Positions 1-64,000 of a DNA stretch of 64,000 nucleotides are shown here, piece by piece (positions within the stretch are counted from its first letter, which is position 1; each line of letters starts with the position of its first letter). The notes beneath the pieces were generated by a model. It searched no databases. It was not told the origin of the DNA and worked only from the letters and a program-made list of their open reading frames with translations. The DNA lies in NCBI GenBank assembly GCA_964036665.1, contig OZ038532.1, positions 1,488,001-1,552,000 on the forward strand. Direction: 5' to 3'. The translations under genes were made by a program, and so were the position numbers. The DNA is from Gordius sp. MW1 (taxonomy: Eukaryota > Nematomorpha > Gordioida > Gordea > Gordiidae).

Positions 1-1090
1 TTACTTATTATCGTTCCAATGTAGCTTTCCGCAAGACCATTTGTTTTGGGGTGGTATGGCGTTCCCGTAAAATGTATGATATCGATGTGTTTACAGAAAT
101 TTTAAATTCCATGGATTTAAAATGGGCCCATTCTAACTAAATATTTAGGTAACCCAAAACGCGCAAATATTGTTTCTTAAATTTTGGATAATATTTGTCG
201 AATCACAATATCTAAGTACTAACCTCAGGCCATTTCGAAAAAGCGTCGATACATAACAACCAGTATTTCTTATCAATAGGACCCGCTAAGTCTATGTGGA
301 CCCGTTCCCATGGCTTGTTCAAAACGTTCCAAGCGTATAAGGGCACTTCTATATTTAGCTTTTCCACTTGACATTTACAAGCATTAACGTATTTTTCAAT
401 ATCTGCCCCCTGTTGTTCAAATAAACATTACCTCCCTAAATACTACATAGCTACTATTCCCCGATAACCTTCTTGTAAAATTTTGGGAATTGACCTTAAT
501 TTTTCCGTCGATCTTAATAATATTAAATTTTTTGAAAGAAATTAAATTTTTTTGTTGTATATATTTTTGAACGTTTTTATTATTAGAACTGCCTTGCCAT
601 CTATTATTAAAAATATTTTTTTTGATACTGTGTCTTTTATAGTTTCCTCTACAAGATTTATTATATTCAAGGGTAAATTATTATTAGCTGTATTTGAATT
701 TGTCTAAAATCATTTTCAATATTTAAGTTATGTGGAGAGTTTTTTTAGACACAAACGTATGAGCGCATCCGCACGCCGATTAGATTGACCAGCGATATAT
801 TTTATTTCGTAATCATATTGTAACAATTTTATCACCCATTTTAATAATCTATTATTAGTTAATTTACTAAGATCTCTTATTTTTCCAAAAATATATATGA
901 GAGGGTCATGATCTGTTTGAATAGTGAATTTACGCCGTGAATATATTGATGAAATTTGTTAATCGCATACATTAAAGCTGATGCTTTTCTGTCAATGAAT
1001 GAATAAGTTTTCTCAGTGGGATTTAGGGAATGAGAGGCGTAGGCAAAAGGTTTTTTTATGTTAAAATTTTCAATAATAATCAAATAAAAT
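1..1090 (-). pseudogene. Ty3/gypsy-like pol remnant (integrase to RNase H)
   Basis: Read on the minus strand, 877-1083 encodes an RNase H stretch including AYASHSLNPTEKTYSF, which matches the conserved RNase H motif of Ty3/gypsy polyproteins. Positions 1-540 are a diverged copy of 35029-35520, where the companion copy carries the integrase C-terminal part. The order from right to left is therefore RNase H then integrase. Many stops and indels break the frame, so this is a dead fragment. Its 3' end lies beyond the window edge. Confidence 0.75.
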
Positions 1091-1109
1091 ATTTTTCATA
1101 ACACTCTTA

Positions 1110-1715
1110 AACGCATTTCTTCCAACAAGCGACCCGCCGTTTAAAATTCAATAGTAGCACTTGTAGCTGAATAAAACCATTTGTCAAATATAATTGGGCA
1201 CTCTATGCAAGGTTAATTTTATTTCTATTTTTGTTAATTTCCAGCCATATACAAAATAATAACTTTCCGAATTCCCTTATTTTAAAATCACAAGTACTAT
1301 AAATAGAGGATGAAGAAAAGGTAATACTGATCATATCATTATTGTAAGAATTAAATCATACTAAATCTGATAGACATGATTAAAAAGCATACTATTTCTT
1401 ACATATTACAATAGATACATAAAAGCATTTTTAAATTATTTTGCTGGCCGAATCCGTTTGGGAACTTTAAACCCCGTCCAAGCAAGGCCCGTAATTTATT
1501 TTACCAAAAAGCCCATCCATAATCGTCACTCTTAACCTTGGCGATGCCAACTACATTTGCCTTAAAGTTGGCTATGTCATGATCATCTAAACGTATACGT
1601 TTAAAATGATTTACTAAACCAAGACATTAATTCTTAGTTTAATTTGATCATTAGTCTCTACTGAAGAGTTAGCGCACTCAGTTTCTAATTAAAAGAGAAT
1701 TTAAAGAAAGATTTT
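1110..1715. repeat. Dispersed repeat family R1, copy
   Basis: This stretch resembles 51600-51760 and 53990-54200 in the same orientation and 46870-47300 in the opposite one. Shared landmarks include a GC-rich core and the stretch around 1540-1580 with GGCGATGCCAAC. No coding capacity is seen. Its right part is shared with the start of each receptor duplication unit, so the duplication boundary lies within repeat sequence. Confidence 0.55.
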
Positions 1716-2729
1716 TTCTCCAACTCGTCAAGCCCCGGCTCTTAAAAAAACCACGCTGTATTAATATTTACCCTTGTCACGTGATTACTGGGTATGGTTT
1801 TTATTGATATTCTATATATTTATTTCATAATATTTATCCGATAAGGACATTCGAAATTTAATCCGATACATTTTCTTTTATATTAATAAACAATCCGATA
1901 TATAAAACTAGGAACCATCATCAGGACGCCGCGTAATATCTATAGACGAGTAGTGGTATGTTATGTGGTTGTTTATAACTCATTCCAAATTTAATGAAAG
2001 ACCAACAAATGTATTTTTTTAACAATACACTACACTTTACAAAGCTTTATATTAGCTAGTATTTCGAATTATAGAATACCATATGTGACGTTATTCACAT
2101 TTCTATCCTATGCTAGTGAGGGTCATGCCAATCTTTGAAATTCCTTTATCGAGCAAATGGCAAACTATAATTTCTAACCCTTCAATTTTGTGGGTCAAGA
2201 GGGTCTTCTTTAATGTTTAATCAATTTGATTATTAATCATCGAATAGGGGGCAATGGTTAATTATATTTGCTTATGTGTTTCAAATAGTCGAGATAACTT
2301 ATTGAATATTGTAATTAAAAATTTGATAACACTAAGTTGCTATAAGATATTTTAAGTATATTGTTACAACACACATATCCTCCTTAAACACATGCATATA
2401 GAGCCATTAGTCTCCATATATTGGATGTTGCATATTAATTTAACAAGTTGGTGTGATAAGAACTGGCAACATGACAATTTATATTTAGGTCAACAATTCT
2501 ATTATTGATTTTAAAATTATATGAATTAATTAAAAGGAATCTACAAATTTAAATAGGTCAATACTTTATATAAACAATAAGAGGCGTCTCATAGCATATA
2601 AGGCGAAATTTAGAGCATTATAGATTTTAATTAAAATCGTGTGCCAAGTAAGTCCATGTAAGTCAATATTTTATTTTGTCCGTGAAATAACCATAATAAT
2701 TGAGACTACTAAAATTTTATCACTGTTTA

Positions 2730-3207
2730 TGCCTTATACAAATATCTTAGCCAAGTTGACTTTGAATCTAGCAAACCCAAGTTTCTTTTAAATATATTTG
2801 TGGAGTAGAAATATAATAAATGGAATAACCTTACCCATCTTAGTGGTAGATGGAATGGTTGAAAGTGGATTTTACTATATGTCAAACAGAGTGGTTTCAA
2901 AAAGTTAAAGTAATAGAAAAAAGAAACACATAGTATCTGTTCACCTGTTTCTTAGAGCTGTAACCCTTTCCGATTTCATATTGTCCTTATTCATTATCCC
3001 TATTTTAGCATATATGTTAAAATACGAGACAGGTTTCGCTAGTAAATGGTATGTCTTTTATGTAATTAAAGTCAATTTTCCCCTATTAGATACGTTTGCT
3101 AACTTCAGCAATTACATTCGTTTAGGTGAATCACTGGGACGTTTGTGTGCTTTAACATTCCCACATTATTTAAAACAACATTGCAAGAGCTGGCGAATTA
3201 GTTATAT
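2730..3207 (+). pseudogene. Truncated 7TM receptor pseudogene, copy 1
   Basis: This is homologous to the first half (about residues 1-160) of the intact receptor at 8830-10113, from MPYTNILAKL through transmembrane segments 1-3 to the start of segment 4. An early indel shifts the frame near 2780. A nonsense codon replaces Glu in the SKSES motif at about 2905 (GAA to TAA). The open stretch 2981-3207 preserves the LSDFIL-type TM2 and the FANFSNYIRLG stretch of TM3. Reading continues at 3208 into inserted repeat DNA. The same nonsense change is present in copy 2. Confidence 0.9.
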
Positions 3208-3985
3208 TAATTGCTATGCAATTTATGGGCTCGTTTTTTGTTGTCCGTCCGTCCGTCCGTTACCCTTCAAGTTAATGGCGCCAGCTTGGTGACCTGGAGG
3301 TGTCGGGTTCAAGCCAGGGAGGGGACGAATTTTTTTTTAATTTTTTTAAATTAAATTAATATTTTGTTCTTGTTAATACCATTGATAATATGACTTTTTG
3401 ACCGTCCGCTGGCTACTGACCGATGAAATATATTGATTTTCTAAACATAAAACACAACTTTTAATTGCTATGCAATTTATGGTATTATTTCATTATCTAT
3501 ATAAATAACATAAAAACTTCTACTATTTTAAAACCAGCATGGTGTGACGGGTTATAGCGCCGGCTTGTAAACATATGCCTTTACTGATGTGGGTTCGAAT
3601 CCCGGAGAGGGCAAAATTTTATTTTTTTTAAATTAAATTAATATTTTGTTCTTGTTAATACCATTGATAATATGACTTTTTGATCGTCCGCAGGCTACTG
3701 ACCAATGGAAAAAATGACCATTGGCCAAATAAATCGAAATTTTTTTTCGTTTTTACATTGGTTAACATTGATAATTACCCTATGCCTTCCCCTACAAGGC
3801 CTATAACTAATTAACTAATTATTTTGCATTTAATACCCCCCTATAGGCATTCTCGCCCCTTCCCACCTTTCTCGCCCATTAATTGCATAACAAATATGCT
3901 ACGTTTATACGGAGTATAGAAGAGTTCCCCCTTCCCTTCCCCTACTCCCATTCCCCTCTTCCCCTTCCCACGAGGGCCGAAGGCC
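3208..3985. mobile_element. Insertion holding two tRNA-derived SINE-like repeats
   Basis: Copies 2 and 3 lack this block between the codons flanking 3207 and 3986, so it is an insertion into receptor copy 1. It contains two related units. One has a tRNA-like head near 3268-3325 with GGGTTCAAGCC. The other has a head at about 3545-3612 with GGGTTCGAATCC, a perfect RNA polymerase III B box. Both heads are followed by the same T-rich tail (3330-3420 and 3615-3710) ending in a GGCTACTGACC motif. A 22-bp block, TTAATTGCTATGCAATTTATGG, occurs at 3209 and again at 3461. The remainder to 3985 is a pyrimidine-rich strand without genes. Confidence 0.6.
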
Positions 3986-4014
3986 CGAGTTAATATTAGC
4001 TATAGAATTTTTTG

Positions 4015-5765
4015 TTTTGTAATTTATTTTACCAAAAAGCCCATCCATGATCTTCACTCTCATTATATTTTTAACCTTGGCGATGCCAATTACATTTGTC
4101 TTAAAGTTGGCTAAGTCATGATCATCTAAACGTATACGTTTAAAATGATTTACTAAACCAAGGTATTAATTCTTAGTTTGATCAGTATCTACTGTAGAAT
4201 TAGCGCACTCAGTTTCTAATTAAAAGAGATTTTAAAGAAAGATTTTCCCCCTACTCGTCAAGCCCCGACTCTTACAAAAACCATGCTGTATTAATATTTA
4301 CCCTGGTCACGTGATTATTGGGTATTGTTTTTATTGATATTCTATATATTTATTTAATAATATTTATCCGATACGTCTACATTCGAAATTTAATCCGATA
4401 CATTTTCTTTTGTACTAATACACAGTCCGATATATAATACTAGGAACCATCACCAGGACGCCGCGTAATATCCATAGACGAGTAGTGGTATGTTATGTGG
4501 TTGGTTATAGCTCATTCCAAATTTAATGAGAGACCAACAAATGTATTTTTTTAACAATATAGTAGTACGCTTTACAAAGCTTTATATTAGCTATTATTTC
4601 GAATTATAGAATACCATATGTGACGTTAATCACATTTCTATCCTATGCTAGTGATGGTCATGCCATTTAAAATTCTTTTATCGAGCAAATGGCAAACTGT
4701 AATTTCTAACCCTTTAAATTTTGTGGGTCAAGAGGGTCTTCTTTAATGTTTAACCAATTTGATTATAAATCATCGAAATAGAGGGAAATGGTTAATTATA
4801 TTTGCTTAGCCTTTCTAATAGTCGAGATAACTTATTAAATATTGTAAAATTTTACAACACTAAGTTGTTATAAGATATTTTAGATATATTGCTTTAACAC
4901 ACATATCCTCCTTAAACACATGCATATAGAGCCATTCGAAGTCTCCATATATTGGATGTTGCATTTTAATTTAACAAGTTGGTGTGATAAGAACTGGCAA
5001 CATGACAATTTATATTTAGGTCAACAATTCTATTATTGATTTTAAAATTATATGAATTAATTAAAAGGAATCTACAAATTTAAATAGGTCAATACTTTAT
5101 ATAAACAATAAGAGGCGTCTCATAGCATATAAGGCGAAATTTAGAGCATTAAATATTTTAATTAAAATCGTGTGCCAAGTAAGTCCATGTAAGTCAACAT
5201 TTTATTTTGTCCGTGAAATAACCATCATAATTTAGACTACTAAAATTTTATCACTGTTTATGCCTTATACAAATATCTTAGCCAAGTTAACTTTGAATCT
5301 AGCCAAGAAAACCCAAGTTTCTTTTAAATATATCTTGTGGAGTAGAAATATAATAAATGGAATAACTTTATCCATCTTAGTAGTAGATGGAATGGTTGGA
5401 AGTGGATTTTACTATATGTCAAACAGAGTGGTTTCAAAAAGTTAAAGTAATAGAAAAAAGAAACACATAGTATCTGTTCACCTGTTTATTAGAGCTGTAA
5501 CCCTTTCCGATTTCATATTGTCCTTTTTTATTATCCCTATTTTAGCATATATGTTAAAATACGAGACAGGTTTCGCTAGTAAATGGTATGTCTTTTATGT
5601 AATTAAAGTCAATTCCCCTATTAGATACGTTTGCCAACTTCAGCAATTACATTCGTTTAGGTAAATCACTGGGACGTTTGTGTGCTTTAACATTCCCACA
5701 TTACTTAAAACAACCTTGCAAGAGCTGGCGAATTAGTTATATAATATTAGCTATAGAATTTTTTG
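4015..5765 (+). repeat. Receptor-locus duplication unit 2
   Basis: This is the direct repeat of unit 1 without the SINE block, about 1.75 kb long. It begins with the same dispersed-repeat edge (TTTACCAAAAAGCCCATCC). It carries the full upstream region and the first half of the receptor, then runs straight into unit 3 at about 5765. Units 1 and 2 are clearly more alike than either is to unit 3, including shared loss-of-function changes and absence of the MITE found in units 3 and 4. Confidence 0.85.
5260..5756 (+). pseudogene. Truncated 7TM receptor pseudogene, copy 2
   Basis: The start codon and first 61 codons are open (MPYTNILAKLTLNLAKKTQ onward, then TM1). They end at the nonsense codon shared with copy 1 (5443-5445). 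Downstream the sequence still encodes TM2 and the EKYETGF-type loop region, with a single-base deletion near 5612. Coding similarity stops at the unit boundary in TM4. It cannot make a receptor. The shared nonsense codon shows that copies 1 and 2 arose by duplication of an already dead copy. Confidence 0.9.
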
Positions 5766-6238
5766 TTTTGTAATTTATTTTACCAAAAAGCCCATCCATG
5801 ATCTTCACTCTTATTATATTTTTAACCTTGGCGATGCCAACTACATTTGCCTTAAAGTTGGCTATGTCATGATCGTCTAAACGTATACGTTTAAAATGAT
5901 TTACTAAACCAAGTTATTAATTCTTAGTTCAATTTAATCATTAGTCTCTACTGTAGAATTAGCCCACTAAGTTTCTAAATAAAAGAGATTTTAAAGTAAG
6001 TTTTTCCCGTACCCGTCAAGCATCGACTCTCTTATACCTCGCTCTGAAAATAATAGTTCCCCTGGTTACGTGAATATTGGATATTGTTTTTATTGATGTT
6101 TTAAATATTTAATTTATAATATTAATCTAATACGTGGACATTCGAAATTTAATCTGATACATTTTCTTTTACTAATAAAACAGTTCACTATATAAAACTA
6201 GGAACCATCATCAGGACGCCTCTTAATATCTATAGACG

Positions 6239-7858
6239 CAGTAGCGTAGGGAAGAAGGGGGGGGTCCCCCCTTGGCAAAAAATTGAATTTTTTTCAAATT
6301 ATACGGAAAAATTCAATGATAGAAGTCTTGTTTGCGCATTTAGAAATAATAAGTTATCTTAATTAATTTGAAATTTAATTTTAGATGAAATATACTAATT
6401 CTAACACTATTTGTACAAAAATTTCTGTCCCGAGTGCGTGTTTTGTAATAGGAAGAAATATAATTCTTAATTATTTATCTAAAAAACTATCTTAACCTCT
6501 AAAATAAACGAGGAATGCTGATATAAACCAATTTTATTTAATAGGGTTATTTGAACTTACATTAGTTCCTTGTTTAAAGAAATTTTGGATATACAACTAG
6601 AGACGAGTATAATAATAAGATACAAATAATTAATATTAAGGTAAATGATAATTTTACAAAGCGTTTTGCAAATTTCTTGCATGCATGCTTCATTTTTAAA
6701 CATACTTTAAAATTTAATTTATTTAATAATTGTGCGTGCTGATTCTAGAGTCAAACTGTGCGTACTAATTCAACTAAAAATTAGTATTGCCTATGGTTTA
6801 GTAAATTCAATTTTTGAAGTTTAATTTTTAATGATCATGATATAGCTAACTTTATTATAGCTGGCACCCCCAAAGCCGGGCATGGGCTTTTGTTAAAAAT
6901 TGCGGGCCTGGCTTGGACGAGCGTTATGGTAATAAAACGGGCGCGGGACGGTTCTAGCTATTAGTAGGGGCAAAACCTTTATGTTTTAATAGATATAAAT
7001 GGTGTTTTTTATGATGTTTCTCAAATTTTATTATTATTTAATTTTACAATATAAACATATCCCTATTAATTTTTGTTTGCTATTTATTCATAGAACTTGT
7101 GATACTTAAAGAAGTGGTTTCTAATGTTTTTATTTTTTTAAAAGGGGATCGTGATACATTAACAAAAATATGTATATTTAGTATAAAATAATGCTAGCAT
7201 AGAGTTTCAATTATCATAAATGGTTTTATGCAGCTTCAAGTGCTCCTAATGAAAATTTAACTTGTTGGAAGAAACAAAAGCCTGTTTGAGGCTGATGTAT
7301 TTAACATGACTAATATTTAATTCAACATATAAATAAATAATTGTTTTGGTACTGATAAATAATGTTTACATAGCCGCAGATTATATATTATTTTTTTGGG
7401 AAGGTGTAGGCTGGGCCTGTGCATTACAAAAAATCAGCGGGGCGAACTCGGGCTTATAATATCATTTTAACGGTCCCGTGGCGGGACATTTTTTGGTACT
7501 GGTGGAAAAATTAAGCCTAAAAGGCCCATGCAAGTGTTAAGTGTTTAGTTCAACAATGTGCCGAATTAGCACATACAGAAAAATTGGAAGGAGCTCTTTG
7601 CAATTTGGCATTTCTCACCAAAAACCCATCTTAGATATTGAATTTATATAATTTTAATTAGGTTTTGTTTACACAAAATTCTTTGACACAAAATTTACCC
7701 TCCCCCCCCCCCCCCCCCTCCTACCCCTTACTTAGATGATCCTGCCTTTGCCACTACTGTATATAAGCCTAAAATTCTTTTTTTTTAAATATGATTATAT
7801 ATCAAAAAAATTTGAACCCCTCCCCCCCTCCCATGAGGCAATCCTGGCTACGCCTATG
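6239..7858. mobile_element. 1.6 kb hAT-like non-autonomous DNA element
   Basis: The empty site is visible in receptor units 1 and 2, which read TATAGACGAGTAG without interruption. Here that site is split, with TATAGACG at 6231-6238 and TATAGGCG at 7859-7866 as an imperfect 8-bp target duplication. The ends are inverted and similar: CAGTAGCGTAGGGA on the left, and the complement of CTGGCTACGCCTATG on the right. Inside are homopolymer C/G tracts near 6260 and 7700-7720. The central part is homologous, in places, to the arms of the large inverted repeat (46560-47964). No transposase is present, so it must have moved with help from another element. Confidence 0.8.
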
Positions 7859-8334
7859 TATAGGCGAGTAGTGGTATGTTATGTGGTTGGTTATAAGCAT
7901 TCCGAATTTAATGAGAGACCAACGGATGTATTTTTTAGCATTATAGCGAAGTTTTCTATTAGCTAGTATTTCGAATCATAGAGTTCTTGAAATTACGTTA
8001 ATCACATTCCTTTCCTTGCTAATGAATCACCGATTTTTTTGGTCATGTCCAATCTTTGAAAATCTATTATCGCGAAAATGGCAAACTATAATTTCTAACC
8101 CTTTTTATTTTGTGGTTCGAGAGGCTCTTCTATAGTGTTTAATCAATTTGATTATAAAGCATCTAAAGAGGGGGGAAAGGTTATTTCATATTCGCCTATG
8201 GGTTTCAAATAATTGAGAAAATTTATTAAATATTGTAATTGAATAATTGACAACACTAAGCTGTTATAAAATATTTTAGAGAATATATTGTTTAAACACT
8301 CATATCCTCCTTAAACACATGTATAAAGACATGA

Positions 8335-8500
8335 GCGTAGAGATCATTGGAAATAGAGGGGCCCAATAATGATTTAGAGAGGGGCAAAATGATCATTTTT
8401 TAAAATTTTAGGCATAACTTTAATAAATTTCAACAAATTTATAGATTTAAATGGGGGCAACAGCCCCTCCCTGCCCCCCCCCCTGGTTACGCCCATGCAT
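8335..8500. mobile_element. Small MITE shared by receptor units 3 and 4
   Basis: The block from about GAGCGTAGAGATC to GGTTACGCCCATG is absent from units 1 and 2, where ACACATGCATATAGAGCC is continuous. It is present at the same position in unit 4 (about 36965-37130). A third copy lies at 42685-42832. Its core is GGGGCAAAATGATCATTTTT, with short GC-rich inverted ends that include a GGCGTAG/CTACGCC-type motif. It encodes nothing. Confidence 0.7.
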
Positions 8501-8829
8501 ATAGAGCCATTCCAAGTCTCCATATATAGCATGTTGCATTTTAATTCAACAAGTCGGTGTATAAAAATTGACCACATGAAATTTTTTGTTTAGGTCTAGC
8601 ACTTATATTTGGGTCAACAATTCTATTATTGATTTTAAAATTATAAGAATTAATTAAAGATCTACAAATATAAATAGGTCAATACTTTATATTAGCATAT
8701 GAGGCGAAATTTAAAGCATTATAAAATTTGATTAAAATCGTGTGCCAAATCAGTAATATTTTATTTTATTCGTGCCAAAAAATAACCATTATTTCATAAT
8801 TTTGACATACTAATATTTTATCACTCTTT

Positions 8830-10113
8830 ATGCCTTATACATATATCTTAGACAAGATGAGTTTGAATATAGCCAAGGAAACCGAAGTCCTCTTCAAATA
8901 CATCCTGTGGAGTAGAAAGATTATATACGGAATAACTTTCCCAATCTTAGTGGTAATCGGAATTGTTGGAAGTGGACTTTACTATATGTCAAACAAAGTC
9001 GCTTCAAAAAGTGAAAGTAATACAAAAAAGAAACACCTATTATCTGTTCACCTGTTTCATAAAGCCGTAACCCTTTCCGATTTCATATTGACCTTATTCA
9101 TTATCCCTATTTTAGCATATATGTTTAAATATGAGACCGGTTTCGCTAGTAAATGGTATGTCTTTTATGTAATAAAAGTCAACTTTCCCCTGTTAAATAC
9201 GTTTGCCAACTTCAGCCATTACATTCGTTTAGGTGTATCATTAGGACGATTGTGTGCTTTAACATCCCCATATTACTTTACACAACCTTGCAGGAACTTG
9301 CATGTTAGTTATCTAATATTAGCTCTAGTATTTTTCGTCTGTCTGGCCTTAGTAATACCGTACAGTTGGGGGTTCAATGTCGTCTATGTAGAAAACAAAA
9401 TAACAAATTTTATAGATGAAATCTTTTTCTTCAACAATATGACAGGCATTTCAAGCATCAGTAACATTAACAATAACACAAAAGAAATAAATTCAAACAA
9501 CAATTTTTGTAAAATTAATGGATATTTTCACGAACCGAATGCTAAATCAAGTATTTGGTTTAATAGCTATCGTCGTTCGATACACGTTATATTATGTGTA
9601 GTCCCATTACTAATAACTGTTATTTTGAATACCATTACGACTTGTTGCTATTTAGATCGGCTAAAACCAAAAAACAAAATAAGAAAATCGGATGATAAAA
9701 GTGTTGTTGCAACTAGCAACCTTTTGTTACCATATGTGAAAAGGACTCCTAGTACTAAAAGCGATCACGATGGTATTTCTTTAAGCATAATGCCTCCGGA
9801 TATACAGACTACAAAGATGAGAGCAGACAGCAATGAATCTACGAAAAACAAATATAGACAAAAAAATGGAATTTTATTCTTGATATTTACCAATATATAT
9901 CTCATTTTAAACATAGTACCAATGACAGTTTACATGTTTGTCTATCAACCATGGACGGATACGTTTAATAGCAAAACTGAACTATGGTTTCAGCATTTCG
10001 CCTACATTACGGAATACGGCTTAAATTGTCTAGGCGTCTATTTGCAATTATATTTTGATCCCGAAATTAATCAAGGATTGAAATGCGTTTGTGAAAATAT
10101 ATGGCGTAAGTAG
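8830..10113 (+). CDS. Seven-transmembrane receptor, GPCR-like, divergent
   Basis: This is a 427-residue single-exon open frame starting at ATG 8830. An in-frame alternative ATG lies 10 codons on (MSLNIAKETE). Hydrophobic segments lie at about residues 33-55, 78-100, 112-135, 154-175, 252-275, 348-370 and 388-410, fitting a seven-helix receptor. The second extracellular loop is long and rich in Asn and Ser, with NMT and NNT sequons and a Cys in NFCKING. The third intracellular loop (about 276-345) is basic and polar. A tail with DPEINQGLKC follows TM7. The rhodopsin-family marks are altered: the TM3 end reads SLGRLCAL instead of D/E-R-Y, and TM7 has NCLGVYLQLY instead of NPxxY. This supports a plasma-membrane receptor of unknown ligand. 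A chemosensory or other lineage-expanded receptor is an alternative. Three pseudogene copies nearby show a locally expanding locus. Confidence 0.8.
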   Translation: MPYTYILDKMSLNIAKETEVLFKYILWSRKIIYGITFPILVVIGIVGSGLYYMSNKVASKSESNTKKKHLLSVHLFHKAVTLSDFILTLFIIPILAYMFKYETGFASKWYVFYVIKVNFPLLNTFANFSHYIRLGVSLGRLCALTSPYYFTQPCRNLHVSYLILALVFFVCLALVIPYSWGFNVVYVENKITNFIDEIFFFNNMTGISSISNINNNTKEINSNNNFCKINGYFHEPNAKSSIWFNSYRRSIHVILCVVPLLITVILNTITTCCYLDRLKPKNKIRKSDDKSVVATSNLLLPYVKRTPSTKSDHDGISLSIMPPDIQTTKMRADSNESTKNKYRQKNGILFLIFTNIYLILNIVPMTVYMFVYQPWTDTFNSKTELWFQHFAYITEYGLNCLGVYLQLYFDPEINQGLKCVCENIWRK

Positions 10114-10296
10114 GATAAAATATTTTAATCAAAGAAATGGACCTAAGGCTTGTATTACAAATTCAATCTAACATAATGTGTTTTAAATAGCCTAATTAAA
10201 ATTATATCGAAATGCGTTGTGCCATTCATTAACACCATATTAAATATGATTCATTAATATTACACTATTGCGAATGATCATATACAATTTATAGTG

Positions 10297-10302
10297 AATA
10301 AA
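10297..10302 (+). terminator. Candidate polyadenylation signal of receptor gene
   Basis: AATAAA lies 184 bp after the receptor stop codon. An ATTATTAATAAA run at about 10350-10360 is a second candidate. Confidence 0.45.
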
Positions 10303-10639
10303 TCTTTCATAATTGTTAAATTACATGTGGATATTTGCGACCGAACCTATATTATTAATAAACATAACAAAACCTAAAATAAGCGTTGTATACACGATTT
10401 ATCCGTTTCTACCCCCCCCCCCCACTACATATTGATTGTAATACCGCGTAATTTTGGATTTAATTTTATTGCCTAGGCACTAGCGGCCATCTTCCCACTT
10501 ACCCTTTTGATGTTACCCGCGATGATTTTAAACTCCCCCATCGTTTTCTAACGAGTCGCATCCTCGAGATATTAAAATGAGGCTGAACATCTGGCCTCCT
10601 CAAGAGATACTCAGGAAAAGATAAAAAACCTATAAACAC

Positions 10640-11155
10640 TACACAACAAAAGTGATCCCCCCGCTTCAAAATACAAAAAATTTATATTATTCTCGATATT
10701 TATTTAAAATCTTGGGTCGATTTGTCTAATCTAAATATAATAAAATAAGAAAATTTTGCCTTCAAATCATTAGTCTAGCTTTATAATTTAAAAAGTTAAA
10801 TCTGAAACATATAATGAGCAAAGATATATAACTTTGGTACATTTAAAAATTAATGAGCAATTGTAGAACATATAAATTTTTGATAAAACTCGAAAGGCAT
10901 AAGACATTCAATCATTAAAGAGGCCCTATGGAAAATGTGATACTATCTTAGTATAACATATTTTGGCAATTTTACCTGTAACATTCTAAAAATTTAAACA
11001 CTTTTGCAAATAATAATTGATATGCAGTTTATGCATTTATTAGCCATACATCTTAGATAAATTTATTGTTTAAATCCATTTATACCAAATGAGCCAAGTT
11101 TAGTTAGCTTAGGTCAAAAGAGGGATAGAATTATTGCATATAATGTCATATGATT
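10640..11155. repeat. Dispersed repeat, copy of 42480-42690
   Basis: Positions 10740-11100 align by eye with 42480-42690 and 43185-43220. Shared marks include TTAGTCTAGC, CCCTATGGAAAATGTGATACT and AATTGATATGCAGTTTATG. Two MITEs have been inserted into the 42-43 kb copy and are absent here, so this copy shows the empty sites. No coding potential is seen. The preceding 10303-10640 contains a C-tract and no recognisable gene. Confidence 0.55.
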
Positions 11156-11345
11156 AGTGATGCAGAAATCCGAGAAAAATCTCGGTATCGTCTTGAATAT
11201 AAAAAATCGGACGATAAAAAATTTTAGCAAGGATCCCAATTTTCAAATTTCTTTATTTGCCATCATAATCATAAAATAGTAAACTTAGTTGCGTATTTTT
11301 ATTGTGTGGAATTCACATTTAGGACCTATACATTCGCTACTAAAT
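11155..11345 (+). repeat. CTCG-repeat family, left-end copy
   Basis: This starts TAGTGATGCAGAAATCCGAG and continues with CTCGG, then TTTATTTGCCATCATAATCA and GTGTGGAATTCACATTTAG. The same order appears at 43280-43490, 61925-62120 and 62810-63000, and inverted at 22256-22410 and 55340-55530. The TAGTGATG start resembles hAT terminal sequence. A hAT-like coding remnant lies next to the 61.9 kb copy. Confidence 0.6.
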
Positions 11346-11419
11346 AATTTACACACCCAAATATTTGGCACAAGAGCTATGCAAGTTCAACCCGTGGACC
11401 GGCCTAAAAGCAAAGGTCG

Positions 11420-11990
11420 CTTGTTAATTTTCCGGCCACAAATCCGAAATTGATAGCCGATATTTCCACCTCGCTTTAGCCTTGTTACCAAAATCCTTTC
11501 CATAAGCTTTAACGAGTGGCAGGTTAGCTTACCTATGTAATTTTTTTTGCCACAGTCCTAAGGGTTTCCCTTGCCTTTAAATAAGGGTATAAGCGGGCTT
11601 GCTTTTCATTCTAGGAATTAGCTTTTCTACCAATATCTTGTTGACGAGATTCGTCATGGTAGGGACTCCTTCTTCTCCATATCTGACCCATGCTTACATA
11701 TAAATTCCATCTGGGCCATTAAATTTTCCTTACTGTATCGTGTTCCTTTGTGTCTTTGCTTCATCCCCCTGAAAAAGTTCGACCATAGTTAAGTTTGACT
11801 AAATATGAGAAGAATTCTTGTCATTTGCAATATTCATATGTTCCTTGAAATCCTTTCCACCTCCATTAGTTCCTCCGTCATAAATAAGGGTTTACCCTTC
11901 TCGTTTTTGATAATTTTTAAGAACGCAGACATCGCAATCTTTCTTCTCCCTTTTTTTGGCAGATTTCTACAAAAAACTGTTGCTAGTATT
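11420..11990 (-). pseudogene. RTE-clade LINE reverse transcriptase remnant
   Basis: The minus strand reads the segment linking endonuclease to reverse transcriptase: AMSAFLKIIKNEKGKPL at about 11834-11960, then a GPDGIYM-like stretch and NKILVEKLIP at about 11610-11720. The same protein order appears on the plus strand at 48890-49450. Stops and frameshifts are frequent, so it is dead. A further fragment of CTCG motif lies just right of it at 11990-12050. Confidence 0.65.
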
Positions 11991-12050
11991 TCGATCTCGT
12001 CTCGTCTCGGTCTCGGGAGCATTCTCGACTTGTCTCGACTTTTAAAAATT

Positions 12051-12905
12051 ATTTATGCGAAATAAAAATTTCTCTTGTTTTATTAAAAATATTTAATAAG
12101 TGTTAAGAAAATCATTTTTAAAAACCGTTTTATACAAATTTTGTAAAGATTTAGCGCGACACGACATCTCATTGACAATATAAAGATATGAACTAATACA
12201 TAAAGATAACATTTTCTATGGAAAGTGCAGATTAAAAAAAATTATAAATAAATTTGAAGGATAGGAAATACATTTTATAGTTCTAGCATATAACATTTGT
12301 ATCAAATGCACTATGTCTGTCAAATAAAAATAGGCTAGGAAATATATAATTTTACCTATATTTGACTAGTTACATAATTGGGCGTATTGAATAAAAGCTT
12401 CAAAGCGACCTCAACTAATATAAGGCAAACGTTTTAGTAAATTATATTACCATCATCAATTATAGACCAGAAAGTTTATTGCATGTTTTCTATACCATTC
12501 TAAACCCCAAAGTGCGAGTGACCTTTAATGATAATATTAATATTTACAGAAGTGATAACTAGTTACACATATTAAAACGTTGTTAAAACAACAATAAAAG
12601 CAGCATTATTATATTTAAGAACATAAGGTTTTGAACTTTAAATTAAAGTCTGTGTATATTAGGAAAATCATGTTAATCAATTTGTATTTCAAATGGCTTC
12701 CAATTCTAAACTTTACCATTAAATAGTTTGTTGTTGTATTTATTTTATATTGCACAATTGCCATAATTATAGAAATCATAGTAAATTCGAATGCACCTGC
12801 CAACCCCGTTTATAACCTGAAAAGTAATGCATATGATCAACCAATGTATTCAGATAATGTCTTATTAAGGTACAAAAATTTACGAGTTATACTATTAGTT
12901 GGGGC
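12051..12905. other. AT-rich intergenic, nothing recognised
   Basis: No conserved coding sequence, RNA or clear repeat was recognised on either strand. The 62-residue open frame at 12615-12803 on the minus strand has no recognisable motif. Confidence 0.5.
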
Positions 12906-12910
12906 ATAAA

Positions 12911-13113
12911 TGTTATAGCACGGCCACTCACTATTCAAAGACTGCGTATCAGATATTATAGCACAGCCACTCACTATTCAGAGACGTAATTATTACTTTT
13001 GCATCTACCCTAATTTGTATCATCTCACCTTCACGCGTATATCCCACCATCACGCGTATCACCCCACTATCACGCGTATCACTCCACTATCTCGCAACCT
13101 TTTCATATACATA
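12911..13113 (+). repeat. 5' LTR of element B, left part
   Basis: This matches 21675-21840. It includes GCCACTCACTATTCAAAGAC twice (second copy slightly changed) and several CACGCGTATCACCCCAC-type short repeats. It stops at CATATACATA where element A begins. Confidence 0.9.
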
Positions 13114-13540
13114 TGTGGTGTTCCCCCCGCTTACTTATTTTTACTCATTTATTTTTATGGCCCATTTTAATCATAAGTCGTAGTTGTAGCGATTTTATTG
13201 CTTTTACTCTGGATTGTGCCGAGTAACCGTGATGATCTTTTTTTTAGATATCGCTAGTTAAACTGGCACATAAGAAACTAATAAAAAGGCTAAATATAAT
13301 TTAAGAAATGAAATAGTCATCTACGAGCCATAGTCACATATATCCCTTTGTTTTTTAAAACGCATTCATTCCTTTTTTTTCCTTTTCAAAATTACAAAGT
13401 CATATTATTTGTTCAAAATTACGAAATCATATTATTTGCCCCCAAATTACGAAATCAAATTATTTGTTCTAAGTAACTAAATCTTATTATTTATTCCAAA
13501 CTATATATAGACAATAAAGAATTCGAATCGAAACAAAAAG
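13114..13540 (+). repeat. 5' LTR of element A
   Basis: About 427 bp, matched by 17287-17708 with scattered substitutions and small indels. The 3' third contains tandem units of about 25 bp around ACGAAATCATATTATTTG (13385-13500). Confidence 0.88.
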
Positions 13541-13541
13541 G

Positions 13542-13590
13542 TGGTGTCTGAAGTGGGATCTGAACCCACGCCCTCATTCAAGGACCAGAG
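13542..13590 (+). promoter_or_regulatory. Extended tRNA-Leu-complementary primer binding site
   Basis: Beginning TGGTGTCTGAAGTGGGATC and continuing for about 49 bp, this reads as the reverse complement of the 3' half of a class II leucine tRNA. It covers CCA, acceptor 3' strand, T arm (GAACCC), a long variable arm and the TCTGGT side of the anticodon stem. A usual primer site is 8-18 bp, so the match is unusually long. The remaining bases to 13600 enter the inverted repeat. Confidence 0.8.
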
Positions 13591-13676
13591 GGGGGAACAA
13601 ACAAATAAAAACAAATAAGCTAGTCCCCGCCCTCTTACGAGAAGTCGAAGCGGCTGCCCCATTGAGGTTCAGGACT
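13591..13676. repeat. Left arm of internal inverted repeat in element A
   Basis: This is the reverse complement of 16798-16880 with few mismatches. Both carry the AATAAGCTAGTCCCC and GGCTGCCCCAT blocks in opposite orientation. The arm lies immediately after the primer site. Confidence 0.85.
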
Positions 13677-16314
13677 TGATTGCCCAGTGTTGCTTTACAG
13701 AGCTGGGTGCCAAGTCCAGTAGCCATAAAGTACCCCATTTTATAACTGATTCACAGTGCGGGATTTTATCGATTAAATCCGTCGTCCATGAATCAGTTCC
13801 GAGGGCAAAGGCAAAACTTATCACAACATGGCCAGCAGAAATTATATTAATTTTGGCCAAATTTTCGGACATTTTGGAAAATAATTTGGGCTGTGTTAAT
13901 GATAGAATTATTTCAATTAGAGTAAATTCAAACGCCATACCTAAATTTTGTCCTGCTAGACGCTTACCTTTAATTATAAAATATAAAGTAAATGCTGTAA
14001 TTTTAGATTGGCTTAAAGACGAGGTGATTGAACCCATAGATTATTCGGAATGGGCTACACCTTTAGTACCGGTCAGGAAACCTGAAGGAACGGTACGCGT
14101 CTGTGCTGACTATAGAGTTACAGTTAGTAAATTTATTATTGAAATAAAATACCCGCTGCCGAGATTAGAATGATTTTCGTTAAATTACAGGGAGCTAAAT
14201 TTTTTTCAAAAATTGATTGGCTAGCGCGTACTTACAGCTTAAGGTAGACGAAAGGTCGTCACGGCTTTTAGCATTTAATACTGATGCCGGACTATTTAAA
14301 TTCAAGAGATTACCTTTCGGCTTAAGCGTTTCAGCTGCTATTTTTCAACAGACAATAACTTCCATTTTTTGTAATTTAGACGGCGTAATATTTTATTTAG
14401 ACGACATTTTAGTCACTGGCATAACTAAAGAAGAACGCGATATGCGCCTAATCAAAGTTCTTGATTTAATTAAAGTAAAAGCATTAAAAGTTTCGGCTAA
14501 AAAAATGCGTTTTTCGAACTGAACAGATCCTATTAGGTCATATTTTAAGTGATGGTAATTTTCAACCTAAATATGACAAAGTTATGACAATTAAAGATAT
14601 TAAAATCCAACTAATAAAAAGGAGCTATCGTCATTTTTGGGCGTAATGAATTATTATAGTCGCTTTATTAATAATTATATGAAATTCGCTGGACCATTAT
14701 ATGAATTGACCAAAAAGTCTGTTTTATTTAAATGGGACGAAACTCATACAAATAATTTTAATTATTTAAAGAATGTTTTACTAACCAAACCCGTATTAAG
14801 ATGTTACAACCCTGACAAGCAATAAATTTTAAGAGGCGATGCGTCGAATGTAGGCATCGGCGGCGCATTATGTCAAGTCGAGGATAACATTGAACATCCT
14901 ATTTTGTATTTTTCACGTAAACTAAACAAAACATAGGTCCGATATTCTGTTATTAAACGAGAGGCTCTAGTAATGTACGGATTACAGCGATGTAGAGAAT
15001 ATTTAATCGGTAAATCGTTTACTGTAGTCAGGATCACAAACATCTTGTTGCTTTATTAAAAAAAGCTAACGATCAACTACTAATGTCCGGTAGATTACAG
15101 CGTTGGCTAGTTATGTTAAGAGATTTTTCCTTAACTCTTAAATAATGCATAGATGAAGAAAATCATTTAGCTGATGTATTATCGCGTTTAGGCGCGGATG
15201 ACATCGATGCTGATAATGATTCTTTATCTTGCGAGATTTTCGGAGGAGAGGTCATAAATATAATTAAAATTTTGTATTAAAATGACATAATAACCGAGAA
15301 TAATGCAGATCTTGATATAATTAAGGTTACAAATATTTTACTTGGCTTGGACGATGACACTGACATCCCATCACCCTTTAAATATGTCTTAAACGAAATG
15401 TATTTAGAAGATGACGTGCTTAAAAGACAGGAAAGGTTAGTGGTTCCTAGTAAACTTCGCCAAGATGTGTTAAATGTTTTACATCAAGGTCATGCAGGGA
15501 TGGTTAAGATGAAAGGACTAGCTAGACAATATGTCTGGTGGCCTAAAATTAACAAAGACAGTGAGAACTTCGTCAGGCAGTGCGGGCTATGTAAGCTTGA
15601 CGCACCAATGCCGCGAAGAAATAAAAGGCTAGATGGCCTCGTTCCAGATTTCTGTGGGAGAGAATACATGTTATTTTTATTGAATTTGACAAGAAACGTT
15701 CTATATTAATTGTCGATGCATATTCCGGTTGGACGAAATTTAAAAACATTTTTAGCATGTCAGGTAGAGTAAATAAATATTTTAAAAGAATTATTTGGCG
15801 CGTACGGGTTACCTACCTACATTGTTACAGATAATGGAAAGGCTTTCGTAAGCGTAGAATTTAAAATTTTTTGTTTAGAATTTAACATTAACCATTTACT
15901 AACGCCTCCTTATCACCCTAGCTCAGACGGACAGGTGGAGAGGTATGTAGGAATAGTTAAAAAATGGTTAAGAGTAGCTAAAGAAACGAAGGGAGGTACA
16001 TGGATGTTAGATTATATCATAATATGGCACCAAGATTTCCTAATAGTGCGTCTGTGAGCTACGAATTTTTAAGCAGAAAGTTGAGGTACCCGCCTGACTT
16101 GTTTCAATATCTCGAACCAGAACTATCTAGGTCAAGTAGTCCTAGATTAAAGCTTAATCAGAAGGTTTGGTATAGGAACTACTTTAAGGAACCTAGGTGG
16201 GTACTAGGCGAGATAGTAGTGCAGGTAGGCTCAAAGATTTATAAGATTAAAATTGCAGAAACAAATAAGATTGAGACTAGGCATGAAGAACAGATTAAAT
16301 TGTACAATGCTTAA
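13676..16314 (+). pseudogene. Element A pol: reverse transcriptase, RNase H, integrase
   Basis: The fragments are collinear. The RT N-terminal part at 13920-14173 includes WATPLVPVRKPEG and CADYR. The RT palm at 14217-14522 has LPFGLS and FYLDDIL, with the catalytic YxDD retained. RNase H spans about 14637-15200, with GDASNVGIGGAL and, near its end, ENHLADVLSRLG across frames. The integrase zinc-binding region at 15420-15600 has an H-x-GHAG...CGLC pattern. The catalytic core at about 15790-15960 has TDNGKAF and SSDGQVERY. The C-terminal part is 16000-16314. At least five frame breaks separate these blocks. The first 80 or so residues of the 13676 frame may include a degraded protease but show no clear DTG. 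Confidence 0.85.
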
Positions 16315-16379
16315 TAATTGAAAGACATTTTTAAATAGGAAATGTTAAATCTTACGTTTTTATATTCTGCATTAGATGA

Positions 16380-16797
16380 TTATCCCTACTATGGTGCAAT
16401 GTACGACTGTAGGTGATTCCGACGGTACCCGTTTATGCTCGGAGACCCATGTTGATTACATTCGCGGTCGAACTGACAGGGAGAGCAAGGGTGGTCAATT
16501 TAACACACCCCGTTGTTGCACCACAACGTGAGATGGCTAGGTTGAGATCGGGAACAGCCAACCGGCTGCGAGGTCTACACCTGCAGGTATTGGGGCTATA
16601 CAATCTGGGCCAGCCACTCAGTCTAATGTCACTCGCCGAGACGGCCAGATGGCCGGGACAACTGTGGTTCGTAGGAAGAAGTGCTGGGGATGCAGGAGAA
16701 GGCACCCACCTCCGATGTGTCCTAAGCCCCAAGTGCTCAATAAGCCGATAGTCCCGGTCCGTGGGGAGAACCGGCAGTCCAGATTGAGGGGGCTTTA
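16380..16797 (+). other. GC-rich block with zinc-knuckle-like motif after pol
   Basis: This roughly 400-bp segment is much richer in G+C than its surroundings. One plus-strand frame encodes KKCWGCRRRHPPPMCPK at 16676-16726, a CX2CX3HX4C arrangement like the nucleocapsid knuckles of retroelement Gag proteins. Stops interrupt this frame upstream. Other long frames here (16413-16751 plus, 16433-16732 minus) appear to be by-products of the high GC. If the reading is right, a Gag-like piece lies downstream of integrase, which is unusual. Confidence 0.4.
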
Positions 16798-16880
16798 GAA
16801 GTCTTGAACCTTATGGGGCAGCCGCTTTGACTTCTCGTTAGAAGGGGACTAGCTTATTTGTTTTTGTTTGTTTGTCCCCC
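16798..16880. repeat. Right arm of internal inverted repeat in element A
   Basis: This is complementary to 13591-13676. Reading GGGGCAGCCGCTTTGACTTC and GGGGACTAGCTTATTTG, it pairs with the left arm over about 80 bp. RNA from the element could form a panhandle linking the primer site to the region after pol. Confidence 0.85.
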
Positions 16881-17050
16881 CCACACACATACACATATAT
16901 GCATAACTTTTACTCTCCTCTTTATGATGAATCATATTTATTTGTACGTCTATGATATATATTATCCTTCCGTAACGATTCTTATACGCGTTCATTATCC
17001 AAAAATAAAAAAAAGAAGAAAGAGGCGCGACATTTGAAAAAAAAGAAAAA

Positions 17051-17150
17051 CCCGCGATATACGAAATATTCTATCACACGCGACATCCGAAATATTCTTC
17101 CATCAAACGTGTTATCCGAAATATTCTAACAAACGCGATAAACTGAAAAA
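17051..17150. repeat. Short tandem repeats in element A 3' region
   Basis: Three imperfect units of about 29 bp around CGAAATATTCT, separated by A/C-rich spacers with ACGCGA-like ends. The neighbouring 16881-17050 and 17150-17270 contain no recognisable coding sequence. Confidence 0.6.
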
Positions 17151-17274
17151 GGCGCCGAAAAAAAAGAGAAACAACAAGAATCGTTGGGCAATAGCATCAA
17201 CCCGCTCCTATCCTTTGCGAGAAGCAGACGTATTGATTGGTTGACTTATGGACATCAAGACTTTGATTTCTCAT

Positions 17275-17286
17275 TAAAGGGGGAGG
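17275..17286 (+). promoter_or_regulatory. Polypurine tract of element A
   Basis: AAAGGGGGAGG lies directly before the 3' LTR, the expected plus-strand priming site. Confidence 0.75.
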
Positions 17287-17708
17287 TGTGGTGTTCTCCA
17301 CGCTTACTTATTTTTACTCATCTATTTTTAGGGCCCCTTTTAGTCATAAGTCCTAGTTAAAGCGATTTTATTGCTTTTACTCTGGATTGTGCCGAGTAAA
17401 CATGATGATCTTTTTTTAGATATCGCTAGTTAAAATGGCACATAAGAAACTAATAAAAAGGCTAAATATAATTTAAGAAATTAAATAGTCATCTACGAGC
17501 CATAGTCATATATATCCCTTTGTTTTTTAAAACGCATTCATTCCTTTTTTTCCTTTACAAATTTACGAAATCATATTATTTGTTCAAAATTACGAAATCA
17601 TATTATTTCAAATTACGAAATCATATTATTTGTTCCAAATTACAAAATCATATTATTTGTTCCAAATTATGGATATAGACAATAAAGAATCCTAATCGAA
17701 ACAAAAAA
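17287..17708 (+). repeat. 3' LTR of element A
   Basis: This matches 13114-13540 along its length. It is followed at 17709 by the remainder of the interrupted B LTR. Confidence 0.88.
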
Positions 17709-17766
17709 ATAAACTAAACTTATATTAGTTTCTTTAGATCTTTTGTTTTATGCCTAATATACAATA
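17709..17766 (+). repeat. 5' LTR of element B, right part
   Basis: This matches 21849-21897 (TTAGTTTCTTTAG, TATGCCTAA, TACAATA). With 12911-13113 it completes the B LTR. Confidence 0.88.
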
Positions 17767-17779
17767 ATGGCGCGGTCGA

Positions 17780-18550
17780 CGTCCTCCCTTAACTTCCACC
17801 CATATACCCTTTCCGCCAACGTTGAACTTTATATTTCCCAATTTAACTATTACCACCAAGTAGTTGGACGATACGAGAAAGCTCTATTCCTTACTGTGAT
17901 TGTCTCTCAAATTATGAATTATTTATAAATCTCCCTCACCATCAGATCCTTTACAAAAATTCGAAGAAATCGTTTCCACATTAAAAAGTTTTTTCTCCCC
18001 CAAGCTTAGTGCTATTGTAGAAAGGTACAAATTTTACATATGCCTTCAAATGGATGGTGAAAGTATTGATTCTTTTGCGGCGAGGTTAAAGGGCTTTTCG
18101 ATAAATTGCAATTTTGGTGCAAGCCTCGAGGACAACTTAAGGAATCGTTTCGTGGCTGAGTTACAAAATGGTAAGATTGTAAAGCGACTGTTGATTGTGG
18201 ATAACCTGACCTGGCAAGGGGCGTTGGCTGTTGCCAGATCAATGGAACGAGCAAGTTTCAAAGCCATATGTTGACGCAACATCTGGAGCCTATTCATACG
18301 GTGACCAACAAATAGCCGATACCAAATGTTAAATGTTTCGCATGTGGGGGTAACTATTTCTGTTCCAGTTGTAAATTCCGATTCGCAACATGTTATAAAT
18401 GCCATAGCCAAGGTCATATCGGAAAGATATGCCGTAATGTTTCGCATGTGGGGTAACCATTTCCGTTCCAGTTGTAAATTTCGATTTGCAACATGTTATA
18501 AATGCCATAGTTAAGGTCATATCAGAAAGATATGACGTTTCAAACAGGTT
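17780..18550 (+). pseudogene. Element B gag with duplicated zinc-knuckle segment
   Basis: The open part 18050-18274 reads MDGESIDSFAARLKGFSINC and then a DNLRNRFVAEL stretch, typical of the capsid C-terminal region of Ty3/gypsy Gag. Downstream a Cys-rich piece with CYKCHSQGHIGKIC (CX2CX4HX4C) is present. A 104-bp segment containing this knuckle is tandemly duplicated (18332-18435 and 18436-18538). The second copy carries a stop in place of the Gln of HSQGH. Upstream, 17780-18050 is likely the N-terminal part but is too broken to follow. Confidence 0.8.
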
Positions 18551-18556
18551 TCGTCA

Positions 18557-20468
18557 GTGAACCATTTTCATTTGGAAGGAGATGCTTCACGCCCACTTCA
18601 TGGATTGATAGTAAATGACAATGTTTTAAAATTTGAAATTGACACAGGCTCGGCTGTGACCTTAATAAATTCTATCAATGGGGTTCACCTGGCTACTCAA
18701 CCTTGTAGTACTGTGTTAAGGAGTTACAATGGTACACTTATACCGGTAAAAGGAACGGCGAAAGTCAAAGTTAAAGAACAGGACTCAACCTATCAACTTC
18801 TTATTCATGTCGTTGATGGGGACGGTGAAAACATTTTGGGAAAACACTGGTTAAAAATCTTCCCACCCATTACGTCAGCTAGTTGGGAATTGGAAGAGCA
18901 ACAAACATTTCCAACTGCACGAGCACTACGAAAATGTTTTGTCAAATTATTAGAAAATGAACTGGGAGGGGTAGTCGGTTATGAGGCGACGCTTAAATTT
19001 AAAAATAAGTTGTGTCCGCGTTTTTTCCGTCCTAGACCTATTCCCTATATGTTAAAACCTAAAATTGACCAAGAATTAGATAGGTTAGTTGAAGGAGTTT
19101 TAAAACCAATAAAATATGCCGAACACGTTGCACCTATTGTAACAGTTATTAAAAGTAATGGACACATACGCATTTGCGGCGACTTCCGTGATTTAACCAA
19201 GCACCTTTTAATTAAAAAATATCCCTTGCCACGTTTTCAAGATATATTTGCACAACTAGGCGGTTGTAAATATTTTTCCGTTTTGGACCTTAAGGACGCC
19301 TACTTTCAAATAAAGGTTAGCGAAAATTTTAAAAACCTATTAACCATTAATACACATCGTGGACATTTTTTACACTAAACTACCTTTTTGTATAGCCTCG
19401 GCACCAGTTATTTTACAAAGATTTATGGACTCATTATGGAATTATAATGGAAATGTAGTTTACCTCCATGACATTATTATAGCGGGTAAATTGTTAGAAG
19501 ACTACAATCAAAAATTAGAAAAAGTTTTTAAAAAATTGGAGAGAACTGGCTTAAAATTAAAATTAGAAAAGTGTTAATTACAAAAAAAAGTGGAATACTT
19601 AGGGCATACGATTAGTGAAGACGGAATTTTTACAACTGACAAAAACACTAAAGCAATTTTAACAGCCCCAGCCCCAACTAAAATAAAAGAACTACAATCT
19701 TTTTAAGGCATGGCCACATACTACGCAAAATTTATAACAAAATTATCTACTTTAGCACAACCGCTTTATAAACTGCTAAGAAAAACAATAACTTCGAATT
19801 GGTCTCTAGACTGCGCAAATGCCTTTAACATTAAAAAATTAATTATCCAAGCCCCGATATTAAAGCATTTTGATCCTGAGTTACCATTAAAACTCTCGAC
19901 AAATGCTTCGTCTGAGGGACTGGGCGCAGTACTCGCACATGAAATTAAAGGTTATCAGCACCCAATTGCTTTTATTTCCCGCACCCTTAACGCCGCCGAA
20001 AGAAATTATAGTCAGATTAAAAAAGAAGCTTTAGCCATTAGTTTTGCTTTTAATAAATTTAAGGAATATTTATATGGCCACTATTTTACATTAATAACAG
20101 ATCACAAACCCTTAATATCACTATTTAATCCTAACAGAAATGTACCGCAGGCCGTTTCAGCGAGACTTCAGAAATGGACCTTATTGACAACACCCTATCT
20201 TTATACCATAAAATATAAAAATGGCAAAGAAAATACACAGGCTGATATGTTATCTAGACTTCCGATACAATCTGAAGAAACGCTAGAACAAGGGGGGGAA
20301 GATATATACACCATTTATAAAGAACCATTTCAACATTTTCCCATTACATCAGCCGACATAGAGCGTCATACTCGTAAAGATCCTATCCAGGGACAAGTCT
20401 ATAACTATGTACTCCATGGCTGGCAGGAGAAAGTTGCTCCAGAGCTAATAATGTACCAACAACGATAA
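18557..20468 (+). pseudogene. Element B protease, reverse transcriptase and RNase H
   Basis: The aspartic protease motif EIDTGSAVTL lies at about residues 28-38 of the 18557 frame. RT follows from about 19020 (RPRPIPYMLKPKID, then CGDFRDL and KYPLPRFQDIF) and passes a frameshift near 19365. The palm motif reads VVYLHDIII, so the catalytic YxDD has become YLHD. RNase H covers 19860-20250. Its first catalytic motif reads STNASSEGLGAVL with Asn in place of the expected Asp, while TDHKPL is retained. These substitutions, several stops and a frameshift show a non-functional enzyme. Confidence 0.88.
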
Positions 20469-20479
20469 AAAGAACTCAC

Positions 20480-21340
20480 CACCGTAAAGGGCTGCATATC
20501 TTGGGGATACTGAATTATTATTCCTCAAGGCTTAAGGCAAAACATTTTGAAACTAATCCACTTAGGACACCCGGCATGAGTCGCTTAAAAATTTTGGCTC
20601 GTCAATATCTCTGGTACCCGGGTATTAATAAAGACATAGAAGGTTATGTTTAAAATTGTACGGATTAATGGTTCACTGGTATAACAGAATTAGCAACTAA
20701 AAAATGGGAAAACCATGATCTAGGTTACAAGCAGATTTTTGTGGACCAATTAATGGGTATTATTATCTAATTTTGATTGACGCCTACAGCAAATGCCCCG
20801 AGGTGATTCCTATGACAACGATAACAACTTCAAGCACTATAAACGCTCTCGAATCTATTTTCTCAAGGTTCGGAGTATCTAACACCCTCGCTACAGATAA
20901 TGGACCTCAATTTACAAGCGCAGAGTTTAAAAAATACTGCAACACAAAGTAACGCATATTCCAGCCATTATCATCCTCGATCTAACGGAGAAGCTGAACT
21001 TTTTGTCTGAACATTTAAAGATTTTTTGAACCAGAAATTTTAAAAACGATAAATTGTATAACTTTCTGTTTTCTAATAGGAATACCATACCCCCAACAAC
21101 TGGATTAACTCCTGCTAATCTATTAATCAAGATACAAACAATCGGTCCGTTAAATTTACTCAAACCACATGTTTCCGGGCTTGACAAAGATGAGTGGGCA
21201 CCCATCAAACGGAAATTTTTAATTGGAGATAAAGTGTGGGTTAGAACTTATACAACTAATGAAAACTTATGGGTGGGAAAAATAGCAAAAATCTTAGGCC
21301 CAGTATCGTACATGGTCGAAATGGATAATGGTGCGTAATG
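20480..21340 (+). pseudogene. Element B integrase
   Basis: The zinc-binding remnant lies near 20560-20670 (LARQYLWYPGINKDIE). The catalytic core has LIDAYSKCPE at about 20776-20806 and ATDNGPQF at about 20891-20915. Then comes a frameshift and an HPRSNGEAE-like third motif near 20970. The C-terminal segment at 21054-21338 has VWVRTYTTNENLWVGKI and a chromatin-barrel-like end. A Pro- and Arg-rich tail continues to 21662. Confidence 0.8.
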
Positions 21341-21674
21341 GAAAAGACATGGTGATCATATTAGGAAGTCTTTAGATACCGCAGACAAACAGAACAATGA
21401 AGAACTATTGACGGACTTTTCGAACCCAAAACCGGCTAATCTGCCACATAATAAAACCAGGATTTACTTGAATTTATCGTTCCGCAACAGATTAATCTTC
21501 CACAGGATGAAGCCAGCGATAATATCAGTTTTCATCACACCCCCACTCTCACCCTTACCCCAGCTTAAGGACTCCTCGGAATCACCTATACTCGTACTTG
21601 AACTGATTGTCCGGCGATCAACACGAATCCGAAAACCTGTAGAAAGATATGGAATAAATTAAGGGGGTAGGAGT

Positions 21675-21897
21675 TGTTATAGCAGGGCCACTCACTATTC
21701 AAAGACTGCGTATCAATATTATAGCACGGCCACTCACTATTCAAAGACCTAATTGTTACTTTTACATCTAATTTGTATCACCTTCACGCGTATCATCCCA
21801 CTATCACGCGTATCACCCCACAATCACGCAACCTTACCATATATATACTAAATTATTAGTTTCTTTAGTTCTTTTGTTATATGCCTAAAATACAATA
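21675..21897 (+). repeat. 3' LTR of element B
   Basis: About 223 bp, matching both parts of the split 5' LTR. It is uninterrupted and so represents the empty site for element A. The right flank ATAAA is the target duplication. Confidence 0.9.
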
Positions 21898-22255
21898 ATA
21901 AACACTTCTAAAAACTCGTGATTTAATCTATTAAATTGTCGTAGAATACTCAATTGTACTTTTGAATCGTTAGGCAAGCACAAATGACTCTAGGGTACAT
22001 ACAAAATCTAGAGCCACTTTAAGTCAACTTTCATAATTTCCAAGCCTAAAATTTTGTAATAATTAATAATGCTATGGATACAAATATGTGAAAAATATAA
22101 TATTATTCACATACCATATGGGCCATTTATACTTAAGTAAATGAATTGAAACTTTGAATTTTTTTTTGTATAATAATATTTACAACACCAAGATGCTTTT
22201 TAATATCCAATATATTCCAATCAAATCATGGAAATTAATATATACAAAAATTTAC

Positions 22256-22410
22256 TAATATCTAATGATCCATAAAATGCCGAGATCTCGCCTAAAAAAT
22301 CTCGTATGTCTGGTCTCGACAAGGATCAGTGTTTCAAATTCTCGTCTCGTCTCGGTTTTTCGAGTTTAGACAAGACCGAGAATTTTCTTGGCTTTTCCGC
22401 ATCCCTAGTC
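22256..22410 (-). repeat. CTCG-repeat family, inverted copy
   Basis: This contains GAGATCTCG, TCTCGTCTCGTCTCGG and ends TCCGCATCCCTA, the complement of the TAGTGATGCAGAA start. It is a partial copy. Positions 21903-22255, between it and element B, show no gene. Confidence 0.6.
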
Positions 22411-22730
22411 GCGCCCTTTATCAAGTTTCTTTTACAGCTCGGTAAGCAGCATTCTTCGCTATTGCCACGGCTTTTTTCGCGGCTCTCTTTGCTTCCCTTA
22501 CTCTTGATAATCCCCCAATTTTTTTTTTGATTTATGTCATTGTCTATATAGATTTTAATTCTTTCGATAAAATTTTAACCGATTGATCCAACCATCATAA
22601 ATCCCTATTCATAGCTTTGCCTCCTTTGGTATTTCCTAAAACACGAAATGTTTCCTTTACCTTAGTTGCATCTTGCAACTTTCTGCACCCAAGTGTGAGG
22701 AGGCTTTTTGACGATATTTATCAATCGTTA
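22411..22730 (-). pseudogene. RTE-clade LINE fragment
   Basis: The minus strand matches 48620-48910 on the plus strand, including the AAATATCGTCAAAAAGCCTC block and the Lys/Ala-rich AKKAVAIAKNAA-type linker. It is broken by indels. It belongs to the same family as the remnants at 11420-11990 and 47964-50650. Confidence 0.6.
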
Positions 22731-22999
22731 CCGTATCCCTTTATTAAATATTTTATTTAATATAAATAATATAAGAGTGCAAGCGAGTTGGTAAGTAGGC
22801 ACAAACACTTGCCTATATAATGGTGATGAGAAGTTAATTCGCATAAGTAAATTTAATGTAGTATACCGCAAGCTGTATGAAATAATACGATTAAGTCAAC
22901 GTTTAGAAATGAATTTATGTTAGTATGCCGTGTTTTAGTTTCTATAAATAGTCCTTTGGGTAAAAACGGAGTTTATACAAAATTAAAATAAAATTTGGC

Positions 23000-25700
23000 C
23001 AGTGAACTTGGCAACCAGACTTGATGATGGTTGGGTTAGGAAGTGATGTGCTAGGTTTGGTAGAAGAAATGGTAGGTTGGCTTAAATTAAGTTGGTTTGG
23101 CCATTGCTTGTTTGGTTTTGGTAAAAACGAATTATCTGCTTTAGGCTTGAGGAAGCTGGTTTAAACGATCAATTGAGCAGTGTCTTACCTCACATTGTGA
23201 TCTAAATTTAGTGTGCTTTCCGATCACATTGAAAGATCCTTTGTACGAAGGAAGCGTAGTCTGTCAGTCCTAATAAAAGCGTGGCTTGTTATAAACGAAT
23301 TGTCGGAAATTTAATGTTTGATGACCTGGAAGGTGTAAATCGGACCTAATCGAATTGCTATCGAACCCATTGGATGTAATTGGCGGCGTTTATTTCTCAA
23401 TCCAAATGTTGTAAAAACTCCTGGGAGTCTTAAAGAAGTGCGCATACCAACTTAGCCTTAAACAGGCGAGGTCTTCTTTGACTGTGTTGCGAATACCTAG
23501 GAGCACAAGGGGAATAAGGTCAGACTAACGGGTAACGTCCTCTTTTGTGTTAATCTAACTTTTGAGCTGTCGGTGAAAATGCTCTACCATCCCATTGGCT
23601 TGTGGGTGGTAGGCTATTGTGGTAATATGGTGATACCCTAGAAAAATAGAAAGAAGTTTAAAAAGGACTGTTTGGAATTGCGGCCTCCGGTCTGTGTTTA
23701 AATCGCTGGAACACCAAAGTTGGCTATCCAGTGTATTAAAAATGTGCGTGCAACGGTTTCGGCTGTCATTAATGAAAATTGCAATCTGCCATCGGGTGAA
23801 ACGATCAACGGCCTTAAAAATTACGTGTCTATTTACCTTACATTTTTGATATGCAATGCATTACTAGCAAATTGAAAACAAATTTGATCGCACATTTTGG
23901 TTCATTCTCGACCAGACGAAACGTTTGGAATTAGTTTAAGTGTTAGGCGTAAAGCTGGGTGAGATAGACTATATAGTTGATAAAAAACTGTGCGTCGGAG
24001 CGTCTTAGGTACTAAACGTATCGAAATCATTGTAGATGATCGCACATAATAGTTAAATTTATACCTGGAATTAAGCATTGTTCCAGTTTAAGTCTTTCGA
24101 GCTCTTCTATTTGATGTTGTTATTGTTTTAGTGTCATCGCAATTATTCCATGATTGATGTGTTTGGTTGTCAAATGGTATCGATTCGTGACAAAGTGTCT
24201 GCTACTATAAACGCATTATTTTTAACTTTAATAAACTGTATAGCTAACGTAAATTTTGAGATACAGTCTAGTCGTCGTATTTCACGCGGCGAAAAATTAT
24301 CGGATTTAGAAATGAGAGCGTAATTTAACAGTTTGTGATCAGTAAAAATTGTAAAATCACGACCTTTTGAAATGTGGCGGTTATGTTAATTGAGAGGTAA
24401 ATTGCTAGCAATTCGCTTCCGAATGTGCTGTATTGAGTTTGTGTTTTGCTTAATTTGAGGGAAACAAAAAGGAGAAATGATTTCCCTTTGTACGATTTGA
24501 TGTAAAACGGCTCCGATCCACTAAATTTTTAAGGATTGAGATTCAATCGAGGATTATGTTCTGCGTCATTCAAGGGTCCTTTTGCGTTATTGAGGAGGTC
24601 AGTCAGTGGTTGTAGGAGGAGTGCACAATTAGGCAAAAATGCATTTACCATTCCCACGAAACGACGTAGATGTGTCATAGTGGTCGTGGGGGCGAAATTT
24701 TAAATTGCTGAGTTATTCTATGGTATTGGCGTTAAACCTTATGGATAACGTAATGTCCTAGAAAATCTATCGAAGAACATCCCCACTCACATTTATTTAA
24801 ATTAATTTTTGTATAAAACTTTCTTAATTGTCTAAAAACTTTATGTAAGTGGTCTAAATGTTTGCTAGTTGATGTAATTGCGATTAAAATATCGTCCAAA
24901 TATGCAAAGGTTTGAGACCACGGAGAGCTTGGTCGATGAAGCTTTGAAAGGTTTGAGCAGCTTTATGTAACCCAAAAGGCCTGACCAAAAATTCATAAAG
25001 ACCGAAAGGTGTGGTCACTGCAGTCTTTGCGATGTCATCCCAGGCTACGGGTATTTGATGGTAAGCTCTGACTTTATCTATTTTTGTATTGATAGTTCGA
25101 CTGGGTTAATTTAGAAATCTTGCAGGTGTGGTAAGGGATAACGATCCGGTATCGTTAAAACGTTAAGGGCTCGGTAATCTCCACACGGTCGTCAATCTCC
25201 TGGAGTTATTGCTGGAACCTTGTGAAGTGGAGAACTTGAAGGGCTTTTTGAATGTTATATTATGCCGTGTTCGAGCATGTGAGCCAACTCTTGTTTGTCT
25301 ATATTTAGCTTGGCACAAGCGTCTAGGTTCGACATAAACGGTCGTCCCTGTGTATTATGTATGAGGTGGACTATATGGTGGCATGTGACCTGTAATTTGG
25401 ATGGTCATAAATATCGGGAAATTCTTCCAACACATTTTTAAAATAAGGTAAATCAACTTTCATTGCCAGTTGTAAATTATACAAATTCGAATCACTATAT
25501 CGCCTAAAAGTTAAAGTAGCTAAGGGTCTCAAAAACATTTACGACGTATATCTAGGAGGAGGGACGTTATAATGATTTACAAAATCTACCCCGATAGTAG
25601 GTGTCTTTACGTCTGCGATTAAAATCCATTGAAACTTTCTCCACAAACTAAGGTTTATATCTAATGATTTTTTACCATAGGTCCCAACAAAGATTAAATC
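23000..25700 (-). pseudogene. Ty3/gypsy-like pol remnant E
   Basis: Reading right to left on the minus strand, the order is: a protease-like stretch GVDFVNHYNVPPP (about 25570-25610); an RT lead with LDACAKLNIDKQELAHMLE (about 25265-25330); CGDYRALNVL and DRYPLPHLQDF (about 25110-25190); the [11 protein letters not shown] block (about 25040-25090); [14 protein letters not shown]; then [16 protein letters not shown] (about 24860-24910). RNase H debris follows near 24230-24520. An integrase third-motif region TTIAYHPQANGMVEHF lies at about 23570-23640. YLDD is retained but stops and shifts are numerous. LTRs were not identified. The protease end abuts the mariner at 25708. Confidence 0.8.
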
Positions 25701-25707
25701 CTTTTTA

Positions 25708-26962
25708 AAGGTTGAGGAGAAAGTTCGGTAGGGTGCAACACATGTTGCATTATTTTATCGATTTTATGCTTCTGATGAAATATATAATATTCATTAAGTA
25801 GAACTCTTTCCCCTTTTTAAAAAATTTAGTTTTTTATAACTTTTGCGACGTCAAAATGGAGTATCCAAACGGTAAAAATTAACATTTTCGACACCTGCTA
25901 TTCTTCGGTTTTCATCGTGGTCAAAACGCTGCTGAAACAGCCCGAGACATTTGTAAAGTATACGGAGAAGGTGTCATAGTTGAGTCTACACGCAAAAATG
26001 GTTCGCAAAGTTCAAAAATGGCGATTTTGACATCGCTGACAAGCCCCGTAGCGGAAGACCCTCGGAATTCGACGAAGAGTGTCTCAGAGCACTTTTGAAG
26101 GAGGACGGTCGCCAAACAAGTCGTGAATCGGCGGTAATAATGAAGTTTGATCAGAAAACCATCCTAAATCATCTTCATTCGATGGGATTTGCCGAAAAAT
26201 TGGGATCTTGGATGCCTCACGAGCTTAACAAAAGCCACAAAGAAAATCGCCTTCAAATTGCTTCTCAACATCTCGCCCGTCATCACCCGCGGTCATAAAC
26301 AGCGCTTTTTGTACCGAATCGTCACGGGAGATGAGAAATGGTGTTTGTACGTAAATTTGAAGCAAAGAAAGGAGTGGGTGGCTCCTGAAGCGACTCCAAA
26401 GCCGAGGGTCAAGCCTGACCTCCATCCAAAAAAGACCATGATCTGCGTTTGGTGGGACTGGTTCTGCATTGGGAAATTCTGGAAAGAAATGCCACGGTCA
26501 ACAAGGAGCTCTATATATCCCAGCTACACCGCATGAATGAGGCTATTCGACTCAAAAGACCCCATCGACAAGGCCAGACCATACCCCTTCACGACATCGC
26601 AAGGCCCCATGTTGCTCAAGTCGTAAAAACCGCACTCCAAGAGCTCGAATGGGAGGTCCTTCAGCATCCACCATATTCTCTGGACCTTGCACCGACGGAT
26701 TACCATATTTTCCGCTCTCTCTCGAACCATATAAGGGACGTTACCTTGGACGTAGAGGGCCTTAAAAACTGGCTCAACAACTTCTTCGATACCAGACCGG
26801 TCGATTTTTGGCGTAATGGCATCGAAAAATTGGTCAAAGGGTGGGAGGAGGTCGTAAACAGCAACGGCGAATGTATTATTGAATAAGTTATTGTTATAAC
26901 AATAAATAATCGTTAAATAAAAGACTTTGATAAAAACTCTACGAACTTTTTCCTCAACCTAA
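25708..26962 (+). mobile_element. mariner transposon
   Basis: Inverted ends match: GGTTGAGGAGAAAGTTCG near 25710, and the complement of CGAACTTTTTCCTCAACC at 26942-26959. TA flanks lie at 25706-25707 and 26963-26964. The 1.25 kb length fits the mariner family, and one transposase remnant fills it. Confidence 0.85.
25857..26886 (+). pseudogene. mariner transposase (D,D34D), frame-broken
   Basis: The N-terminal paired helix-turn-helix region includes GQNAAETARDICKVYGE, WFAKFKNGDFDI and DKPRSGRPSE, followed by the second recognition helix and WMPHELNKSHKENR (a variant of the WVPHEL linker motif). The catalytic domain shows GDEKW with the first Asp, HDIARPH with the second, and DLAPTDYHIF with the third. 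The last two are spaced D34D as in mariners. A stop at about 25882, a frame change near 26290 and another near 26450 break the enzyme. All catalytic Asp residues remain, so inactivation is fairly recent. The last frame ends at 26886. Confidence 0.88.
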
Positions 26963-27039
26963 TAATTTTGCTGGTCGTAGCCTAGCGTTATCGTAGTTAG
27001 GCCCGTTGTCAGGTTATTTTAATTCTTATGTTTTAAAAC

Positions 27040-27300
27040 TAGATTTTTTGATTTTTAAAAACATTTTGATTTCTATATATTTTACGTTTTATAACTATTT
27101 ACATTAGTTAATTTATATATATTTTTTATGTTTAAACCTAGATTTGTTGACTTATATAAATTTTTTATATTTTAAAACTAGATTTGTTGACTTGTATACA
27201 TTTTTTATGTTTCTAAAACTAGATTTGCTGACTTATATATATATTTTATGTTCTTAAACTAGATTTGTTTACCAATATATATATATATTTGTTTTTTATT
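27040..27300. repeat. AT-rich tandem repeat, about 60 bp period
   Basis: Four to five imperfect units carry AAACTAGATTTGTTGACTTA followed by a T-rich spacer ending TTTTTATGTT. Related units recur at 40255-40420, just before the Helitron end at 40432. No coding sequence is seen. Confidence 0.7.
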
Positions 27301-27494
27301 GGTATATAATTATAATGTAAATAAAACAAACATAACAAATTTTTATTTACACATGTGATTTATAAAATAAAATGATTGTAAGACGCAAGTATTAACATTC
27401 CATATAAAGACAAATTTTTGTTCGGGGGTAAATATAAGGACCAATTTATATTGTGTATTAGCTACATAAAAGATTATATATAACAACACAAAAT

Positions 27495-27895
27495 ACAAAA
27501 TGTAGATGGAATAAATTGACCTATGTAAAGAATTTAGTATAATGTTTTAATTTAAGATAAATAAACATACTAAAATTAAAAGTAAGGCAAGCTTTATAAC
27601 ATCATAAAATAAAAAATGTAGATGTAATAAATTAATCTATGTAAAGAATTGAGTCTGATATTTGAATTTAAGATAAATTCACATACTATAATCAAAAGTA
27701 AGGCAAGCTTTATAACACAAAATGTAGAGGAATAAATGGACCTATGTAAAGAATTTAGTATGATGTTTAAAATAAATAAACATACTATAATCAAAAGTAA
27801 GGCAAGCTTTGTAAAATGTAGATGTAATAAATTTTGTATATATTCAGATATTAACAAAACATTTGACCTATGTAAAGAATTTAGATAATTCGTAT
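27495..27895. repeat. AT-rich tandem repeat, about 110-120 bp period
   Basis: Imperfect units share AAAATGTAGATG, CCTATGTAAAGAATT, AAATAAACATACTA and AAAAGTAAGGCAAGCTTT. The 121-residue minus-strand open frame here is repetitive and is a by-product. The next 1.3 kb (27900-29209) has no recognised gene. An R1-like GC-richer piece lies at about 28140-28345 and ends CCTACGCCACTG, the end motif of the 6239 element family. Confidence 0.65.
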
Positions 27896-29217
27896 ATATT
27901 ACGTATGGAGAATAGAATATGGAGAATGGAATAATATCTATCCTCTGTTGAAATTCCAAATGACTTGTTTACACACAAATATCACGCGTTTTTTTACGCT
28001 TTAAATTTGGCGTTACAACAATTTTAACCAATGGCTTATCTGGTGAAAATCACGTGATCTTGTTTACTTTTACGCTTGTAGCTAATTGCTGCGCTTTATT
28101 GCTATGTTAAACTTTATTATTGTTGAATTATATAACCGTACACCGGCTCGAGCTCATTTGGTTATCCTAAAGCTCGTCCGAGCCTGGCCCTTGCCGTCCA
28201 CAGGTCGGAATTTTTTAATTTCAATTTTGCCGAAGCCAACTATATGTCATGATCACCACAGGAGATTTTGAAAATAATTATACTAAACGATGGCGATCAT
28301 TAACTTTCAGTTGCATTTTATCATACCCCCTGCCTACGCCACTGTTTTCATGTTAAAATTTACACTTTTCTACCCTTTAATATCAAATGTATTAAGTAAA
28401 ATACTGTCTCCAAAAATTTTTAATATGGTCATCAGCAAGTTTTCATGCTACAATGTTATCACGATGTAACATACAAATCCCATTACAACCCAAATTAACC
28501 ACTCACTATTGTTTTAAATATGAGGCAAAATTTTGTTGCATTTTACATCTTATCTGATCTGTTAAATTAAAGATCCTTTAATCATGTGCTTAGAAGAGTT
28601 GGGGACAAGGCAAGGCATACCTTAATGTCGGTTTTGAAAATTATAACACCTCGCACCGTGAAATTTGATGTTATGAGAATTAACAAGTTTAATTAATCAA
28701 TTTTAATGTACATTAAAAAAAGTAGTTTATATATGTAAATATATTGTTTTTTAACCAGCCCATTAAATTATTTTGAAGTCATGACTAACGATTTCGCTAG
28801 ATCTTGGAATGGGCGCACAGGACATAACCATTGGCTGGAGGTGGAGTCATTCAGGTGTTTATAATCGTATTTAATATTGGAATTTATAATTTAAATAACA
28901 GTATTTCTCAAATTATGGTCAAATAACATATTCAAATGCGTTATAGGCTTGCCAAATAACATTAAAACTTTTTGCTATTAATAATTTAAGCATTCATTAT
29001 ATTTTTTAACTTATTTAAATATGTGAACGCGTCAATGATGTGTTTTTTATTAAAATGCATAACAGATTTGTTAGTGATTTAAAGGCTATAAACTTAAGCC
29101 AATATTACTTTGATCATTAACAATAAAATTTACTAACAAAATTTTGTAATTTTACCACCAAATTGCGTTACCATATTGAAATGTTACCGAAAAATAGTTT
29201 GAAATTAATATAGTCAG

Positions 29218-32042
29218 CAGAGCTGTTAAGAACTAGTTTATTTTGAACTAGTTCATAGAACTAGTTCATTTTTTTCTGAACTTAGAACTGAACTAGTTAC
29301 CTTCCCAAAAATTTGAACTGTGAACTTGAACTAGTTCATTTTTTTAAGATTGAACTTGAACTTGAACTAGTTATTTTTTTTCTAATTCTGAACTTGAACT
29401 TGAGCTATACAATGTAATTGAACTAGTTCATCACAAATATATTATTTAAAATAAATTTATAAGCCGAGTGTATATGCGTCAACAATTTGACGTGCATGGT
29501 CTTGTCGGTAATCATACAGACACACAGTAACCGCAAATTTTTGATTTTAAAAACACAAAATTTTTTAGAAAAGATGGATACCATTTCTGAAGTAGATAAT
29601 AGGAACGAGGCAGCTCAATCTACCTTTTTACCTTGGCCTTCAATGGAAGAATACTTCAAATATGTATCTTCAGATAAAGATTCATTCAAAGTTAAGTGCA
29701 AACTATGCACTAAAGTTGTGGCGGCTTCAAGAACCTCAACAGCCAATTTATGGAGACAAATAAAGGTAATAAGAATAACGTATTATAATTTATAATATAA
29801 AATCTAGGTGTCTCACTATCAAAAACATGATGAGATTAAGAAGGCTGTCAAGAATAAGGCTGGAAAAAGTTGTGAAGCTAACAAAAAGTTAACACAGACC
29901 TTAATTGACAGGCCTTTAAACCAAAATTCCCCAATGGCCATTATCAAATATATAATCAATGGTAATCAACCATTTTCGCTATGTGATGATGAGCACTTCA
30001 ATGAATTGTTGAGGGCTTTTAATCCAAAAGCAAAAACAATTTGTAGGCAAACACTCACAGGGAAGGTGATGAAATTTGCTGCAAAGATGAAAGATACAGT
30101 TAGAACAAAGTTAATGGCACCCAAGTATGTATGTACAAATGCAGACTGTTGGACAGCATTTAATAAGTACTTATTAATTTCTCTAAAATTGTCAATTTAT
30201 TTTTTTTGTTAGGTCATTTATTGGGGTAACAGCTCATTGGATAGACGATGAGAGTCTTAAAAGAGTTGATGCAGTTCTAGCCTGCAAATGTTTAGAGGGG
30301 AGGCACTCTTTTGATGTTATATGCAAATCCCTTACTCAAATTTACAAAGAGTACCATATTCAAAACAAAAATATCTGTACAATTACTGACAACGGATCTA
30401 ATTTCGTTAAAGCATTCAGGTACTATTTATATAATTCTTCTTTCCTAACTTTTATATAGGATTTTTAATGAAAATGATGAGATGCAGGAGGAAGTAGTAT
30501 CTCTTAAGGATATACTTGATCGGGCTGGTTTAGAGGGACATAATCAAAATGATTATGATTTATCTACCCAAACATAAGAGATGTGCTTGTCACACCCTAA
30601 ATCTGATTACTACAAGTGATGTTAACAAGCTTTTGAAAAACAATAATGCGTTTACTAAATTATATAATTCTTCATTCTGTAAGTGCCAGGCACTTTGGAA
30701 CCTCAATAGCAGATCCACATTATCGGCACAAACCATACGTAACCGTTTTGGGTGTAATATACCCTACCCTGTAGTAACTAGATGGAATTCAACATTTGAT
30801 TCCATCTCTGTTATAATAAAAATGATTCAAAATAAGCCTAGTGATTTTCATACTCTCTGTGATGAATTGAGGCTTGAAAGGCTTTCTTTGGAAGAATCAA
30901 ATTTTTTACAGGAATATCACTTAGTGAGTCATTATTTTAAATTTATTTAATTTTTTTAAGGTAATGGAGCCACTTGCTAAGGCCCTTGAAATTTTGCAGG
31001 GGCAAACATACATGTATATGGCTTATTATACACCTACCATAAGCCAGATTCAGTTATGTCTGCAGAATAGGGTAAACTTAAAATGGGCTCAACCATTAAA
31101 AGATGCTATTTTGAAAGGAATAAACATCAGGTATCAAATATAAATGGATTCTAATATATAAATCATATGGTTTTAAGATTTCCTGATCTCTATGATGAGG
31201 AAAATATTATTGCAGCTGTCCTGCATCCAATTTTTAAGACAGACTGGGCTTGGATCCGGTCACCAGAAAATGTGGAGGAAAGGTCCAGAATCTTAAAAGC
31301 AATAAATTTACTAGTGCCTCAAACAACTGATAATATGGAGGTGCATGATACACAGAATGGTTTAGATTTTTTTGATATAATACGTGAGAATTCTAATAAA
31401 GAAACAATTGAAGACTATATTAAATTAAATAATACCTCATTCGATGAATTTCCCAATCTAAAACAAATTTTTATAAAATTTAATGTTTGCCTCCCATCTA
31501 GTGCTCCAGTTGAAAGGCTTTTCAGTCTGGGAAAGCTTATATTTGGAGATAAACGTACTTGTTTATTAAACGATAATTTTGAGAACAATATTTTATTAAA
31601 GTCCAATGGACATCTACTTTCACATGATTTTTATTGTAAATTATAATTGTATATTGTTTGTATGTAATAAAGATTTTAAACATTGTATAGTTGATGATTT
31701 TGTTATATATGAATATTTCCTTAAATTAGATTTTCAAATATATAATAAACTTTGAAATTTATTTAAAATTTTGGATAGCTCTCAAAAAAACTGATTTTAA
31801 TTTAGGAATCATTGCCTAAATTAAAACTTTATCATATTTAAAAAAATGAACTGAACTTTAACTAGTTATTTTTGTAAAATTGAACTATTAACTTGAACTA
31901 GTTACATTTTTTCCTACATGAACTTGAACTTGAACTAGTTACTTTTGAAAAAAAAATGAACTTGAACTTGAACTAATGATTTTTTCAAATTGAACTATGA
32001 ACTTGAACTAGTTCGTAACATAGATGAACTTTAACAGCTCTG
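29218..32042 (+). mobile_element. hAT transposon, near-complete
   Basis: An 8-bp target duplication ATAGTCAG lies at 29210-29217 and 32043-32050. It fits the hAT preference (T at 2, A at 7). Terminal inverted repeats are CAGAGCTGTTAA and TTAACAGCTCTG. Both subterminal zones (29230-29440 and 31850-32030) carry many GAACTTGAACTAGTT-type repeats, likely transposase binding sites. One transposase gene fills the centre. Total 2825 bp. Confidence 0.95.
29574..31646 (+). pseudogene. hAT transposase, six exons, one frameshift
   Basis: Exons by GT-AG rules and protein continuity are 29574-29765, 29808-30166, 30213-30419, 30460-30923, 30961-31130 and 31178-31646. The introns are 42, 46, 40, 37 and 47 bp. 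The N-terminal BED-type zinc finger includes KVKCKLCTKVV and a SHYQKHDE end. The catalytic part includes GVTAHWID, ITDNGSNFVKAF, KRCACHTLNL and TRWNSTFDS. The C-terminal dimerisation region has LPSSAPVERLFSLG. The joined exons total 1861 bp, one base over a multiple of three. A one-base frameshift is placed near 30560, between the EGHNQND stretch and LPKHKR. Apart from that, no stop was seen. Confidence 0.9.
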
Positions 32043-32062
32043 ATAGTCAGTGATTGGGCAAT

Positions 32063-32165
32063 TGGCTATTAACTTTAGGTAATTTTACTTTAACCTTAAA
32101 ATATCGTAAAAGAGATAAAAACCATTTGGCCGACGTAATGTCGCGTTTGGGCGAAGACACAAAAA
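32063..32165 (+). pseudogene. Ty3/gypsy RNase H end fragment
   Basis: In frame, this reads NWLLTLGNFTLTLKYRK and then NHLADVMSRLGED, the conserved C-terminal end of gypsy RNase H. It lies just beyond the hAT target duplication, so the hAT probably landed in or beside an old LTR element. From 32170 to 33600 there is no recognised gene, apart from GC-rich R1-like pieces near 32400-32480 and 33430-33530. Confidence 0.65.
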
Positions 32166-33603
32166 AAAGGTTATGGATTCATCTTTGAGTTGCTATATTG
32201 TTAGTGGACATGTAATTTAGTATTAACATAATTGATTTTAAGCATGTTGTGACCCGTAACCAGCCAGCCAGTTAGAATGACATGTATGCAATATATTCGA
32301 TATTATTGTAAGCAGGCGCATAACAGGATTTATCAAAAGTGAGAAGCTGTCAAAAAAATTATAACACCTTTATTTGTAATAAAATAAAGATCAAAAACCA
32401 AAAAGTATGGCCTGCCGGGTTCGCTCAGTCTGGGCCGGGCAAGCAACTGTCGTAAATTTAGGTACGCCCAAACGGGCACCTCAAGATTCGCGCTTAATGA
32501 AAGCTGTGCTTTTTGTCACTTTTTATTTGATTGTAATAATATTAATAATTCATCGTAAGTCTATTCCAAAAAATTGAGAATTAAATAAAAAATCAATCAA
32601 ATTTTTGACAAAATAAATGCAAAAAATAAAAAATTTATTTTAGGCCGTACAATTCAGAACTCTTTAATTATTTATGCATGGCTAGGCGAACTCTTAAAAG
32701 GTTGGGGCGGGCCTTGAAATTTAGTTATCAGACCGAGCGACCGAAAAATTAGACAAATTCGACCTATGATAAAGGTATAAAATCTGTGTACTATGGAATG
32801 ATAAACCTTATAATAAAATAGTCATTTGATTTTTCTTTTAACCAGCTGCAGCATGTCCGATAATTTTTTAATGACGCTATATATCTTGTCATAATAGTTT
32901 TTTAAATAAGTTTTAATCTCCTGAGTTCGGAAAAACTTCGCTCATTGGTCCATGTGATGTTATGAAGACAAAAAAGTGTGGTAATAATAGGCAATGTTTC
33001 ATTGATAATTTAGAAGTTAAGCTCTTAGCGTGTCAAGAGCATTTTGGGACGACAGGTCTTTTTAAGCTTTAGACAAAGCTTTATACCATGATTTAATTTC
33101 TAATTTAGAGTAGATGTATGTGTCATTTAAATCAATAGAGTAAATTTCGGCCAAAAAATATTTCTGAGTTTGTGGCACTATAGCTTAGGAATTTATAAAA
33201 GAACAAGATTGAAAGTTAGTTATAATTTGTTTTTTTATCGAAAACCATCGATTTATTTATTAATGGAGGGTCATATGTCAAACTTGATAGTCACATATTC
33301 CCTTGTGCCCTCCTTCAAAATCTTCTTCAATTCTTAGATCCTACTTATGTGTACCTCAACCAATGAGCAAGAGAACTTAGAGACCTACAACGGACATTCT
33401 TAGGTCAATCCACTGCCTTTTCAAAATATTAAAAGCCCGGGCCCGGTCCAAGCACTTTAAATTAATCAATAATTGATCCGCGTCTGGCCCACTAATTTTT
33501 TACAAAGCCTGAACTCGGCCTAAGCCAGTATATTATATTTTTATTTTGCTTATTTTTATATTCAATTGTAGTTTTTTATTAAAAGCAATACATATGTTAA
33601 AAA

Positions 33604-33673
33604 GGTCTGGGGTCCAGTCTTCAAACCTGTAGTCGCTTAACGGCGAAGTGGTTCGATTCCATCTATCCGGGAC
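33604..33673 (+). tRNA. Selenocysteine tRNA-like sequence, 5' truncated
   Basis: GGTCTGGGGTCCAG at the start, the anticodon-loop region CTTCAAACCTGTAG (UCA anticodon), a variable arm pairing TCGC with GCGA, a T arm GTGGTTCGATTCCAT and a 3' acceptor strand CTATCCGGG with A follow the order of animal tRNA-Sec. The 5' acceptor strand and first D-stem strand are missing, since the sequence before 33604 is unrelated AT-rich DNA. No T-run terminator follows. The anticodon stem has one mismatch. It is most likely a truncated pseudogene or tRNA-derived repeat, not a working gene. Confidence 0.6.
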
Positions 33674-34263
33674 TAATAATAAACCCTCAGGAAGAAAAAA
33701 GGAGTTATTTATAATAAGGTATCAACAAACGAAAAAAAATTTTATCACATTTTTTTGGTATCGACAAACGAAAGAAAAAAAATAATTATTTTTGGAACTA
33801 AATTTTTTAAAAATCGCTCGTAGAGGGGAAAAATTATTTTTCATTTATTTATTTTTAACTTATATTAGTTTTTTTACGAGTTTTTATCTGCCAGTTTACT
33901 CCGGTCTTTCAACTAAATTTTACTCAAAAAGTTATAAAAATCGTTAATTAGCAAAAATAGAAGTGAAAAATTACGCGTATGTGCGTATGTGTGTGAGGGG
34001 GTTGTATATATAAATTATTGATTTTTATTATATATCAGTATGCGTGATCGGTAAATAATAATATAAGGGCGCAAAGATAACACACGTAAGGGAAATTTAA
34101 TTTAACACAAAGCAGGTGGTGGGGGGTGGGGGCGACAAAAATATAGATATTTCAGGTTTTACAAATTTGTTTCGCCATTGTATGTGCATTATATCATAGT
34201 GTTTTGTAACTTAATATATTTTAATGTAGTACTCATCTTTTCTTATCCATTATTTGTCACAAT

Positions 34264-34385
34264 GATCGTCGCACTAGAATGATGGATAAATACGGGGAAA
34301 AGAGAACAGACTTACATATGCTCTTTATCGACTTGGAGAAAGCTTATGACACGGTTTTTTCTTGGTCCCTCATTGACATTTAAAA
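34264..34385 (+). pseudogene. RTE-clade LINE RT fragment
   Basis: It encodes KRTDLHMLFIDLEKAYDTV, the conserved RTE reverse transcriptase motif around the first catalytic Asp, similar to 49625-49690. No more than about 40 residues are preserved. Flanking 33680-34260 and 34390-34640 have no recognised gene. Confidence 0.65.
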
Positions 34386-34639
34386 GGCATCTATTTGGTA
34401 TATACAATATATAGTATATTCACAAGGATAAAATACCTAAAGGTTAAGTACAGAGACGTAAGTGATAAACCTTGCTAATCAAATACACATTTTAGGTACA
34501 TCACAAATCAATTAAATTAACACAATTTGAATACATTACATTATTCCCCCCTTTACAGGTGACTCCCATCATAGCGGTCAGGTGGTTAACCCTTTTGTCA
34601 TTTAGAATGTTTCTCTCAGAGACCGCACCAGGATCTATT

Positions 34640-35520
34640 GTTTTTCTTTCCCTCAATTAATCCCTGTGCTTCCTTCTTGTACTTACATCTTTGTTGACGT
34701 CATACGTTGTCGAGCAAATTTGTGCCTCTACAAGTCCTTCCCTCTATCCCCGACTTGTGTCGTTGTGTGCCTATACTGAGATATGAAAAAATTTCCTGTG
34801 TGCAGCTGTTTTTGTAATACTTTTGCTTCCAAAGAGATTTAACCTTCTCGAGAGTCATTTTCTTTGGCAGGTCTAGCGTCATCCTGCGATTAAACATTGC
34901 CTCAGCCGAGCTAATGCCTGTAGTAACGTTATGACTGGTTCGCATGCTCATTAATACTTGTAGCATATTTAGTGAGTCATTTATACCCGACTTTTTATTA
35001 GCAAAAAATTTACTTTTTGCTTTCCACACGACATTTCTTTTGGGGTGGTAAGGCGCTCCCGTAAAATGTATGATATCGATGTGTTCACAAAAAATTAAAT
35101 TCCATGGATTTAAAATAAGCCCATTGTAACTAATTAAATATTTAGGTAACCCAAAACGCGCAAATATTATTTCTTAAATTTTGGATAATAGTCGAATCAA
35201 TATCTCTAAGTACCAACCTTAGGCCATTTCGAAGCGTCGATACATACCAACCAATATTTCTTATCTATAGGGCCCTCTAAATTTATGTGGACCCGTTCCC
35301 ATGGCTTGTTCGAAACGTCCCAAGCGTATAAGAGCACTTTTTAAATAATGAGCCTTTCTACTTGACAAAATTTACAAGCATTAACGTATTTTTCTATATG
35401 CGTCAATGTTGTTCTAGTATACACAATACCTCCCTAAAACTTCATAGCTATTATTCCCGGATGGCCTTCTTCTAAAATTTTAACAATGTCTGACTTTAAT
35501 TTTCCCGGTCGAGCCCTGCA
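34640..35520 (-). pseudogene. Ty3/gypsy integrase remnant
   Basis: The minus-strand frame 34700-35029 includes MRTSHNVTTGISSAEAMFNR, the integrase C-terminal region motif of gypsy-like elements, then MTLDLPKKM. Positions 35029-35520 match 1-540 at about 80% by eye, so two copies of one family exist in the window. The match stops at GGTCGAG near 35515, where a GC-rich dispersed repeat begins. Confidence 0.7.
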
Positions 35521-36030
35521 AAACAATATTTTTTTGGCCCGAGCCCGGCTTGAGCCTAACTACTCAATTTCTATTTTGCCCTAGCTCGGCCCGAGCCCGA
35601 AGAACTTTGGTCCGACCCGATTTTTTAAATAAAAATTTTGAAAATTATATTTTTGAAAATTATTTCACCAGTTGAATAGAAAATGCATTAGATTGTTATT
35701 ACTCGTAATTTACAACTAGGATAAATAAAAAATAAAATTCATTGTTACTCGTCACAATTTATTCAGATAATAATTTAAAACACAAATGTAACTTTATAAA
35801 AATATTTTCAACAGTTCCAAATATAATACTTTTTGAAATATTTATCTATATTATTTGTTGTAACAGCTACTATGAATCTATTTAAATACTAAAATAAGAT
35901 TTCAGGTCAGTTATATTATAATAGACAGGGGAAAAATGCTGAAGTTTGGAAGCTATATCATGTACGCCGTGCGAAGACAATTATTTAATATTAAGTTGAG
36001 TTTATTTGAATTATATTTAATAAAAGATTT
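35515..36030. repeat. GC-rich dispersed repeat piece and AT spacer
   Basis: Positions 35515-35620 contain GCCCGAGCCCGGC-type runs like those at 33430-33530, 47590-47660 and 51450-51500. The following AT-rich stretch has no recognised gene; the 76-residue frame at 35936-36166 crosses a repeat edge and is not convincing. Confidence 0.45.
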
Positions 36031-37490
36031 AATTAGTTCACTTCGGGCCGGGCTCGGGCCAAGGCGCCTAATATTTAACAAAAATCCCATCCATGGCCGT
36101 CACTTTTATTATAATTTTAACCTTGCCTATGCACACTACATCTGCCTTAAAATTAGCAAGTCATGATCATTTAAACGCTTACATTGAAAATTATTTACTA
36201 AACCATGATACTAATTCTTAGTTGAATTTTGTCATCAATCTCTATTGTAGAATCGGCGCACTCAGTTTCTAAATAAAAGAGATTTTAAAGTTTCCAGTAC
36301 TCGTCAAGCACCAACTCTCTTATACCTCGCTCTAAAAATATTTTTCCTTGTCACGTGATATATTGTTTTTAATGATATTCTATATTGTAAATTTATACTA
36401 TTAATCCACTACGCGGACGTTCGAAATTTAATCCGATACATTTTCTTTTATGCAAAATGGTTCGATATCTAAAACTAGTAACCATCATCAGGACGCCTCG
36501 TAATATCTAGAGACGAGTAAGGTATGTTATGTGGTTGGTTATATATAACTCATTCCGAATTTAATGAGAGACCAACGGTATTTTTCAGCATTATAGCTCG
36601 CTTAACGAAGCTTTATCTTAGAGTATTTTGATTCATAGAGTTCTCGATGACGTTAATCACATTCCTCATATGCTAGTGATGGTCATGCCCATCTTTGAAA
36701 TTCTATTATTGAGCAAATGGCAAACTATAATTTCTAACCTTATGTATTTTGTGGGTCAAGAGGCTTTTCTTTAATGTTTAACCAATTTGATTATAAAGCA
36801 TCGAAAAAAGGGAAATGGTTGTTTCATATTCGCTTATGCGTTTATAATAGTCGAGAATATTTAGTGTATATTGTAATTGAAAATTTGACAACACTAAGTT
36901 GTTAAAAATTATCTCAGATATTATAATGTTTAAGCACACATATCTTCCTTAAACATATGTATATAGACATAAACGTAGCCAGCATTGGAATTAGAGGGGG
37001 GCAATAATGATTTAGGGAGGGGCAAAATGATCATTTTCGAAGTTTAGACATAATTTTAATAAATTTTAACCAATTTTTGAATTTAGAGGGGGGCAACCGC
37101 CCTTCCCTGCCCCCCTTGACTACGCCCATGCAGATAGAGCCATTTAAAGTCTCCATATATAGGATGTTGGATTTTAATTTAACAAGTCGGTGTCAAAAAA
37201 ATTAGCCACATGACCATTTTTTGTCTTAGGCCTAGCACTAATATTTGGGTTAACAATTTTATTATTGATTTTAAAATTATAAGAATTAATTGAAATAGAT
37301 CTACAAATTTAAATGGGTCAATACTTTATATAAACAATAGGGGGCGTTTCATAGCATATGAGGTGAAATTTAGTGCATTAGATTAAAATCGTGTGCCAAA
37401 TAAGTGCATATAAGTCAATATTTTCTTTAGTCCGTGCCAAAAAATAACCATCATTTCATAATTTAGACTTACTACATTTTATCACTGTTT
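36030..37490 (+). repeat. Receptor-locus unit 4, upstream part
   Basis: This aligns with the upstream regions of units 1-3: TTTACTAAACCATGATACTAA, the GGACGCCTCGTAATATC block at 36495, and the CATATGTATATAGACAT block at 36955. It carries at 36965-37130 the same MITE at the same place as unit 3. It lacks the 1.6 kb insertion found in unit 3. Confidence 0.8.
36965..37130. mobile_element. MITE copy in receptor unit 4
   Basis: This is orthologous to the insertion at 8335-8500. It starts near AACGTAGCCAGC and ends GACTACGCCCATG, with GGGGCAAAATGATCATTTT in the centre. Confidence 0.7.
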
Positions 37491-37822
37491 ATGCCTTATA
37501 CACATATCTAAGACAAGATGACTTTGAATATAGCCAAGGAAACCGAAGTTTTCTTTAAATACATAAGATTATTTATGGAATAACTTCACCCATCTTAGTG
37601 GTAATCGGAATTGTTGGAGGTGGACTTTACTATATGTCAAACAATGTCGCTTCAGAAAGTGAAAGTAATAGAAAAAAGAAACACATAGTATCTGTTAACC
37701 TGTTTCTTAGAGCTGTAACCCTTTCCGATTTCATATTGTCCTTATTCATTATCCCTTTTTTAGCATATATGTTAAAATATGAGACAGGTTTAGCTAGCAA
37801 GTGGTATGTCTTTTATATAATT

Positions 37823-39949
37823 TGTAGAGAGGTAATTGGAGTGTGAAGTGCCTCAGGGGATACGTTATTTACCGATGTGTTGTCAATCAAATTAACGTTA
37901 ATTGGTTGTAACTTATATATGCGTTTGATATACACGTTTTACTCAATTTTCTATTATTGTATCGCGTCGAACATGTAGTAAATAAAGCCCAGACATAACA
38001 GTGGCGTCGTGTGGAGAACAACAAGGCGCATTTGAAGCCATCAAGTCCGCGCTTACTAAAGCCCCCGTACTGGCATACTTTAATGGAGATTGGGAGACTG
38101 GCCTGGTCGCAGACACCTCTGGTACAGGGTTAGGGGCCATCTTACAGCAACGAGCACCAGGGGAGAATTGGAGAGTGGTGGCCTATGCTTCAAGAGCGTT
38201 AAACGATAGCGAAAGCCGGGATTCGACGATCGAACGAGAGGCCCTTGCGGTGGTTTATGGACTAAAAAAGTTCAATGAATATATACAAGGACGAAGCGTT
38301 ACTATTGTGACGGATCATAGACTCCTAGTATATATATTTTATCAGAGCAAAAGGGGCAAGGAATAATGGTCACCACGTCTAACTAGGTAGGCGCTCATGG
38401 TATCAGGCTACACGACCAAGTTTGTGTACAACAAGGGATCCGAAAACGCGGCAGATTTCCTGTCTAGAAAACCGCACGAAAACGCGTAACAGGTTAGCGA
38501 GGAAATGCCAGAAGACTCGACGAATCCGTTTATATCATTGGAAGTAGTAAGACAACACAATTTGGACGACCCGGGGCTGCGGTGGATAGAGGTAAACAAA
38601 ACACAATGGTCACGTATGGGCTAAAACGCTCCTACGAAAAATACCTGCCAAAGTTACACGAAACCAAAAACATAATATTTTACAATGGACGACGAATATT
38701 AATTCCGGCTAAAGTACGAGGAGCGGTACTCCAAAGATTACATAGGGGCCACGTGGGTATCAAGCGAATGCAAGAAGTGGCGGGGCAGTATATATTGTGG
38801 CCTACTCTCGACAATGACTTATTGAGCGTAGCGAAAGGGTGCCGGAATTGCAATTACACTGCCGCGGCGGCTAAGAAGGCACCGTTAATAGAGTGTCAAC
38901 CTAGCCATAAACCGTGGGTTCAAGTACATATCGATATCAGGCGTCCCCTCAAGGGTAAGTCATACCTGGTGATGATGGAAAATAGCTCGAAATGAGTAGA
39001 AGTGTTCAAATTAGAAGACACCACAGCCACCACCATTATAAAATAACTTGCCAAAACGTTTGCTAGATTTGGAAATCCGCCATGGTTAATATCAGATAAC
39101 GGCTCGCAATTCAAAGGTCAGGAATTACAGAATTTTTGCAAGATAAGAGGGATTAATCAGCGATGGACAGCTCCTTATATCCTTCCTCTAACGGTGTGGC
39201 AGAAATATATGTACGATTAATTAAAGAAGTCATTATTACAAACGAGTCGGAAGTAGGGCTAAGTAGATTTTTGGAAAACTACAGATCTACAAAACACCCC
39301 ACAACCAATAAAAGCCCAGCAGAAGTGATGCTAAAAAGGCGTATGCGCACCGATTAGAGACCGTCAACCCGCGGATGTTCAACGTAGGAGATTTGGTTTG
39401 GGTACGCATGTTTTTGGGACCAAGCAAATGGGTAGAAGGCACGATAAAAGCCAAGCATGGTAATCGTTCCTACGATGTATAGGCACAGAGAAGAAAGCAC
39501 CACCGACACGTGGATCAAGTAAGGAAACAAAAAATCCTGGATTGGACCACACTGGGACAAGAGAACGGGTGGCCGCAAAGGATATCATCAGAAAGGGAAG
39601 CGGGAACAAGTGCTTCAAGGAAACAAATGTAAAACCGGGGAACAAGTGCTACAAGGAAACAAATGCAAAACCAGCCAGGAACGCCTAGAGAAGAACCTAG
39701 ATACCCGCAGGGTAGTCGGAAACCGCCAAGCATTCCTTAAAGATTCTGTCTGTAAAAAGGGGGGAACTGTAGAGAGGTAATTGGAGTGTGAAGTGCCTCA
39801 GGGGATACGTTTTTACCGATGTGTTGTCAATCAAATTGGCGTTAATTGGTTGTAACTTATATATGCGCTTGATATACACGTTTTACTCACTTTTCTATTA
39901 TTGTGTCGCGTCGAAACATGTCGTAAATAAAGTTTTCCCAGACATAACA
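37823..39949 (+). mobile_element. LTR element C (Ty3/gypsy-like), internally deleted
   Basis: LTRs of 178 and 182 bp, TGTAGAGAGG to CATAACA, lie at 37823-38000 and 39768-39949. The 5-bp target duplication TAATT lies at 37818-37822 and 39950-39954 in the receptor coding sequence. A TGGCGTCGTGTGG candidate primer site starts one base after the 5' LTR. AAAAAGGGGGGAAC precedes the 3' LTR. Only 1.77 kb lies between the LTRs, and the first coding sequence is RNase H, so gag, protease and RT are gone. A non-autonomous derivative may have transposed, or the deletion may have followed insertion. Confidence 0.92.
38001..39550 (+). pseudogene. Element C RNase H and integrase
   Basis: RNase H spans 38001-38366, with VADTSGTGLGAIL (first Asp retained), AYASRALNDSE and TDHRLL. 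After a break, an ENAADFLSRKP-like end is seen near 38440. The integrase zinc domain lies at 38700-38860 with HRGHVGIKRMQE and CRNCNYT. The core has VHIDIRRPLKGKSYLVM, SDNGSQFKG and NGVAEIYVRL, with C-terminal VWVRMFLGPSKWVEG near 39390-39440. Internal stops and one frame change near 39350 break it. The GC content is higher than its surroundings. Confidence 0.85.
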
Positions 39950-40089
39950 TAATTAAAGTCAATTTTCCTCTGTTAAATACGTTTGCCAACTTCAGCAATT
40001 ACATTCGTTTAGGTGTATCATTAAGGTGTGCTTTAACATTCCCACATTACTTGACACAACCTTGCAAGAACCGGTGTCAGGTTATATCG

Positions 40090-40431
40090 CTGATTCGTAA
40101 AAAAGTTAAACAGGTCAATTAGAATTTGATTGACGTATGTCTAAATTGACTGGTATTTTGAAATTTTTAAACAAACTATAAATGGCTAATCTTGTGATGT
40201 TAATCTTATAGAGTTATATTTTATGCTTGGTGACTTGTAAATACATATAATACCCTAAAATAGATTTGTTTACAAATCTATATTTTTAATTTCTAAAACT
40301 AGATTTTTTGATTAATATATATTTTTTATGTTTAGATTTGTTGACTTATGTATTTCTTTTGTTTTATTACTAAATTTGTTGACTTTAATTAACTAGATTT
40401 GTTACTTATTATATATATATACTAGATAAGC
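40090..40431. repeat. AT-rich repeat before Helitron end
   Basis: Units with AAACTAGATTT and GATTTGTTGACTTA resemble those at 27040-27300. No gene is seen. Confidence 0.5.
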
Positions 40432-41405
40432 CCGGCAAACGTTGTTTTGCCATATACATTATGTCTGGCAAATTAATTAACTTACTATAAGTGTGTGGGG
40501 ATATTTTTTGCAGAATTTTTATCTAAATTATAGTGTTTTTTTTACAATCCATGGAAAGTAAACGTAAATAACTAATTGCAGGTAAGAAGTTTGTCGGGGA
40601 ATGCAGGGGAGAGAAATATTTTTATTTATTGTTTCCTGGGGGGTTGTTGGTCTACCGGTTATATTTTCTTAACCACTCTTAAATAATACCTTTTTTATCA
40701 TTCGCATCACTTTGTTATATATGGAAAAATTAAGACACAATTACGGTGGATAAATTTTAGCTTTAGCGCCATCTGTACATACTATAAAATTTTTTTAAAA
40801 AATTAAAAAAAAATTAAAAAATTTAAATAAGAAAATCTAAAAATATTAAAAAAAAATTTAAAAACTCAATTAATAAAACTGGCAACAAAATTAATGAGCT
40901 GCCATTATTATCACATGGCCGTAGAAGCATGTAATTTATTTGGAGACACGACCTTGCTTAAGCATATTTCGGGTAATCAAGGATGGGAAGGCGAGGAGGT
41001 AAAACGCGGCCTAGGATAGTGACGGTGTTTCCCGGAGGACCGTGTGAGTGGAAGCTAAGTAAAAATATTTTAGTGGATTGGAGAGACAAATACTGATGGT
41101 AGTTTCCAATACGGGACTCTGAGGATAATTTAGATGTAGCAAAAAATATAACGCGAAAGGTACCTAGTGCCGCCGGGTGTGAAACGAAAGAGCGGTACTT
41201 TGGTTCAAGTGGTAATATGGCATCAAATGCCATCGCCGGATCATTGCAAGGCCATAGGATATACAACATTTGTGGTTTTACCCTCCGGCGCGAAAATAAA
41301 CAGGTTCCAAGGTGTACTTACACGGGAGCAGGCTACATATAGTTGGCCATGCGAAAAGCATGGATTTCCTAGATTTAAGCCAACAACAGTTAATGTTGCT
41401 AGCCG

Positions 41406-41767
41406 GTGCGACAAACATTACCTGTTATCCCAAGAGCAATACCGGCTGATGATCTGGATGCCTGCCTGAAGGCGTCACATCATTGGTGGAAGTTTACGAT
41501 CCTCACGCTTACTACGAACATGCGCGTGCATTTACTCCCGGATACGTCCTTATACCGTTCCAACAACCTATTGTCGCCTACTGCCATCGCCTGAGGCTGT
41601 TAAAACTATGGTGTTCCCCGACATTGCCACGTACTACACCTACCACACATGACTCCGGGAACGCGCAATATTAGCGCCAACAAATGCAGCTGTCACCCGT
41701 ATGAATGATCGTCTTCAAGTGCACATTCAAGGTGATCCCATTACTTACAGCTCTATTGATAGGTCGG
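41406..41767 (+). pseudogene. Helitron PIF1-type helicase fragment
   Basis: The plus strand encodes RQTLPVIPRAIPADDLDACL, ILTLTTNMRVHL, and after frame changes IATYYTYHT and ERAILAPTNAAVTRMNDRL. These are consecutive motifs of the Helitron PIF1-like helicase between the Walker B region and motif V. Walker A is not present here. At least two frameshifts occur. Positions 41160-41400 upstream are open on the plus strand but were not recognised. Confidence 0.8.
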
Positions 41768-42215
41768 CCAGCCGAGCGTTGCGCTTTCCGCCAGTTTCAG
41801 TTGCTCTCGCCGTGGAGGATTGAATCCGCTTTTTGGCCAGCCGGGCGTTGCGCTTTTCGGCAGTTTCAGCTGCTCTCGACGTGGAGGCTCGGTTCCAAAG
41901 GTCGGCTAGCCAGGCGTTGCGCTTTTCGCCAGTTTCAGTTGCTCTCGCCGTGGAGGATCGATTCCGCTTTTTGGCCTACCGGGCGCTGCGCTTTCCGGCA
42001 GTTTCAGCTGCTCTCGATGTGGAGGCTCGGTTCCGAAGGTCGGCCAGCCGGGCGTTGCGCTTTCCGGCAGTTTCAGTTGCTCTCGACGTGGAGGCTCGGT
42101 TCCGAAGGGCGGCAAGCCGGGCGTTGCGCTTTTTGCTAGTTTCAGCTGTTCTCGCCGTGGAGGCTCGATTCCGAAGGGCGGCAAGCCGGGCGTTGCGCTT
42201 TCCGGCACTTTCAGC
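41757..42215. repeat. 69-bp minisatellite from Helitron N-terminal repeat
   Basis: Six to seven tandem units carry GGGCGTTGCGCTTTCCGGCA, CAGTTTCAGCTGCTCTCG and GTGGAGGCTCGGTTCCGAAG segments. The 69-bp period is 23 codons, so all frames stay open on both strands. The minus-strand frame with AETAGKRNARLA and LRNRASTSR resembles the repeated N-terminal region of animal Helitron proteins. This explains the five overlapping open frames here. Confidence 0.85.
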
Positions 42216-42684
42216 TGCTCTAGTCTTCTTTGCGGTTTTTGTAGTACGTAGAATTTTTGTTAAAGTTTTTTGCCGCCAGGGCATATTAGGCTGTTGGTTA
42301 CAATAGGGAATAGCAAAAGTAAAATAAATCTTTCTTAGCATTTGGGGGGGGGGGGGGGTGCTTAAAAAAACAGTAGTAAAGTAGGTACCCGATTTTAGAC
42401 TTAGAACCATTGTAACGACAAAATAAGTTAATTAAGTTATTAAACTAAGCCACCATAGAGATGTTTATATTCAAATGACAAGACATAAAATAAGAAAGTT
42501 TTCATTATAATTATTAGTCTAGCATTAAACTTAAAAGATTTTAATTTTCAGCGATTCAGTCTTTTATGATTATGAAGCCTTATGGAAAGTGCGATACTAG
42601 ATCTTGGTATAACACATTTTAGCAATATAACCCATACCATTGTTCTTTAGATTTAAACATTTTTGTAATTATTAATTGCTATGC

Positions 42685-42832
42685 AACTTAAAGGGGGGCA
42701 ATAATGATTTAGGGAGGGGCAAAATGATCATTTTTTTAATTTTAGCAATAATTTTATAAACTTTCACACATTTTTGGAATCAGAAGGGGAGCCGCCCCTC
42801 CCTGCCCCCCCCCCTGGCAACGCCCATGGGTA
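42685..42832. mobile_element. MITE copy with GGGGCAAAATGATCATTTT core
   Basis: This is the third copy of the MITE found at 8335-8500 and 36965-37130. It has the same poly-C tract and ends CGCCCATG. Confidence 0.65.
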
Positions 42833-42841
42833 TACATCTTA

Positions 42842-43180
42842 GGGCTTGTCTTAATATCGGATTTGGCTGCGCAGCTAAAATTACGGGTTATAACATGGCC
42901 ATGTCTTAACTTCAAATTTACAGCAGATTTACTTTTCAGACGCATAACACAGCAGCGATTTTGTAAGATGCAAAATTTTTCCTAATCTTAAATGTGGATG
43001 TTTTGAATTTTTAGATAGAAAAGTTTGGATTGACTTTCAAGAGTTGAATTAAACAAAAAAAACGTTTTTAACTATCAAAAACAAAATATTAATAATGACA
43101 ATCGAGTTTGACCCATAAAATGAATCGGCAAAGATAAATTCGCGCGAATTGATTTTAAATCAGGTATTAAGACAAGCCCC
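42842..43180. mobile_element. 339-bp MITE with TA target duplication
   Basis: The ends are inverted: GGGCTTGTCTTAATA on the left and TATTAAGACAAGCCC on the right. TA dinucleotides flank at 42840-42841 and 43181-43182. It is absent from the related repeat at 11060. It has no coding sequence. TA target and size suggest mobilisation by a Tc1/mariner-type transposase, but this is inference. Confidence 0.75.
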
Positions 43181-43282
43181 TAGAGAAATTTATTGTTTTA
43201 ATCCATTTATGCCAAATGGGCAAAATCTACATAACTTAGATCAAAATCCGGATAGAATTATTACTTAGAAATGTCATAGGAT

Positions 43283-43490
43283 TAGTGATGAAGAAAATTC
43301 GAGAAAGATTAAAAATTGGGTCGAGATCGAGGCGAGAATTTTGATCTCGACATGAGACGATACGATATTTTAGCAGAGAGATCTCAATTTTTAAATCTTT
43401 TTATTGGCCATCATAATCATAAAAAATAAATTTAGTCGCGTATCTTTATTTTGTGTGATTCACATTTAGAATGCTAGATGTAAATTAATA
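43283..43490 (+). repeat. CTCG-repeat family, left-end copy
   Basis: It begins TAGTGATGAAGAAAATTCG, then has GATCGAGGCGAGAATTTTGA, GAGACGATACGA and the GGCCATCATAATCATAAAA block. Confidence 0.65.
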
Positions 43491-43499
43491 TGATTAAAT

Positions 43500-45850
43500 A
43501 TATTCGCTATTGGATAATTTACCCAAAAATAGTTTGTAATAGAGCTATGCAGCCCAGATTCTGCCTGCAGACGGGCTTAAAAGCCCCACGGACGAGCGGG
43601 TACGGAAGGTCATTACAAAAATTATAACGGGCGGGCCTCGGGTGGGTAATCCGCAAATGAAAATAAAAATTGAAATGGTCTTTATATTTAATTAATCAGT
43701 CAATTCACATATTTATCACATTCATTTATTTTGCATATCATGCCATTTAAGTTCGAATAATTGGCTCATATTTTTTCCCCTAGCATATGACTACACTTTT
43801 TATAACTTATTAAAGTAGTTTCTCTATTTGAAACAGTGGCCTAGCTAGCATTTTTCCCTTGGGGGAGGGGGCCTAACTTACATTTTGCATCAATGGGTGG
43901 GGTCAATAGCGATTAAAAATATTTCCGAGCCCTTTGTCAAACTTATTATCAGCTATTCCTTTATGCAACTTTTTTTTTCAAAATTTATTTGAACTCGTAT
44001 CTTTTTAAGTCCATATCAATAATATGTTCCCTAATTTAGATCTTCCCTCTTTCGTTTTCCTTCGACTCACATGAGCCTGTTAAATCTGAGACCTGCAACG
44101 GCCACTTTAGGTCAATCAGCCTGCTCATTACGAATATTTAAACTTTGGGCCGGGTCAGAAATTAAAATAATAAATGATACATCCGGCCCGCTAAGTTTTT
44201 ACAAAGCCCTCGCTAGGACCGGAAACAATAACTTTTATTTTGCATCTTTTGATATTGAATGAATATTATTTGTTACAGATGTTAATAATAATCAAATAAA
44301 AAATTTTATTTATCTAAATTTTAAATTAGCTTAATTTTTATAAATTTTAAAAGGGTAGGATTGGAGGGGACCGCGTCGATATATCGTCTCTAATAACACT
44401 TATCAATTTAAAAAGCGCGTTGAGATATTGATAAATGAATGAGTAACAAGATAAATATAATTTTATTATCATTGTAAATTTAATAAGCATTACATAATTA
44501 TGATTTAATATAAACCATTATAAAAACACATTTTTTTATACTTTATAAAACGCGAATTATACGCCACTGATTTGAAACTAATTAATAACACTTTATGATA
44601 TTTCATAATGCATTTAAAATTACTTTAAAAATTCGATTCGAACTAACCAAATTTAGTATTTTAGAAATTTATTGCATTTTAATAGCTTTTGCTAATTTTC
44701 ATAAATGAAAATTACACTTAGAAAGGACTGTGTGCGCAACTATGGATAAGTGAATATCTAATTACTCAAACATCTTTTACGCTTAGCAGACATTTGCTTT
44801 TATAAATTGATTCGTAAAAGTTATTTATGCAAACCCATTTTTGTACAAAAATACAGAGTAGAATATTACATAAGTTATTTTGAACAAATCACAACATTTA
44901 AAGTTATTAATGAAGTAGTTATCTTAACAAAATATTTTACGAATCAAGATGTGGAATATAATAAGAATCTACTTATTTGGTCGGAATATCTTAATTAAAA
45001 TATCAGCAAAATAGCAATAAATGTTTCCTAAATTTTTGATTTTTTAATGAACCCGGCCTACGGGCCAATTTTAGATGGGGGCCGAGTCTAAAATTTTTAT
45101 TGATAAACATACGGACGGGATCGGGTGGGCCTGAAAGGTTTCAAAAAGGGTACGTGTGGGCAAACTTCCTAAAAACGGCTCGTTGCAGATCTCTGGCAAT
45201 TATTAAATTATATCAGCGCAAAATTTAAATTTTAGTAATTTAGGTTATTTAAATTATTATGATATATTTCTTATACATTTATATTCCAAGCATTAATATT
45301 TAATAATAAAATTTAGATTTTAAAAGTAAGTCATGATGGTAATGTTACTAAAGCATCTTTGCAAATTTTATAACAAATAGATCATCTGTATGTGATAATA
45401 TTTTAAATAGGTATTAATGAATCAAAACAAGCATATAACATACATAATTATTTGGAAATAAACTTCTATCAATCAAAAAAAATTATTTAATTTTGGCCAT
45501 GGCTAAAGATTTTTAAGCATCCCAGGAACGATTAAAAGCATCTCTCACTATTCGATTCTGAAATTTCTAAAACCATAAATCACATCTTGCATTTGTTTTT
45601 TAATTTATATAACCTTTCTCATTATAAAGGATGGGTTGGCCGATGCTTCTAATCCACTGAATTATCATTAAAAGTGAGAATTTTGCAATACAAATAGTAC
45701 ATAGCATAAACTTTAATAGTAATAAATATTTTATGGCGAATATTTAATAATGGATTAAGTAAATATTTTAGAATATAATAGGGGCCCACACTATATTAGA
45801 ATGAATCACTTTTTCAATATAAAAATATTTGTTAAATTTATAGGTAATTC
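43500..45850. other. Repeat-derived intergenic, no intact gene
   Basis: The pieces are: a GC-rich R1-like core at 43560-43650 and 45050-45180; a CAGTGGCCTAGCTAGC end-like motif at 43838; and at about 45495-45640 a short run resembling 62545-62610, where a hAT C-terminal remnant is found. No frame with a recognisable domain was found in between. Confidence 0.45.
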
Positions 45851-45851
45851 A

Positions 45852-46560
45852 TTATTCTTCTTTATCAATTATTTGTTTTGATGAGTTTCTTCCATCCTAA
45901 TCGGGTAAATGCCATGACTTGCTTAAGCTTGTTAGGTTTCATAACTTTGTCATCCTGCCTTTTCCCCGTGACACGAGGTAGTCCTTTTCCTCTCTTCCCT
46001 GGTACGTCTAAGTACTTTCGATTTGCATCATTCGTCTCCCTTTTTTAGTATATGCCCATACCACCTTAGTCAATTTTCCTTAATCATATCCGCCATGGGT
46101 GAATACTTATTTTTGTCATGAGAAAGTCATTTGTCATATGGTCGAGTTAAGTGTACCTCAAGCTCCACCGTATCACACTCATCTCTGTGCCTTGTAATAG
46201 CTTTACTTCTGTGGTGTTTAAAGCCCATGTTTCACTTCCATAGATTAACAACTGTCTTACGATAGATTTGTAAGCTTTGCTCTTCAGCCATGTTGGAATT
46301 TTTTGTCGCACATCACACCGAATATATTTCGCCACTTGAGCCATTATTTTTGGATCCGGGCATTGACTTCTTTTGCGCAACCTCCTTGATGTAGCATCGG
46401 GCCGAGATATGTAAACAAGTTTACTTTTTGGTACTTTAGATGGTCATCCAGCGATGGGGTGCCTGTAACGTTAATTTCCATGCATACCGTTTTGCCTTTT
46501 GACCACTTGGCTTCTTCGAATCCTTTTATGGAAAACTTAATGAGATTAATAAGGCTCTTC
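45852..46560 (-). pseudogene. RTE LINE 3' end in left arm
   Basis: The minus-strand frame 46147-46380 includes SKAYKSIVRQLLIYGSETWA, the C-terminal part of RTE/BovB-type reverse transcriptases. The complementary copy in the right arm (54500-55250) is on the plus strand. Related sequence is at 50030-50640. Confidence 0.75.
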
Positions 46561-47964
46561 GATAGTTAGTTATTACCATAATTGATTTGCGATTTAATTT
46601 TAGATGAAATCTACCAAATCTAAGACTATTATAATAAACTTTTTCGTCCCTAGTATGTATTTTAAAATGAAAAGAAATAAATAAGTAATTATCTCTCTAA
46701 AAAACTTAACTTATAAAGTAGAAGAAGAATGCTAATACAAGCCAAATTTTGGTAATAATAATATTTGATAATTTAATTTCAACATGCTTATTTAAGGTTG
46801 CTTTAGATTCCTTGTTTTTAGAAATTGCCTGCTTCATTTTTAAATACTTTAAAATTCCTTTCTTTAGAAATTGAGTATGAAAATTCTACAATAAAGCTTG
46901 ATGATTAAACTAAGAATTAATAATCCTCATACTTCTGGATGATTCTGACATAGCCAAAAGCAAATATGGTTGGCATCGGCAAAGTAAAAATTATAAAATT
47001 TCGGCCTGCAAATGGCCCATAAACTTGCCGGGCATGGATATGCTTTTTGTTAAAAAAGGATTACGGGCTCGGCTTGCAACGGCTTCAAGGTAACCAAACG
47101 GGTTCGGGCTGTGTCTAGCTATAAGTAGGCTCGACTCCGGCCGACAAAATTATTTGAATAAAGTTTTTATTCTTTAATATAAAGTTATCGTGTGCGTTTT
47201 ATAATGTATATCAAATTTTATTAAAATTTAATTTTTACAATAATGATTTGAAACTTGTGATTCTATAATATGTGGATTCCAAAATATTTATTTTTGTAAC
47301 AAGATTACAAATTAATTAAACTAGATAATTTTTGCTAAATAAAATTAACCTTGAATAGAGTTTTGAATTATACATGACATAAATGTTTTTATACAGTTAC
47401 AAGTGCTGCAAGTGAAAATTAAACTACGGGTCGATATTAGGAAGAAAAAAAACACCTTTGAGATTGATGATTAACATTTATTGAAAATTTTTAACGTAGA
47501 AATAAATGTTTGTTTTTCAATAATGACAAAAAATTTGCATTTAAATAGCAGAAAAATATGAAGTATTTTTGGAAAAGGTCCATGCTGGGCCATAGCTCTG
47601 CAAAACGAGCCGGGCCCGAATATAATTTAGACGGGCCCGGGCCGGGACCGAATTTTTAAATATTTTATACTAATAGGCTAATTTAAGCCTAAAAAGCCCG
47701 TGCAAACTCTAGTTAAAGCAATGACCCTGGTTGGCATATACAGAAAATTTGGAACAAGCTTTGCAAATTGCGTCTTGCAGGAAAGAGCACAGACTGAATT
47801 GAGTCACAATCTTTATTTAACTGTTAAAGATTTTTCTGGGTTCAAACATAATACTGAAGAAATTATTAAGGCTTTTATCAAAAACCCATCGTAGATATTT
47901 AATGTATATAATTTTCATTAATTATGGTTTAAACGAGAATTTTTAAGGCAACATTAAACCCCCT
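45852..47964. repeat. Left arm of large inverted repeat
   Basis: This is the reverse complement of 51126-55250 once the Helitron at 51878-53846 is removed. The arms contain, from outside in, an RTE LINE 3' end, the R1 family core with GC-rich GGGCCCGGGCC runs, and the segment with AATTTGGAACAAGC. Divergence is a few percent to about 10% by eye, with small indels. Confidence 0.9.
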
Positions 47965-50650
47965 TAAAAAGAAGAAAGATAGACATCGTCTGCAAACAAG
48001 AGACGAGATGGAACTGAACCATAGCTTGGGGGTTAAAAGAAGGATACCATCTATTCTACAGTGGGTCACCAAATTTTATAAACGTGGTCGGTATCGTTCT
48101 GACCGTTTCATTCAAAGACAAGATGGTGGAAGTCAAGCGTTGTTCAGACAGGTTAATGTGGGTGAAGATTGCAGATCAAGAGGACCACTAACCGTTATGT
48201 ACGCGTATGCTCTAAAAATTGAGTGTCTGAATTCAGAGAGAGACATAATCTTCGATCTATTGGAAAAGGAGTGGCAAAGTAAGAAAGCTATTATATATTA
48301 AGTCGGATTTTAAAGCCCACGTAGGGAAAGATCTATAAGGCTATGGGCATGGTTTGAAGAACAAATAAGGGGAAATACTTCTCCAAGTATCCCAAGCATA
48401 CTACATGGCGATCGTTCACATGAATTAGAAGTGGGAAGCATTTTAATCAAATTGACTATCTCCTCATACGGCGAAAGGATTTATGGAGTATGAAGGATTG
48501 CAAATTATTGGAGAAGAAATTGTCAGGCAACATCGTCCACTTGTGATAGATCGTCAAAGAAAATTATTTCCCGAAATAAGAAGGGTTTGTCAACCGAATT
48601 CGAACGAAACGCTAAAGGATAGCCGACGATTAATAAATATCGTCAAAAAGCCTCCTCACTCTTGGGTGCAATAAAGTTGCAGGGAGACGATAACTAAGGA
48701 CATGAAGGAAACAGCGATTCGTGTTTTAGGACAGACCAAAGGAGGCAAAGGTATGAATAGGGAACTTAGGTAGTGGGATCAATCGTTGGAAATTTTATCG
48801 AAAGAATGAAAATCTATGTAAATTGTGCATAAATTAAAAAGGTTGTAAGACTGTATAGGGAGGCATGGAGAGCAACGAAAAAGGCCGTTGCAATAGCGAA
48901 AAATGCGGCTTACAACGAGATGGCTAACAAACATGATAAAGGGGGCGATAGGCTTATGTACAAATTGGCCAAGATAAGAGAGAAGAAAAGTTGCTATGTC
49001 GGCGTCCATAAAAATTGTCAAAAACGGGAAGGGTCGAACCTTATTAAAGCTGATTGAAGTAATGGAAAAATGGAAAGGATATTTCAGGGTACTTATGAAT
49101 TTTAGAAAATTATAACCCTCATAATCAATGTTCTTCATATATTTGTTTCTAACACCCTCTGACATTTCCGAAAATAAATTTATGAATTAATTATGAATAT
49201 GGTCAATGACAAAGATTCTTCCCCATATTAATCCAAACTTAAGTATGGTCAAACTCTTTCAGGAGGAAAAAATTAATACATAAATAAACAAGATGCTAAA
49301 AGAAAAAGCTAAGGGCCCAGATGGAATCCCATGGAAGCATGGGTCGAATGTTGAGAAGAAGGAGTCACGACCGTAACGGATCTCTTTAACAAGATATTGG
49401 TAGAAGAGCAGATTCCTATCAATGGAGAACAAGCACGATTATATGCAAAGGAGACCTAGTGAGGCATTTACATAGGTATCAAACTAACTTGTCACTCATT
49501 AAAGCTTATGGAAAGGATCTTAGTAACAAGGCTGTAAAACGAGGTAAAAATATCTGTCAACCAATTCGGATTTGTTGCTGGAAAATTTACAAGCGACCCT
49601 ATCTTCGCACTAAGACATATGGCAAAAAGAGAAGAGACCTACATGTGGTCTTTATCGACTTGCATGACACGGTCCCTCGGGATATAATATCCCTGACGCA
49701 TATGTACGCTTATAAATAATATTTATGATGCCTCAAATTCGTGCGTTAAGACGACAGTTGGAGACTCTAGACCTTTTTGTGTCTAAGGATTACATTAAGG
49801 ATTTGCTCTAAGACCATTTTTATTTTATATAATTATGGACACAATAACGAAAGACATTCATAAGCCATTGCCATGGTGCTGCTATGCCGATGATACAGTA
49901 CTATGCAAAGAGATAAGGGAGAAAGTATTCGAAGAAGCCGGAAAGGGGTAGAATCGCTTAGGGGTATAGTTTGAAGGTAAACGATCGAAAAACGATATAC
50001 ATGAAGATTAACGCTACAGGCACCCCATCGCTAGATGACCATTTAAAGTAGCTAAAGGTAGACAGGTTTACATTTGCGCTGTTACATCAAGAGGGTGGTG
50101 GCATAACAGACTTCAATGCCGGAACTCAAACAAAATGGCAATGGCAAAGTATATCCGGTGATATGCCCGAGAAGAAAATGCCAATATGGGTGATGGGCAA
50201 AACTCACAAATCGATCGCAAGACCGGTGTTACTCTTTAGAAGTGAAACATGGACATTAAGCACCACGGGAAAAAGCCATTACTAGCCACGGAGTTAAGAA
50301 TGATATGTTTGAGCTTGGACTATACTAAGCTCGACCATATGACGAATGACTTTCTCATGACAAAAATAAGTATTTAACCCACTTCGAACATAATAAACGA
50401 AAATCGAATGAGGTGGTATGGGCATATACTAAGAAGGGAAACGAATGATGTAAATCGAAAAGAACTGGACATGGAGGCACCGGGGAAGAGAGGAAGGGAA
50501 CGACCTCGTGTCGCGTGGAAAGGGCAGGTCGACAAAGTTATAAAAACAAAAGAGGTTAATCAAGACACGGCGCTTACCCGATCAAGATGGAAGAAATTCA
50601 TCAAAACAAGCCCCACGGTTGTGGGGTCAAATACTTGATAAAAAGAAGGA
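47964..50650 (+). pseudogene. RTE-clade LINE in the spacer of the inverted repeat
   Basis: From the left, IDIVCKQETRWNG (48-50 bp in) is the endonuclease N-terminal motif, and RRSDRLMWVKI-like debris follows. The linker with AKKAVAIAKNAAYNEM-like residues lies near 48870-48915. RT blocks follow: ILVEEQIP, GIKLTCHSLKLMERIL (about 49480-49515), QFGFVAGKFTSDPIFALR (about 49560-49615), DLHVVFIDL (49635), and CYADDTVL (about 49880) with the catalytic YADD kept. The 3' end has GSETWT-like and KRGRERPRVAW (50487-50520) motifs. Many frameshifts disrupt it. It ends in an A/G-rich tail near 50640-50660. The next 470 bp to 51125 have no recognised gene. Confidence 0.8.
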
Positions 50651-52078
50651 GATTAAAAAGATTCAAATATATATAAGATGTGTTTGTGTGTCAACAAAAC
50701 AACCGCTGTTTAAATATAAGTTTGCGTTAGATATAGTAATAAAATAGTTAGTTACTGCATCTTCTCTCCCATTAATAGTTGAGTTAGGTTAGGGTATTAC
50801 TACTTCATCAGAACTCATATTAGTTCGGTTTGTTTATATAATATATAAATGCTAAGGATTTAAATATGCACAAATATATATATTAACTTACATTCCTTAA
50901 GGGTCACTTATATTTAATTCAACAAGGTAAATTTATTATAGTTTAGATTTCACGTGGCTACTTGGGTGTGATAATTATTCAGCATGAAAGTATTCTAATT
51001 ATATTAATTACAATCAACATCTAAATGTCAGTGGCTTAAGCAGGATTGCCTAGATAAATTACTATTAAACAAAACTTAATAAAAATTGTGTAAATCAGCG
51101 GTTAGGGAATTATGTATAAGGAGAAGGGGGGTTTCATGTTGCCTTAAAATTTTCGTTTAAACCATAATTAATTAAAATTATATACACTTAATATCTACGA
51201 TGGGTTTTTGATAAAAATGCATCATTAATAATTACTTTAGTATTATGTTTGAACCCAGAAAAATCTTTAACAGTTAAATAAAGATTGTAACCCAATTCAG
51301 TCTGTGTTCTTTCCTGCAAGACGCAATTTGCAAAGCTCGTTCCAAATTTTCTGTATACGCCAACCAGGGTCATTGCTTAAACTAGAGATATGCACGGGCT
51401 TAGGCTTAAATTAGCCTATTAGTATAAAAAATTTAAAAATTTGGTCACGACCCGGGAATTATATTCGGGCCTGGCTCGCTTCGCAGAGCACGGGCCCAGC
51501 ATGGACCCTTTCCAAAAATACTTCATATTTTTCTGCCTTTTTATATGCAAATTTTTTGTCATTATTAAAAAACAAACATTTATTTCTACGTTAAAATTTT
51601 TCAATAAATGTTAATCATCAATCTCAAAGGTGTTTTTTTTCTTCCTAATATCGACCCGTAGTTTAATTTTCACTTGCAGCACTTGTAACTGTATAAAATC
51701 ATTTATGTCATATATAATTCAAGACTCTATTCAAGGTTAATTTTACTTAGCAAAAATTATCTTGTTTTCTTAATTTTCAACCTTATTACAAAAAGAAAAT
51801 ATTTTGGAATCCACATATAATAGAATCACAAGTTTAAAATCATCATTGTAAAAATTAAATTATAATCAAATTTGATATCTCTATTCTCTATATATAAAAA
51901 TGTAACTCCGTTTTCTTTGTTTCTAACAACTCCTAAAGTTCTCGCCGATTGCCACCAAATTTAACCAGATCATTGCCGTAGCATCGTAGATGGTTTATAT
52001 ATACTTTTTATTGACCTAAGTAATAGGATGGTCAAGTTTTTTTGTTTTATACGTTTTGACACTCAATAAAGACGTCAT

Positions 52079-53545
52079 ATGACGTCATACAGGGATACTG
52101 TAAAATTCAACGATGTAAATAATCTTTCATATATAAAGGGCTCAAGTATTCTTTTTTTTATAAATATTCTATTTATGAACATATCAGCAAAGATATTTGG
52201 CCCCGCACGTTGCTGGATGTATTTGAATGAGTGGCAAATGCGAGCACATGCTCACATTTTGATTTAATTCATCGACATACCTCCTGAAGACATCGATAAT
52301 AATTTATGCAGAAATTTCAAATCCGTGTACTGATAAATTATTGTTTCATACTAGCTGTGCCCAGCCAAGCGTTGCTTTGGCTTAGTTTTATTAGCTAAAT
52401 AATTAGTATGAATTAATAGAACATATATGAAAAAATTTGGGTCATCTGTAGGAGAGTTTATGATGTATAAAATAGAATGCTATATCATTGAAATAAATAT
52501 TAGTTAATTTAATTATAGGAAAAGGCATATTTATTCAAAATTTAATAGATTTGTAACAGTTTCAAATACTTATAAAGTAATTGTTAATTTTAAACATATC
52601 ATGGCCCATGTGGATATTTTAATCGATCATCGCTGTCGTGTATATATAGTAAATTCAAGGAAGACTGAATTCTTTCAACTGCGACTGATGTTGCTTAATG
52701 GCACCGGCTCATTGTCATTTCACGATATATGTAAAGTAAATGGACAACAATATCTAGCGTATAAAGATGCATGCATTACAATAGGCTTGCAAGAAGACGA
52801 CAACAATCGGAACAATATTCTTACTGAAGCAGCATTCTGATCATATCGACATCCTTCAAGGTGCAACGTTTTAACGTTATCATTCAGCGACGCAATGTAT
52901 GATGAAGTATTTTGATAGCTATAGGATCTTTGCATTGTCATTGTTATTTTGTTATGAGTTAACCAAATCGATGAACATTTGATTTACTCAACACTGATAT
53001 GAGTCTTAAACTGCAGTATAATACTTTAATGGCAGCGATTGTTACTCGCAATGTCCCACCACTAACTGATGAACAAAAAACCATTTACGACCGCATTATG
53101 CTGATAGTTTCGGCAGGACAAGGGGTTTCTTTTTTTATGTATGCATCAGGTGGAACTGGCAAAACATTTCTCATTTCGATAATTCTTGCCGAGATACGAT
53201 AAAAAAATGGAATCGCATTGGTTGTGTCATTAAAATATTAATGAAAAACTCGAAGTCAGCATTTTTGAACAAGTTCCGAGGTGCACATGTATGCTTCCAC
53301 GAATCCCTATGATTCCCACATATGTGCCGATTGAATTCATATGCATTAAATTTCCAATTAGGTTGGCATTTGCAATGACAATCAATAAGGCGCAAGGCCA
53401 AACGATGTCTATTTGTAGCTTAGATTTTGCCACACCATGCTTTTCTCACGGACAGCTATATGTGGCATGTTCTCGCGTGGCTAAACCATCCAGTTTGTTT
53501 GTGTTGACTAAAGACGGACCACAATATTTACTTCATCGCACTTAG
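52079..53545 (+). pseudogene. Helitron Rep-helicase remnant, internally deleted
   Basis: The Rep region at about 52180-52350 reads KIFGPARCWMYLNEWQ, MRAHAHILI and, after a frame change, AEISNPCTDKLLFH. The usual motif is an EWQ-x-RGLPHAHIL type with metal-binding His residues. The Rep-to-helicase linker at 52601-52840 has RRCRVYIVNSRK-like and FFQLRLMLLNG, KVNGQQYLAYKDAC. The PIF1 helicase at 52999-53202 keeps Walker A (GGTGKTF). The last helicase motifs at 53291-53545 include AFAMTINKAQGQTM and GQLYVACSRVAKPSSL. The Rep catalytic YxxxY part and the central helicase motifs are missing. It is non-functional. Confidence 0.85.
52350..52387 (-). repeat. Inverted Helitron 3'-end copy
   Basis: ACTAGCTGTGCCCAGCCAAG and the following GCGTTGCTTTGGCTTAGT are the reverse complement of the 3' end at 53811-53847, with two mismatches in 37. 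Similarity continues weakly for about 100 bp. It interrupts the Rep remnant exactly after the LLFH codons. Confidence 0.75.
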
Positions 53546-54499
53546 AGGTTGATGATGAATTATTTTTTAATCGTCATAATTCAATGTGTATATAGGTTTC
53601 AAAAATGATTTATTAAAGTACAATATAAAGAATGAATTAATATATTAGTGAATTGTCACTATATTTTTTCCCAACATTGTCACAACGCTCCATTCTTATT
53701 TCAATCATAACCACATGCCCATACACTGATAGTATTTTTTAGAAATAAGCTGACCTAAATTCTTTTATATATTTCCTATTGATAGGTACCAATTGTTTAG
53801 CCAAATAAGAACTAAGCCAAAGCAACGCTTGGCCGGGAACAGCTAGTACATTATAAAAAGCACACAATTACTTTACATTAAAAATAAAAACATTATTTAA
53901 ATAATTTTGTCAGCCGGAGTCGAGCCTACTTATAGCTAGACCCAGTCCGAACCCGTTTGGTTACCTTGAAGCCGTTGCACGCCTAGCCCGTAATCCTTTT
54001 TTAACAAAAAGCATATCCATGCCCGGCAAGTTTATGGGCCATTTGCAGGCCGAAATTTTATAATTTTTACTTTGCCGATGCCAACCATATTTGCTTTTGG
54101 CTATGTCAAAATCTTCCAGAAGTATGAGGATTATGTTTAATCATCAAGCTTTATTGTAGAATTTTCATACTCAATTTCTAAAGAAAGGAATTTTAAAGTA
54201 TTTAAAAATGAAGCAGGCAATTTTTAAAAACAAGGAATCTAAAGCAACCTTAAATAAGCATATTGAAATTAAATTATCAAATATTATTATTACCAAAATT
54301 TGGCTTGTATTAGCATTCTTCTTCTATTTTATAGGTTAAGTTTTTAAAATAGATAATTAATTATTTATTTCTTTTCATTTTAAAATACATACTAGGGACG
54401 AATAAGTTTATTATAATAGTCTTAGAATTGGTAGATTTCATCTAAAATTAAATCGCAAATCAATTATGGTAATAACTAACTATCGAAGAGCCTTATTAA

Positions 54500-55250
54500 T
54501 CTCATTAAGTTTTCCACAAAAGTATTCGAAGAAGCCAAGTGGTCAAAAGGCAAAACGGTATGCATGGAAATTAACGTTACAGGCACCCCATCGCTGGATG
54601 ACCATCTAAAGTACCAAAAAGTAAACTTGTTTACATATCTCGGCCCGATGCTACATCAAGGAGGTTGCGCAAAAGAAGTCAACGCCCGGATCCAATAATG
54701 GCTCAAGTGGCGAAATATATTCGGTGTGATGTGCGACAAAAAAATTTCAACATGGCTGAAGAGCAAAGCTTACAAACCTATCGTAAGACAGTTGTTACTC
54801 TATGGAAGTTAAACATGGGCTTTAAACACCACGGAAGTAAAGCTATTACAAGGAATTGAGATGAGAATGATACGGTGGAGCTTGAGGTACACTAAACTCG
54901 ACCATATGACGAATGACTTTCTCGTGACAAAAATAAGTATTCACCCTATGGCGGATATGATTAACGAAAATTGACTAAGGAGGTATGGGCATATACTAAA
55001 AAGGGAGACCAATGATGTAAATCTAAAAATAATAGGCATGGAATTACCGGAGAAGAGAGGAAGAGAGGACGAGAAGAAGAAAGGAAGTAAGGAAGAGGGC
55101 TACCTCCTATCACATGAAAAAGGCAAGTCGACAAATTTATGAAAACAAAAGACATTAATCAAGACATAGCATTTACCCGGCCAAGTCTCAAGAAACTTAT
55201 CAAAACAAACCCCACGACTGTGGGATCAAATACTTAAAAAAAAAGAAGAA
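54500..55250 (+). pseudogene. RTE LINE 3' end in right arm
   Basis: The reading includes KVNLFTYLGPMLHQGG-like residues (about 54620-54665), then KRSQRPDPIMAQVAKYIRCD (54668 on). Further debris covers the C-terminal domain and ends in an A-rich tail at 55225-55250. It is the mirror copy of 45852-46560. Confidence 0.7.
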
Positions 55251-55339
55251 GTTTTCCTTTTAAATTTTTTATCAATGGGCGGACTTCTAACGCGAAAACC
55301 CAAACCCCCATCTTCCCCCTCTCCCTTTCCCTACGCCAC

Positions 55340-55530
55340 TGTTAAATGTGAATCACAAAATAAAAAATACATAACTATATGGTCAATAATAGAGTTTTAA
55401 AGTCAAGATTTCGCTGATTAAATCTCGTATCGTCTTGTCTTAAAGATGAAATTCTCGTCCCGATCTCGACTTAAAACTCTCTAAACGAGATCAAGATTTT
55501 CTCGGATTTTCTGCATCACTATTAAGATTT
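55340..55530 (-). repeat. CTCG-repeat family, inverted copy
   Basis: It contains AAATCTCGTATCGTCTTGTC and CTCGTCCCGATCTCGAC and ends TTTCTGCATCACTA, the inverted form of the TAGTGATGCAGAA start. Directly left, at about 55255-55345, is a C-rich stretch ending CCCTACGCCACTG, an end of the 6239-type family. Positions 55531-56229 hold no recognised gene. Confidence 0.65.
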
Positions 55531-56416
55531 ACCATATACTAGTACAAATTCACTTTAATGTTCAGCTAACTTTTTTGTTCACCGAATTTAAAAATTTATA
55601 TTAAAATATATATTTTTCCTATGTTTCAAACTAATTATTATCAATTCTATTAATAGACTAATTGCAAGATTATTAAGTTTGAAGTAATCTTTGAAATTTG
55701 AGTCAGATTATTTTAATTTAATATTTTAGGCTCTAACAATCAGCTTAACAGCTCTGATTCATCACCAAAGCCCTGCAAAATTGTTTTTCATCAACCCGAG
55801 TCAAATTTTACCCCTTAGCAACTTTTGAGACTAGAACAAAAAATAAGTATAGACTTTGTTTCTTGGGGCTGGTACTTTGGGTAATTTAAATACCTCTCAA
55901 TATCAAGCACTTTTATTTTCGTTCAACTCCGCCATGAAACTTTTTGTGTATATGTAATTTAGGGGAATCAAAAGAGGGAATTAGACTATACTTAAAGAAG
56001 ATTTAATAATATATCATGAAAACATTAAGCCTTATATCCTAATCAAAGTTAATGTTTAAAAAATAAAACCAGCGTGGATCACTACTTATGATTTATGTTA
56101 CCAATACTGCGACTAAAATTGTGTTAAATAACTCATTTTAAATAAAGTAAAAATTCTACAAAGCAATCAAAATTTTTAAATTGTAAATTTTCTTTGATAA
56201 TTTTAGATGATATACAAAAAATTACATACACGGCTGTAATAAATGAGTATACAATGTTATTACCTAAACATATTTATATAAAACAACATGGCATTAACAC
56301 GTTACAATGTAATGAATTGCGCATTATTGGGATCTTATGATACATTTGAATAAACTATAAATCGGAACTTCAAGCGTTGTAATATTGGCGACGAGGTAAA
56401 ACTATTATAAATATTA

Positions 56417-57255
56417 ATGCCAAGAATGGATGAGCAACTGAAAAGAATATCCATGGCTGAATTCAATCCAGAAATTCATTCAATTGAAGATTATCTGTAC
56501 AATTTAGATGCCATCCTAGACATAAAAGGAATTAAATCTAGTCCAATAGTTAAAAAGAAGATAGTTTTGGCATACATAGGATTACCAATAATCAAGGAAC
56601 TGAGGGAAATTTTATATCCCATGACTTTAAATGATGCAAAATGGGAAAATCTTGAAAAGGCCTTATATCAAAGATATCAACCAATGAAAACTATTTTTGC
56701 TCATAGGTTAGATTTGATGAACTTAAGCAGATTGCCTGGTGAAAGTATTTTAGAATTGTCAAAATGAATTAGAATATGCTTAAGTAAATGTGTATACAAG
56801 CATGACTTGATGAAAGAGCCCGAGATCATTTTATCTTTGCCCTTAAATTTAAACAACTAGAGATGGAACTTAAGACAAAATATCGTGATACTCTAGATGA
56901 GGAAGGCAAGCCTCTTACGTTTGAAAGAATAATAAATATGGCTTTATTTATGGAGAGGGCTGAAGTAGAGACAAATGGTGATTCTGAGGAAAGATTTTTT
57001 AAACTAAAATATGACACTAAGAAACAGTTGAATGATCACAACAAGAATGATAACAAAACATTATTTAAATGTTCAAGGTGTCTAAAACAACATGCAAAAT
57101 TTCGTTGTCCAGCCTTTACAGCAACATGCTTCAGATGTCAAAAGAAAGGTCATTTTGCTATAGCTTGTCGTAGTGTATTAAATCAAATGACTCTCAAAAA
57201 TGATAATGATGATTCTGGTGATTCTATCAAGCGTGTATGTCAAATATATAAATGA
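56417..57255 (+). pseudogene. Element D gag
   Basis: The first frame (56417-56767) starts MPRMDEQLKRISMAEFNPE and continues with a capsid-like helical region and LSRLPGESILEL. After a stop and frame change, 56863-57255 carries two CX2C knuckle clusters: CSRCLKQHAKFRC and the canonical CFRCQKKGHFAIAC. The capsid frame break lies between 56764 and 56863. The spacing of the first cluster (CX2CX4HX4C-like) suggests a double zinc knuckle. Confidence 0.85.
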
Positions 57256-57573
57256 GCCACAATAGAGGTTAAATTAAATGGTCAAAATTTCATAATGGAA
57301 TATGACACGGGGGCTCAGATTAGTCTTATCAACCTTAAAATGTGGAAACAAATAGGCAGACCCAGATTGACCAAATGTATGTCTCCCAAAGCTTATGGTA
57401 ACCAGCCAGTAGAAACGCTGGGCAAAACATTATTAAATGTCCAGATGGGGAAAATTAATCATAATTTGACAGCTGTGGTTACAAAGACAGATGATGTCCC
57501 CTTGTTTGGATTACCATGGATTATAAAATTGGGATTAAATATTCCACAAGAAGTAAAAATCATCAAAAAATAG
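57255..57573 (+). pseudogene. Element D aspartic protease
   Basis: The frame from 57295 reads MEYDTGAQISLIN, with the DTG catalytic triad. Downstream, LFGLPWIIKLGLN is the usual C-terminal hydrophobic motif (LLG-x-x-W type). A stop at 57571-57573 precedes a direct junction to integrase, where reverse transcriptase should start. Confidence 0.85.
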
Positions 57574-57574
57574 A

Positions 57575-58459
57575 TGCAACAAGTCCGAAGTTCCACTGTA
57601 TTCGTGGAATGTAACAGAACAGCCTTGGGAACGTATACATATGGGCTACGCGGGTCCCATAGATGGATATTTTTGGTGCATAGCTGTTGATTCATATTCA
57701 AAATGGGTCGAAGTGCAGCTACAAAATAGCTCCACCACTACAACGACCATTAAAACCATGCGCCAATGGTTTGCAAGATGGGGAGTTCCAAAACAGATCG
57801 TTACAGACAACGGTCCTCAGTTTCGAAATTATGAAATGGAACAATTTTGCGAATCCTTAAACATAAAACACATCAGATCTACGCCGTATCATCCAAAAAC
57901 AAATGGATTGGTGGAAAGAGCTATTAGAACTATAAAGAGCAAGCATGCAGGGAATATACCAAAGATCCCGAGTCATGTATGCTTGACGTGTTGATGGGGT
58001 ATAGAATCAGTGAACACTCATCAACTGAAAGAACACCGTCGAAAGTGATGATGGAGAGAAACCTAAAAATGTCACTCGATTGGATACAACCAACAATCGG
58101 CAATTACATAGAACAAAAGACTGAGAAAAGTGAAAACAGGCAAAGGGATAAAGCTGTTACCAGAGAGTTTATTCCAGGTCAGGCTGTATGGGTAAAAAAT
58201 GAGATCAAAAAAGGATGGCGGCTGGGTTAAGCTAAATGGACCTTATTCCTACGTGGTCAATACGATGAATAGAACCGTGAAAAAGCATAGTGACCAGCTA
58301 AGGGAACGATACCAGCCAACCAAGAATGTTAGAGAAGAGAGCGATGACGAAATAAATTGCGATGACGAAGGCGTTGAAGGTATCGTTACAGAAAGCACAG
58401 GGCCTCGAAGGTCAAATCGAGAAATACATCCTCCTAAGCGGCTTATTCAAGAAATTTAG
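57575..58459 (+). pseudogene. Element D integrase
   Basis: The core begins near 57640 with GYFWCIAVDSYSKWVEV (first Asp). Then VTDNGPQFRNYEM (second) and HPKTNGLVERAIRTIK (Glu) complete the D,D,E set. A frame change near 57980 leads to LMGYRISEHSSTERTPSKVM and a C-terminal VWVKNEIKKGWRLG region. The last frame to 58459 ends with RRSNREIHPPKR, a basic tail also seen at the end of element B. The zinc-binding HHCC part is absent with the deletion. Confidence 0.85.
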
Positions 58460-58639
58460 TTCTAACTAAAATTAGCGAAGGGAAATGTAATAAATGAGTA
58501 TACAATGTTATTACCTAAACATATTTATATAAAACAACATGGCATTAACACGTGACAATGTAATGAATTGCGCATTATAGGGATCTTATGATATATTTGA
58601 ATAAACTATAAATCGGAATTTCAAGCGTTTAATAACGGC

Positions 58640-59531
58640 TAAAAAAATATAAAAACGCGCTATAACTAAACGGATGGCATTGATCCGTGTATGAAAATCG
58701 TGTTGGATTTAACGATTTCCATTGTGATCTTTTGCCTGATATAAAAGTACTCCTAAAGAGACGCTGGAGATCGCTTTTCCAATTTGTTTCAGGAGAGCGA
58801 GAGCTTCAGCGCCTAAATTTCCAATTGTGGTTGCCAAAAATATTTGAAGATATATGAGGGAGCTTCTAACTGAATCTTTGTCCAATTTTTGAAACTAACA
58901 GAATGTGGCTCAATCAAAACTCCGGTGTTTGTCATTTTATTATAACTGGGTATGATATATAAGATTTTAAAAAAAGTTCCCAACTGTTTAGATACTTTAA
59001 GTGAAAAGACTTTATAAAGACTTAGTGTTAGATAAATTTAAGGTACTTTTTGTTTGATATCAAGTGCATGTTATGCATTTTTTTTAAAGCCATCCTAAAC
59101 ATGGGTGGAGCTGGATTTTGAGTTTAAAAGAAGCAGTTATAATTTATGGAGAGACAAAATAATTCTTAAATTTTTTGCTATAAATTTGACAAACCCTAAA
59201 TGTTTTTGAATGTCTCTTAAAGGTGGACCTTTTCCCCAATTAAATTTTAAAATATGCAAATTTTTATTCTTACCTAGAAAGCATCTAAATTTTTTTGAAA
59301 ATGGAGAAACACATTAACTGAGGCAACTAAATTTTTTAATTAAATAAAATTTAGATTGTGCTTAAAAAATGTGTATTATATTTCTACTATGTTATTCTCT
59401 ATTAATACCTGAATTTGCACATAAATAATCATACAAATAAAAAAAGCCATTGTTCAATCAAAATTTAAAACAGTTGTTATACTATTTTCCTTTGGTAATC
59501 ATATGGTACCCGTTCAACATTTCCTTTTAAT
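58640..59531. other. Upstream region of ribosomal protein S3 gene
   Basis: No gene or strong repeat was recognised. It likely holds the promoter. No convincing TATA box could be chosen in this AT-rich DNA. Confidence 0.4.
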
Positions 59532-60466
<935 letters not shown>

Positions 60467-60488
60467 ATATTTATTTTAATTGCCTACC

Positions 60489-60494
60489 AATAAA
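60489..60494 (+). terminator. Candidate polyadenylation signal of RpS3
   Basis: AATAAA begins 23 bp after the stop codon. This would give a short 3' UTR. Confidence 0.65.
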
Positions 60495-60499
60495 ATCTT

Positions 60500-61920
60500 T
60501 AAAGTTAATTTATAATTGTTATTGATACAATAGTTTAAAAGATAGGTGTTGAGAAAATTAGTATAGTATATAGTTTATGAAAGTTTACTTATTGCTCAGT
60601 TTAAAATCTTTTTTATGACATGGCAATGTAATAGGAGATCAACAATAGTGTTCACTTTGACTATTTAAATATTTATCAGAATATTCATCATAATCTTGAA
60701 ATATAAAGTAGTAGATCGCAAGCTATATTACTATATTGAAATTGTAAACTTAGATCACAAATGAAAATATTGTTTAGAAATTTACAAAGGTGAGATTTTG
60801 CAATCTTAGATTAGGTTTAAAATATTTATATTTGCCAAAAAAATTAACCCTTGTTTTAGTTTTAAAATAATTTCATTTCACCTGATTCTTTTTTTCCAGT
60901 GCGAAATCTGCTATTTAATTGGCATTTGTGAAGATAAAGTAGAACTAAATACACCTAGTTTGATTAAATGGATATTTATGCGGCATTACTATTTTCCTTA
61001 TGGGAGATGATTGTGACTTTTTATTTAATGTATGTTAAGAGTAAACTTATAAAAGAGAAGTTTTATTTTTTGCCTAGAAATGCTTAAAAAGACATTGGCA
61101 TGTAAAAGATTTGTTTTATCGTGGAAAGGAAAGTTTTATCCTACATTAATTATTTTTCTGAATATTTTTGCATAATATTAGACCCTATTGCAAAATTTGA
61201 GTTAAATGCCCTATGATTTTATTAGGTGGTAATTTAGTGGTTATTATTTTACAGCAACTTTCAGTATAAATATTTTTTGTAATACATTGATTCATGCTAA
61301 GTTAGAAGTTAAAACGAGGAATTATGAAATATAAAAAGCTTAAGAAATTACAGCTCTAAAGCATAAATATGGTCCGAACCCGGGCCACCATAATAGTTGG
61401 TGAGTGATGTAAAATCGAGTTTGAAGCTGTGTGGAATTTGCTCAGCGCAGCTCATTGTTCCGCTAGGTATATTCTATTGAAGCGTATTCATAAACAGCAA
61501 ATAGTGAAAAGAAGCACGACGAAATTTAAAAAGTGACGAGGGTAGGCGAAAGGGAAGATTGGGATATGAAAATGGCGACAAGGCCTCGAGGTGTTACTGT
61601 TTTGCTCTTAAAAGGTTCCCACTGAGGCATTCACGCAAGATTGATTGAGGTTCTAATGTCTTTTCTCGTTGGAAAATTCATACGATTCGTTGAGCCAATA
61701 ATTTCGTTGTCAGGTTAGTATTATCATACCTAAATCCGGCACGGTGGTAACGAGGCCTTTATGCCACGATGTAATGTTCATGTCTTGAGGGTGGGTTGTT
61801 ATCAGCCGGGCACCACCTAATGGTGAAGTAGATGGCTAGGAGTTATTCGAGTATGTGATAAAAACTAATTAGTGAGTGTTTCTAATTAGGACTTCCCTTC
61901 TTGATGGAAAAGCTGCCTGT
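60500..61920. other. Downstream of RpS3, no gene recognised
   Basis: AT-rich to about 61370. A more balanced stretch at 61370-61920 (including GTCCGAACCCGGGCCACC) has no clear frame on either strand and may be an old retroelement piece. Confidence 0.4.
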
Positions 61921-61924
61921 CGGT

Positions 61925-62130
61925 GAGTAGTGATGCCGAAAATTAGAGGAGAATCTCGATCCGAGAGAAATTATACATTGAAACAAGACGTTACAAGATT
62001 TTATCAATGAGATCTCGACTTAAAAACTTCTTTATTGATCATCGTGATTATAATATAGCAAATTTGGGTTTGAATCTTTTATTTTGTGATTCACATTCAG
62101 AATATTAGATGTAAATTAATATATTTTTAA
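61925..62130 (+). repeat. CTCG-repeat family copy next to hAT remnant
   Basis: TAGTGATGCCGAAAATTAG, GAATCTCGATCCGAGAGA, the ATTGATCATCGTGATTATAA block, then GTGATTCACATTCAGAATAT. Confidence 0.6.
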
Positions 62131-62360
62131 CAACTTTGTTTAGGGTAACCCAAGTAGCCTCGTTAAGTTAAAATTGTAATGAGTTTTTCTTATTCATAAA
62201 TTATGAGTGGCCCTTAGGTTATGTAAATACTTTTTATTGTTTTTATCTTTAGCATTTATACATATTACAGACATGACTCAAAATGAGTTCTGATGAAGTA
62301 GTAAATATTAATTAAACATCTTCAGATTTTGCAACGATTACATCATCCTCACTGATTATT

Positions 62361-62594
62361 ATGGATCGGTGGTTAATTAATCAAAATAATTATAAATTTT
62401 TAAAAGATGTAAAATATATCACATCGTCAACACGGCTGTCAGGCCTGGATAGCCGAGCATCACCCCTTATCCAAATATCTAAAGAAGCGGATCACCTTAG
62501 TGTGACAAACAGCTATTGGAAAAATTATATACCTGCAATGGCTAAAGATTTTTTTAGCACCTCGGCAACCTCTGTGGCTGCTGAAGGTAACTAA
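62361..62594 (+). pseudogene. hAT-like transposase C-terminal remnant
   Basis: The frame ends YWKNYIPAMAKDFFSTSATS followed by VAAEGN. This resembles the hAT dimerisation motif in which a W..N...P.LA..DFLS-P-TSVASE pattern is usual. The upstream part (MDRWLINQNNYKFLKDV) was not recognised. It lies between CTCG-repeat copies at 61925 and 62810, suggesting that these repeats are ends of a hAT family. It is distinct from the element at 29218. Confidence 0.5.
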
Positions 62595-62809
62595 TCCACT
62601 GAATTTCTGTGCGATTTCGCACTACACCTATATGAGCATAAGCTTTATTAAGAAAAAATATTTTATGGCTAAAGTATTTAAAAAATGGATCAACTAACTA
62701 TTTTGGAACATATTATGGAATCTTACCCTATTATAAAATCGTTTACTTATGGAATGTAAACGTTTTCGTTATGAAGTGGAATTTATATAAAACCTCGAAA
62801 CTCATCTTC

Positions 62810-63000
62810 CTTAGTGATGCGAAAAACCCGAGAAAATTGATCTCGAGCATTTGAAAAATTGACCCGAGATCGAGACGAGAATTTTGATGTCGAGACGAGA
62901 CGATACGAGATTTTTTCGGCAAGATCTCGACTTTTTTTTGATGGTTAGATTTTAGTAAATTATTGTGTATTTTAATTTGCATGATTTACATTTAAGATAT
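62810..63000 (+). repeat. CTCG-repeat family copy
   Basis: GTGATGCGAAAAACCCGAG, then GAGATCGAGACGAGAATTTT and GAGACGAGACGATACGAGAT, then the CATGATTTACATTTAAGATA block. Confidence 0.65.
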
Positions 63001-63151
63001 TACGTTTAAATCAATATGTATGGAATATATTTAATATTAAAAAAATTCCTAATGGTAGTAAATATTATATTTTTTACAAAAAAATTTAATTTGACAGTCA
63101 TTTACCTAAGTATGGTTGACCCTTAGGATATGTGATTAATTTTATATTATA

Positions 63152-63560
63152 CTAGCTGACCCGGCAAACGTTGTTTTGCTAAAAATACAAATTTCTTTAA
63201 TATAATAAAATTCGAGAAAACTTCAGCCATGTATGTAAGACGTCATTATTGTATATGATGCTATAAATGATGGCCGGGAAATGTCCGATATTTTTAAAAC
63301 GAAAAGGTATTTTAGGAATCTGAAAAAGCTATTTTACCCCTGGCCGCCCTGGGCATCTACGGCTAAATTTTCGCGCGAATCGGGCCGGTAGTTTCAGAGT
63401 TTAGCCCTTTTTTAAAACGAAATGTCCGATATTTTTAAAACTAAAAGGAATTTTAGGAATCTGAAAAAGCTATTTTACCCCTAGCCCCCCTGGGCATCTA
63501 CGGCTAAATTTTCGCGCGAATCGGGCCGGTAGTTTTAGAATTTAGCCCTTACATACTGTA
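63152..63560 (-). mobile_element. Helitron-like 3' end with internal duplication
   Basis: On the minus strand, AGCAAAACAACGTTTGCCGG is followed by GTCAGCTAG and T. This is the same hairpin-plus-CTAG terminus as at 40432 and related to 53846. Inside, a 141-bp segment is tandemly repeated at 63280-63420 and 63421-63550. Its shared core reads TTTTCGCGCGAATCGGGCC and GGTAGTTT. The element continues rightward to an unknown 5' end. Confidence 0.65.
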
Positions 63561-64000
63561 ATGGCTAGCGAGCGAAAAAAGGCTGAAGCGAAGGAATTAA
63601 AATACTTTATTTACCCTAATACGTCTAAATATTTACAATTATAAAGGCGATTTACAATTAAAATGATTGGCGACTGTAAAATTATCAAGTTTCTTAAAAT
63701 TACAATAAAAGGGGGAAAACGTATTGATTGGGATTATTTATAATGGGGCGACAATTACAAAGGTTTTAGAAGAAGTACAAGGTTTTGGGAAAAAGTTTAA
63801 GGACTGAATTTACAATGACTGAACTATTGATGTGGGATTTTGTTGAATCTTCCCAGGGTGGTGGGCTGGATTGAACGAGCAATATACGGGAAATCTTCAG
63901 ACGGGGCTGCGAAAATGAGAACCAGATGTGGCTGATTTAAAAATAAAAAGAAAAAGTAATTAATAAAAGAGAGCGTCAAAGAAACTTAGCCACTTCCGCG
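63560..64000. other. Right edge, nothing recognised
   Basis: No conserved coding motif was recognised on either strand. GC content rises after 63840, which might be part of another element extending beyond the window. Confidence 0.4.

Follow-up and report, generated by a model that had tools for sequence, protein, structure and literature searches.

We found that a broken LTR retrotransposon (element A) in the window, a stretch of 64,000 nucleotides of Gordius sp. MW1 (contig OZ038532.1, positions 1,488,001 to 1,552,000), carries behind its 5' LTR a 48-bp copy of the 3' part of its primer tRNA. We consider it highly likely that these 48 bp were copied from the primer as cDNA, when dead-end plus-strand strong-stop DNA (+sssDNA) of the type known from Ty3 was extended into the tRNA, switched to a different template and became integrated. 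The copy contains CCA and has a C opposite A58 of the tRNA; over the genome, such copies end in clusters, a part of them is followed by inverted partners, some of the partners end at an exact base, and some of the resulting insertions are flanked by target duplications. Judged from their sequences, dozens of sister elements with over-long tRNA copies seem to record encounters of the enzyme with modified tRNA bases.

Element A is a broken Ty3/gypsy-like LTR retrotransposon, as indicated by its LTR pair, its primer site, its polypurine tract and the order of its pol pieces. The 5' LTR (13114-13539, plus strand), which starts with TGTGGTGTTCC and ends with ...CGAAACAAAAA, aligns directly with the 3' LTR (17287-17707, plus strand) with 391 of 428 columns identical (91%, nine of the columns being gaps), which corresponds to 28 substitutions in 419 gap-free columns, and since the LTRs are 91% identical we consider the element to be old. 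The polypurine tract AAAGGGGGAGG (17276-17286, plus strand) was read directly and precedes the 3' LTR. The pol pieces, all on the plus strand, are a reverse transcriptase piece (14217-14519; Pfam RVT_1, 5.9e-14), the start of an RNase H (14604-14822; RT_RNaseH_2, 2e-4), an integrase zinc-binding domain (15281-15706; Integrase_H2C2, 4.7e-15) and an integrase core (15773-16054; rve, 5.9e-7). This is the Ty3/gypsy order, with the frames broken and two of the four pieces (RNase H and the integrase core) below the curated Pfam cut-off. The flanks, read as ...TATACATA and AATAAACT..., show no target site duplication of 4-6 bp. Among 40 of the 126 candidates that were scored, there was no close copy of the element A LTR running into a primer site besides element A itself, and the sole match continuing past the LTR was a distant one at C4:13485960 (70%), which reaches 11 nt into the primer site.

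The 48 nt between the 5' LTR and the body of element A (13542-13589, plus strand; TGGTGTCTGAAGTGGGATCTGAACCCACGCCCTCATTCAAGGACCAGA) are the complement of the 3' part of an end-matured tRNA-Leu(CAA), identical at 45 of 48 positions to the tRNA-Leu(CAA) of this genome with CCA added. A preliminary description of the window had noticed a nearly complete 3' half of a tRNA-Leu at this place, and the comparison confirms it; the length of about 49 bp given there is to be corrected to 48 nt. The parts named in that description are all present, namely, CCA, acceptor strand, T arm, long variable arm and the 3' strand of the anticodon stem, together tRNA positions 76-39. The last tRNA position copied is 39, where the anticodon loop begins, and from 13590 onward the sequence is no longer tRNA. 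Its three mismatches lie at nt 8, nt 19 and nt 39, and the second of these is a C at 13560 (plus strand) opposite A58, where a faithful copy would show T. Most eukaryotic tRNAs carry m1A58. We located the tRNA-Leu genes by an A-box pattern, which gave 11 places, five of them intron-bearing tRNA-Leu(CAA) genes (L030, L032, L034, L035 and L037). All five have A58 and an intron in the anticodon loop and end at the discriminator A with no CCA encoded; therefore, the window matches the end-matured tRNA and not a gene. Compared with these genes of the same organism, as the preliminary description had proposed, the copy aligns well past the first 18 bp, so the poor alignment beyond that point which would speak against the match was not found. 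ARAGORN detected no tRNA gene in the window, LTR included, and Rfam gave three matches on 13400-13750, all far under the gathering scores, and no matches on six loci. A tRNA-Asp called by ARAGORN in L025 was rejected because it requires a 378-nt 'intron' and is built from the same kind of tRNA copy.

Joined straight to the tRNA copy in the window is a segment (13590-13677, plus strand) that is an inverted copy of the element's own 3' internal region. The native copy lies at 16799-16882 (aligned on the minus strand), with 77 of 88 columns identical, and the join has a 2-nt microhomology, GA, assigned by eye and judged on relatives. Three relatives whose LTR pair is readable (C3:252027-257884, C1:8496901-8501159 and C8:36015744-36021440) carry the same segment about 0.4-0.5 kb before the 3' LTR, oriented opposite to 13590-13677; therefore, the tRNA tail in the window was joined to a backward copy of the 3' region. 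The inverted segment differs from the native copy at 7 of 84 sites and the LTRs from each other at 28 of 419 (p 0.64), a similar divergence that fits a single event at insertion. Since L009 and L011 are closer to 13590-13677 (93%) than the element's own 3' region is (88%), the template of the jump may have been a sister RNA. The preliminary description had not noticed this template jump at the end of the extension.

The 212 Mb contain 131 exact matches to the 18-nt Leu primer site and none to the reversed-pattern control, and chance is therefore excluded for the primer-site match; 75 of the 131 sites extend by seven bases or more. We read 115 of these sites, which gave 106 distinct sequences; the 16 unread ones have no TGAACC, so short copies are under-counted. 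After near-duplicates were collapsed, 102 Leu junctions and 38 junctions of a second primer, tRNA-Sec, were left, with the palindromes L004 and L143 counted from both sides. Where TGAACC accompanies the 18-nt site, nt 19 is C in 62 cases, T in 13, and A or G in none. A 29-nt search allowing up to two mismatches anywhere returned 77 places with C in 61 and T in 16, one of the T places lying at a tRNA gene, and at every other position these 77 places show differences in at most three, except at nt 28 (five) and nt 29 (17), where copies end. When nt 19 was exempted from the mismatch penalty, 61 of the 72 collapsed Leu copies that cover it differed from the gene, all by a change of T to C, and no other position differed in more than four copies (nt 21, 4 of 70), the counts being thin at nt 47 (1 of 6) and nt 61 (1 of 1); mismatches at nt 1-18 are hidden by the selection with an 18-mer. 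Among the copies no longer than 20 nt, 19 of 25 carry C at nt 19 (p 1e-7 versus one in four), a set chosen over 33 rows that have no TGA after nt 19 (25 with C), at least four of which are longer copies with a mismatch or a gap. The bases after this C are diverse, and as the C is kept while the following sequence varies, it belongs to the tRNA copy. Two copies, L019 and L004, include the unspliced tRNA intron, both with C opposite A58.

A variant tRNA-Leu gene with G58 was considered as the source of the C and rejected: the respective 22-mer without TGG occurs at 64 places, of which 62 were already known with TGG, and the remaining two (L140 and L141) are altered primer sites, not genes. During reverse transcription, m1A causes arrest and misincorporation in a manner dependent on its 3' neighbour; according to the same report, the m1A-U context favours A in the cDNA, and its text on m1A-A sites gives no single clean outcome (PMC4787781). 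The mark opposite A58 in our read-through copies is C only, never A or G. In one further copy, L123, which reads GGGAT-TGAACCC, one base is missing at A58, possibly a skip over m1A58.

Elements primed by tRNA-Sec were found via L006, and the tRNA-Sec gene, with neither intron nor CCA, is located at L190. The genome has 48 exact 19-nt Sec primer sites, of which 42 were read and 40 counted, giving the 38 collapsed junctions, and a 26-nt search with up to two mismatches found 56 places including the gene, all with T opposite A58. The faithful T is present at 36 of the 38 junctions; of the two exceptions, L152 has a C and L006 an additional A, and both copies end at that point. Thirty-six T among 38 is also not the A that the m1A-U context rule would predict for tRNA-Sec, and our guess is that A58 of tRNA-Sec has little or no methylation. 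Ends near A58 are found at 2 of 38 Sec junctions versus 25 of 102 Leu junctions (p 0.008). Sec copies often run past the anticodon, and L170 and L177/L199 reach the 5' end of the tRNA, the last bases of L170 being ambiguous with an inverted primer site. Ten of the 38 end at 27-30, 11 at 57-68 and none at 40-49.

The ends of the Leu copies are clustered: 25 of the 102 junctions end at 18-20, nine at 21-26, 35 at 27-29, 15 at 30-45, 12 at 46-50, none at 51-59, three at 60 and three beyond 60. Among the 77 copies of at least 21 nt, 50 end at 27-29, 46-50 or 60, compared with about 10 under uniform ends (at most 24 in 5000 draws), where the end classes (18-20, 27-29, 46-50 and 60) were defined after the data had been inspected. 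Nt 19 corresponds to A58, nt 28 to the last T-stem base before the long variable arm, and nt 50 to G37. In known eukaryotic tRNA-Leu, G37 is m1G. We know of no blocking modification at 27-29, where the largest cluster lies; for Leu and Sec alike, this cluster falls at the base of the long variable arm, and since the end position is shared by two class II primers, it suggests that the variable-arm hairpin causes these ends. Modification of G26 to m2,2G as the cause of the 60-nt ends was weakened because Sec copies end at 59-62 too, and these ends may rather reflect the finished anticodon-stem hairpin. A single copy of 76 nt, L020, has T instead of C opposite G26 (about nt 61), possibly by misincorporation at m2,2G26. 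In HIV, strong-stop DNA has its main end at m1A58 and minor ends at Psi55, m5U54 and ms2t6A37, unmodified tRNA is copied fully, and mouse tRNA-Leu(CAA) is listed with m1A58 (PMC13191261).

The ends at 46-50 could also arise if the primer, or the template, was a cut 3' half of the tRNA, as an unligated 3' exon starts at position 38 and its run-off would give copies of about 49 nt with no block by a modification. The intron in the anticodon loop of the tRNA-Leu(CAA) genes, the 12 Leu junctions in that class, the unspliced tRNA copied at two loci, and the combination of an intron-less Sec gene with a lack of Sec junctions at 40-49 all agree with such a cut half, and HIV-1 virions have been found to contain precursor tRNA-Ile (PMC4839721). 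However, m1G37 predicts the same end, and a cut half accounts neither for the ends at 18-20, 27-29 and 60 nor for the C opposite A58. Moreover, six copies run past position 38, and therefore the whole tRNA was used at times. We hold the cut half to be unlikely, though it keeps some weight for the copies of about 48 nt, and prefer read-through of the intact primer.

At 44 of 146 loci, the sequence after the tRNA copy aligns to inverted LTR-side sequence, a count that includes weak cases with arms of 31-60 nt or with starts beyond the LTR. The inverted partner belongs to the same LTR family or to another, different families being joined at L181, L184 and L188, and at L181 and L188 Sec copies are joined to Leu-type LTRs. 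L006 (C7, around 15846500) combines both primers: a Leu-primed LTR followed by 60 nt of tRNA-Leu meets, tail to tail, a tRNA-Sec copy and the LTR belonging to it in inverted orientation, as if two different strong-stop DNAs had been joined. L004 forms a palindrome whose turning point is at the anticodon stem. Thirteen joins lie within 5 nt of the boundary between LTR and primer site, and seven of them (L043, L075, L184, L195, L196, L197 and L198) begin at one primer-site base. Six of the seven (all but L075) were checked by letter, having been chosen because an earlier alignment had placed the join at that base, and two of the six share one base with the tRNA copy. The other joins are at four bases (L144), at five, the limit of the search (L166, L170, L181 and L193), and five nt inside the LTR (L188). 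HIV RNase H leaves the A76 base when the tRNA is removed, and a plus strand made after such a removal should end where the one-base joins begin, which is an indirect indication of such a strand.

Among 14 inverted loci examined, a clean 5-bp target duplication was found at two, L049 (TAAAG) and L197 (ATATC). L197 is the simplest case of LTR>tRNA<LTR, and L049 has about 90 nt of other sequence per arm before the turn. No target duplication was seen at the outer ends of L196, and L192 was ambiguous. For the rest, a polypurine tract flanks one side of L043, L195 and L006, L144 and L004 directly adjoin a further LTR, L193 and L194 are complex, the outer end of L051 is not an LTR end, and the outer ends of L147 and L198 lie beyond the stretch examined. 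Duplications of 5 bp also flank short elements with two direct LTRs, namely, L047 (GTCTT), L048 (CAAAT), L050 (CCTAT), L056 (GAAAC) and L063 (GTCTG), and the LTRs of L047 are 100% identical with 105 bp between them. In L127, a second LTR (98.4% over 312 nt) follows after about 1.1 kb, so that this element is short and not a normal parent element; no second LTR was found for L079 within 3.9 kb, and no autonomous element with an unjumped leader among the loci read.

Post-integration DNA rearrangement or nested insertion, instead of reverse transcription, might have produced the inverted LTR pairs, and the 12 of 14 loci with no clean duplication, as well as some complex loci with tandem LTRs (L144) or tandem arrays (L067-L069 and L145), are in its favor. 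However, seven of the 13 joins near the LTR end start at the same single base, the joins coincide with the 3' end of the tRNA copy, two inverted pairs are enclosed as a whole by duplications, and the joined LTRs can be of different families, all of which make rearrangement improbable compared with joining during reverse transcription. As separate observations, L144 (C6:22503900-22506200) has, beside its inverted LTR pair, a direct LTR-LTR junction resembling the joint of a 2-LTR circle, and the tandem arrays at L067-L069 (C2:17987715-17988959) and L145 (C8:7848200-7850900) consist of an LTR and a short internal part with periods of about 610 and 878 bp.

If instead an ancestral element had possessed one long primer site with C at nt 19, similar to the over-extension sequences that exist in lentiviruses and spumaviruses (PMC13191261), its descendants would have inherited the C and come to vary in length through later deletions. 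The C at nt 19 is indeed common to many LTR families. However, T and C both occur within one family, copy lengths range from 18 to 87, and members of one LTR family mostly have different sequences downstream of the tRNA copy, the few shared junctions being L003/L058, L078/L079 and the L025 pair. The ends cluster at tRNA landmarks, and the intron-containing and 60-nt copies, which must be new read-throughs, still have C in five of six. Inheritance of a long site is therefore very improbable in our view, and no single conserved extension per element family was found among the copies read. Read-through copying of the primer tRNA, one of the origins proposed in the preliminary description, is supported by the CCA, the C opposite A58, the clustered ends, the intron copies and the parallel in tRNA-Sec, whose copies behave similarly but mostly have no A58 mark. 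The same description had suggested that a copy-specific extension would point to a single read-through event; nearly every junction is indeed copy-specific, but read-through is a recurrent product of this genome and not one rare accident. A tRNA gene, tRNA pseudogene or tRNA-derived SINE adjoining the LTR by chance would explain the similarity to tRNA-Leu itself, but has a negligible probability given that CCA is present, the copies read abut LTR ends, most copies have no tRNA 5' half, and ARAGORN was negative in the window.

In yeast Ty3, a dead-end +sssDNA with 12 nt of tRNA is made, followed by a second plus strand ending at U5; the polypurine tract is used again, and the dead-end product accumulates in particles (PMC5371799). 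From the features described above, we infer the tRNA modifications, the +sssDNA intermediate and the order of the jumps in Gordius as follows. The first +sssDNA would copy the LTR and then enter the tRNA, still joined to the minus strand; in the usual course, it would stop early in the tRNA and be discarded, and a later +sssDNA, made after tRNA removal, would carry on. Here, the enzyme would often have passed A58, inserting C opposite m1A58, and then continued as far as the base of the variable arm, the anticodon loop (m1G37) or a point beyond it. The tRNA-bearing tail would be unable to pair properly with the minus-strand primer site, and its 3' end would have jumped, either blunt or via a few homologous bases, to another plus-sense template, be it an internal site of an element, a second LTR strand that terminates one tRNA base beyond U5, or a strand of another element, and the jumped product would then have integrated. 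In the copy in the window, the tail would have stopped at position 39 and jumped to the 3' region of the element, of which 88 nt would have been copied backwards before the internal region resumes.

The arrangement of LTR followed by primer-tRNA copy is shared with the dead-end +sssDNA of Ty3 and Ty1, and a later plus strand ending at U5 may be a further common feature; however, theirs is particle DNA with 12 nt of tRNA, whereas the copies here are 18 to about 90 nt long, joined to other templates and chromosomally fixed (PMC5371799). Similarly, the minor strong-stop products of HIV-1 show read-through past A58 and later stops at modified bases, one of them at position 37, but are retroviral products obtained in vitro or in cells, in contrast to genomic copies with a misincorporation mark and with ends at a long variable arm (PMC13191261). 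The over-extension sequences of lentiviruses and spumaviruses also have tRNA complementarity beyond 18 nt, but these are encoded and shared, whereas the length varies here and the downstream sequence differs in nearly every copy (PMC13191261). Helenus/TRIMp3 are likewise short LTR elements with tRNA-related sequence, some of them primed by tRNA-Leu, but their tRNA-like sequence is inside the LTR, whereas here it is antisense and follows the LTR (PMC10886601). The complex LTR elements of Triticeae resemble ours in that two elements were fused during reverse transcription by template switching and then inserted, but their abstract says nothing of a tRNA copy, of a modification mark or of LTRs paired tail to tail (PMC1950507). 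Among the titles and abstract openings returned by searches of open PMC text, none describes a genomic archive of tRNA read-through with a modification mark.

We give about even odds to the broader reading that this genome is a natural, datable archive of reverse-transcriptase traffic through primer tRNAs, recording misincorporation at m1A58, ends at the variable arm and at the anticodon loop, primer tRNA with its intron still in place, a tRNA removal step that spares a single base, and strong-stop pairs joined tail to tail and accepted by the integrase at two U3 ends. If so, LTR>tRNA<LTR palindromes would represent a type of retrotransposon insertion that recurs but has gone unrecognised, and tRNA-Sec of this organism would mostly lack m1A58, as its copies hardly ever show the mark. 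The genome could then be likened to a fossil tRNA-sequencing experiment. Strong-stop read-through has so far been known from test tubes and particles, and fixed genomic copies would reveal past tRNA modification, primer processing, RNase H cutting and second-strand failure from DNA alone. They also bear on whether animal Ty3/gypsy elements recopy their primer-site DNA from the tRNA like retroviruses or, like yeast Ty3, do not. For annotation, over-long primer sites and tRNA-bridged inverted LTRs can be scars of reverse transcription and not tRNA genes.

The window contains other repeats outside element A. More retroelement pol pieces (RVT_1 below the cut-off, RNase H and Integrase_H2C2) are located at 18557-20465 and 38582-38992, and matches to Transposase_1 and to the hAT dimerisation domain (below the cut-off) at 26449-26886 and 31167-31646 are remains of DNA transposons. 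A repeat family at 1452-9338 and 36160-40023 has copies about 2.53 kb apart near the window start and occurs again at 36-40 kb. A tandem array with a 69-bp unit lies at 41697-42248, and large inverted repeats are found at 46039-47965 and 50272-55005, the best arms being 565 nt long, 98% identical and 7.2 kb apart.
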